From an uncultured Chlorobiaceae bacterium (GTDB lineage Bacteria; Bacteroidota; Chlorobiia; Chlorobiales; Chlorobiaceae): 35,306 nt of DNA. Of the stretch, positions 1 to 35,306 are shown piece after piece; position 1 is the stretch's first letter; every line of letters begins with the position of its first letter. Location of the stretch: assembly GCA_903865705.1 (NCBI GenBank), contig CAIPKT010000110.1, forward strand, positions 1-35,306. Reading direction: 5' to 3'. The translations under genes were made by a program, and so were the position numbers. The notes beneath the pieces were generated by a model that saw nothing but the letters and a program-made list of their open reading frames with translations, had not been told where the DNA came from and ran no database searches.

Positions 1-30
1 TCCGGAGTGTATTGGTGCGTTCAGCTACAT

Positions 31-46
31 TGGCACACTATATGCT
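31..46 (+). promoter_or_regulatory. Sigma-54 (-24/-12) promoter upstream of gvpA
   Basis: The bases TGGCACACTATATGCT match the sigma-54 consensus TGGCAC-N5-TTGCW. The invariant GG (32-33) and GC (44-45) have the correct spacing, and there is one mismatch in the -12 box (ATGC for TTGC). Transcription would start near base 57, giving a leader of about 66 nt before the gvpA start at 123. Sigma-54 promoters need an AAA+ activator, and such a regulator is encoded at 13102-14505. Only 30 bp of upstream DNA is visible, so activator binding sites cannot be assessed. Confidence 0.7.
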
Positions 47-122
47 ACTCTTATTTGGTGAGGCAGACCGTCCCTCTCTTTACAAGACGGAATTTGAAGC
101 AACAAATAACTGGAGATTTATC

Positions 123-329
123 ATGGCAGTAGAGAAAACGATTGGTTCATCAAGCCTCGTCGAGGTTATTGACCGTATTCTTGATAAGGGTGTTGTTGTT
201 GATGCATGGGTAAGGGTATCACTTGTCGGTATCGAGCTTCTTGCTATCGAAGCACGTGTCGTAGTTGCCTCTGTAGAGACCTACCTGAAATATGCTGAAG
301 CAATTGGCCTGACTGCAAAAGCAGCGTAA
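123..329 (+). CDS. gvpA: Gas vesicle structural protein GvpA
   Basis: GvpA is the small hydrophobic protein that polymerises into the ribs of the gas vesicle shell in the cytoplasm. The 68-residue product has the typical family core: [15 protein letters not shown], then the strand-turn-strand segment around [17 protein letters not shown], then [20 protein letters not shown]. An in-frame ATG at 12 would add 37 residues with no GvpA similarity and would run through the sigma-54 promoter. The ATG at 123 is preceded by GGAG at 112-115 and gives the expected length. It is the first gene of the array, and its own promoter and the 190-bp gap behind it fit with GvpA being needed in excess over the accessory proteins. 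Confidence 0.95.
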
Positions 330-519
330 GGGAACGAGCAGTTTAATGATTGTTCTTGCTAAAACATCCTCCGGCTAAGATGTCCAGTGAGCATGATTTA
401 CCAAGAACTCATTTATAAGGCTAAAAAAAGGAAAGAGGATAAATATTTACCACAAGGCATTGTTGAGTTTTAACTACGTATAACATTGTGTCAAGATGGG
501 TGTGAAGGAAGAGGTTAAT

Positions 520-1110
520 ATGGAAAAGGTTGCTTTTGGAGATATTGGTGACTCTGATGAGGTAAGAATACAAAAAATTCAGAACGCCTTCCAGTGCTCA
601 GAGAATATCAAGGAGTCTTGCCATTTTTTGGTGAACAGTGTTGAGCATTCTCTGGAATATCTTAAGGAGAGAAGGAATGATGTGAGCTCTAAACTATGTG
701 AGGCACTGGCGAAAAAAGAGTCGTTGAGGAAAAAAGATTATAATATTATTATTAGTGAAATCTATAATTTGCTTGATGAGAAAGAACGTAATGCAAAAAA
801 TCATTTTTTTGCTTTTATAGAAGATCAGAAAGAGTTTACACAGTCATTAAAAAATATAATATTAAATATTTCTGATTACAGTTCAACAGATTTTCAAGAT
901 AAAACTGCCTTACTGAAAGAAGAGCTGGTTCAAATTGCAGAGATACAGGAAAAAAGAAAAGAAACAGTGATAAAGATATTGACAAATTTTCAAGATATCC
1001 ATAAAGAAGTGATGACATATCTCGAATCATTACTTGAAAAAGGTGGTAATATCAACATAAGGGATATTAAAAACGCCAAATATATTATAAGCAAAGAGCT
1101 GTATTCGTAA
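520..1110 (+). CDS. Unknown coiled-coil protein in gas vesicle cluster
   Basis: I do not recognise the family. The product is about 196 residues, highly charged and predicted helical, with Lys/Glu-rich stretches and heptad-like hydrophobics across its length (for example SVEHSLEYLKERRNDVSSKL and EELVQIAEIQEKRKETVIKI). There is no signal peptide, membrane segment or catalytic motif. The ATG at 520 is preferred over the in-frame ATG at 496 because a GAAGGAAGAGG purine run at 505-515 lies just upstream of it. It sits between gvpA and a GvpC-like gene and is strongly AT-rich. Position and helical character suggest a shell-associated or assembly protein, but this is inference. Confidence 0.8.
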   Translation: MEKVAFGDIGDSDEVRIQKIQNAFQCSENIKESCHFLVNSVEHSLEYLKERRNDVSSKLCEALAKKESLRKKDYNIIISEIYNLLDEKERNAKNHFFAFIEDQKEFTQSLKNIILNISDYSSTDFQDKTALLKEELVQIAEIQEKRKETVIKILTNFQDIHKEVMTYLESLLEKGGNINIRDIKNAKYIISKELYS

Positions 1111-1136
1111 TATTCTTAACAAAAACGGAGAGAAAG

Positions 1137-2306
1137 ATGGGACTGGCTAATGAAATGAAAAGCTTAAGTGAAGAGATGCTTTCTTCCTTTAAAGGGCGTG
1201 TAAGAGATAATGAGGCACTTGTTGCCAATGTTGAAAATAAACTTAAACAGTATCGTGATGAGCAAGCTAAAACAGCAAGAAAGTTGAATACAGATGCAGT
1301 CGAGTTGAAAAATAACCTTGCTGCAGGGGAAAAAGAGAGAATGAAAAATTATGGACAGTTGATAGGCTCAATACAGAAGGATATTAAGGGTATAGAAAAA
1401 GATGTTAAAAGTTCAAAGTCTTCAACAAATGCTTTGATCAAAGATTTCTCAAAGGCAAGAAAATTGCTGGCAAGTGATTTGGATAAGTTTTTTTCAGATG
1501 AAAATAAGTCGCGAGCAGAGAATGAGCAATCGAGAATGGCTGAGTATGAGTTGTATATCGGAAAAATCAGTGATGAGGTAACAAGCATATTCAACTACAC
1601 AAACGAGATGCTTGAAACGTTCGGAAATGAGCATAAGGAGATGACGGATGAACTTAATGCCGAACTGAGCAGGACACGAAAAGAGAGATTTGACTATACC
1701 CATGCGTTGCTTCAAGGCATTCAGGGGAGAATTCAAGAGATTAGTAACGAAAACCGTAATGCTGCCCGTAAGCTGAGAAAAGATTTGAACCATGGTGAGG
1801 CGGAAAGACTGAAAGAATATAATGCCTTGTTCGACAGAATCAGCAGCGAAGTTGAACAGTTGAGAAAATCAACATCAAGCCTTCTTGGCAGCTATTCCAA
1901 AGACAGGTCACAGGGAGCTGAGCATTGGAAGCAGATGCAGACAAAGATTGCCGCAATAAAGGCTGGAGAGAAGGTGACAAGTCCTAAGAAAGTTGAGAAA
2001 GCAACCGAAAAAATTGAAGTTAAAGCTGAGCCTATGGTTGCTGCAGTAAAAGAATTGTCAATTTTTGAGGAAAAGCCACCGGTTGCACCGCTTGAACTGC
2101 CGATCGTAAATGAAGAAATTACATTGGAGAACAAAATTTTTCAGTATATCAACAATCATCGTGAAGGTGTAAAGGTTTCTGATATGGAAGAGCCTTTGCA
2201 TGAAACCAGGATGAAAATCGGCTTTGCTGCAAAATGTTTGTTTGATGCGGGTAAAATAACCAAAGTAGAAAATCTTTATTATCCCGCAAAGAAAATCGTA
2301 AAATAA
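1137..2306 (+). CDS. GvpC-like coiled-coil repeat protein with C-terminal winged-helix-like domain
   Basis: The 389-residue product is mostly long alpha-helix with about four imperfect repeats of 40-55 residues between residues 45 and 270. Each carries a motif like E-K/A-x-R-M/L-K-x-Y-x-x-L-I/F followed by I-x-x-I/E (GEKERMKNYGQLIGSI; QSRMAEYELYIGKI; RKERFDYTHALLQGI; GEAERLKEYNALFDRI). GvpC, the outer-surface protein that stiffens gas vesicles, is also built of amphipathic helical repeats and usually follows gvpA, so a GvpC-like role is plausible. A Lys/Pro/Glu-rich linker (about 275-325) leads to a compact C-terminal segment (about 328-389) that looks like a small winged helix and is not part of classical GvpC. 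It begins 26 bp after the preceding gene, with GGAGAGA just before the ATG. Confidence 0.7.
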   Translation: MGLANEMKSLSEEMLSSFKGRVRDNEALVANVENKLKQYRDEQAKTARKLNTDAVELKNNLAAGEKERMKNYGQLIGSIQKDIKGIEKDVKSSKSSTNALIKDFSKARKLLASDLDKFFSDENKSRAENEQSRMAEYELYIGKISDEVTSIFNYTNEMLETFGNEHKEMTDELNAELSRTRKERFDYTHALLQGIQGRIQEISNENRNAARKLRKDLNHGEAERLKEYNALFDRISSEVEQLRKSTSSLLGSYSKDRSQGAEHWKQMQTKIAAIKAGEKVTSPKKVEKATEKIEVKAEPMVAAVKELSIFEEKPPVAPLELPIVNEEITLENKIFQYINNHREGVKVSDMEEPLHETRMKIGFAAKCLFDAGKITKVENLYYPAKKIVK

Positions 2307-2322
2307 TTATATCTTTATTCTT

Positions 2323-2359
2323 GCAAGGGAGGGCGTTTTTTAAAAATCCCCTCCCTTGC
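2323..2359 (+). terminator. Stem-loop between the GvpC-like gene and gvpN
   Basis: An 11-bp perfect stem (GCAAGGGAGGG at 2323-2333, complement at 2349-2359) encloses a 15-nt loop that can itself pair through T and A runs. It is not followed by a T-tract, so it is more likely an attenuator, processing site or 3'-end stabiliser for the upstream transcript than a full intrinsic terminator. Placed between structural and accessory genes, it could lower expression of gvpN and downstream genes relative to gvpA. Confidence 0.6.
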
Positions 2360-2427
2360 CTGATTGCGTTATGGATGGAAATAATATTAATTGAATTGGT
2401 TTATTAAAATTCAAATAGACTGTACTT

Positions 2428-3354
2428 ATGAGTCGCCAAGGAAATGATACTGAGATGAATACAGTGCTTGAGCCGAAGCCCATGCCTAATTTTGTCGAAA
2501 CAGACTATATCAGGGATATAACTAATCGAGGTCTGACATATATGAAAGCTGGATTTCCTGTTCATTTCAGGGGGCCGTCCGGCACGGGAAAGACAACTGT
2601 TGCTTTGCATCTTGCAAGCAAGATAGGTAGGCCTGTTGTCATTATTCATGGCGATTCAGAATACAAGACATCTGATCTTATTGGAAGTGAGCAGGGTTAT
2701 AAATACCGTCGGCTTGACGATAATTTTATTCATTCTGTTCACAAGTATGAAGAAGATATGACAAAGCAGTGGGTCAACAATCGTTTGACTATTGCTATCA
2801 AGAAAGGGTTTACTTTGGTGTATGATGAGTTTACCCGTTCACGTCCTGAGGCTAATAATATTCTTCTTCCTATTCTTCAAGAAAAGATGTTGAGCACATC
2901 TTCATCCAATGAAGAAGAGTATTATATGAAGGTTCATCCTGAATTCAGGGCCATTTTTACTTCGAATCCTGAAGAGTATGCAGGTGTAAACCGTACACAG
3001 GATGCTCTGCGTGACAGAATGGTTACCATGGATCTTGATTATTTCGATTACGAGACCGAACTTATGATCACTCATGCAAAATCAGGAATGTCGCTTGATG
3101 ATGCTGAAAAAATTGTTAAAATAGTCCGCGGGTTGCGTGAATCAGGAAAAACAGAATTTGACCCTACAATACGTGGGTCGATTATGATTGCCAAAACGCT
3201 GAATGTTCTTGGTGCAAGGCCGAACAAGTCAAATGAAATGTTTAAAAAAGTTTGTCAGGATATTTTGACTTCAGAGACGAGCAGGGTAGGATCCAAAACA
3301 AATCAGGAAAGAGTACGTGGTATAGTAAATGAGCTTATTGATTTATACTCATAG
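2428..3354 (+). CDS. gvpN: Gas vesicle AAA+ ATPase GvpN
   Basis: GvpN is a MoxR-like AAA+ ATPase needed for gas vesicles to grow to normal size. The 308-residue protein has a Walker A motif GPSGTGKTT at residues 49-57, a Walker B LVYDEF at about 130-135, a sensor-type segment FRAIFTSNPEEYAGV and an arginine-finger region (DALRDRMVTMDLDYFD). These match the family in order and length. The start is uncertain: the ATG at 2428 has no clear ribosome binding site, while an in-frame ATG at 2455 has AAGGAA about 11 bases upstream and would give 299 residues. It follows a stem-loop and precedes the accessory genes, as in other gvp clusters. Confidence 0.93.
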   Translation: MSRQGNDTEMNTVLEPKPMPNFVETDYIRDITNRGLTYMKAGFPVHFRGPSGTGKTTVALHLASKIGRPVVIIHGDSEYKTSDLIGSEQGYKYRRLDDNFIHSVHKYEEDMTKQWVNNRLTIAIKKGFTLVYDEFTRSRPEANNILLPILQEKMLSTSSSNEEEYYMKVHPEFRAIFTSNPEEYAGVNRTQDALRDRMVTMDLDYFDYETELMITHAKSGMSLDDAEKIVKIVRGLRESGKTEFDPTIRGSIMIAKTLNVLGARPNKSNEMFKKVCQDILTSETSRVGSKTNQERVRGIVNELIDLYS

Positions 3355-3383
3355 TCATGGAAACCAAAATCAAATAAGATATT

Positions 3384-3689
3384 ATGCCGATCAAGACTAC
3401 TAAAAGGGGAGTCAATCATATTAAAACTCTCCATACCGTTACAAAAGCATCTGCAAAGAAAAACGACACAGCTGATTTTCTTGAATTGTACATGCTTGAG
3501 AAGGAGAAGCAGCGGTTAATGAGTGAGGAGTCAAAAATATTGTTCAGACTTGATTATGTTCAAAATCGATTGAGAATTATACAGAATATTTATGAGCATA
3601 GTTCATATTTGCTTCATCATCAAAATAGTAACAATTACCGCGAGGTAAACTCAAATCCTGGATTTACAACTATCCAAATAGAGTATTAA
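3384..3689 (+). CDS. Small basic helical gas vesicle protein (GvpV-like, tentative)
   Basis: The 101-residue product has a basic N-terminus (MPIKTTKRGVNHIKTLHTV) followed by a helical core (DFLELYMLEKEKQRLMSEE) and a tail with no recognisable motif. The layout of a basic arm followed by a L-Y-x-L-x-x-E-K-x-R-L helix resembles the small GvpV proteins of cyanobacterial gvp clusters, from memory only. Its biochemical role is unknown. It lies 29 bp after gvpN and 12 bp before gvpJ, so it is almost certainly co-transcribed. There is no signal peptide or membrane segment. Confidence 0.7.
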   Translation: MPIKTTKRGVNHIKTLHTVTKASAKKNDTADFLELYMLEKEKQRLMSEESKILFRLDYVQNRLRIIQNIYEHSSYLLHHQNSNNYREVNSNPGFTTIQIEY

Positions 3690-3701
3690 ATTCATTGTAC
3701 C

Positions 3702-4001
3702 ATGTCAGAATTAAAACATGCGGTTAATGCGACAGGCCTTGCGGATATACTTGAAAGGGTTCTGGATAAGGGCATTGTTATTGCAGGTGATATCAAAATA
3801 CAGATTGCCGATATAGATTTGCTGACAATTAAAATACGACTTTTAATTGCATCAGTTGATAAGGCAATGGAGATGGGCATAAACTGGTGGCAGGAAGACC
3901 CTTATCTTTCTACGAAAGCAAAAGACAAAGAACATAAGCTGTTACAGGATGAGTTACAGCAGCGTATAGAGAAATTGGAAGCTATAACCAGGATAACGTA
4001 A
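3702..4001 (+). CDS. gvpJ: Gas vesicle protein GvpJ (GvpA family minor component)
   Basis: This 99-residue protein shares the GvpA-family core (LADILERVLDKGIVIAGDIK, then IDLLTIKIRLLIASVDKA) and carries a family-typical extension with MGINWWQEDPYLS followed by a charged helical C-terminus. The WW-x-x-DP segment and the extension identify GvpJ rather than GvpA or GvpS; the same segment is known from Bacillus megaterium GvpJ. GvpJ is thought to be a minor shell or nucleation component, with the conical ends suggested as its site. It is followed after 11 bp by gvpH. Confidence 0.9.
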   Translation: MSELKHAVNATGLADILERVLDKGIVIAGDIKIQIADIDLLTIKIRLLIASVDKAMEMGINWWQEDPYLSTKAKDKEHKLLQDELQQRIEKLEAITRIT

Positions 4002-4012
4002 GGGGATTCGCG

Positions 4013-4531
4013 ATGAAAAACGAAAAAGAGGGTAGTGGAAAGGGTGAATCAGAACTTGATTTTCTGGGGTTGGGAGGTCTTTTTAAAGGAATCGAGAAGT
4101 TAGTGGATTTAGCAGGTAAACTCGAGCAAACTGGAGCTGTCAGCCGTGAAGGAGAGCTCAATTTTGACCAGCTTAAAAAAGGAATGAAAGGCGTTTATGG
4201 GTTTACCATCAAATCAGCGGTGGGTGGTGCTCCAAAAGTTGAGACTTTTGGGAATATAGTCAAAACGGCTCAAGGCCCAAAGGTCAATGAGGAGCGTGAA
4301 CCTATAACGGATGTTTTTGATGAGAGCGATGAGGTGGTCGTCATTGCAGAAATGCCAGGTATTGAAGAGGCGGATATATTTATTGATCTTAAGGATGATA
4401 TTCTTGAAATTTCAACGAAAAACCTGAAAAAAAGTTATCGTAAAGAGCTTTTGTTGCCGATCAAGCCACAGAAAAACTCACTTCAGCAAAAGTATACAAA
4501 CGGTATCCTTGAAATAAGAATTAAAAAATAA
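4013..4531 (+). CDS. gvpH: Gas vesicle Hsp20-like chaperone GvpH
   Basis: The 172-residue product has a glycine-rich N-terminal half (about 1-90, with FLGLGGLFKGIEKLVDLAG) and a C-terminal alpha-crystallin/Hsp20-like domain (about 95-172), including DVFDESDEVVVIAEMPGIEE, a DILEIST strand and the closing NGILEIRIKK strand. This is the layout of GvpH, a small-heat-shock-like accessory protein that interacts with other Gvp proteins in haloarchaea. An AGGGGA ribosome binding site lies just upstream of the ATG. It probably holds aggregation-prone gas vesicle subunits. The next gene starts 5 bp downstream. Confidence 0.88.
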   Translation: MKNEKEGSGKGESELDFLGLGGLFKGIEKLVDLAGKLEQTGAVSREGELNFDQLKKGMKGVYGFTIKSAVGGAPKVETFGNIVKTAQGPKVNEEREPITDVFDESDEVVVIAEMPGIEEADIFIDLKDDILEISTKNLKKSYRKELLLPIKPQKNSLQQKYTNGILEIRIKK

Positions 4532-4536
4532 CCACA

Positions 4537-5502
4537 ATGCCGCTGACAGGTTTGGAGAGCAAAGACCTTAAGATGATTATATTTGGCGGTAAAGGTGGTG
4601 TTGGTAAGACCAGTTGTGCTGTAGCATGTGCTATCGGGTTGGCTGAACATTTTAAAACTCTGGTAATTTCAACAGACCCGGCGCACTCGATTTCTGACAG
4701 TCTCGAACAAGAGATAGGGTTCAGACTCCAACCGGTTCATAACGTTGTAAACCTCACCGCTATAGAGATTTCTGCAGACAAAGCATTTCAAGAGTTTAAA
4801 AAAGAGCATGAAGCTGAACTTATCAAACTTTTTGATACTTCTACCAGTTTTGATGAAGAAGATATTCAGCAAATGATGAGTCTCACAATTCCTGGAATTG
4901 ATGAGGTTATGAGCTTCAAGACTATTATTGATCTTATTGAAGAGAATAATTATGAAAAATACGTTGTAGATACAGCTCCTACTGGGCACGCGTTACGCCT
5001 TTTGTCTTCACCGATACTATTGGATGAGTGGATTAAGATGGCTGCGAAGATGAGGTGGAAGTATCGTTATATGATAGAGTCTTTTTCTGGTGAGTACAAG
5101 GAAGATGAGGCAGATGTTATGCTGCTTAATCTTAAAAAGACCGTCAAGCGTATTGCAGCTCTTCTGAGCAATAGAGAGAAATGCGAATTTATTCCTGTCT
5201 GTATTCCTGAGGATATGGCTATTATGGAAACAGACCGGCTTTTAAAGGAGCTCAAGAGCTTTAAGATTGCGTCAAGCCAGATGATTCTCAATAATGTCAT
5301 GGTGTCTGACGAATCGGGATTTTGCAGGCAAAGAAAGGCTGCTCAAGAAAAGTATGTTAAAAAGGTACATGATCTCTTTAAAGATTTGCAGGTTGTGATT
5401 GTCCCTCTTTTTCCTGATGAAATCAAGGGGGTAAGTGCGTTAAAAAAGTTACAAGAGGTGCTCTTTGATGAAAATAAAGCTCTAAACAGAGATGAAAAAT
5501 GA
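4537..5502 (+). CDS. ArsA/Get3 (TRC40)-family ATPase in gas vesicle cluster
   Basis: This 321-residue soluble ATPase has the deviant Walker A motif GGKGGVGKT (residues 17-25), the switch I motif STDPAHS (45-51) and the switch II motif [12 protein letters not shown]. It also has the Get3-type A-loop region [16 protein letters not shown], so it belongs to the ArsA/Get3 family. Get3 shields tail-anchored membrane proteins and ArsA energises arsenite efflux. No arsenic gene is nearby, so a chaperone role for hydrophobic GvpA-type subunits is the better inference. The Get3 zinc-binding CxxC is not intact: the corresponding region reads [13 protein letters not shown] with one cysteine. The stop overlaps the next ATG by four bases (ATGA), indicating translational coupling to the CDC48-like ATPase. 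Confidence 0.88.
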
Positions 5503-7646
5503 GTCTTGATGAGTTGCTACTAAAGGTAAAAGAGGCCATTGTCAAGGATGTCGGACGTGCAATAGCAAGGATTGATCCTCATGATATGGCTCGAGCGGGT
5601 CTTGCTTCCGGCGATATTGTGATGATAGAAGGTAAACGTTCCACTCCGGTCAAAATTTTGCCTTCCTACCCTGATGACAGAGGTAAGGGGATTATACAGA
5701 TTGATGGCATTACGAGAGAAAATGCCAATGTCGGTATTGATGAAAAAGTTAGCATAAATACTGTTGCTTTCCGTCAAGCCACTAAAATCAAGCTTAAACC
5801 CGTAACAAAGTCAAGTTCTCAAATTAAAGCTGATGATGCGAAATACATCGGTTCGCTTATCAATGGCTTGCCGGTGACAAAAGGCGATAAAATCAAGGCA
5901 ACTCTTTTTGGATCAGGCTCAATATATTATACCATTACATCAACCACACCCGATGGAGTTGTTCTTATTCATCCGGATACCAACATTCAGCTTGAGTTAA
6001 CAAAACATAATGAAGTAAAATCAAATAAGGTTACTTATGAAGATATAGGGGGGCTTGGCAATCAGGTTCAACGCATACGTGAGATGATTGAACTACCCCT
6101 GAAATATCCTGAAATATTTGAAAGACTTGGAGTTGAACCTCCAAAAGGAGTCTTTCTCTATGGCCCTCCCGGTACAGGGAAAACACTTATTGTTAGAGCA
6201 GTGGCCCAGGAAACCGATGCGTATTTTATAAATATTTCCGGCCCTGAAATTATGGGCAAGTATTACGGTGAAAGTGAAGCAAGGGTGCGTAATATTTTTG
6301 CTGAGGCTCAGTCACATGCTCCGTCAATTATTTTTATTGATGAGATTGATGCAATAGCTCCCAAACGGGAGGATATGGGGGGTGAAAAGCAGGTGGAGAA
6401 AAGGGTAGTTGCACAGCTTTTGTCTTTGATGGATGGATTGGAGTCAAGGGGTAAAGTTATTGTCATTGGTGCTACCAATATACCTAATTCCATTGATCCA
6501 GCCCTGAGAAGACCTGGTCGTTTTGATCGTGAAATATCAATTTCTATTCCCGACAAAAAAGGGAGGCTCGAAATTCTTCACATTCATACGAGGGGCATTC
6601 CATTATCAGAAGATGTGGACATGTCAAAAATTGCTGATATTACCCATGGTTTTGTAGGAGCCGATCTTGAAGCCCTTGCCAGGGAAGCAGCCATGACCGC
6701 ATTAAGGAAAATTCTTCCACAGATTAATTTTGAATTATCTGAGATTCCCTACGAGCTTTTGATGCAATTGGAAGTTACGATGGATAATTTTTTAGATGCG
6801 ATGAAGGAGGTTGAACCATCTGCCATTCGTGAAGTTTTTGTAGAGGTACCAGATGTCAAGTGGGAGGATGTTGGTGGTCTTGATGATATTAAGCAGGCGT
6901 TAAAAGAGAGTGTTGAGTGGCCTGTTAAATATGCAGAACTTTTTAAAAAAACAGATACAAAGCCTCCTAAAGGAATTATATTGTATGGAAAGCCTGGTAC
7001 CGGAAAGACATACCTTGCCAAGGCGCTTGCCAGTGAAAGCGGTGTAAACTTTATTTCTGTCAAGGGACCACAACTTCTCAGCCGTTTTATTGGTGAATCA
7101 GAAAAAGGGGTACGTGAACTTTTCAGACTTGCGAAACAATCAGCGCCGACTATTCTTTTTCTTGATGAAATAGACAGTTTGACGCCACGCAGAAGAAATG
7201 ATGGAACAGAATCCGGAGTTATCGAAAGAGTTATCAGTCAGTTTCTTACTGAAATGGATGGTATTGAAGAGTTAAAAGGAGTCACTGTGCTTGCCGCAAC
7301 AAATCGGATCGATATAATTGATCCGGCATTATTACGTTCTGGAAGATTTGATCTTATGTTTGAAGTACCACTGCCAGAATTAATGACCAGAGAAAAAATA
7401 TTTGAAATACATACAAAAAACATGCCACTTGAAAAGGGTGTGAGCTTGACTGCTTTGGCTGGAAAAACAGAGCGTATGACTGGGGCAGATATACAGTTTA
7501 TCTGTCAAAAGGCTAAAATGTGCGCCATTCGTGAACTAATTGATAAAAAAGAGGCCTCAGAGAATGCTGAGATTCTTGTCAGGGAAAAACACTTTGAAGA
7601 GGCAATACAGGTTGTTATCAATCAAAATGAAAATATTCTAAATTAG
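5499..7646 (+). CDS. CDC48/VAT-family double AAA+ ATPase
   Basis: This 715-residue protein has a CDC48-type N-terminal double-psi barrel and second N subdomain (about 1-175) and two AAA+ modules. D1 has Walker [10 protein letters not shown], Walker B IIFIDEID and a pore motif KYYGESE like that of archaeal VAT. D2 has Walker [10 protein letters not shown] (Lys for the usual Pro), Walker B ILFLDEID and RFIGESE. Both have an R-x-GRFD segment with arginine-finger candidates. CDC48/p97 proteins unfold or extract proteins from complexes. Here it is translationally coupled to the ArsA/Get3-like ATPase and sits inside the gvp array, so remodelling of Gvp proteins is likely but unproven. CDC48 is commoner in archaea and eukaryotes; gvp clusters are one of its bacterial niches. 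Confidence 0.92.
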
Positions 7647-7652
7647 CAAGTA

Positions 7653-8672
7653 ATGAATAGGCAAGGTATTTATATATATGGATTTGTTCCCAGCCATTGT
7701 TTTGAAGCCATAAAAAGTCTTTTGGTAGAATCAGGTATTTATGCAATTGAATATGGGGATGTTTCTGCAGTAGTATCAGATACAAGGGATGAAAAACTTG
7801 AATATTTGGATAAAGAGGCTCTTGCGCATATCCTTGTTTCCCATCAGCAAACTATCGAAAAGATTATGACCGGCGGATGCTCTGAAATAGTTCCGATGCA
7901 ACTTGGTACTATAGTCAGTTCCGGCAACGATGTTATTAAAATTTTGAAAAATGGATCTAATATTTTAAGGGAAACTTTTCAGATTATCGACAATGTTGAA
8001 GAATATGATTTGGTGGCGGTATGGAACAACTTCCCTGAACTTATTAAAACGATATCTGAGACGTCACAAATCAGGCTTATGAAGGATGAAATTGCAAAAA
8101 AAAATGTTTATGATCAGGCTGACAGCATTACAATCGGTAAGTTAATAAAACAAAAGATTGATGAAAAAAACAATAAAGTTAATCTTGATATTGTCCATTC
8201 ATTAATGCCTTATTGCCTTGATGCCAAAAAGCATGAAACGATGAATGATGAAATGCCGGTAAATTCTGCTTTTCTTGTCAAAAAAGAAAACAGAAATGCT
8301 TTCATGGAAATGATCGACCAACTTGACATCAAATATGCGGATCAGTTGAACTTCAAGGTTGTTGGTCCATTGCCTTGTTACAGTTTTTATACTATTGAAT
8401 GTAAAATACTGAATAGGGATGAGATAGAAAAAGCAAAAGGGGTGCTTGGGATTGAAGCTTATAAATCAGATGCCGATCTCAAGAAAGCTTATCGCCTCAA
8501 AGCAGGTCTGACACATCCCGATAAGAACAACGAAATTGCCGAGGACAATAATGACAAATTTATTGAAATCAATAATGCATATAAAATAATGCTCGAATAT
8601 TCATGCATTATAAAACAGTCGGCTGATAATATTTCTCAAGAACCTTTATTCCTGGTCAAAATTAAGAAATAA
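7653..8672 (+). CDS. GvpF/GvpL-family protein fused to a DnaJ J-domain
   Basis: Residues 1-252 form a GvpF/GvpL protein: an N-terminal strand IYIYGFV, ISHQQ-type helix (LVSHQQTIEKIM), the PMQLGTI segment, and the closing VVGPLPCYSFYTIEC strand. Residues about 256-320 form a J-domain with VLGIEAYKSDADLKKAYRLK, the diagnostic HPD tripeptide at 288-290 and an FIEINNAYKIM helix. GvpF/L proteins bind GvpA and assist assembly; J-domains stimulate DnaK ATPase. The fusion therefore suggests direct recruitment of DnaK to nascent vesicles. It is longer (339 residues) than the other four paralogues here (249-265). It follows the CDC48-like gene by 6 bp and is separated from the next paralogue by one base. 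Confidence 0.92.
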   Translation: MNRQGIYIYGFVPSHCFEAIKSLLVESGIYAIEYGDVSAVVSDTRDEKLEYLDKEALAHILVSHQQTIEKIMTGGCSEIVPMQLGTIVSSGNDVIKILKNGSNILRETFQIIDNVEEYDLVAVWNNFPELIKTISETSQIRLMKDEIAKKNVYDQADSITIGKLIKQKIDEKNNKVNLDIVHSLMPYCLDAKKHETMNDEMPVNSAFLVKKENRNAFMEMIDQLDIKYADQLNFKVVGPLPCYSFYTIECKILNRDEIEKAKGVLGIEAYKSDADLKKAYRLKAGLTHPDKNNEIAEDNNDKFIEINNAYKIMLEYSCIIKQSADNISQEPLFLVKIKK

Positions 8673-8673
8673 T

Positions 8674-9447
8674 ATGCTAAAAGATGGTAAATATGTTTAT
8701 TGTATAATTGCTACCAGTTATGAATGCAATTTTGGGCCTATAGGAATCGGGGGTCGGGGCGATTTGGTAAGTACTATAGGATTCCAGGGATTAAGCATGG
8801 TGGTCAGTGATCATCCACTCAATCATTTTGTGTTAAATCCAGAAAATATTCTCGCCCATCAAAGAGTTATTGAAGCGGTAATGAGCCAATTTGACAGCGT
8901 TATACCGGTCAGATTCGGTACCGTAGCGGCTACTCCTGATGAAATCAGAAATCTTCTTGACAGGCGGTACAGTGAGTTGTCGGACCTTCTTCAGCGTTTT
9001 GAAAACAAGGTTGAATATAATCTGAAGGCTTCATGGCGAAGCATGGGTATGATTTATAATGAGATTGATAAGGAAAATGCAGGCTTAAAAAAGCTGAGAA
9101 GTAAAATTGAGCAATTGACTGATGAAGAAAAAAGAAAAATCCTGATTGTAGAGGCTGGTCATTTAATTGAAGATGCGTTACTGAAAAAGAAAGAATATGA
9201 AGCAGAGGAAATTGTTTCTGCTTTTCGCAAGACAATCGTCGCCAGCAAGCATAATAAAACAACCGGCGAAGCCATGTTTATGAATACAGCTTTTTTGCTC
9301 ACCAAGGGCCGGGAAGTAGAGTTTGATAATATCCTGACTGATCTTGGCGAAAGATTGAAAGAAAGAAGTGATTTCTTTTATACTGGTCCCTTACCCATAT
9401 TTAACTTTATAGACTTAAGAATCCTGCCTGAAAAATGGGAGCTTTAA
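8674..9447 (+). CDS. Gas vesicle protein GvpF/GvpL family (paralogue 2)
   Basis: The 257-residue protein shows the whole GvpF/L pattern: KYVYCIIATS start strand, FGPIGIGG loop, ILAHQRVIEAVM helix, VIPVRFGTV core strand, a charged helical middle, and FYTGPLPIFNFIDLRI at the end. Family members are cytoplasmic accessory proteins that contact GvpA and nucleate shells. It is very similar in layout to the next paralogue (FGPIGIG shared at the same position), suggesting tandem duplication. It could be called gvpF or gvpL; the sequence alone does not decide. Confidence 0.92.
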   Translation: MLKDGKYVYCIIATSYECNFGPIGIGGRGDLVSTIGFQGLSMVVSDHPLNHFVLNPENILAHQRVIEAVMSQFDSVIPVRFGTVAATPDEIRNLLDRRYSELSDLLQRFENKVEYNLKASWRSMGMIYNEIDKENAGLKKLRSKIEQLTDEEKRKILIVEAGHLIEDALLKKKEYEAEEIVSAFRKTIVASKHNKTTGEAMFMNTAFLLTKGREVEFDNILTDLGERLKERSDFFYTGPLPIFNFIDLRILPEKWEL

Positions 9448-9470
9448 ATTCACAGTAGATTATTAATAAT

Positions 9471-10247
9471 ATGGATATCGGTGAGGTAAAAGAAGGGAGA
9501 TATATTTACGGAATAATAAGGAATTCCGAAAAAATTGATTTCGGCCCTATCGGAATAGGCAGTCGAAATGATCATGTATACGGAGTGACTTATAAAGATA
9601 TATGTGCTGTGGTCAGTTCATCGCCTGACATTCAATATCAAGCAAGGCGTGCAAATATGATTGCTCATCAGAAAGTGCTTGAAGAGGTTATGAAGAACTT
9701 TAATGTTCTTCCGGTCAGATTTTCAACGATATCGCCCCATGACAACGATGATGCAATAATCCGTATTCTTACTGAAGATTATAAAAGATTTGATGATTTG
9801 CTCGATAAAATGAAAGGAAAGAAAGAGTTGGGACTAAAAGTTGTTGCGGAAGAATCAAAGATTTATGAAAACATTATACAGAAATATGACAGTATAAGAT
9901 CACTTAGAGATAAACTGATTAACCAGCCTTCCGATAAAATTCACTATCAGCGTGTAAAGATAGGAGAAATGGTTGCTGAAGCGCTCAAGAAAGAGATTGA
10001 GAACTATAAGACACAGATTCTTGATACCTTGAGACCTATAGCTGAAGATGTCAAGATTACTGATAACTATGGCAATCTTATGATACTTAATGCAGCTTTC
10101 CTTATTAAGGAGGTCAAGGAGCATGCGTTTGATCAGGCGGTGAATGAACTTGATCAAAAATATGGGGATGTTATGACGTTCAAATATGTAGGAACGCTAC
10201 CTCCTTATAATTTTGTTAACCTTTCGATCAATACCAAAGGGGGTTAA
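9471..10247 (+). CDS. Gas vesicle protein GvpF/GvpL family (paralogue 3)
   Basis: This 258-residue protein has the GvpF/L signatures GRYIYGIIRNS, FGPIGIGSR, MIAHQKVLEEVM, VLPVRFSTI and the terminal strand YVGTLPPYNFVNLSI. It resembles the preceding gene in both motifs and spacing. The stop at 10245-10247 is one base before the GTG start of gvpG, and the gvpG ribosome binding site lies inside the 3' end of this gene, so the two are probably translationally coupled. The GvpF-GvpG adjacency hints that this copy is the gvpF equivalent. Confidence 0.92.
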   Translation: MDIGEVKEGRYIYGIIRNSEKIDFGPIGIGSRNDHVYGVTYKDICAVVSSSPDIQYQARRANMIAHQKVLEEVMKNFNVLPVRFSTISPHDNDDAIIRILTEDYKRFDDLLDKMKGKKELGLKVVAEESKIYENIIQKYDSIRSLRDKLINQPSDKIHYQRVKIGEMVAEALKKEIENYKTQILDTLRPIAEDVKITDNYGNLMILNAAFLIKEVKEHAFDQAVNELDQKYGDVMTFKYVGTLPPYNFVNLSINTKGG

Positions 10248-10248
10248 A

Positions 10249-10482
10249 GTGTTTATTATAGATGACATATTATTTGCCCCATTAAATGGGCTTATATTTG
10301 TGGCAAATAAAATTAATGATGTTGTAGAGAAGGAAACATCAGATGAAGGTACAGTTAAAGAACGTCTTATGGCCCTTCAGCTTAGGTTTGAGCTGGATGA
10401 AATTGATGAGGACGAATACGACAGGCAAGAGGATGAACTTCTGCAAAAGCTCGAAAAAATTAGATTAGACAAACAAAACTAA
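10249..10482 (+). CDS. gvpG: Gas vesicle protein GvpG
   Basis: GvpG is a small accessory protein found next to GvpF. The 77-residue product begins (V)FIIDDILFAPLNGLIFVANK and continues into an acidic helical region (LMALQLRFELDEIDEDEYDR) and a Lys/Glu-rich end, as in the family. An in-frame ATG at 10213 would overlap the previous gene and add residues foreign to GvpG. The GTG at 10249 has the strong ribosome binding site AAAGGGGGT at 10237-10245 and gives the family start, so it is the preferred start. Confidence 0.9.
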   Translation: MFIIDDILFAPLNGLIFVANKINDVVEKETSDEGTVKERLMALQLRFELDEIDEDEYDRQEDELLQKLEKIRLDKQN

Positions 10483-10558
10483 TAATTAAGTGTCAAGTTT
10501 ATCGAAAGAAAGGATTATAAATCATTCTCTTTTGTAAAGTAACTTCCAGGAGCATATT

Positions 10559-10831
10559 ATGAGCAAAATAATTAGTGTAAGAAACGCCGTTATTAAATTT
10601 CTTAAAGAAAACATCAAGACAACTGAAGTAACTGTAATTAGGATAGAAAAATCAGGAGATACATGGAAAACTGTTTCCGAGGTATATGAAGATGATTCGT
10701 TTTTAAAATCAATGAATCTTCCTCCTAAAAAAATAAGATTATTTTACTCAGTAGTAGTTGATTCTGAATTGGAGGTATTGTCATTTACAAGGCTTACGAC
10801 ATATGATGATTCGGAATCTGAAAATAATTGA
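10559..10831 (+). CDS. gvpO: Gas vesicle protein GvpO (probable)
   Basis: This 90-residue protein has the GvpO order of elements: an N-terminal helix (VRNAVIKFLKENIK), then WKTVSEVYED, a proline turn, and LFYSVVVDSELEVLSFTRLTTYDD, which corresponds to the Y-x-V-x-x-D-x-x-G-E-L-x-x-Y-x-R strand pair of the family. GvpO is required for vesicle formation in haloarchaea, possibly in expression control. The ATG is preceded by CCAGGAG at 10547-10553. A 76-bp gap precedes it, the longest in this half of the array, but I see no sigma-54 site there. Confidence 0.8.
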   Translation: MSKIISVRNAVIKFLKENIKTTEVTVIRIEKSGDTWKTVSEVYEDDSFLKSMNLPPKKIRLFYSVVVDSELEVLSFTRLTTYDDSESENN

Positions 10832-10846
10832 AGGTTTAATGTTGCT

Positions 10847-11644
10847 ATGAATGCAGATCAGAATAAACTTATTTACTTATATTGTTTTACAAAAAAAGTC
10901 CCTTCGATTCTAAATCCCGAATTTCAGCAGGATTTAGTGTTTATGGAGATTGAAGGGCTTTACGCGGCAGTAAAGTATGTATCAGAAAGTGAATATTCTG
11001 AAGAAAATATTAAAAAAAATATTTCTGATGTAGAATGGCTGGATGCAAATGTAAGGGAACATCTCCGGTCAATTACTATCATCATGCAGACGGAGACTGT
11101 AATCCCTTTTAATTTTGGCACGATCTACAAGTCTGAAAAAAGTTTAAGAGAGTTTGCAAGTCAATACGCTTATGATTTTAGAGAAAGTTTTCTTTATCTT
11201 GAAAACCGGGAGGAGTGGTCGGTAAAAGTGTTTTGTGACAGAAAAATGATCATCGAAAATATAGGCACTTTTAGTCCAAATATTTCAGATATTGATCAGC
11301 AAATCAAGAGTAGTTCTCCTGGTAAAGCTTACATACTTGGAAAGAAAAAAAAAGAAATTATCGAGACTGAAATAAAAGTTGTTTATAATAATTTATCAAA
11401 AAAAATCTTTACTGCTTTAAATGAATTATGCGATGAATATCGATTCAATATCATTCTTTCAAACGAGTTAACTGAAAAGAATGAAGATATGATTCTTAAT
11501 GTTGCGTTTTTCATTAAAAAAGAAAATATTGACCATTTTATACAATGTTCTGATCAGTTGATGCATGAGTATTCAGGTGTCGGTATGATTATGGATATTA
11601 CAGGGCCTTGGCCTCCGTACACGTTTTTAAAAATATCGCATTAA
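10847..11644 (+). CDS. Gas vesicle protein GvpF/GvpL family (paralogue 4)
   Basis: The 265-residue product has a GvpF/L layout but is more divergent than paralogues 1-3. It starts KLIYLYCFTKKVP, has VREHLRSITIIMQ in place of the usual AHQ helix, VIPFNFGTIYKS for the core strand, and ends DITGPWPPYTFLKIS. It is very AT-rich (runs of A in many lysine codons). It ends one base before the gvpS start. The GPWPPY ending is shared with paralogue 5, so these two form a second subgroup flanking gvpS. Confidence 0.88.
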   Translation: MNADQNKLIYLYCFTKKVPSILNPEFQQDLVFMEIEGLYAAVKYVSESEYSEENIKKNISDVEWLDANVREHLRSITIIMQTETVIPFNFGTIYKSEKSLREFASQYAYDFRESFLYLENREEWSVKVFCDRKMIIENIGTFSPNISDIDQQIKSSSPGKAYILGKKKKEIIETEIKVVYNNLSKKIFTALNELCDEYRFNIILSNELTEKNEDMILNVAFFIKKENIDHFIQCSDQLMHEYSGVGMIMDITGPWPPYTFLKISH

Positions 11645-11645
11645 T

Positions 11646-11837
11646 ATGCAAGACGACCTTTATGATATTAATAAAGAAATCACTATTCTTGATGTTCTTG
11701 ATCGTGTTTTAACAAAAGGGGTTGTTATAACCGGTGATATTGTGATTTCAGTAGCTGATATAGATCTTGTTTATCTGGGGCTTAGGTTATTGCTGAGTTC
11801 AGTAGAGACAATGGAAAAAATGAAAGCAGTTAATTAA
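11646..11837 (+). CDS. gvpS: Gas vesicle protein GvpS (GvpA family)
   Basis: This 63-residue protein is the third member of the GvpA family in the window. It has ILDVLDRVLTKGVVITGDIV followed by VADIDLVYLGLRLLLSSVETM. The LVYL-x-LR-x-L-x-SSVET segment is characteristic of GvpS as in Bacillus megaterium rather than GvpA or GvpJ, although GvpM is an alternative name for close relatives. It is probably a minor shell or nucleation component. It starts one base after the preceding gene, between two GvpF/L paralogues. Confidence 0.85.
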   Translation: MQDDLYDINKEITILDVLDRVLTKGVVITGDIVISVADIDLVYLGLRLLLSSVETMEKMKAVN

Positions 11838-11865
11838 ACTTATTACGAATTATAATCTGTCAGGT

Positions 11866-12615
11866 ATGCCGATAATTATGTATGCCATTCTTGACACAAG
11901 AGTAAACAATGAGGATATATCTCATTTTATTGAACACCTTTCTTTTGAGTCAAATATCCAGTTTGAATTAATTTCCTCCCATGAGTTAACTGCTGTAGTT
12001 TCAATCCAGACGGAGAGCAAATCAGCAATCTCACAAGCGGATGTGTTAACGTATGCTGGTATTGTTGATATAATAGCTCAAAAACACTCAATCCTTCCCA
12101 TGAGGTATGGCTCTGTTGTTTCTTCTTATGCAGACATAACAAATTTGCTGGACAAAAACGCAGAATCTTTTCATCGAGTCTTGAAAAAGATTTCGAATAA
12201 AGAGGAATATTCATTACGCCTCTTGTTTTCGCATCAGCATCAGGATGCTGATTTTAATAAAGAGAGTTCTGATGCAACTCAATCAGTTCCGGATATCCTG
12301 CAGGGTAAAAGTGAAAATAAGCAATACTTATTAAAAAAATACCAGAAGCATATCATTGAAGAACAGCGTATCCAATATATTGAGAACATTCAATCCAAGG
12401 TTATTATAGATCTTAAAAAGATAACTGAATATATTGAGTTTAATAAAAAGGTTACGCCAGCATTTATTATAGATGCAGTTATTTTGATTGAAAAGTCAGC
12501 AAAAGGCGAACTTCTTGCTTTTGTGGGTCAACTGAAATCCAAGTATCCAGAACATAATGTCATTTTGACTGGCCCATGGCCACCATATAATTTTGCTCAA
12601 ATTAAGCTTGAATAG
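11866..12615 (+). CDS. Gas vesicle protein GvpF/GvpL family (paralogue 5)
   Basis: The 249-residue product is the most divergent GvpF/L copy but retains the key elements: IIMYAILDTR start strand, VLTYAGIVDIIAQKHS helix, ILPMRYGSVVSS core strand, and LTGPWPPYNFAQIKLE at the end. A longer polar insertion with many Gln, Lys and Ser lies between residues about 120 and 170. It is followed after 2 bp by gvpK. The GPWPPY end groups it with paralogue 4. Confidence 0.88.
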   Translation: MPIIMYAILDTRVNNEDISHFIEHLSFESNIQFELISSHELTAVVSIQTESKSAISQADVLTYAGIVDIIAQKHSILPMRYGSVVSSYADITNLLDKNAESFHRVLKKISNKEEYSLRLLFSHQHQDADFNKESSDATQSVPDILQGKSENKQYLLKKYQKHIIEEQRIQYIENIQSKVIIDLKKITEYIEFNKKVTPAFIIDAVILIEKSAKGELLAFVGQLKSKYPEHNVILTGPWPPYNFAQIKLE

Positions 12616-12617
12616 AG

Positions 12618-12962
12618 ATGCAAGAGGATAAAATATTGTTTTATGCAGGTTCTGCCAATGAGATTATAGAGGAACTTGAAAAAATAAAGCCAGGCGATCA
12701 AGGCAGAATAAACGCCACACCAGAAAATGTTGATTCTGGTCTGGCAAAACTTGTATTGACCCTTATTGAACTGATTCGCAAGTTAATGGAAAAACAGGCA
12801 ATGCGCAGAATTGACGGAGATTCATTGACTGAAGAACAAATTGAAAACCTCGGAGAAACCCTCATGAAACTTGAAAACAAGATGGATGAGCTAAAAAAAA
12901 TATTTAATCTCACGGATAAAGACCTTAATCTTAATCTTGGCCCTTTAGGTGACTTATTATAA
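12618..12962 (+). CDS. gvpK: Gas vesicle protein GvpK
   Basis: GvpK is a small accessory protein essential for vesicle formation. The 114-residue product has the family centre RINATPENVDSGLAKLVLTL, then IELIRKLMEKQAMRRIDG and SLTEEQIENLGETLMKLENK, ending in a DLNLNLGPLGDLL tail typical of the family. It is the last + strand gene of the array. The 139 bp to the convergent regulator gene hold only a small hairpin (12986-13002, no T-run), so no clear terminator is visible. Confidence 0.93.
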   Translation: MQEDKILFYAGSANEIIEELEKIKPGDQGRINATPENVDSGLAKLVLTLIELIRKLMEKQAMRRIDGDSLTEEQIENLGETLMKLENKMDELKKIFNLTDKDLNLNLGPLGDLL

Positions 12963-13101
12963 AGTGAAGGAATCTCTCTTTGTGCTTTCATCCTGTATGA
13001 AATCACTTGAAGTACTCGATTTTGAAGTAAGGCGAGAAATACACTAAGGATACATATCAATATAAATCAGTATTGCTGGACGTCTTATTCTAAGGTGCTT
13101 A

Positions 13102-14505
13102 TTAGCGTTCTATTTCATTCTTTGTAATATCAATTTTGTATTTTTTCATTCTTCTTATGAGCGTATATCGACTGATTCCAAGAATTTCTGCTGTTATTAC
13201 CTGATTATATTCACACTCCGCAAGTGTTTTTCTTATAATATCGGCCTCTTCTGTTTTGTTATCTACGTCTGTTGTATTTCTTTTTTCCAATCGTTTTATT
13301 ATTGTTGGTAAGGGAAAATCAGCTATTTCCAATGATTCCCCTGTCGAAAGTATAATAGCTCTTTCCGCAAGGTTTCTCAGCTCTCTTATGTTTCCAGGAA
13401 AACTGTACTTTTCAAGTGCCCCGAACACGTCATCCGCAATATATTCAATTGGCTTATTGATTTTTTCAGAAAACTCTTCAACAAAATCAATCAAGAGAGG
13501 TCCAATATCTTCAGTTCTTTCCCTCAAAGGCGGGATGTGTATATGCAGAGTGTTTAATCGGTGAAGCAAATCAAGTCTGAACTTTTTTTCTTCAACCATT
13601 TTTTCCAGATCACAGTTAGTAGCTGATATTAATCTGAATTTAGTTTGTATTTGCTTTGTATCACCCACTCTTGTAATTGATCTTTCTTCTATGGCTCGCA
13701 AAATCTTTGACTGGAGATTAACTGGCATATCAGCAATTTCATCAAGAAAAAGCGTCCCCTCATTGCATACCTCAAATAATCCTTTTTTATCAGATATTGC
13801 TCCTGTAAATGATCCTTTTTTATGCCCAAAAAATTCACTTTCAATCAGTGATTCGCTGATAGCGCTGCAATTAATGGCTCCAAAATAATTCTCTTTCTGC
13901 TGGCTCATGTAATGAATAAGTCTAGCAAAAATCTCTTTTCCTGTTCCGCTTTCACCTGTTATAAGAACGTTGATATCAGGATATTGTGAGGCTTTCTTAG
14001 CTAATTCATATATCTCTATTATTTGTTTGCTTTTTCCGATACAATGACGACCGATTTTCGATTGTATATCTGAATTGATTAACGAATACTTTTCTTCAGC
14101 TTTTTCGAGTTTTCGCTGCATTTGAAGGTATTTTTGCGTTCGCTCTATAGCGATTTGTATATCAATATACCTCATGGGTTTGCGCAGATAGTCAAATGCA
14201 CCTAACCTGATGGAATCAATAACCGTATCCATATCGCCATGTGCCGAAACCATGATAACTTCTATATCAGGATAAAGTTCCTTAACTTTCTTTAATATAT
14301 CCAGGCCATTTGTTCCGGGTAGGCGTACATCAAGAATCAAAAGATCAATTTTGTTTTTGCTCATTATATCATAACCATCTTCAGGTGTATTTGCTGAAAA
14401 TGGAATAAATCCTGAGTTTTTCAGGTAATCACTGATTTCATTAGTAAAATCAATTTCGTCATCCAGCGTCAGAACTTTTAACTTTATTTTATTTTTAGTG
14501 TCCAT
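13102..14505 (-). CDS. NtrC-family sigma-54-dependent response regulator
   Basis: This 467-residue regulator has a receiver domain (about 10-125) with phosphoacceptor Asp59 in ILDVRLPG and conserved Lys109 (LRKP). An AAA+ sigma-54 interaction domain (about 150-375) follows, with Walker A GESGTGKE at 184-191 and Walker B TLFLDEIADMP, and then a Fis-type helix-turn-helix (about 420-455, ILGISRYTLIRRMKKY). The sigma-54-binding loop reads GSFTGA (231-236) rather than the canonical GAFTGA. Its start overlaps the stop of the upstream histidine kinase gene by one base, so the two form a cognate pair. It converges on the gvp array, whose first gene has a sigma-54 promoter; control of gas vesicle synthesis is a reasonable inference. 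Confidence 0.95.
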   Translation of the reverse strand: MDTKNKIKLKVLTLDDEIDFTNEISDYLKNSGFIPFSANTPEDGYDIMSKNKIDLLILDVRLPGTNGLDILKKVKELYPDIEVIMVSAHGDMDTVIDSIRLGAFDYLRKPMRYIDIQIAIERTQKYLQMQRKLEKAEEKYSLINSDIQSKIGRHCIGKSKQIIEIYELAKKASQYPDINVLITGESGTGKEIFARLIHYMSQQKENYFGAINCSAISESLIESEFFGHKKGSFTGAISDKKGLFEVCNEGTLFLDEIADMPVNLQSKILRAIEERSITRVGDTKQIQTKFRLISATNCDLEKMVEEKKFRLDLLHRLNTLHIHIPPLRERTEDIGPLLIDFVEEFSEKINKPIEYIADDVFGALEKYSFPGNIRELRNLAERAIILSTGESLEIADFPLPTIIKRLEKRNTTDVDNKTEEADIIRKTLAECEYNQVITAEILGISRYTLIRRMKKYKIDITKNEIER

Positions 14506-17500
14506 TAGTTAGTTATTTTCGGTAGATTAATAATAACACGCGTACCTTTCATAGGATTGCTTTCGATTTTAATATCACCATTCATTTCCTTGATGATGCC
14601 GTAACTGATCGAAAGTCCCAGCCCAGTGCCTTTCCCTGACTTTTTGGTTGTGTAAAATGGGTGCATGATATATTCAATACTATCCTTATTCACACCGATA
14701 CCGTTATCCTCCACAGTTACATTTACTGAATTATCGTTATAAAATGATTTTATAACAATTTTCATCTCGAAATCTTCTTTACTAGTTTGCATTTTCTCTT
14801 CAATTGCATCAACAGAATTCTTGATCAAATTGAGGATAACCTGCTCGAATTTATAAATATTACCAACTACTGAAATTCCCTCCTTTTCGGGCATAAAATC
14901 AAGGGTTATAAATTTGTGATTGCATTGTTCAGAGAACATCAAAAGTGTATTTCGGATACTTTTGTTAATATTTACCGTTGATGATATATAGTTGTCATTA
15001 GTGCTTGAGAAGGATCGTATATTATCAATAATGGTTTGAACTCTTAATATATTTTCAAAAATCTTTTCAGTATTGACTTTAATGTTATTCTTGTATTCAG
15101 AATTATCTTTAGAAACATCCATCAGTATCTTGTCAACAATCAATCCTATATTGTTAATGGGTTGATAGATTTCATGTGCGATACCTGATGCCATTTCTCC
15201 AAGACTGATCAGCCTTTTCGCATGAAATAATTCGCTTTCAATCACCTTTCTTTTGGAAATATCACGAATAATCATCATATATGATAAAGGTGCGCCGTTG
15301 TAGTCCTGGATCAATGCGGCGCTTATTTCAGCGGAATAAACAACATTATTTTTCTTTTTAAGTAAGATTTCTTTGTTTTGTATCAAGCCTTCTCGAAGTG
15401 TAACTTCATAGATCTCATTAATAATTTTAATGTTATCCGGATAGACAATCGCTGAAAATGGCATCCCTATAACATCAGCTTTGTTTTGAGCACCAAATAT
15501 TTCCAGACCAATATCAGAGATACTCGCAATAATGCCATCAAGATTTGTTGTTATAATACTATCTGGCGATGCTGCAATAAGCGTTTGGTACTGTTTGTCC
15601 AATTGTCTTCTTGTTTTTTCTGCATCATTGATTTTATTTGAGCTTGTAATAAATACGGCTAATGAATAAATAGATTCGTTTTTATCATAAACAGGATAAG
15701 CCGAGATTTGATAGATATGGATATCTTTCTGTTCATTTCCTTTTTCATTCGTACAGAACGTATCCTTGAAATGAGCAGGTTCTTTTGTGTCAATAACCTG
15801 TTCAAACTTTACTTTTCTTTCCTGTTGTAATACAGCAGGAAAAAGTGAATGGAAATTCTGTCCAATCACGCTTGATGATTCTCTGGCGTACATATCTTTG
15901 AACTCCATATTAGCGTCAAGTATGGTGCCTTCTCTGGTCAAGCAACAGAATGGATCTATTGATGAATTCAGTAGATTGGTAATGTTATTTGTATTGATAA
16001 CATGGGTGAACTCATAATTTTTGTATTCGGTAATATCAATACTTACGCCCATGTAGCGTTTCACAAGTCCGTCAGCATTTTTGACAGGAAAACCATGAGT
16101 CATTATCTGTCGTGCAGAGCCATTATTGTCGTGGACATGGTAGGCCACTTTAAAATAATCGTCTTTTGCAATTGCATTCAATATTGTTTCTTCTGTTTGC
16201 ACCCTCTCACTTGCCACAATAGTTTCCATCCATGCATGAAAGGAGGGTTCCTTGATATGCAAGTCAATCCCGTAAAGCATATGCAGTTCATCAGAATGGA
16301 GCATCATTCCTGTTTCGAGATCCCACTCCCAGTTTTCGGTAGTAATGGTTTTCATGGGAGTCAATACCAGAACAAAGTACCCTTTCTGGTGGCTATAGGC
16401 TGTAATATCCAACCATTTGTTCAATGTATTTATATAAAGGTCAAACCGTTCGGAAACACCGCTCAGCGCAACCCGTCCTAATTTTTCAAGCAACTCTGGA
16501 TTTGATTCGCAGATATCCGGCCTGATTTTTGTTATTCTTTGCCCCTCAATGGTATCCAATCCCGTTAATTTTTTGAAATTAAGATTGACTACTTTAGGAA
16601 TAAAATCTACTGGACGATTTTCGTTAAAAATCATCCGGCAATAGGCAAAACCGTTTAACTGATTATTGAAGAGGTTACGGTAACGCACCCTTTGATCGAG
16701 AAGTTCATTTTCAGTAAGACCAAGCGTTGTAACCTCAGTGACTAAAATCAGCAGATTTGATATTTTGCCATCCTTATCCGGAATCGGGTAGATGGTATGA
16801 CGGTTTATCAGCCCATTCGATTCATTTTCATAAATGATCCGCGCGCCTGTGCAGAGTACCTCCTCCACTTTATTTTTTTGCTGAATAGCAGCTTCAGGAG
16901 AGGCCAAACTGTAAATATTGGTGCCAACGGTAATTTCCGGAAAGTCCTGGAATCGTAAATTGAAAGCCGTGTTGACACGCAGGATGTTGCCTTCCCTATT
17001 CAGAAGAAGAAGCGGTTCAAGGTAAGCGTTGAAGAGTGTATCGATCGACTTTTCATCCTCATTTTTATCAAGTATTGCCATAAGCAACTCATCAACTGAA
17101 TGCGTTTCAGACATTTTGTGAAGGCGAAGCTGAAATGCCGTCTGAGATTCATAACGCTTGCGCACGGTTATGTCATGAATAATGGCATAGAGGAGATTTC
17201 TGCTTCCAATCTTTATCTTCTGGCTGAAGACCTCCACATCCCGCAAAGAACCATCTGACCTGCGATGGCGAAAGACAAACTGGTTTTGTTTAGATACAAG
17301 CACATTACTTAGATTCTTTTTTATCTCTTCAACTGAGATAGGATTAATTTGCTTGAGATTCATCTGCCTGAGCTCATCAATAGACCATCCATAAAAGTCC
17401 GCTGCCGCACGATTGGCGTCAATAATATTACCGGTTTCAGGATCGATGACCAGCATGGTGGCGGAATGCTTTTCAAAGAAATTCCTGAAGCGATCCTCGC

Positions 17501-17957
17501 TTTCCTTGAGTGCCTTTTCAGCATTCTTGCGCTCGGTGATGTCATCAAATATCGAGACGAAGTACCCCTTTTTCGGGCTGTATATCGAAATGTCAAACCA
17601 TTTGTTCAATGGCTTGAAATACATTTCAAACTGGTCAGAAATTCCTGTGCAAGCTACTTTTGCATGTTTCTCAATAAAGTCAGGATACAAGGTTTTAATG
17701 TCGGGGAAAACCTCAGTCAATTTTCGCCCGACAACATTGGTCAAGCCTGTCAGTCTTTCATAACCTGAGTTGACCTCTTCGTGGATAAAATCGACAGGAA
17801 CATCTCCTTCGAAAACCATGCGGCAGTATGCGTAACCGTTCCGCATGTAGTCAATAATGTTACGATGATTCGTCTTGCTGTCGATGATCGCATCCTTTGT
17901 CAGAGTAAGATCTGAGAGGGGATTATCTGTATTGCTGTCGCAATAAACTATGGGCAT
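14505..17957 (-). CDS. Soluble multi-PAS sensor histidine kinase
   Basis: This 1150-residue kinase has a series of about six or seven PAS domains (about 30-910) followed by HisKA with the phosphoacceptor His928 in GIAHEIYQPINN. A HATPase_c domain follows, with N-box NLIKNSVDAIEE, G1 box VEDNGIGV and G2 GKGTGLGLS. No signal peptide or membrane helix is evident, so it should sense a cytoplasmic signal such as redox, light or a ligand. Two PAS units are internal duplicates: NGYAYCRMVF...PVDFI near residue 40 and NGFAYCRMIF...PVDFI near residue 440, each followed by an LNKW-D-I...KGYFV block. It is coupled to the NtrC-type regulator by a one-base overlap. GC content is clearly higher in the 5' part (around 17,000-17,900) than in the 3' part (14,500-16,000). 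Confidence 0.93.
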   Translation of the reverse strand: MPIVYCDSNTDNPLSDLTLTKDAIIDSKTNHRNIIDYMRNGYAYCRMVFEGDVPVDFIHEEVNSGYERLTGLTNVVGRKLTEVFPDIKTLYPDFIEKHAKVACTGISDQFEMYFKPLNKWFDISIYSPKKGYFVSIFDDITERKNAEKALKESEDRFRNFFEKHSATMLVIDPETGNIIDANRAAADFYGWSIDELRQMNLKQINPISVEEIKKNLSNVLVSKQNQFVFRHRRSDGSLRDVEVFSQKIKIGSRNLLYAIIHDITVRKRYESQTAFQLRLHKMSETHSVDELLMAILDKNEDEKSIDTLFNAYLEPLLLLNREGNILRVNTAFNLRFQDFPEITVGTNIYSLASPEAAIQQKNKVEEVLCTGARIIYENESNGLINRHTIYPIPDKDGKISNLLILVTEVTTLGLTENELLDQRVRYRNLFNNQLNGFAYCRMIFNENRPVDFIPKVVNLNFKKLTGLDTIEGQRITKIRPDICESNPELLEKLGRVALSGVSERFDLYINTLNKWLDITAYSHQKGYFVLVLTPMKTITTENWEWDLETGMMLHSDELHMLYGIDLHIKEPSFHAWMETIVASERVQTEETILNAIAKDDYFKVAYHVHDNNGSARQIMTHGFPVKNADGLVKRYMGVSIDITEYKNYEFTHVINTNNITNLLNSSIDPFCCLTREGTILDANMEFKDMYARESSSVIGQNFHSLFPAVLQQERKVKFEQVIDTKEPAHFKDTFCTNEKGNEQKDIHIYQISAYPVYDKNESIYSLAVFITSSNKINDAEKTRRQLDKQYQTLIAASPDSIITTNLDGIIASISDIGLEIFGAQNKADVIGMPFSAIVYPDNIKIINEIYEVTLREGLIQNKEILLKKKNNVVYSAEISAALIQDYNGAPLSYMMIIRDISKRKVIESELFHAKRLISLGEMASGIAHEIYQPINNIGLIVDKILMDVSKDNSEYKNNIKVNTEKIFENILRVQTIIDNIRSFSSTNDNYISSTVNINKSIRNTLLMFSEQCNHKFITLDFMPEKEGISVVGNIYKFEQVILNLIKNSVDAIEEKMQTSKEDFEMKIVIKSFYNDNSVNVTVEDNGIGVNKDSIEYIMHPFYTTKKSGKGTGLGLSISYGIIKEMNGDIKIESNPMKGTRVIINLPKITN

Positions 17958-18094
17958 GTGGGCTCTTTTACTTGTTCCGAACGGTCATCAAAAAATCTCA
18001 TGATGCATCAAATGCGCGCAATATGAATGGGTTCACGACAACCACCGGCACCATTCAATAGAATACTTTTATCGTTCAAAAAAAGCAAATCACC

Positions 18095-18115
18095 GGAGGA
18101 AAAAATTGGTCCTCC
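18095..18115 (-). terminator. Possible terminator downstream of the RluD-family gene
   Basis: A 6-bp stem (GGAGGA at 18095-18100, TCCTCC at 18110-18115) lies just downstream of the - strand RluD gene. On the - strand it is followed after about a dozen bases by a run of seven T's. The stem is short and the T-run is displaced, so this is tentative. Confidence 0.35.
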
Positions 18116-18134
18116 AAATCTTTGATTGATGGAT

Positions 18135-19202
18135 TCAAAGAGAGGTATGGCTTAGAGTTACGCGGATTTTTTCGAGCGCAAGTTGCATATCTTCTGGCAG
18201 GGGAGCAGTGAAGGTGAGTGGTTCATGGCTCATGGGCTGATGAAATGAGAGCGTTTCGGCATGCAGTGCCTGCCGTGGCAGCAGTTCCAAAAGGTTTTTG
18301 ACGAAGCTTTCACTTTTGCTGAAAGGAAGTGTGCGCATGACGGCACCTCCATAGGTTTCGTCGCCGAGAATCTGGTGGCCGAGGTGCTGCATGTGTGCCC
18401 TGATCTGGTGTGTGCGTCCCGTATGCAGCGTGAGCGAGAGGAGAGAAAACCAGTGAAGGTTTTCCGTAACGGTATAGTCTGTAATCGCCGTTTTTCCCAA
18501 TAACCCTTCAAAAGGGAAGTTCGCCATTACCTTGCGGTCTTTTTTTGATCGTCCGATATTGGTTCTTATGGTGCCGGATGGAGGTTCCGGAACACCCCAT
18601 ACAATAGCCTTGTAGATTTTGATCACTTTTCTTTCGGCGAACTGGCGAGCAAGACGGTGGAGCGCAACCGGATTTTTTGCTGCGATGATGAGCCCGGAGG
18701 TGTTCTTGTCGAGCCGATGCACAATGCCCGGACGGAGTTCTGATTTGTCGAGCTCTTCAGCGTCTTTGCCGATATGGTGCAGAATGGCGTTTGCCATTGT
18801 TCCAGTCCAGTTGCCGAATGCCGGATGGACCACCATACCCGGTTTTTTGTTGATGACCATAAGATCCTGGTCTTCGTAGATAATCTCGATGGGAATATCT
18901 TCTGCTGCGAGTTCCGGTGCCGGTGGCCGCAAAAAAGTCATCTCTATGAGATCGCAGGATTTTATGCGATAGTTTGATTTGACTGTTTTTTCATTGACCA
19001 GTACCCGCCCCTCCTCAATCGCCTCCTGAACTTTGTTTCGCGTTGCGTTTTCGACCTGCCTTGTAAGGTATTGGTCTATACGCATCGGTATTTGCACCCG
19101 GCTTACCTGCAGAGTAAGCTTTTTTGGCTCAAGAGGGTTAATATCCTGTAGCCCTGATTCGTTTATTGGTTGTTGATTTTGCATTTTATGATACTTGAAC
19201 AC
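18135..19202 (-). CDS. rluD: RluD-family 23S rRNA pseudouridine synthase
   Basis: RluA/RluD-family enzymes convert specific uridines in large-subunit rRNA to pseudouridine. The product has an N-terminal S4 RNA-binding domain (about 38-90, MRIDQYLTRQVENATRNKVQ) and a catalytic domain with the motif HRLDKNTSGL, whose Asp165 is the expected nucleophile, plus LHTGRTHQIRAHMQHLGHQI later. The listed start is a GTG; the in-frame ATG at 19184 (giving 349 residues) is an equally good choice, and neither has a clear ribosome binding site. It is divergent from the dihydrolipoamide dehydrogenase gene. The exact rRNA target cannot be read from sequence. Confidence 0.9.
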   Translation of the reverse strand: MFKYHKMQNQQPINESGLQDINPLEPKKLTLQVSRVQIPMRIDQYLTRQVENATRNKVQEAIEEGRVLVNEKTVKSNYRIKSCDLIEMTFLRPPAPELAAEDIPIEIIYEDQDLMVINKKPGMVVHPAFGNWTGTMANAILHHIGKDAEELDKSELRPGIVHRLDKNTSGLIIAAKNPVALHRLARQFAERKVIKIYKAIVWGVPEPPSGTIRTNIGRSKKDRKVMANFPFEGLLGKTAITDYTVTENLHWFSLLSLTLHTGRTHQIRAHMQHLGHQILGDETYGGAVMRTLPFSKSESFVKNLLELLPRQALHAETLSFHQPMSHEPLTFTAPLPEDMQLALEKIRVTLSHTSL

Positions 19203-19253
19203 TAACGGCTCTACACTGACGGGTCAGTATAACAAAACCATACCATATCTTCT

Positions 19254-20669
19254 ATGCATTCATCGCTACAGATGCCCGAAGGGTCTTGTCGCAAGGTTGA
19301 TCTTGCCATTATTGGTTCTGGACCGGGAGGTTATGAGGCGGCACTTCGTGCGGCAAAGGCTGGAATGAAAGTTTCTCTCATTGAAAAAGGCGCGCTGGGC
19401 GGCGTGTGCGTGAACTGGGGCTGTATTCCAACCAAGGCCCTTTTGCGGAGCGCTGAAGTTTTTGATCTGTTTAAAAAGGCAGCCTCTTACGGTCTCAAGG
19501 TTCAAACGTCTGCTATTGATCTTACCGAAGCGGTTAAACGCAGCCGGAATGTGGTATCGAAACTTTCGAAAGGGATTGGTTTCATGTTGCGCCGCTCAGA
19601 GGTTGAGGTGATTCAGGGAGAGGCGATTTTCAGCGGAGCGCATACCCTTGATATTTATCGTGAAGGTCTGCGTGTAGATACTCTGCAGGCCAACCATATC
19701 ATTATTGCGTCCGGTGCGCGTTCACGCCAACTGCCCGGGCTTGAACCTGATGGGAAGTGCATTATTACCAGCAGGGAAGCTCTTGCCATGAAGACAGTTC
19801 CCTCCTCTATGATTGTGCTCGGAGGCGGTGCTATCGGTGTTGAAATGGCCTGGTTTTATGCTATGGCGGGTACATCGGTGACGCTTGTTGAGATGATGCC
19901 CCGGCTCTTGCCGCTTGAAGATGAAGAGATTTCGGAAGCTTTAAAACGTTCGTTTCAGAAGGCAGGCATCACTGTTGCCACCGGCGCAAAACTGGATGGT
20001 GTGACGGTAACAGGGGATCGGGTAAGCGGATTTCTTGCTGTTGACGGAGAAGAGCCTCAACTGATCAGTGCGGATTTTCTGCTTGTTGCTGTCGGGGTTA
20101 GTGGTAATTGTGATGGACTTGGTCTGGAGTATGCCGGAGTGGAAACCGCCAGAGGGTTTATTGTAACAGACAAGGCTTGCCGAACGTCAGTCAATCATAT
20201 TTTTGCGATCGGTGATGTTCGCGGAGGGATGTTGCTTGCCCACAAGGCTTCGGCTGAAGCAGCCATTGCTGTTGATACTCTAGCAGGGAAAGTACCCCAT
20301 CTGCTTGATGAGAGCATGATACCACGGTGTGTTTATGCCGAACCGTCGGTTGCAAGTGTCGGCCTGAGTGAGGCACAGGCAATTGAACAGGGTTATTCGG
20401 TCACAGTTGGACGCTCCATGTTTGCTGCATCAGGCAAAGCAAATGCTTACGGCAATCTTGAAGGGCTGGTGAAGCTGGTCTTTAATGCTGCTGATGGTCG
20501 CTTGCTTGGCGCTCATGTTGTCGGGCATGGAGCCGTTGAGTTGATCGGTGAACTGACGCTTGCACGACGGCTTGAGGTTACGGCTGAACTGCTTGCCGGA
20601 ACAGTTCACGCGCATCCGACCCTTTCTGAAACGATCCGGGAGGCTGCAGAAAATACTTTGCAGAGATAA
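19254..20669 (+). CDS. lpdA: Dihydrolipoamide dehydrogenase (E3)
   Basis: This FAD-dependent disulfide oxidoreductase reoxidises dihydrolipoamide in 2-oxoacid dehydrogenase or glycine cleavage complexes. The 471-residue protein has an FAD-binding GSGPGG (21-26), the redox-active pair Cys52/Cys57 in GGVCVNWGCIPTKALL, an NAD-binding GGGAIGVEMAW, the second FAD segment IFAIGDV, and a C-terminal dimerisation domain with the catalytic HAHPTLSE. An in-frame ATG at 19272 is an alternative start. No other subunits of a lipoyl complex are nearby. The 141 bp between it and bchI include an AT-only inverted repeat (20672-20680 with 20697-20705) without a T-tract. Confidence 0.95.
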   Translation: MHSSLQMPEGSCRKVDLAIIGSGPGGYEAALRAAKAGMKVSLIEKGALGGVCVNWGCIPTKALLRSAEVFDLFKKAASYGLKVQTSAIDLTEAVKRSRNVVSKLSKGIGFMLRRSEVEVIQGEAIFSGAHTLDIYREGLRVDTLQANHIIIASGARSRQLPGLEPDGKCIITSREALAMKTVPSSMIVLGGGAIGVEMAWFYAMAGTSVTLVEMMPRLLPLEDEEISEALKRSFQKAGITVATGAKLDGVTVTGDRVSGFLAVDGEEPQLISADFLLVAVGVSGNCDGLGLEYAGVETARGFIVTDKACRTSVNHIFAIGDVRGGMLLAHKASAEAAIAVDTLAGKVPHLLDESMIPRCVYAEPSVASVGLSEAQAIEQGYSVTVGRSMFAASGKANAYGNLEGLVKLVFNAADGRLLGAHVVGHGAVELIGELTLARRLEVTAELLAGTVHAHPTLSETIREAAENTLQR

Positions 20670-20810
20670 CGTTTTAGAAATCCATTTTCGATTGTCTTTC
20701 TAAAAGCATAAATTCAATCTCTTTTATTTAACTCATTAAAACAGTAAGCCTTTTTCGGTGAATGATTTTGATTTTTCACAGAAAGACAGGTATCAACTAA
20801 ATGATCAATT

Positions 20811-21986
20811 ATGACTCAGACTGAAACTGTTGCAAAAAAAACTGCTGCAAAGAAACCTGCTGTGGTAAAGGCAAAGGCGAGTTCAACGGTTACGGCAACT
20901 CCGGAATCAAAAAAAGCAGTAAAGCCTGCTGCAAAAAAGAAGTCCGGTCAAGCCTTTCCTTTTACTGCAATTGTCGGTCAGGAGGAGATGAAGCTTAGTT
21001 TGATCCTCAATATCATTGACCCGAGAATCGGAGGTGTGCTGGTCATGGGCCACAGGGGTACCGGAAAAAGCACCACGGTCAGGGCGCTTGCTGAAGTGCT
21101 TCCTTTTATTGAAAGGGTTGAGGGAGATACATACAATCGCACCGTCGATCAATATGTTGAAGGTGAGGAAGCCAAAAAGGGCCATAAGGTCATTGATCCG
21201 GCATCCCTCAAAATCGAAAAAATTCCTGTACCGGTTGTTGACCTTCCGCTTGGCGCCACTGAAGACCGTGTTTGCGGTACCATTGATATCGAACAGGCGC
21301 TTACCAGCGGTGTAAAGGCGTTTGAGCCGGGCCTTCTTGCACAGGCGAATCGCGGATTCCTTTATATTGATGAGGTTAATTTGCTTGACGATCATCTTGT
21401 GGACGTTCTGCTTGATGTTGCTGCAAGCGGCCAGAATGTTGTTGAGCGTGAAGGTATCAGTATTCGCCATCCTGCACGTTTTGTGCTTGTCGGTTCCGGC
21501 AATCCCGAGGAAGGCGAGCTTCGTCCCCAGCTTCTCGACCGTTTTGGTCTGCATGCCCGTATCATCACCATTCTTGATATTTCCAAACGGGTCGATATTG
21601 TCAAACGCCGCCGTGATTTTGATGAAGATCCGGATGCCTTTATGAAAAAGTACAATCGCGAACAGCAGAAGCTTCAGAAAAAAATTCAGACCGCCAAAGA
21701 GCTGCTTCCGACGGTTACCATGGACGACAGTGTGCTTACCGATATAGCAAAGCTCTGTATGAACCTTGGTATTGACGGGCACCGCGGTGAACTTACCATT
21801 ACCCGTACAGCATTCGCCCATGCAGCGTTCCGTGGAGAAACGGTTGTGACCATGAATCATGTCAAGGAAATTGCGGGTCTTTGTCTCCGCCACCGTCTGC
21901 GCAAGGATCCACTTGAGACTCTTGATGCCGGTGAAAAAATTGGTCGTGAACTCGCTAAAATCCTTGGAGAAGCGGAAGCCGTATAA
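20811..21986 (+). CDS. bchI: Magnesium chelatase ATPase subunit I
   Basis: BchI is the AAA+ motor subunit that, with BchD and BchH, inserts Mg2+ into protoporphyrin IX at the start of bacteriochlorophyll synthesis. The 391-residue protein has Walker A GHRGTGKS (80-87), Walker B FLYIDEVNLLDDHLVD, the insertion-region RHPARFVLVGSGNPEEGELR and the sensor/arginine segment LLDRFGLHARI. The first about 47 residues form a Lys/Ala-rich low-complexity extension (KKTAAKKPAVVKAKA and similar) that the usual BchI of about 340 residues lacks. Its stop overlaps the bchD start by one base. Confidence 0.97.
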   Translation: MTQTETVAKKTAAKKPAVVKAKASSTVTATPESKKAVKPAAKKKSGQAFPFTAIVGQEEMKLSLILNIIDPRIGGVLVMGHRGTGKSTTVRALAEVLPFIERVEGDTYNRTVDQYVEGEEAKKGHKVIDPASLKIEKIPVPVVDLPLGATEDRVCGTIDIEQALTSGVKAFEPGLLAQANRGFLYIDEVNLLDDHLVDVLLDVAASGQNVVEREGISIRHPARFVLVGSGNPEEGELRPQLLDRFGLHARIITILDISKRVDIVKRRRDFDEDPDAFMKKYNREQQKLQKKIQTAKELLPTVTMDDSVLTDIAKLCMNLGIDGHRGELTITRTAFAHAAFRGETVVTMNHVKEIAGLCLRHRLRKDPLETLDAGEKIGRELAKILGEAEAV

Positions 21987-23842
21987 TGATAGCTTTTACC
22001 GATATCGTAGGCATGGATCTGGCCAAGCAGGCGCTCATGCTGCTGGCCGTTGATTCTGAACTTGGCGGTGTTGTTATTCCTTCGGCCGTGGGGTCGGGAA
22101 AGTCGACGCTCGCCAGGGCATTTGCTGATATTCTTCCCGAAGGCACCCCTTTCGTGGAACTTCCATTGAACGTAACCGAAGATCGCCTGATCGGCGGCGT
22201 CGACCTGGAAGCAACCCTTGCAACTGGTGTTCGTGTGGTCCAGCACGGGGTGCTCTCGAAGGCACATGGCGGAGTGCTCTATGTTGACTCTATCAGCCTT
22301 CTCGACAGCTCGGCGGTGTCGCACATCATGGATGCAATTTCGCGCGGTGAAGTTTTGGTCGAGCGAGAAGGCCTCAGTGAGGTGCATCCGGCAAAGTTTA
22401 TGCTGGTGGGCACCTATGATCCTACCGATGGTGAGGTACGCATGGGACTTTTGGACAGGGTAGGTATTATTGTTCCCTTTACCGCCCAGAACGATTACAG
22501 AGCACGCAAAAAAATTGTCAGCATTGTACTTGGTACAAGGGATGAAGAGGATACCCGTGACGAGCTGAGGATGCTTGCCGGTTTGATTCAGGCCGCCAAA
22601 GAGCAACTTCCCCATGTTTCGATTACCGACGATCAGATTCGGGCGCTGATTCAGACAGCAATAAGTCTTGGCGTTGAGGGAAATCGCGTCGATATCTTTA
22701 CTGTTCGCGCAGCCATAGCGTCTGCCGCGCTTGCACAGCGGAGTGATGTTGAGGAGGAGGATATGAAACAGGCTATCAAGCTTGTGCTCATTCCCCGTGC
22801 CACCCGTATGCCAGAAAGGGAAGCTGAGTCAAATGAACAGCCTCCCGAGGAGGAACCTCCTGAGCAGGAAGAACCGGAATCCGAGGATGAAGAGGCTCAG
22901 GCTGATACGCCGGATGCCGAAGCGGAAGAGGAGAAGGAAGAAACTCCCGACACGATCGAGGAGCTCATGATGGATGCCATCCAAATGGAGTTGCCAGACA
23001 ATATTCTCAATATCTCTCTCGCATCGAAAAAGAAAACCACCACCGGCAGCCGCGGCGAAGCGCTTAACAACAAGCGTGGCCGTTTTGTAAGGGCTCAGCC
23101 TGGTGAAATGCGTACCAATAAAGTTGCGCTGATCCCGACACTTATTTCGGCCGCACCATGGCAGGAGACTCGCCGTCGTGACACCAAGATGTCAGGCAGG
23201 CCTAAAACTGCTCTGCTGATAACCAAAGATGATGTTAAAATCAAGCGGTTCCGCGACAAGTCAGGCACGCTTTTTATTTTCATGGTAGATGCATCGGGCT
23301 CCATGGCATTGAACCGGATGCGCCAGGCCAAGGGCGCTGTGGCAAGCCTGTTGCAGAATGCCTATGTGCATCGTGACCAGGTTGCCCTTATCTCATTCCG
23401 TGGAAAACAGGCTCAGGTACTTTTACCGCCATCTCAGAGTGTTGATCGTGCAAAACGCGAACTTGATGTGCTTCCAACCGGAGGCGGCACACCGCTCGCT
23501 TCTGCGCTTTATCTTGGCTGGGAAACAGCGAAACAGGCGCGCACCAAAGGTATTTCACAGATCATGTTTGTGCTGATCACCGATGGACGCGGCAATATTG
23601 GACTTCAGGCAACCTTTAACCCTGACGCCGAAAAAGCACCTAAGGAAGAGCTTGAAAAGGAGATTGAATCACTGTCGCTCTCCATTCAGGCAGACGGTGT
23701 GGCCTCTATCGTGATTGATACCCAGATGAACTACCTTTCGAGGGGTGAAGCACCCAAGCTTGCCCAGAAGCTCGGAGGACGTTACTTTTACCTGCCGAAT
23801 GCCAAAGCCGAGCAGATTGTTGAAGCCGCATTGAGCTTTTAA
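21986..23842 (+). CDS. bchD: Magnesium chelatase subunit D
   Basis: BchD forms the platform for the BchI ring and links it to BchH. The 618-residue protein has an N-terminal AAA+ domain with a partly degenerate P-loop (SAVGSGKS, residues 33-40, first glycine replaced), an acidic and proline-rich linker (about 272-330, mostly Glu and Pro), and a C-terminal von Willebrand A domain with the metal-site motif VDASGSM (Asp435, Ser437, Ser439) and a distal TDGRGN. This three-part layout is diagnostic. It is coupled to bchI and ends just before a strong terminator, so bchI-bchD form one transcription unit. Confidence 0.97.
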   Translation: MIAFTDIVGMDLAKQALMLLAVDSELGGVVIPSAVGSGKSTLARAFADILPEGTPFVELPLNVTEDRLIGGVDLEATLATGVRVVQHGVLSKAHGGVLYVDSISLLDSSAVSHIMDAISRGEVLVEREGLSEVHPAKFMLVGTYDPTDGEVRMGLLDRVGIIVPFTAQNDYRARKKIVSIVLGTRDEEDTRDELRMLAGLIQAAKEQLPHVSITDDQIRALIQTAISLGVEGNRVDIFTVRAAIASAALAQRSDVEEEDMKQAIKLVLIPRATRMPEREAESNEQPPEEEPPEQEEPESEDEEAQADTPDAEAEEEKEETPDTIEELMMDAIQMELPDNILNISLASKKKTTTGSRGEALNNKRGRFVRAQPGEMRTNKVALIPTLISAAPWQETRRRDTKMSGRPKTALLITKDDVKIKRFRDKSGTLFIFMVDASGSMALNRMRQAKGAVASLLQNAYVHRDQVALISFRGKQAQVLLPPSQSVDRAKRELDVLPTGGGTPLASALYLGWETAKQARTKGISQIMFVLITDGRGNIGLQATFNPDAEKAPKEELEKEIESLSLSIQADGVASIVIDTQMNYLSRGEAPKLAQKLGGRYFYLPNAKAEQIVEAALSF

Positions 23843-23848
23843 TCCCTG

Positions 23849-23881
23849 AAGACCTTTCCGGTATAATTCCGGAAAGGTCTT
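23849..23881 (+). terminator. Rho-independent terminator after bchD
   Basis: A 13-bp perfect stem (AAGACCTTTCCGG at 23849-23861, complement at 23869-23881) with a 7-nt loop is followed by a run of T's (TTTTT at about 23880-23884). It separates bchID from the downstream large-subunit gene, which must have its own promoter in 23882-24043. That gap is AT-rich and contains a 10-bp palindrome TAAACGTTTA at 23967-23976. Confidence 0.9.
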
Positions 23882-24043
23882 TTTGTGGAATTATTCCGCT
23901 TCCTTCATACGTTAAATTATAGAAGCATTTAGTATCAAACGTTACTTACAGAGTATATTTATTTTCTAAACGTTTATTCTTAATGTTTATATTTCAAGTC
24001 ATTGTACAAGTGACATATTTAATGTATACCTACTTTTTACATC

Positions 24044-27000
24044 ATGCCTCATCTTCGTAAAATAGTTGCTGTTGTTGGTCTTGAGCAGTATAACGCTGGC
24101 CTTTGGAAAAAGATCAAGGGTCTTCTTTCCAGCGAAGCTGAACTGACCCAGTTGAGTGATATTGATCTTGAAAAAAAGCATCCTGATGCGGCTAAAGCAA
24201 TTCAGGAGGCGGACTGCATTTTCATGAGTATGATCAATTTCAAGGATCAGATCGACTGGTTTAAGCTGCAGCTCGACCAATCGAACAATGAGAAGACCAT
24301 TTTTATTTTTGAGTCAATGCCTGAAGCCATGGCGCTGACCAAGGTCGGCAGCTATTCTGTCGGGGACGGAAAGGCTGGCATGCCGGACATGGTTAAAAAA
24401 GTGGCCAAAATGCTGGTAAATGGGCGCGATGAGGATGCTCTTTATGGGTATATGAAGCTCATGAAGATCATGCGCACCATTCTTCCCCTTGTGCCAAACA
24501 AAGCAAAGGATTTCAAGAACTGGCTGATGGTCTACTCCTACTGGATGCAGCCGACGGCGGAAAATATAGCCAACATGTTTCGCCTTATTCTTCGCGAATA
24601 TTTTAATGAGCCGGTTACCGTCGGGGCGATTGTTGATGTGCCGAACATGGGGATCTACCATCCTGATGCTCCTGCGTATTTTACGGATATCAAGAGCTAT
24701 AAGAACTGGTCAAAAAAGCGCGGGATTAATATCGACAAGGGCCAGAAAGTCGGCCTTTTGTTTTTCCGCAAACACCTGCTTCAGGAAAAAACCTATATCG
24801 ACAACACGATCCGTGTGCTTGAAAAACGTGGACTTCATCTCTTTCCGGCCTTTGTGATGGGTGTGGAAGGCCATGTTCTGGTGCGCGACTGGTTTGTCAA
24901 GGAAAAAATCGATCTTCTGGTCAATATGATGGGCTTCGGGCTTGTGGGTGGCCCTGCCGGCTCAACCAAGCCGGGAACGGCTGCTGAGGCGCGGCATGAG
25001 ATTATGACAAAACTTGATGTTCCCTATATCGTTGCCCAGCCTCTCCTGACACAGGGATTTGAATCATGGAGTGAGCTTGGCGTTTCTCCCATGCAGTTGA
25101 CCTTTACCTACGCCATTCCTGAAATGGACGGTGCGATTTGCCCGGTTATTCTTGGCGCCTTGCAGGATGGCAAAATCGAGACGGTTCCAGAACGCCTTGA
25201 CCGGCTTGCCGGTCTTGTCAGTCAGTGGCTCCGCTTGCGTGCAACGGCCAACAAGGATAAAAAAGTCGCCTTTATTGTTTACGATTATCCTCCAGGACTT
25301 GGCAAAAAGGCCAGTGCGGCACTGCTTGATGTACCCAGGACGCTTTTGGCATCGCTGCAGAGGATGAAAAAAGAGGGATACAATGTCGGCCAGTTGCCAG
25401 AAACGCCCGAAGCACTTTTCAAGGCGATTGATCAGGCAACCGATCACCAGATTAAACAGCACCAGCCGGATGCTCTTAAAGTCAGTTATGACACCTTCAA
25501 GGAGCTGACCTCTTCGAGGGAACGTGAACGCATTGAGGATCGGTGGCAGAAATTTCCTGGTGAAATTGTGCCGATCGGGGAGCAGGATGTTTTTATCGGA
25601 GGCATCAGATTTGGCAATATCTTTATCGGCGTTCAGCCTCGTTTAGGAGTACAGGGCGATCCCATGCGCCTGTTGTTTGACAAGTCCAACACGCCTCACC
25701 ACCAGTATATCGCTTTCTATCGCTGGATAAGCCGCGAGTTTCAGGCGCACGTCCTGGTTCATGTCGGGATGCATGGATCAGTCGAATGGATGCCGGGGCT
25801 CCAGACCGGCCTTACCGGTGATTGCTGGCCGGATGCCCTTCTTGGAGAGGTTCCGCATATCTACATCTATCCGGTGAATAACCCCAGTGAATCTACCATT
25901 GCAAAACGACGCGGCCTGGCGACGATGGTATCACATGTTGTGCCGCCGCTCTCTCGTGCCGGTCTCTACAAGGAGCTGCCTGCCCTGAAAGAGCTGCTGG
26001 TTGATTTCCGCGAAAGAAATTTTTCATCTTCAGCCTTAGCTTCAGCCTCCCTTAATGAGCCGGGAGATGCTTCTGGTTTTGAGGAGGCCATTATGCAAAA
26101 AGCCGAACTGCTTAATCTGACCGATGACTGCCCCCGGCCGGTGAGTGAAGGGTTCTGCGATTATGTCAGCAGGCTTTATATGTATGTTTCCGAACTTGAA
26201 AACCGGTTGATTTCCAATTCTCTTCATGTTTTTGGTGAGGCAAGTCCTTTGGAAGCGCAGATTATTACCATTACTGAAACGCTTAAAAATCGGGCTGAAG
26301 AAGCAAAGACATTGCCAGCTCTTCTAATGAGCGCGTCAGGGAAGAATGGACACTTTAACAGCTATGAGGAGTTGACCGGCCGGTCGAGAAAGGGCGAAGA
26401 GGATGCAATCCGACTGCGTGAGTGGGTTGATACTTCGTGCCGTGATTTTCTTCAGCAGGTGTTGTTTGACCGGAAAAATATAGCAGGAGCTTTTGCCACC
26501 ATAACGGGAGGAGCCCGTATTCCTGCTGAATATGTGGCTTTTGTCGATCAGTTGATCAAGGAGGGCTCACAGCTTCTTTTTGCACTTCGCGACAATACCG
26601 GTGAGCTGGATTCCTTGATGAAGGTACTCAGTGGCCGTTATATCTCATCCGGACCTGGCGGTGACCTGGTCCGTGACGGTATTAATGTGCTTCCTTCGGG
26701 CCGCAACATCCACTCTATCGACCCTTGGAGAATTCCATCAGTACTGGCTTTCAAGCGGGGAACGCTTATTGCTGACAGCATCGTCAAAAAGCATCTTGAG
26801 GAAAATGATGGACAATATCCTGAAACCATTGCCCAGGTGCTTTGGGGCCTCGACACCATCAAAACCAAGGGTGAAGCGGTTGCCGTTGTAATCCGGCTGC
26901 TTGGAGGCGAACCATCCTATGATGCTTTCGGTAAAATCAGTCACTACAGCCTTGTGTCGCTCGACAAGCTTCGTCGTCCGCGCATTGATGTGCTGATGCA

Positions 27001-27892
27001 GCTCAGTCCGATTTTCCGTGATGCATTCGGACTGCTTATGGACCAGCTTGACCGGCTTGTCAAGGAAGCAGCCAAAGCTGATGAGCCTGTTGAGATGAAT
27101 TATGTCAAAAAACATGTCGATGAAGCGCTTGCATCCGGCATGGAGTACCAGAGCGCCACTGCCCGTCAGTTTACTCAGGCTCCCGGTGCGTATGGCACTT
27201 ATGTTGATGATATGATTGAGGATTCTGCATGGGATACGGAGAACGATTTGGATGATCTCTTTATCCGTCGCAACAGCAGTGCCTATGGCGGCGGAAGAAA
27301 GGGGGGGAATGAGTCCGATATTCTGCAGAAACTCCTCGGATCGGTTGACCGTGTAGTGCATCAGGTTGATTCTACCGAATTCGGTATTTCCGATATTGAC
27401 CATTACTTCTCTTCCTCCGGATCGCTGCAGCTTGCCGCCCGTCGCAGGAACACAAAGGGTGGTGATGTCAAGCTCAACTACGTTGAATCGTTTACCTCTG
27501 ATATCAAGGTTGATGATGCCGAAAAATCGCTGCGTATTGAGTACCGTTCAAAGCTGCTCAATCCAAAGTGGTTTGAAGGGATGCTGAATCATGGACATAG
27601 CGGAGCCGCTGAAATCAGTAACCGCGTCACCTACATGCTTGGCTGGGATGCCGTAACCAAGAGCGTTGACGACTGGGTCTACAAAAAAACAGCAGAGACC
27701 TATGCGCTTGATCCGGAAATGAGGGAGAGGCTTGCAACGCTTAATCCGCAGGCAATCAAGAACATTGTCGGCCGTATGCTTGAGGCGAACGGACGAGGCA
27801 TGTGGAAAGCCGATCAGAGCATGATTGATGAGTTGCAGGAGATTTACGCTGATCTGGAAGACCGCCTTGAAGGGTTGACCGACAACGAATAA
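24044..27892 (+). CDS. bchH: Magnesium chelatase large subunit H (BchH family; bchT-like by position)
   Basis: BchH binds protoporphyrin IX and is the catalytic subunit of magnesium chelatase. The 1282-residue protein matches the CobN/BchH family over its whole length, with family segments such as DYPPGLGKKASAALLDVPRT, HVGMHGSVEWMPG, VNNPSESTIAKRRGLATMV and LPSGRNIHSIDPWRIPS. Green sulfur bacteria carry several BchH paralogues (BchH, BchS, BchT). From memory, the copy next to bchI-bchD in Chlorobaculum tepidum is named bchT, so this may be the bchT orthologue; I cannot settle that here. It is separated from bchD by a terminator and ends before a bidirectional terminator shared with guaB. Confidence 0.95.
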   Translation: MPHLRKIVAVVGLEQYNAGLWKKIKGLLSSEAELTQLSDIDLEKKHPDAAKAIQEADCIFMSMINFKDQIDWFKLQLDQSNNEKTIFIFESMPEAMALTKVGSYSVGDGKAGMPDMVKKVAKMLVNGRDEDALYGYMKLMKIMRTILPLVPNKAKDFKNWLMVYSYWMQPTAENIANMFRLILREYFNEPVTVGAIVDVPNMGIYHPDAPAYFTDIKSYKNWSKKRGINIDKGQKVGLLFFRKHLLQEKTYIDNTIRVLEKRGLHLFPAFVMGVEGHVLVRDWFVKEKIDLLVNMMGFGLVGGPAGSTKPGTAAEARHEIMTKLDVPYIVAQPLLTQGFESWSELGVSPMQLTFTYAIPEMDGAICPVILGALQDGKIETVPERLDRLAGLVSQWLRLRATANKDKKVAFIVYDYPPGLGKKASAALLDVPRTLLASLQRMKKEGYNVGQLPETPEALFKAIDQATDHQIKQHQPDALKVSYDTFKELTSSRERERIEDRWQKFPGEIVPIGEQDVFIGGIRFGNIFIGVQPRLGVQGDPMRLLFDKSNTPHHQYIAFYRWISREFQAHVLVHVGMHGSVEWMPGLQTGLTGDCWPDALLGEVPHIYIYPVNNPSESTIAKRRGLATMVSHVVPPLSRAGLYKELPALKELLVDFRERNFSSSALASASLNEPGDASGFEEAIMQKAELLNLTDDCPRPVSEGFCDYVSRLYMYVSELENRLISNSLHVFGEASPLEAQIITITETLKNRAEEAKTLPALLMSASGKNGHFNSYEELTGRSRKGEEDAIRLREWVDTSCRDFLQQVLFDRKNIAGAFATITGGARIPAEYVAFVDQLIKEGSQLLFALRDNTGELDSLMKVLSGRYISSGPGGDLVRDGINVLPSGRNIHSIDPWRIPSVLAFKRGTLIADSIVKKHLEENDGQYPETIAQVLWGLDTIKTKGEAVAVVIRLLGGEPSYDAFGKISHYSLVSLDKLRRPRIDVLMQLSPIFRDAFGLLMDQLDRLVKEAAKADEPVEMNYVKKHVDEALASGMEYQSATARQFTQAPGAYGTYVDDMIEDSAWDTENDLDDLFIRRNSSAYGGGRKGGNESDILQKLLGSVDRVVHQVDSTEFGISDIDHYFSSSGSLQLAARRRNTKGGDVKLNYVESFTSDIKVDDAEKSLRIEYRSKLLNPKWFEGMLNHGHSGAAEISNRVTYMLGWDAVTKSVDDWVYKKTAETYALDPEMRERLATLNPQAIKNIVGRMLEANGRGMWKADQSMIDELQEIYADLEDRLEGLTDNE

Positions 27893-27916
27893 CTCGCCGA
27901 TGGGCGAATGATCAAG

Positions 27917-27951
27917 AACAACAAGGGCGGGTTTAACCCGCCCTTGTTGTT
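27917..27951. terminator. Bidirectional terminator between bchH and guaB
   Basis: A 15-bp perfect GC-rich stem (AACAACAAGGGCGGG at 27917-27931, complement at 27937-27951) with loop TTTAA lies between the convergent ends of bchH (27892) and guaB (27971). The arms end in T-containing stretches on both strands, so it can serve both genes. Confidence 0.88.
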
Positions 27952-27970
27952 TATATAATACCGAATGCGG

Positions 27971-29479
<1,509 letters not shown>

Positions 29480-29683
29480 TTAATTGGATGGCTGCAAAAT
29501 CAATTTTGCCAATTTACGAAAAGTGAGCATAGAATGACAATGTTAATCGCTGTAAACATTCGCCGGATAAACGAAGTATTCAAAATTTGCATTGAATTAA
29601 CGTTGCTCTTAAAAAGCTCCACAGTAAGAGAATGATTTTGAAAATCAAAAATAGAGTGTAAATTACAAGCCATTTACTATTAC

Positions 29684-29774
29684 GGAGAGGTCGCATAGTT
29701 GGTCTAGTGCGCTCGCCTGGAAAGCGGGTAGGGTGTCACAGCCCTCGAGGGTTCGAATCCCTCCCTCTCCGCCA
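29684..29774 (+). tRNA. tRNA-Ser (anticodon GGA)
   Basis: The 91-nt sequence folds as a class II tRNA: acceptor stem GGAGAGG/CCTCTCC, anticodon stem CTCGC/GCGGG with loop CTGGAAA (anticodon GGA at 29719-29721), a long variable arm as expected for serine, a GGTTCGAATCC T-arm and an encoded CCA (29772-29774). It reads UCC/UCU codons. Its 3' end is duplicated downstream, marking it as an integration target. Confidence 0.95.
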
Positions 29775-29779
29775 GGAAG
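29756..29779 (+). repeat. Attachment-site-like direct repeat, copy 1 (inside tRNA-Ser 3' end)
   Basis: These 24 bases run from the T-arm through the CCA end into five flanking bases. They are repeated exactly at 29884-29907. Repetition of a tRNA 3' end is the usual footprint of tyrosine-recombinase integration, with the tRNA kept intact at one end. Confidence 0.75.
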
Positions 29780-29883
29780 AAAGCTGAAAAAAGGTAGATC
29801 CCCACTGTTTTTGTGATGGAGTAAAACAAGAGGGATGAGAACCCGATAAGAGGCGTTTGACAAATGGCCGAAGGCTACGAATC

Positions 29884-29907
29884 AATCCCTCCCTCTCCGC
29901 CAGGAAG
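29884..29907 (+). repeat. Attachment-site-like direct repeat, copy 2
   Basis: This is an exact 24-bp copy of 29756-29779, starting about 130 bp downstream. The bases before it (29863-29883) do not continue the tRNA, so this is a tRNA 3'-end fragment and not a second gene. It could be the scar of an excised or nested element. A further copy would be expected at the far end of the BREX island, outside the window. Confidence 0.75.
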
Positions 29908-29944
29908 TCCCAGATATCCATAAATAGCAACTTAGCTATCGAAA

Positions 29945-29965
29945 AAGCCCGCTGCACGCGGGTTT
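29945..29965 (-). terminator. Stem-loop with T-tract on the minus strand
   Basis: CCCGC at 29948-29952 pairs with GCGGG at 29958-29962 and extends outward through weak pairs. On the - strand the stem is followed by CTTTTTC, the form of an intrinsic terminator for a leftward transcript. No leftward gene is intact here, so it may have served a lost integrase gene reading toward the tRNA. Confidence 0.5.
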
Positions 29966-30044
29966 ATGTGTTTAATAGATTTGACTGAGAATCTTTTCCC
30001 CTCTATTCTTGCTTTCTTATCACCGTCGCGCAAGTCACCCTCGC

Positions 30045-30083
30045 AAGTTGGCACCAAGTTGGCACTAAGTCAGCACCAAGTCC
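30045..30083 (+). repeat. Tandem 11-bp repeat
   Basis: The unit AAGTTGGCACC occurs as AAGTTGGCACC, AAGTTGGCACT and AAGTCAGCACC followed by a partial AAGTCC. It lies in the gene-poor stretch between the tRNA scar and the BREX genes. It may be a set of recombinase or accessory-protein binding sites (arm-type sites) or the decayed end of a gene. Confidence 0.6.
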
Positions 30084-30398
30084 TTAACCCGCTCATTACG
30101 GCCCAAGCGATGCCTCGTCAAACGAAGGTTTTTTTGATACGATGAAATCGTGCAATTACTTGGGCTGGAGGGAAAAAGAGGGTGACAGTTACATTTTTCT
30201 TCTGCATTTCTCCCCTTCCGAATACTGTTATAAGCATGGGGTAAAGGCAGTTAATATCCTGCGAAACAGCGTATAACTACGCAATAGATTTGTATATTTA
30301 AATTCAATTGCATTGCAAAGTTAACTTATCCACCAGGTGGTATCTAAGTACAGTCGCTTTTAATTTCAATAGCTTCAGGGGAGATTAAAGATCGTTAG

Positions 30399-30587
30399 TT
30401 ATCTATCCATAAAATATGCAGTCACCTTGGTGTCAGCAAGGACACCGTGTATAAGTGGATTGATAAAAATAAAATACCGGTTCATCGCATGGGACGTCTC
30501 TGGAAGTTCAGGAAGGAAGAGGTAGATAAATGGGTGAAAGCCGGTGGCGCTACTGAACAGAATAAAATGAGTCGAAGTCGGTTATGA
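30399..30587 (+). pseudogene. Excisionase-type helix-turn-helix protein, apparently lacking a start
   Basis: The open frame encodes SIHKICSHLGVSKDTVYKWI, then NKIPVHRMGRLWKFRKEEVD and KWVKAGGA. This is the helix-turn-helix of the excisionase/MerR-like family (tyrosine- and tryptophan-rich VYKW, then GRLWKF wing). No ATG, GTG or TTG exists in frame before the conserved region: an in-frame TAG at 30396-30398 closes it, and an AGGGGAG at 30377-30383 lies a little upstream. Either the start was lost by mutation or a non-canonical start is used. Its stop at 30585-30587 overlaps the brxA ATG at 30584 by three bases (ATGA), so it was built to be coupled to brxA. Such small DNA-binding genes commonly precede defence operons. 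Confidence 0.7.
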
Positions 30588-31198
30588 AGAAAGAGAAGTA
30601 CAGCATGGCTTTCACAACAGGCGGTCTTTTTTATCGCGAATCGGTGACCTTGGCCATGTTGTTTTTTGAGCTTAACGACTGGGATCCGGTCAAAGAAAAG
30701 GTTCTTTCCGAAAACCTGTTACAGTCAAGAACACTCAATACATCGAAGCGTCAATGCCGTGAAATTATCTCAAGGTTGAAAACTCTTGACCAAAAGGAGC
30801 TTGATTTGCTGATTTCCGGAAGCACCCAGGAACAGAAATATCTGCTTTGGCTCGCCGTTTGTCGCCATTATCGGTTTATTGCCGAGTTTGCTGAAGAGGT
30901 TATTCGGGAAAGATATATCGGCCTGAAGCATGACCTTCAATACGAAGAGTTCGATTTCTTTTTTAATAAAAAGTCGGAGTGGCATCCTGAACTTGAAGAG
31001 ATAAAGCCAACAACAAGAAACAAACTGCGTCAAGTCTTGTTCAAAATATTGCGTGAAGCTGAACTTCTGACAGTCAGGAACACCATTAATGCCTCAATGC
31101 TGAGTCAACGGCTTCTGTCAGCCATACCTCGCCAGCGGCGCAAGGATGTTTTTCTCTTTCCGGTATTTGAATCCGATATAAAGTGGAGTGCCGAATGA
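30584..31198 (+). CDS. brxA: BREX protein BrxA (DUF1819)
   Basis: BrxA is the small DNA-binding protein at the start of BREX phage-defence operons. The 204-residue product has the family start YSMAFTTGGLFYRESVTLA, the central EQKYLLWLAVCRHYRFIAEFAEEVIRER and the C-terminal RLLSAIPRQRRKDVFLFPV, all typical of DUF1819. It is soluble with no signal peptide. Its ATG overlaps the stop of the upstream helix-turn-helix frame, and its own stop overlaps the brxB start (ATGA). Confidence 0.93.
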   Translation: MKKEKYSMAFTTGGLFYRESVTLAMLFFELNDWDPVKEKVLSENLLQSRTLNTSKRQCREIISRLKTLDQKELDLLISGSTQEQKYLLWLAVCRHYRFIAEFAEEVIRERYIGLKHDLQYEEFDFFFNKKSEWHPELEEIKPTTRNKLRQVLFKILREAELLTVRNTINASMLSQRLLSAIPRQRRKDVFLFPVFESDIKWSAE

Positions 31199-31806
31199 GT
31201 GCGGATAGTGGAAAAAAGCCAATGAATGAGCGATTGCAGCATTTATTCAATGTCATTTCAAGTCATCGTTTTTTGGAAAAAAGGGCTCTGAACGGGGAGA
31301 TTCCATTTTACGTATGCGCATACCCTCCTGAAGAGGCGGTCGAGATGGAGCGTCTTCAACGGCAGCTTGCCAACCGGCTTGAGCAGGCAGGTGTCAAGGT
31401 GTTGGATATTAACCTTTATGACCTCTCCATCCAGATACTCAAAGAACGGGGAATCTGGGAGCAACTCCTCGATATGGAGCAAACCGTCTCCAAAGAAGAG
31501 CTGAAAGAGCTGCTTCAGGGAGTATTGGATCCCGAAGCACACCTGGTACCAGCAATAGCCATAACACTTGCGAAGAGTGATTTTGATGTCCTCTTTCTTT
31601 CAGGTGTTGGAGCTGTATTCCCTTATATCCGTTCGCATAATGTTTTGAATAACCTGCAGAGCACAGCAAAAGAGAAGCCGACCATTATGTTTTTTCCGGG
31701 CACTTATGAACACTGCCAGGAATCAGGCGCTTCACTCGATCTCTTCGGGAAGTTACATGACGACAAATACTACCGGGCTTTTGACATCTCTCATTGCGAA
31801 GCATAA
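31195..31806 (+). CDS. brxB: BREX protein BrxB (DUF1788)
   Basis: BrxB is a conserved BREX component of unknown biochemical function, belonging to DUF1788. The product of about 203 residues has FVISSHRFL-like start (LFNVISSHRFLEKRALNGEI), PFYVCAYPPEEAVEMER, a central LYDLSIQILKERG and the C-terminal SGVGAVFPYIRSHNVLNNLQ followed by KPTIMFFPGTY, which are family hallmarks. The ATG at 31195 overlaps the brxA stop and has GGAG at 31185-31188, so it is preferred over an in-frame GTG at 31183. brxC starts 14 bp downstream. Confidence 0.93.
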   Translation: MSADSGKKPMNERLQHLFNVISSHRFLEKRALNGEIPFYVCAYPPEEAVEMERLQRQLANRLEQAGVKVLDINLYDLSIQILKERGIWEQLLDMEQTVSKEELKELLQGVLDPEAHLVPAIAITLAKSDFDVLFLSGVGAVFPYIRSHNVLNNLQSTAKEKPTIMFFPGTYEHCQESGASLDLFGKLHDDKYYRAFDISHCEA

Positions 31807-31820
31807 ACGAAATAAACAGG

Positions 31821-34800
31821 ATGATTCTTAAGAGCATTTTCAAAAAGCCGGTTGATCGCCCTATTGAAGGGGTCATCAAAGCTGATGATGAAGCAAGCCT
31901 TCGGCTTGAAATCGAAGAGTATGTCCTGACCAGTGAGGTTGAAAAACGTCTGGAGTTATTCCTTGATGCATACAACAATTACGAAGGTGCCAACGGGGTT
32001 TGGATCTCTGGTTTCTTTGGCTCAGGCAAATCGCACCTGTTGAAAATACTCGCAATGCTCCTTGAAAATCGGGAGATCGACGGTGCATTGGCTCTTGACC
32101 TGTTTCTCATGAAATGTGTCGATAACGAGATTCTTCGTGCCGATCTCAAGCGTGCGGTGGCCATTCCCTCAAAAAGCATTCTTTTCAATATCGACCAAAA
32201 AGCTGATGTGATCAGCAAAACACAGTTCGATGCTCTGCTTGCCGTCTTTGTCAAGGTGTTCGATGAAATGTGCGGTTACTATGGAAAGCAGGGACACATT
32301 GCACAGTTTGAGCGAGATCTCGACAGTCGGGGACTCTATGAAAAGTTTACTACAGCCTATCAATCTCTTACAGGAAAAGAGTGGCAAAAAGGGCGTGAAC
32401 AGGCGCTCCTCGAATCGCAGAATATCGCAAAAGCTTACGGCGAGGCAACCGGTGAACCAGCCAGCGCCGCCGCAGGTATTCTCGATAAATACAGAAGCCA
32501 GTACCGGGTTTCAATTGAGGATTTCGCCGATCAGGTTAACGCCTATATCAACAAGCAATCGTCCGGTTTTCGGCTGAACTTTTTTGTTGACGAGGTGGGG
32601 CAGTATATCGCCGAAAACGTCAAGCTGATGACCAACCTGCAAACCATTGCCGAAAGTCTTGCAACAAAAAGTAGAGGTCGAGCCTGGATCATTGTTACCT
32701 CCCAGAACGACATGAGCACGGTTCTCGGTGAAATGAACCGTCAGCAGAGCAACGACTTCTCGAAAATCATGGGCCGATTTGCCACCAAAATGCCGCTGAC
32801 CAGTACCAATGTGGCAATGGTGATTCAGAAAAGGCTTTTGGCCAAAACAGAAGAGGGTACGGAACTTGTTTCTGACCTCTACCACCGTGTGTCAAATAAC
32901 TTCGGGACGCTTTTCAGTTTCACCGATGGATCACGCGATTACAAGAACTATAAGGACCGGGAGGAGTTTATTCAGAGCTATCCTTTCGTGCCCTACCAAT
33001 TTGAACTGTTTCAGTCGGCAATAGAGAATCTTTCACGTCACAATGCCTTTGAAGGGAAGCATAGTTCGGTCGGTGAGCGTTCGATGCTCGGTGTTTTCCA
33101 GCAGGTTGCCATGCAGATCAGTGGTTATGAAATCGGTCAACTGGCCTCTTTTGACCTGATGTTTGAAGGCATTCAAACGGCATTAAAGGCCCAGACGCAA
33201 AAAGCGGTTTTCACCGCAGAGCGGCAACTGGGCAATGACTTTGCCTTAAAAGTGCTGAAAGCGCTTTTTCTTGTCAAATATATCAAAGAGTTCAAGCCAT
33301 CGCTCCGCAACCTCTGCGTTCTGATGCTTGATGCTTTCAATCAGGACCTTCCCCAATTGCGCAAGCATGTTGAAGAGGCGCTGAACTACCTGGAACAGCA
33401 GACCTACATCAAACGGAATGGTGAGCTCTACGAGTACCTCACCGATGAGGAAAAGGATATCGAAAAGGAGATCAAGAACACCGAAATTGAATCAACCGAA
33501 GTTGCTGCAGAGCTGGAAAAGATAATTTTCGATACCATCATCAAGCAGAGGAAAATTCGCTACGATTCCAACGGGCCGGATTATCCCTATTCCCGAAAAC
33601 TTGATGACCGTTTGCACGGCCGAGAATACGAGCTGGCTATCCATGTAGTCACCCCATTCCACGAAAATGCCGAGAATGAGACCATTCTGAAAATGCAGAG
33701 CATGGGTCGTGATGAACTTTTGGTACTGATGCCTCCTGACGACCGGCTTATGCGGGATATTACGCTCTACAAACAGACCGAAAAGTATATCCGCCAGAAC
33801 ATCATCGCGACCCAGCAAGAGGCTGTAAACCGCATACTGACCAACAAAGGCGATCAGAACCGCGATCGATACAGGGATTTGCAGTTGCGACTGCAAACCC
33901 TCCTTGGCCGGGCAAAACTTTTTGTGGGTGGCAGTGAGATTGAAATAGGCGGTGAAGATCCTCAAAGCAGGATCATTCGGGGTTTTCATCAACTGATCAT
34001 ACAGGCATATCCCAACCTCCGCATGCTTCGCGGCATTACCTATACCGAAAACGATATTGCGGGTTGTCTCCGGCAAAATCAGGAGGCATTGTTTGGAACT
34101 GATCTTGCCTCATTGGCGGAATCAGAGCAGGAGGTGCTTGCCTTCATCCAGAGCAATAACCGGAGTGGTGTTCGCACAACGCTGAAGCTCCTGCTGGAAA
34201 AATTTGAGCGCAAACCAAATGGCTGGTACTTTGCTGCAGTGCTCTGCACCCTCGCCAAACTCTGTGCACGAGGGAAGGTTGAAGTCCGTTCAGAGAGCAA
34301 TACCCTTGAAGATGATGAACTCGAACGGGCATTGCGCAATACGCACGGACATGGCAATGTTATTCTGGTGCCACAGGCTGATTTTACCGCATCACAGGTT
34401 CGCAACCTGAAAGAGTTTTATGAAGAGTTTTTTGACGCTTCTCCAGTTGCCACTGAAGCCAAAGCTCTCAGCAAGGAAACAGGTGAAGCCTTGCAGAAAT
34501 CAATGCATGAGCTATCTCCATTTGCTGCACAAACTACGCTCTACCCGTTTCTGCATGCATTGAATCCGGTGCTTGAAAAACTGAAAACGGTAAGTGGAAA
34601 ACCCTACACCTGGTACCTCACTGATTTCCTCAAAGAGGTTGATCTGTTGCTTGATTTGAAGGAAACGGTTATCGACCCGATCCGCAAGTTCATGAGCGGC
34701 TCGCAAAAAAGCATTTTTGATTCTGCCCGGAAAATGGTTCAGGCACAGGAACCGAATTTTGCCTACATCCATGGAGATGAATCAGCGCTACTCTCCGAGG

Positions 34801-35306
34801 CACTGCTGGATCCGGAATGTTACAAGGGGAACAGCATGCAGCAGGTGAAAACCCTGGTGGATAGCTTGCAGGAAAAGGTCGGGGCGCAAATTGAAGCCGA
34901 GATATCCAGTGCAAAGGCAACATCCCAGGCACTTAAGGATCGCCTTTGCAGTATGGCTGAATTCAGTGCGCTTTTACCTGAGCAACAGGCCGAGATCACT
35001 CAGTCATTCAACGAATTTACTCAAAAAGTAGAGCGTCAACAGCTTATTGCAATGATTCGCGATATGCAGCGGCGCTTCGAGGAAAAAGAGTACCAGCAGC
35101 TTTTATCTCGAATGACAGCCCTGTCGCAGCCAAAACCTCAACGTGTGACTCCGGCACAGACATCTGAAACAGCAAAGCAACAGACAAGCGTCTATCCTCC
35201 TATAGCGGAGCCAAAAGTAGAGTATATTCCGGGACGATCCATCAAAGTCTTTTTCAAGAAAGCTTGGCTTGCCGATGAGTCGGATGTTGACAGTTATCTT
35301 GCATCA
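31821..35306 (+). CDS. brxC: BREX ATPase BrxC, incomplete at window end
   Basis: BrxC (PglY-related) is the large P-loop ATPase of BREX, required for host methylation and phage exclusion. The 1162 codons present start MILKSIFKKPVDRPIEGVIK after an ACAGG ribosome-binding sequence. Walker A is GFFGSGKS (64-71) and a Walker B FFVDEVGQY has Asp257-Glu258. The middle has SSVGERSMLGVFQQVA and the C-terminal part is helical. The frame stays open to the last base, and BrxC is usually about 1200 residues, so probably only a few dozen residues are missing. The remaining BREX genes (methyltransferase PglX, PglZ, BrxL or alternatives) must lie outside the window, so the BREX subtype cannot be assigned. 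Confidence 0.93.
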   Translation, partial: MILKSIFKKPVDRPIEGVIKADDEASLRLEIEEYVLTSEVEKRLELFLDAYNNYEGANGVWISGFFGSGKSHLLKILAMLLENREIDGALALDLFLMKCVDNEILRADLKRAVAIPSKSILFNIDQKADVISKTQFDALLAVFVKVFDEMCGYYGKQGHIAQFERDLDSRGLYEKFTTAYQSLTGKEWQKGREQALLESQNIAKAYGEATGEPASAAAGILDKYRSQYRVSIEDFADQVNAYINKQSSGFRLNFFVDEVGQYIAENVKLMTNLQTIAESLATKSRGRAWIIVTSQNDMSTVLGEMNRQQSNDFSKIMGRFATKMPLTSTNVAMVIQKRLLAKTEEGTELVSDLYHRVSNNFGTLFSFTDGSRDYKNYKDREEFIQSYPFVPYQFELFQSAIENLSRHNAFEGKHSSVGERSMLGVFQQVAMQISGYEIGQLASFDLMFEGIQTALKAQTQKAVFTAERQLGNDFALKVLKALFLVKYIKEFKPSLRNLCVLMLDAFNQDLPQLRKHVEEALNYLEQQTYIKRNGELYEYLTDEEKDIEKEIKNTEIESTEVAAELEKIIFDTIIKQRKIRYDSNGPDYPYSRKLDDRLHGREYELAIHVVTPFHENAENETILKMQSMGRDELLVLMPPDDRLMRDITLYKQTEKYIRQNIIATQQEAVNRILTNKGDQNRDRYRDLQLRLQTLLGRAKLFVGGSEIEIGGEDPQSRIIRGFHQLIIQAYPNLRMLRGITYTENDIAGCLRQNQEALFGTDLASLAESEQEVLAFIQSNNRSGVRTTLKLLLEKFERKPNGWYFAAVLCTLAKLCARGKVEVRSESNTLEDDELERALRNTHGHGNVILVPQADFTASQVRNLKEFYEEFFDASPVATEAKALSKETGEALQKSMHELSPFAAQTTLYPFLHALNPVLEKLKTVSGKPYTWYLTDFLKEVDLLLDLKETVIDPIRKFMSGSQKSIFDSARKMVQAQEPNFAYIHGDESALLSEALLDPECYKGNSMQQVKTLVDSLQEKVGAQIEAEISSAKATSQALKDRLCSMAEFSALLPEQQAEITQSFNEFTQKVERQQLIAMIRDMQRRFEEKEYQQLLSRMTALSQPKPQRVTPAQTSETAKQQTSVYPPIAEPKVEYIPGRSIKVFFKKAWLADESDVDSYLAS

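Follow-up and report, generated by a model that had tools for sequence, protein, structure and literature searches.

A putative GvpC-type gas vesicle protein with a predicted winged-helix head in an uncultured Chlorobiaceae bacterium

The closest described counterparts of the protein reported here are the GvpC proteins of cyanobacteria and haloarchaea. The period set by GvpA is given as 33 residues per four subunits in passages of two papers (PMC10185304, PMC10903477), and a motif of arginine, phenylalanine and leucine is held to bind GvpA (passage of PMC10903477). Part of the same paper describes haloarchaeal GvpC as ending in an extended linker followed by a compact C-terminal domain (PMC10903477), which an excerpt of a second paper places at aa 329-382 and in which it reports a zinc finger at the globular C-terminus (PMC9372576). 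According to that excerpt, the haloarchaeal C-terminal domain bound GvpN, GvpO, GvpF, H, I, L and itself in split-GFP assays, and binding between GvpA and GvpC was undetected (PMC9372576). When the C-terminal domain was supplied without the repeats, vesicles became longer and thinner than those formed without GvpC, as stated in a portion of PMC9501494. The literature on GvpC in connection with Chlorobi, green sulfur bacteria, Pelodictyon, winged helices or apolipoproteins, as covered here with most subscription journals lying outside that coverage, holds no description of the head domain reported below.

We analysed a window of 35,306 nucleotides from an uncultured Chlorobiaceae bacterium (contig CAIPKT010000110.1 of assembly GCA_903865705.1). 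Pfam and NCBIfam annotation of its ORFs placed a gas-vesicle cluster at 123-12962, the first part of which comprises gvpA, an ORF referred to here as 'up', the gene for P0001, gvpN, orf101, a gvpJ-type gene and genes for Hsp20, ArsA/GET3 and CDC48. The second part contains a GvpF/L-DnaJ fusion, four more GvpF/L proteins, gvpG, a gvpO-like gene that scores below its model cut-off, a third GvpA-like gene and gvpK. The P0001 gene sits between gvpA and gvpN, the same layout as that of the Nostoc GvpC gene. The features at this end of the cluster are as follows.

123..329, + strand: gvpA, main shell protein, 68 aa from the ATG at 123, matching PF00741 and the NCBIfam GvpA model
520..1110, + strand: 'up' protein, a further long, amphipathic and helical protein in the gvpC slot; carries an SLRKKDY motif
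1137..2306, + strand: P0001, GvpC-type protein, 389 aa, ATG start
2323..2359, + strand: conserved RNA hairpin between the P0001 gene and gvpN, after the stop codon, with compensatory change
2428..3354, + strand: gvpN, AAA+ ATPase of vesicle growth, above cut-off against TIGR02640 (E=3.1e-102)

The gvpA ORF was listed at 12-329 and its start was placed at 123 from relatives of 68 aa. The 'up' protein, which lies between gvpA and the P0001 gene, matched no Pfam or NCBIfam family above cut-off and carries an SLRKKD[FY] motif found class-wide. Of 15 class loci whose gene layout was determined, 13 have an equivalent identified by blastp (it is missing in G194, and G311 has an unmatched ORF), and these 13 proteins have a hydrophobic stripe at 98.25-99.75 degrees. 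Elsewhere in the cluster, a GvpL/GvpF protein is fused to a C-terminal DnaJ domain (7653-8672), and with the CDC48, ArsA/GET3 and Hsp20 genes beside it a chaperone set is present within the gas-vesicle cluster. Adjoining the cluster on the opposite strand (13102-17957) are genes for a large PAS-domain histidine kinase and a sigma-54 response regulator, a possible regulator of the cluster. Mg-chelatase-type genes occupy 20811-27892 of the window, and brxA and brxB, BREX phage-defence genes, occupy 30584-31806.

An AlphaFold2 model of full-length P0001 was built with 16 orthologs, and the protein was divided into the following parts.

1140..1910, + strand: rod, residues 2-258, one continuous predicted helix with no proline and a stripe at 99.5 degrees per residue
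1329..1460, + strand: repeat A, residues 65-108, anchor R68-x-x-x-Y72
1524..1634, + strand: repeat B, residues 130-166, anchor R133-x-x-x-Y137
1677..1754, + strand: repeat C, residues 181-206, degenerate anchor R184 (R-F-D-Y)
1797..1907, + strand: repeat D, residues 221-257, anchor R224, a stretch resembling Nostoc GvpC
1893..1928, + strand: rod-end motif Y253-x-x-x-R257-x6-W264
1959..2117, + strand: predicted disordered linker, residues 275-327 (pLDDT 38-50)
2118..2303, + strand: predicted winged-helix-type head, residues 328-389, from the model and its fold matches

In the AlphaFold2 model the rod helix is followed by a second predicted helix at residues 260-273. Over 257 residues the hydrophobic stripe keeps to one angle, 99.5 degrees or 3.62 residues per turn, and none of 2000 shuffles reproduced this; a stripe at one angle implies a straight stripe on an uncoiled helix, fit to lie on a surface. 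The initial annotation had described about four imperfect helical repeats and named self-alignment as the check, and this did recover a repeat signal: with the family profile over residues 1-300 the best ungapped self-match spanned 35 columns (residues 54 versus 210), and both this match and the best mean lag score were equalled by 0 of 800 shuffles (four kinds, 200 each). The R-x-x-x-[YF] anchor was present at R68, R133 and R224 in all 16 orthologs, the third anchor being shifted to 231 in two orthologs that carry a 7-residue insertion. With the degenerate anchor at R184 included, the number of repeats agrees with the earlier count, and the spacing of the anchors is irregular (65, 51 and 40 residues). 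The R/Y/L face of the rod recalls the arginine, phenylalanine and leucine motif mentioned above.

Peaks near 8.2-8.4 residues (hydrophobic, K/R and S/T) were seen first in the family profile and then tested, so that the summed value of p=0.0007 is post hoc and the hydrophobic value near 8.25 residues, the equivalent of 33 residues per four GvpA (p=0.0033; Nostoc control 0.0003), is the fairer figure for a period of about 8.2 residues; on a free scan this period is not significant, as 112 of 1000 shuffles reach it. The summed test gave p<0.05 in five of 30 cases, namely the Nostoc control, P0001's family, G025, G190 and G053 (G053 itself contributes one row to that family's profile), and p>=0.05 in the other 25, including G154, haloarchaeal GvpC, Methylocella, nine of the ten head-less proteins and all 13 'up' proteins. 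The exact GvpA register of the rod is suggestive only.

No Pfam or NCBIfam model explains P0001, which was not listed at E<=1 against PF01304, TIGR02641 or PF05465. As controls, Nostoc GvpC matched the PF01304/TIGR02641 models at 7.5e-48 and 3.2e-39, and pNRC100 GvpC matched PF05465 (Halo_GVPC) at 3.4e-74. The best Pfam match of P0001 was Apolipoprotein (E=2.3e-7, 31.1 of 90 bits), which is far under the cut-off and was read as amphipathic-helix likeness; given this likeness, the 'apolipoprotein' of one literature passage is probably a gene of the P0001 type. When 1355 ORFs were searched with a rod-end model of the 16 orthologs, Nostoc GvpC was the top match beyond the Chlorobiales slot proteins (16.9 bits, E=3.3e-4), a score reached by 0 of 1000 block shuffles and 0 of 1000 full shuffles and made up of weak pieces, the best of 8.8 bits (i-Evalue 0.12). 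With the all-row and sister-only models the Nostoc score was weaker (reached by 6 and 31 of 1000 block shuffles and by 2 and 18 of 1000 full shuffles), and haloarchaeal GvpC was not outstanding against the three rod-end models (121, 70 and 133 of 1000 block shuffles).

The cyanobacterial GvpC compared here, from a Nostoc sphaeroides plasmid, has in common with P0001 the operon slot, a straight amphipathic helix (stripe at 98.75 degrees) and a weak likeness to the last repeat of P0001, the 8.2-residue modulation in common being only suggestive. It has a 33-residue tandem period that P0001 does not, whereas P0001 adds a tryptophan motif, a linker and a head. The initial annotation was right to call P0001 unlike cyanobacterial GvpC, but a rod followed by a linker and a C-terminal domain is a layout already known from haloarchaeal GvpC (passages of PMC10903477 and PMC9372576); what is new is the variant with a predicted winged-helix head. 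GvpC of Halobacterium pNRC100 shares the gvpA-gvpC-gvpN position and helical repeats with P0001, is of nearly equal length (382 against 389 aa), and likewise has a compact C-terminal domain, predicted in the case of P0001, after an extended linker. The two differ in the rod stripe, at 99.5 degrees in P0001 and 102.5 degrees in the haloarchaeal protein, and in the nature of the C-terminus: the haloarchaeal zinc finger matches ROS_MUCR (28.3 bits, cut-off 25.4), whereas P0001 ends in a predicted winged helix with one cysteine, on which PF05443 (ROS_MUCR) found nothing at E<=10.

Slot proteins between gvpA and gvpN on plasmids of the methanotrophs Methylocella and Methylosinus share the R-x6-W rod end of P0001 but, unlike P0001, have Pro/Ala/Ser-rich tails and no head. 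The Methylocella protein has a stripe at 98.75 degrees and, outside the Chlorobiales, scored best against the all-row rod-end model (E=0.014). The Methylosinus score came mainly from another stretch of its ORF; for the part from the annotated start, the three rod-end models gave scores that 12, 60 and 533 of 1000 block shuffles equalled. On a plasmid of Octadecabacter arcticus, the annotated gene beside gvpN is unlike a GvpC rod; an ORF in the gvpC slot (L113:2612-3436), which looks helical in part and has a tail of KTSSPxPA repeats, fits a GvpC rod better but is without the tryptophan motif. This ORF is missing from the gene table of the record, where an opposite-strand ORF is entered instead. 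The Spartinivicinus slot ORF is 97 aa in length.

P0001 is one of 16 distinct family sequences, all free of internal stops, the other 15 being 37-80% identical to it. Twelve near relatives of the gene occur in Chlorobiaceae/Chlorobium MAGs, and an identical copy is found in one MAG titled Bacteroidia. Orthologs were identified in 16 of 86 genomes of the family, the same 16 in which GvpN scores above cut-off, and the two are adjacent. Across the class GvpN is above cut-off in 27 of 98 genomes. A profile built from the 16 orthologs hit 22 of the 98, made up of the 16 themselves, G154 and five sister genomes in which only the rod matched. A slot ORF precedes gvpN in all 15 loci laid out (five headed, ten head-less) and, with the 12 other family genomes added, a slot protein is present in 27 of the 27 GvpN genomes of the class, with arginine (25) or histidine (2) seven residues before the last tryptophan in every one. 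P0001 has the traits of this Chlorobiales gvpC-slot family, which we define here: R/H at W-7, a stripe near 99.5 degrees and a position adjoining gvpN. A rod-end model of all 27 proteins ranks 16 slot proteins first among the 1355 ORFs, having been trained on them, and the real check is given by cross-tests between family and sister models. The model built without the family finds the family's five set members at E<=7.2e-10, and the family-only model finds seven of 11 sister proteins at E<0.001 and at least 10 of 11 among the matches listed. Plasmids yielded no relative of P0001, and viral contigs no relative of the head. Synteny and co-occurrence with GvpN, together with the straight amphipathic helix and the weak likeness of the last repeat to Nostoc GvpC, bear out the description of P0001 as a GvpC-like rod.

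The hairpin that follows the P0001 stop codon has a folding energy of -31.2 kcal/mol in the window (z -3.2). It was present in the 16 family loci folded, varying in sequence with the stem alike, and a shorter one was found in G154; four spacers of families f3 and f4 gave no comparable hairpin when folded. Compensatory change was observed at all 15 predicted pairs, each in at least one row of an alignment of 15 rows, one of them misaligned. A search of Rfam with window positions 1-13100 returned nothing at the gathering score. Lying between gvpN and the group of gvpA, 'up' and the P0001 gene, the hairpin could allow the structural proteins to be made at a higher dose.

The predicted linker contains 9 K/R and 11 D/E among 53 residues, in keeping with the charged linker that had been noted originally ahead of a compact domain of about 60 residues. 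In the AlphaFold2 model the head has helices at residues 330-339, 347-354 and 358-370 and short strands at 345-346 and 377-378, with block pLDDT values of 74-79 across 331-370, 69 across 371-380 and 44 beyond; it is thus predicted to be compact, and the disordered C-terminus named as the alternative was not found. Averaged over pairs of orthologs, identity amounts to 84% for the head core, 64% for the rod and 42% for the linker. As dS was undefined in at least one region for five of ten pairs only dN was read, and each of the 10 pairs had its lowest dN in the head and its highest in the linker (for the window-L003 pair, rod 0.083, linker 0.337 and head 0.043). The head is the most constrained part of P0001.

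Foldseek comparison of the full model gave winged helices as top matches (Z-alpha of DLM-1: probability 0.99, TM 0.79 by target, E 0.27), at 7-28% identity among the matches listed and with nothing at E<=0.001. All 50 matches listed by VIA fell on the head, mostly to Z-alpha, Lrp-type, BirA, MarR-type and RPA32C domains, with Z 6.0-7.0, a middling range by the tool's own scale (best Z 7.0, rmsd 1.7 over 52 residues). These matches agree with the winged-helix-like domain proposed initially and, for the predicted structure, establish a fold type rather than kinship or function. The fold call rests on the head inside one full-length model; folded alone with 13 close sequences, the head gave a pLDDT of 62 and Foldseek matches of no value (E>=3.6). 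In its three helices and wing the predicted fold resembles that of Z-alpha and other winged-helix domains, here placed on a gas-vesicle rod. By sequence the head matched no family above cut-off: against Pfam there were weak sub-cut-off matches only (e.g. RPA_C, 0.028 for one relative) and against PDB none at E<=10, and a whole-protein profile gave five weak PDB matches (0.0067-0.5), to chains of spike, haemagglutinin-esterase and nucleoporin proteins.

Of the 27 slot proteins, 17 carry the head at the C-terminus and the other 10 (families f3 and f4) carry the peptide F[AS]IxIPF there; no protein has both or lacks both. In the head-less slot proteins (L098-L107) this C-terminal peptide is conserved, seven residues long and hydrophobic. 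A possible relic of the peptide in the G154 linker, NEFFEIPSAE, aligns with it and is not a strict match. The head was detected in 17 of 394 sampled genomes of the phylum, always within the slot protein, and occurs once in its own genome at E<=10; being single in the genome and confined to the slot protein, it is unlikely to be a copy of an ordinary cell regulator. In a GvpN tree of six of the 17 headed and all ten head-less genomes, the head-less group lies on one branch (100/98) and the headed group has support of 73/84, with long outgroup branches. The tree fits one gain or one loss of the head.

The reading that we favour, with moderate confidence, is that P0001 serves as a shell rod of GvpC type and that its head docks a protein on the surface of the vesicle. 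The gas vesicles of green sulfur bacteria would then have P0001 as their outer protein of GvpC type, one to which a docking domain has been added. With its straight hydrophobic face turned towards the GvpA shell, the 258-residue helix would follow the ribs of the shell and stiffen it, while the linker would let the winged-helix head stand off the surface to bind either a second head or an assembly partner, for which GvpN or a protein of GvpF/L/O type would be the first candidates. We infer binding to the shell from the position, stripe, period and GvpC likeness, and docking from analogy with the C-terminal domain of haloarchaeal GvpC and from the hydrophobic peptide that replaces the head in sister lineages. 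Long helical proteins often form coiled coils, and the helix might instead belong to an assembly chaperone or adaptor of that kind, which we consider the least probable of the explanations weighed here. The named GvpC models are without a match to P0001, the true GvpC might be the adjacent 'up' protein, and one quarter of the rod (60-125) has its stripe at 101.25 degrees, with haloarchaeal GvpC at 102.5. However, a heptad coiled coil is expected at 102.9 degrees (3.5 residues per turn), and the angle of the whole rod, at 3.62 residues per turn, makes a coiled-coil rod unlikely. Sub-stretches of the rod peak at 99.0-101.25 degrees, all 13 slot proteins scanned singly lie at 98.5-100 degrees (the shorter ones resolving about 2 degrees only), and the rod end of P0001 is similar to Nostoc GvpC.

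For the head, self-association that cross-links rods into a mesh or vesicles into bundles, in place of recruitment of an assembly partner, appears unlikely, even though the haloarchaeal C-terminal domain paired with itself gave the top split-GFP value of the fragments in an excerpt of PMC9372576 (20.7 versus 10.1 and 4.3). The long predicted linker would provide the reach, and vesicle clustering by GvpU/GvpT is reported in Bacillota (passage of PMC10903477), but a peptide such as F[AS]IxIPF, replacing the head in 10 of 27 slot proteins, would resemble a pocket ligand more than a cross-linker. Binding of the head to DNA, as a tether of vesicles to the nucleoid or in gene control, is less likely than protein docking and in our estimate decidedly doubtful. 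Many fold neighbours of the predicted head are nucleic-acid-binding winged helices (Z-alpha, Lrp, MarR), helix 3 (+2) and the wing with the C-terminus (+4) are locally basic, and haloarchaeal GvpC independently ends in a zinc finger of ROS/MUCR type. Against this, the charge of the head core is -3 to -1 in all but two of the 16 orthologs (P0001 has 0 and one other has +1), and the two glutamates ahead of helix 3, E351 and E356, are invariant across 17 rows. RPA32C, also among the fold neighbours, is a protein-binding winged helix. The substitution of a 7-residue hydrophobic peptide for the head in sister lineages likewise favours protein docking over DNA binding.

If P0001 is a GvpC-type shell rod with a docking head, its loss would be expected to lower collapse pressure, as in a Serratia gvpC mutant, for which a passage of PMC4982088 gives an approximately threefold reduction. 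It is a long shot, and we offer it as such, that rods gained a DNA-binding-type fold at least twice independently and that the green sulfur head still grips DNA, tying vesicles to the nucleoid; the literature on gas vesicles with ParA, nucleoid or partition contained no title on vesicle partition. Were this true, both daughter cells would inherit buoyancy, or vesicle load would feed back on gene expression. More generally, the comparison suggests the end of GvpC as a site where lineages plug in different modules: none in the cyanobacterial example, a zinc finger in haloarchaea, a predicted winged helix in some of the green sulfur bacteria and their relatives, and, in the sister families, a short peptide. 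The head may also offer a natural handle for decorating gas vesicles in ultrasound imaging.

Follow-up and report, generated by a model that had tools for sequence, protein, structure and literature searches.

Here, we present an analysis of a gas-vesicle (gvp) gene cluster in a 35,306-nucleotide stretch of DNA from an uncultured Chlorobiaceae bacterium (hereafter, the window). The cluster extends from gvpA to gvpK, also holds gvpN, gvpG and gvpJ, and encodes five GvpF/L proteins, of which one carries a J-domain (GvpF-J). Its assigned genes and the parts of the fusion gene are the following:

123..329, + strand: gvpA, the major shell protein and likely client (translation; ATG at 123)
2428..3354, + strand: gvpN-type AAA ATPase (AAA_5; matches annotated GvpN in L038, L117, L118, L120 and L121)
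3702..4001, + strand: gvpJ/gvpA-type minor shell protein (PF00741; GvpJ models)
4013..4531, + strand: Hsp20 small heat-shock protein (PF00011; NF041800 just under its cut-off)
4537..5502, + strand: ArsA-type ATPase (PF02374, 263.8 bits)
5499..7646, + strand: CDC48/VAT-type AAA+ ATPase, 715 aa (Pfam CDC48_N, CDC48_2 and two AAA domains; synteny)
7653..8672, + strand: GvpF-J fusion gene, one complete ORF of 339 aa
7665..8390, + strand: GvpL_GvpF domain of GvpF-J, residues 5-246 (PF06386; fold match to 6l5d/4qsg)
8415..8618, + strand: J-domain of GvpF-J, residues 255-322 in the model and 264-313 for the Pfam core (PF00226; model helices)
8514..8522, + strand: HPD tripeptide, residues 288-290 (sequence; kept in 63 of 64 proteins)
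8646..8663, + strand: C-terminal strand with 'LVKIK'-like motif, residues 332-337 (model, alignment, model of a distant homologue)
8674..9447, + strand: unfused GvpF/L paralogue 2 (PF06386)
9471..10247, + strand: unfused GvpF/L paralogue 3 (PF06386)
10213..10482, + strand: gvpG, listed with a TTG start; the true start may be later (phmmer, annotated GvpG in L117-L121)
10559..10831, + strand: GvpO-like protein (PF05800, 20.0 bits, under the cut-off of 25)
10847..11644, + strand: unfused GvpF/L paralogue 4, on the GvpL side of the tree (profile match, tree)
11646..11837, + strand: small GvpA/J-type protein, 63 aa (sequence comparison)
11866..12615, + strand: unfused GvpF/L paralogue 5 (groups in the tree with the second GvpF/L of the Nostoc cluster)
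12618..12962, + strand: gvpK (PF05121, 120.8 bits)

Three further proteins of the cluster (496-1110, 1137-2306 and 3384-3689) have no convincing family, and their order recurs in other phyla; one of them is an apolipoprotein-like coiled coil that is possibly GvpC-like. Directly after gvpK, and convergent with the gvp genes, lie genes for a sigma-54-dependent response regulator and a 1150-aa multi-PAS histidine kinase (13102-17957), which are candidate regulators of the gvp cluster.

GvpF-J joins two domains in one protein. Pfam places GvpL_GvpF (PF06386) at residues 5-246 (167.4 bits against a cut-off of 23.6, E 7.7e-49, profile positions 1-244 of 245) and DnaJ (PF00226) at residues 264-313 (43.9 bits against a gathering cut-off of 27.8, E 2.5e-11); no Pfam match beyond these two was found, the G/F region, zinc domain and C-terminal DnaJ domain being absent. 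Based on phmmer searches of the PDB, the N-terminal part matches the GvpF structures 6l5d and 4qsg, while residues ~261-317 match 34 J-domain chains (best E 4e-6). In DnaJ, we take R22, Y25, K26 and F47 to be DnaK-contacting residues; in the window's GvpF-J, the DnaK-contact residues K277, Y280, R281 and F303 are present, and helix II is basic. A preliminary description of the locus had the coordinates, the complete GvpF/L module and the HPD tripeptide at residues 288-290 right, and its claim that GvpF/L is joined to a real J-domain is borne out by Pfam (the profile search that it had proposed), by the PDB sequence matches and by an AlphaFold2 model. The J-domain of GvpF-J is a genuine DnaJ-type domain, and the Pfam, PDB and structure matches rule out a chance occurrence of HPD.

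The AlphaFold2 model, built from a 64-sequence alignment, has a mean pLDDT of 92.5 and a pTM of 0.84. Three helices (255-265, 273-287 and 296-322) surround the HPD loop, which joins the last two; nothing in the model corresponds to helix IV of DnaJ. Using Foldseek, we matched the model to GvpF structures (TM, by target length, 0.80 for 6l5d and 0.75 for 4qsg) and its J-domain to the solved domain 2m6y (2.4 A over 58 columns). The model also has a strand after the J-domain (332-337) of which the preliminary description made no mention; the motif 'LVKIK' or similar is common to many relatives in the alignment at this strand, and we suggest that the strand may pair with the GvpF sheet and so pin the J-domain. 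The model of an Anaerolineae homologue with only 23% identity (pLDDT 93.8, pTM 0.87) has a similar GvpF fold, J-domain and final strand, and its J-domain matches solved J-domains, including the DnaK-bound 5nro.

GvpF-J is not a feature of a single locus, as it might have appeared from the window; rather, the survey of other gvp clusters proposed in the preliminary description uncovered a widespread subfamily with the same fusion in many bacterial phyla, usually with an adjoining CDC48-type gene. We found 63 homologues with the GvpF plus J-domain architecture (22-84% identity to the window protein); all 64 representative proteins match GvpL_GvpF and 63 match Pfam DnaJ (E<=0.01). A scan of genome contigs, for which we used motifs from the GvpF part and none from the J-domain, returned 78 loci. 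Their record names include Bacteroidetes, Ignavibacteriae, Spirochaetales, Nitrospirae, Omnitrophota, Kiritimatiellaeota, Planctomycetes, Acidobacteria, Actinomycetota, Chloroflexi, Deltaproteobacteria, Alphaproteobacteria and others, and homologues also span Chlorobiaceae and Pseudomonadota; because the labels of metagenome-assembled genomes can be wrong, the number of phyla is approximate. These multi-phylum loci rule out that the fusion is confined to Chlorobi. All sampled Chlorobiaceae genomes with gvpF/L have GvpF-J, whether whole, truncated at the edge of a contig or reduced to a relic. Viral spread is not indicated, as a scan of viral contigs gave no relative.

Several individual records deserve mention. 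The window's gvp sequence recurs, with a 100% identical fusion protein, on an 11-kb contig binned as Bacteroidia (L048), which is probably misbinned. In an Acidobacteria record (L082:3148-4905), a 585-aa ORF consists of a GvpF-J fusion and a second GvpF/L domain. In Chlorobium phaeovibrioides BrKhr17, for which gas vesicles have been reported, the fusion gene is divided between two contig ends (L110 and L115), and on L110 its frame passes, where the contig ends, into sequence that resembles a histidine kinase.

Could gvpF have been joined to an unrelated dnaJ-like gene by an artefact of assembly or gene prediction? Many assemblies, from many phyla, carry the fusion as a single ORF, among them a complete plasmid of Octadecabacter arcticus and the genome of the cultured Dictyobacter aurantiacus (Chloroflexi). 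Because this single-ORF layout recurs across many independent assemblies, frameshift and misassembly are excluded, and the chance of an artefact of any such kind is negligible.

In a tree of 247 GvpF/L proteins based on the GvpF part only, all 69 fusions form one clade (support 99); likewise, in a likelihood tree of the GvpF part of 95 proteins with outside references, the fusion clade has an SH-aLRT of 99 and the fused state requires one label change. Several independent fusions are therefore unsupported. The fusion clade sides with GvpF of H. salinarum and Nostoc, away from GvpL of H. salinarum, with weak support for the deepest split (42). Because our search patterns favoured the fusion clade, unfused members of this clade may exist elsewhere. 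Given one clade on trees of the GvpF part, the simplest history is one ancient fusion that later spread both vertically and horizontally, and the fusions apparently go back to a single ancestral event.

The HPD tripeptide is intact in 63 of the 64 fusion proteins (H in 63, P in all 64, D in 63). At the other positions, numbered as in DnaJ, R22 is replaced by or kept as a basic residue in 60/64 fusions, Y25 is tyrosine in 53/64 and F47 is phenylalanine in 51/64; K26 is basic in only 41/64, and such variability at key positions counts against a co-chaperone role. Within Chlorobiaceae, dN of the J-domain is far below dS and somewhat above dN of the GvpF part. HPD is missing in only two copies, both outside an intact gvp cluster. 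One of them (L062) lies in a decayed cluster, in which the coiled-coil gene is split and no gvpN, gvpK or CDC48 gene was found; the other (one gene of G025, seen as L022 and L129) is an orphan gene whose J-domain is truncated, and no other gvp gene was found nearby. This pattern is what would be expected if HPD were needed only during gas-vesicle production, although two cases are few.

These observations also bear on the idea that the J-domain has lost its activity toward DnaK and serves for structure or docking, e.g., as a stiff extension of GvpF for binding CDC48 or a different Gvp. The high pTM of both models (0.84 and 0.87), which suggests that the J-domain may be firmly packed on GvpF, with a C-terminal strand, and its faster evolution relative to the GvpF part speak for such a module; however, the exposed HPD loop, which is dispensable for the J-domain fold as such, persists in 63 of the 64 proteins, which span many phyla, and is missing only where the gvp cluster is not intact. 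We regard a DnaK-inactive module as improbable.

Among the fusion loci, each cluster has one GvpF-J alongside unfused GvpF/L paralogues. A CDC48-type AAA+ gene, mostly of ~715 aa, lies directly upstream of the fusion in 59 of 76 loci and adjoins it in most phyla; in the window, it ends 6 bases before the fusion gene. Hsp20 and ArsA-type genes are usual in fusion-bearing clusters. Neither the fusion nor a CDC48 gene is present in the Halobacterium, Kitasatospora and Spartinivicinus clusters or in the compact gvp clusters of Chlorobiales, and the clusters of Nostoc and Methylocella contain a CDC48-like gene but no fusion. The link between the fusion and CDC48 is thus strong but not absolute. The papers searched contained no description of a role for a CDC48-type ATPase in gas vesicles. 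The window's genome encodes one J-domain protein in addition to GvpF-J, a DnaJ-like protein of 401 aa (on C123). DnaK was found in all 27 genomes tested (on C104 in the window's genome); its presence says little because DnaK is nearly universal.

Hsp20, DnaK/DnaJ and AAA+ unfoldases generally act together in disaggregation. With a CDC48-type gene next to most of the fusions and Hsp20 in the same cluster, GvpF-J could serve in quality control by marking GvpA that is misfolded or in excess, or vesicles that have collapsed, for DnaK and the CDC48-type unfoldase, leading to disaggregation or turnover. However, GvpF-J is encoded in one co-directional array with assembly genes, and it has been suggested that GvpF works at an early stage, as a chaperone of newly made GvpA (PMC11445434), and we consider this role unlikely.

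Rather, we suggest that GvpF-J is likely a dedicated class C (Hsp40-type) J-domain co-chaperone of gas-vesicle assembly. In haloarchaea, GvpF is the sole accessory Gvp found to bind GvpA (PMC7688916); a GvpF that binds GvpA and carries a working J-domain would most simply be read as a client-specific co-chaperone. According to this model, a GvpF paralogue gained a J-domain and closing strand at its C-terminus by fusion, and its GvpF part would be the client-binding module for hydrophobic GvpA-type subunits; the J-domain would pack against GvpF and present HPD to the general DnaK of the cell; HPD would trigger ATP hydrolysis by DnaK, which would thereby be loaded on the client; and the DnaK-bound client would stay in solution up to its entry into the growing shell. 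Handling of the client is probably also the task of the co-encoded CDC48-type unfoldase, Hsp20 and ArsA-type ATPase. The engagement of DnaK, GvpA as the client, the role in assembly instead of turnover, and the cooperation with CDC48 are inferred here. The preliminary description had proposed that DnaK is tethered at the site of shell assembly. The fusion on which this proposal was built stands, and the tethering itself has indirect indications: the near-complete retention of HPD across many phyla, its loss only outside intact gvp clusters, and a probable place on the GvpF branch, which includes the GvpA-binding haloarchaeal member (PMC7688916).

The fusion is not generally required, because many gvp clusters are without GvpF-J (haloarchaea, Nostoc, Kitasatospora, Methylocella, Spartinivicinus and the compact clusters of Chlorobiales). 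Moreover, because each cluster has unfused paralogues on the GvpF side, GvpA may bind these, and the client of GvpF-J may be another Gvp. More tentatively, we speculate that in many bacterial gvp clusters GvpF-J could be part of an ancient organelle-specific chaperone line, in which a GvpF-based Hsp40 would recruit DnaK to GvpA and act in sequence with a dedicated CDC48-type unfoldase, Hsp20 and ArsA-type ATPase, so that hydrophobic subunits are fed into the shell; well-studied systems such as Halobacterium would do without such a line.

The occurrence of the fusion across many bacterial phyla argues that it is probably a dedicated Hsp70 co-chaperone of gas-vesicle assembly. GvpF would then be wired directly to the Hsp70 system, in a connection kept across many phyla, which bears on how hydrophobic GvpA is kept soluble and delivered to the shell; a single point mutation in HPD makes this question of delivery testable. 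GvpF-J may also matter for gas vesicles engineered as ultrasound reporters in foreign hosts, in which many natural gvp clusters give no detectable vesicles (PMC10344784).

Our search of the mainly open-access literature for GvpF or gas vesicles together with DnaJ, J-domain or Hsp40 gave no relevant paper, and the papers searched on the gas-vesicle genes of Octadecabacter and Chlorobiaceae mention no J-domain; the architecture may already be catalogued in a domain database. Like GvpF of cyanobacteria and haloarchaea (PF06386; 4qsg, 6l5d), GvpF-J has the GvpF fold, is encoded in a gvp cluster and probably sides with GvpF in the tree; however, the compared proteins stop after the GvpF fold, while the fusion clade adds the J-domain and closing strand. 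In 2010, ArsA and Hsp20 were noted in gvp clusters, including that of a green sulphur bacterium (PMC2963123). According to the available text of that report, these clusters, from Chlorobi and others, likewise have an ArsA-type ATPase, Hsp20, GvpN, GvpK and several GvpL/F, whereas the same text does not mention a J-domain or a CDC48-type gene. Similarly, Serratia 39006 has several GvpF paralogues in its cluster (GvpF1-F3), which are called essential there and for which no J-domain is reported (PMC4982088), a likeness drawn from the description only. With class C J-domain proteins (PF00226), GvpF-J shares HPD, most DnaK-contacting residues and a specific client-binding domain; by contrast with DnaJ, it has GvpF as its client module in place of the G/F, zinc and C-terminal DnaJ domains. 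Both of its domains are well known; what is new is their old, conserved union.
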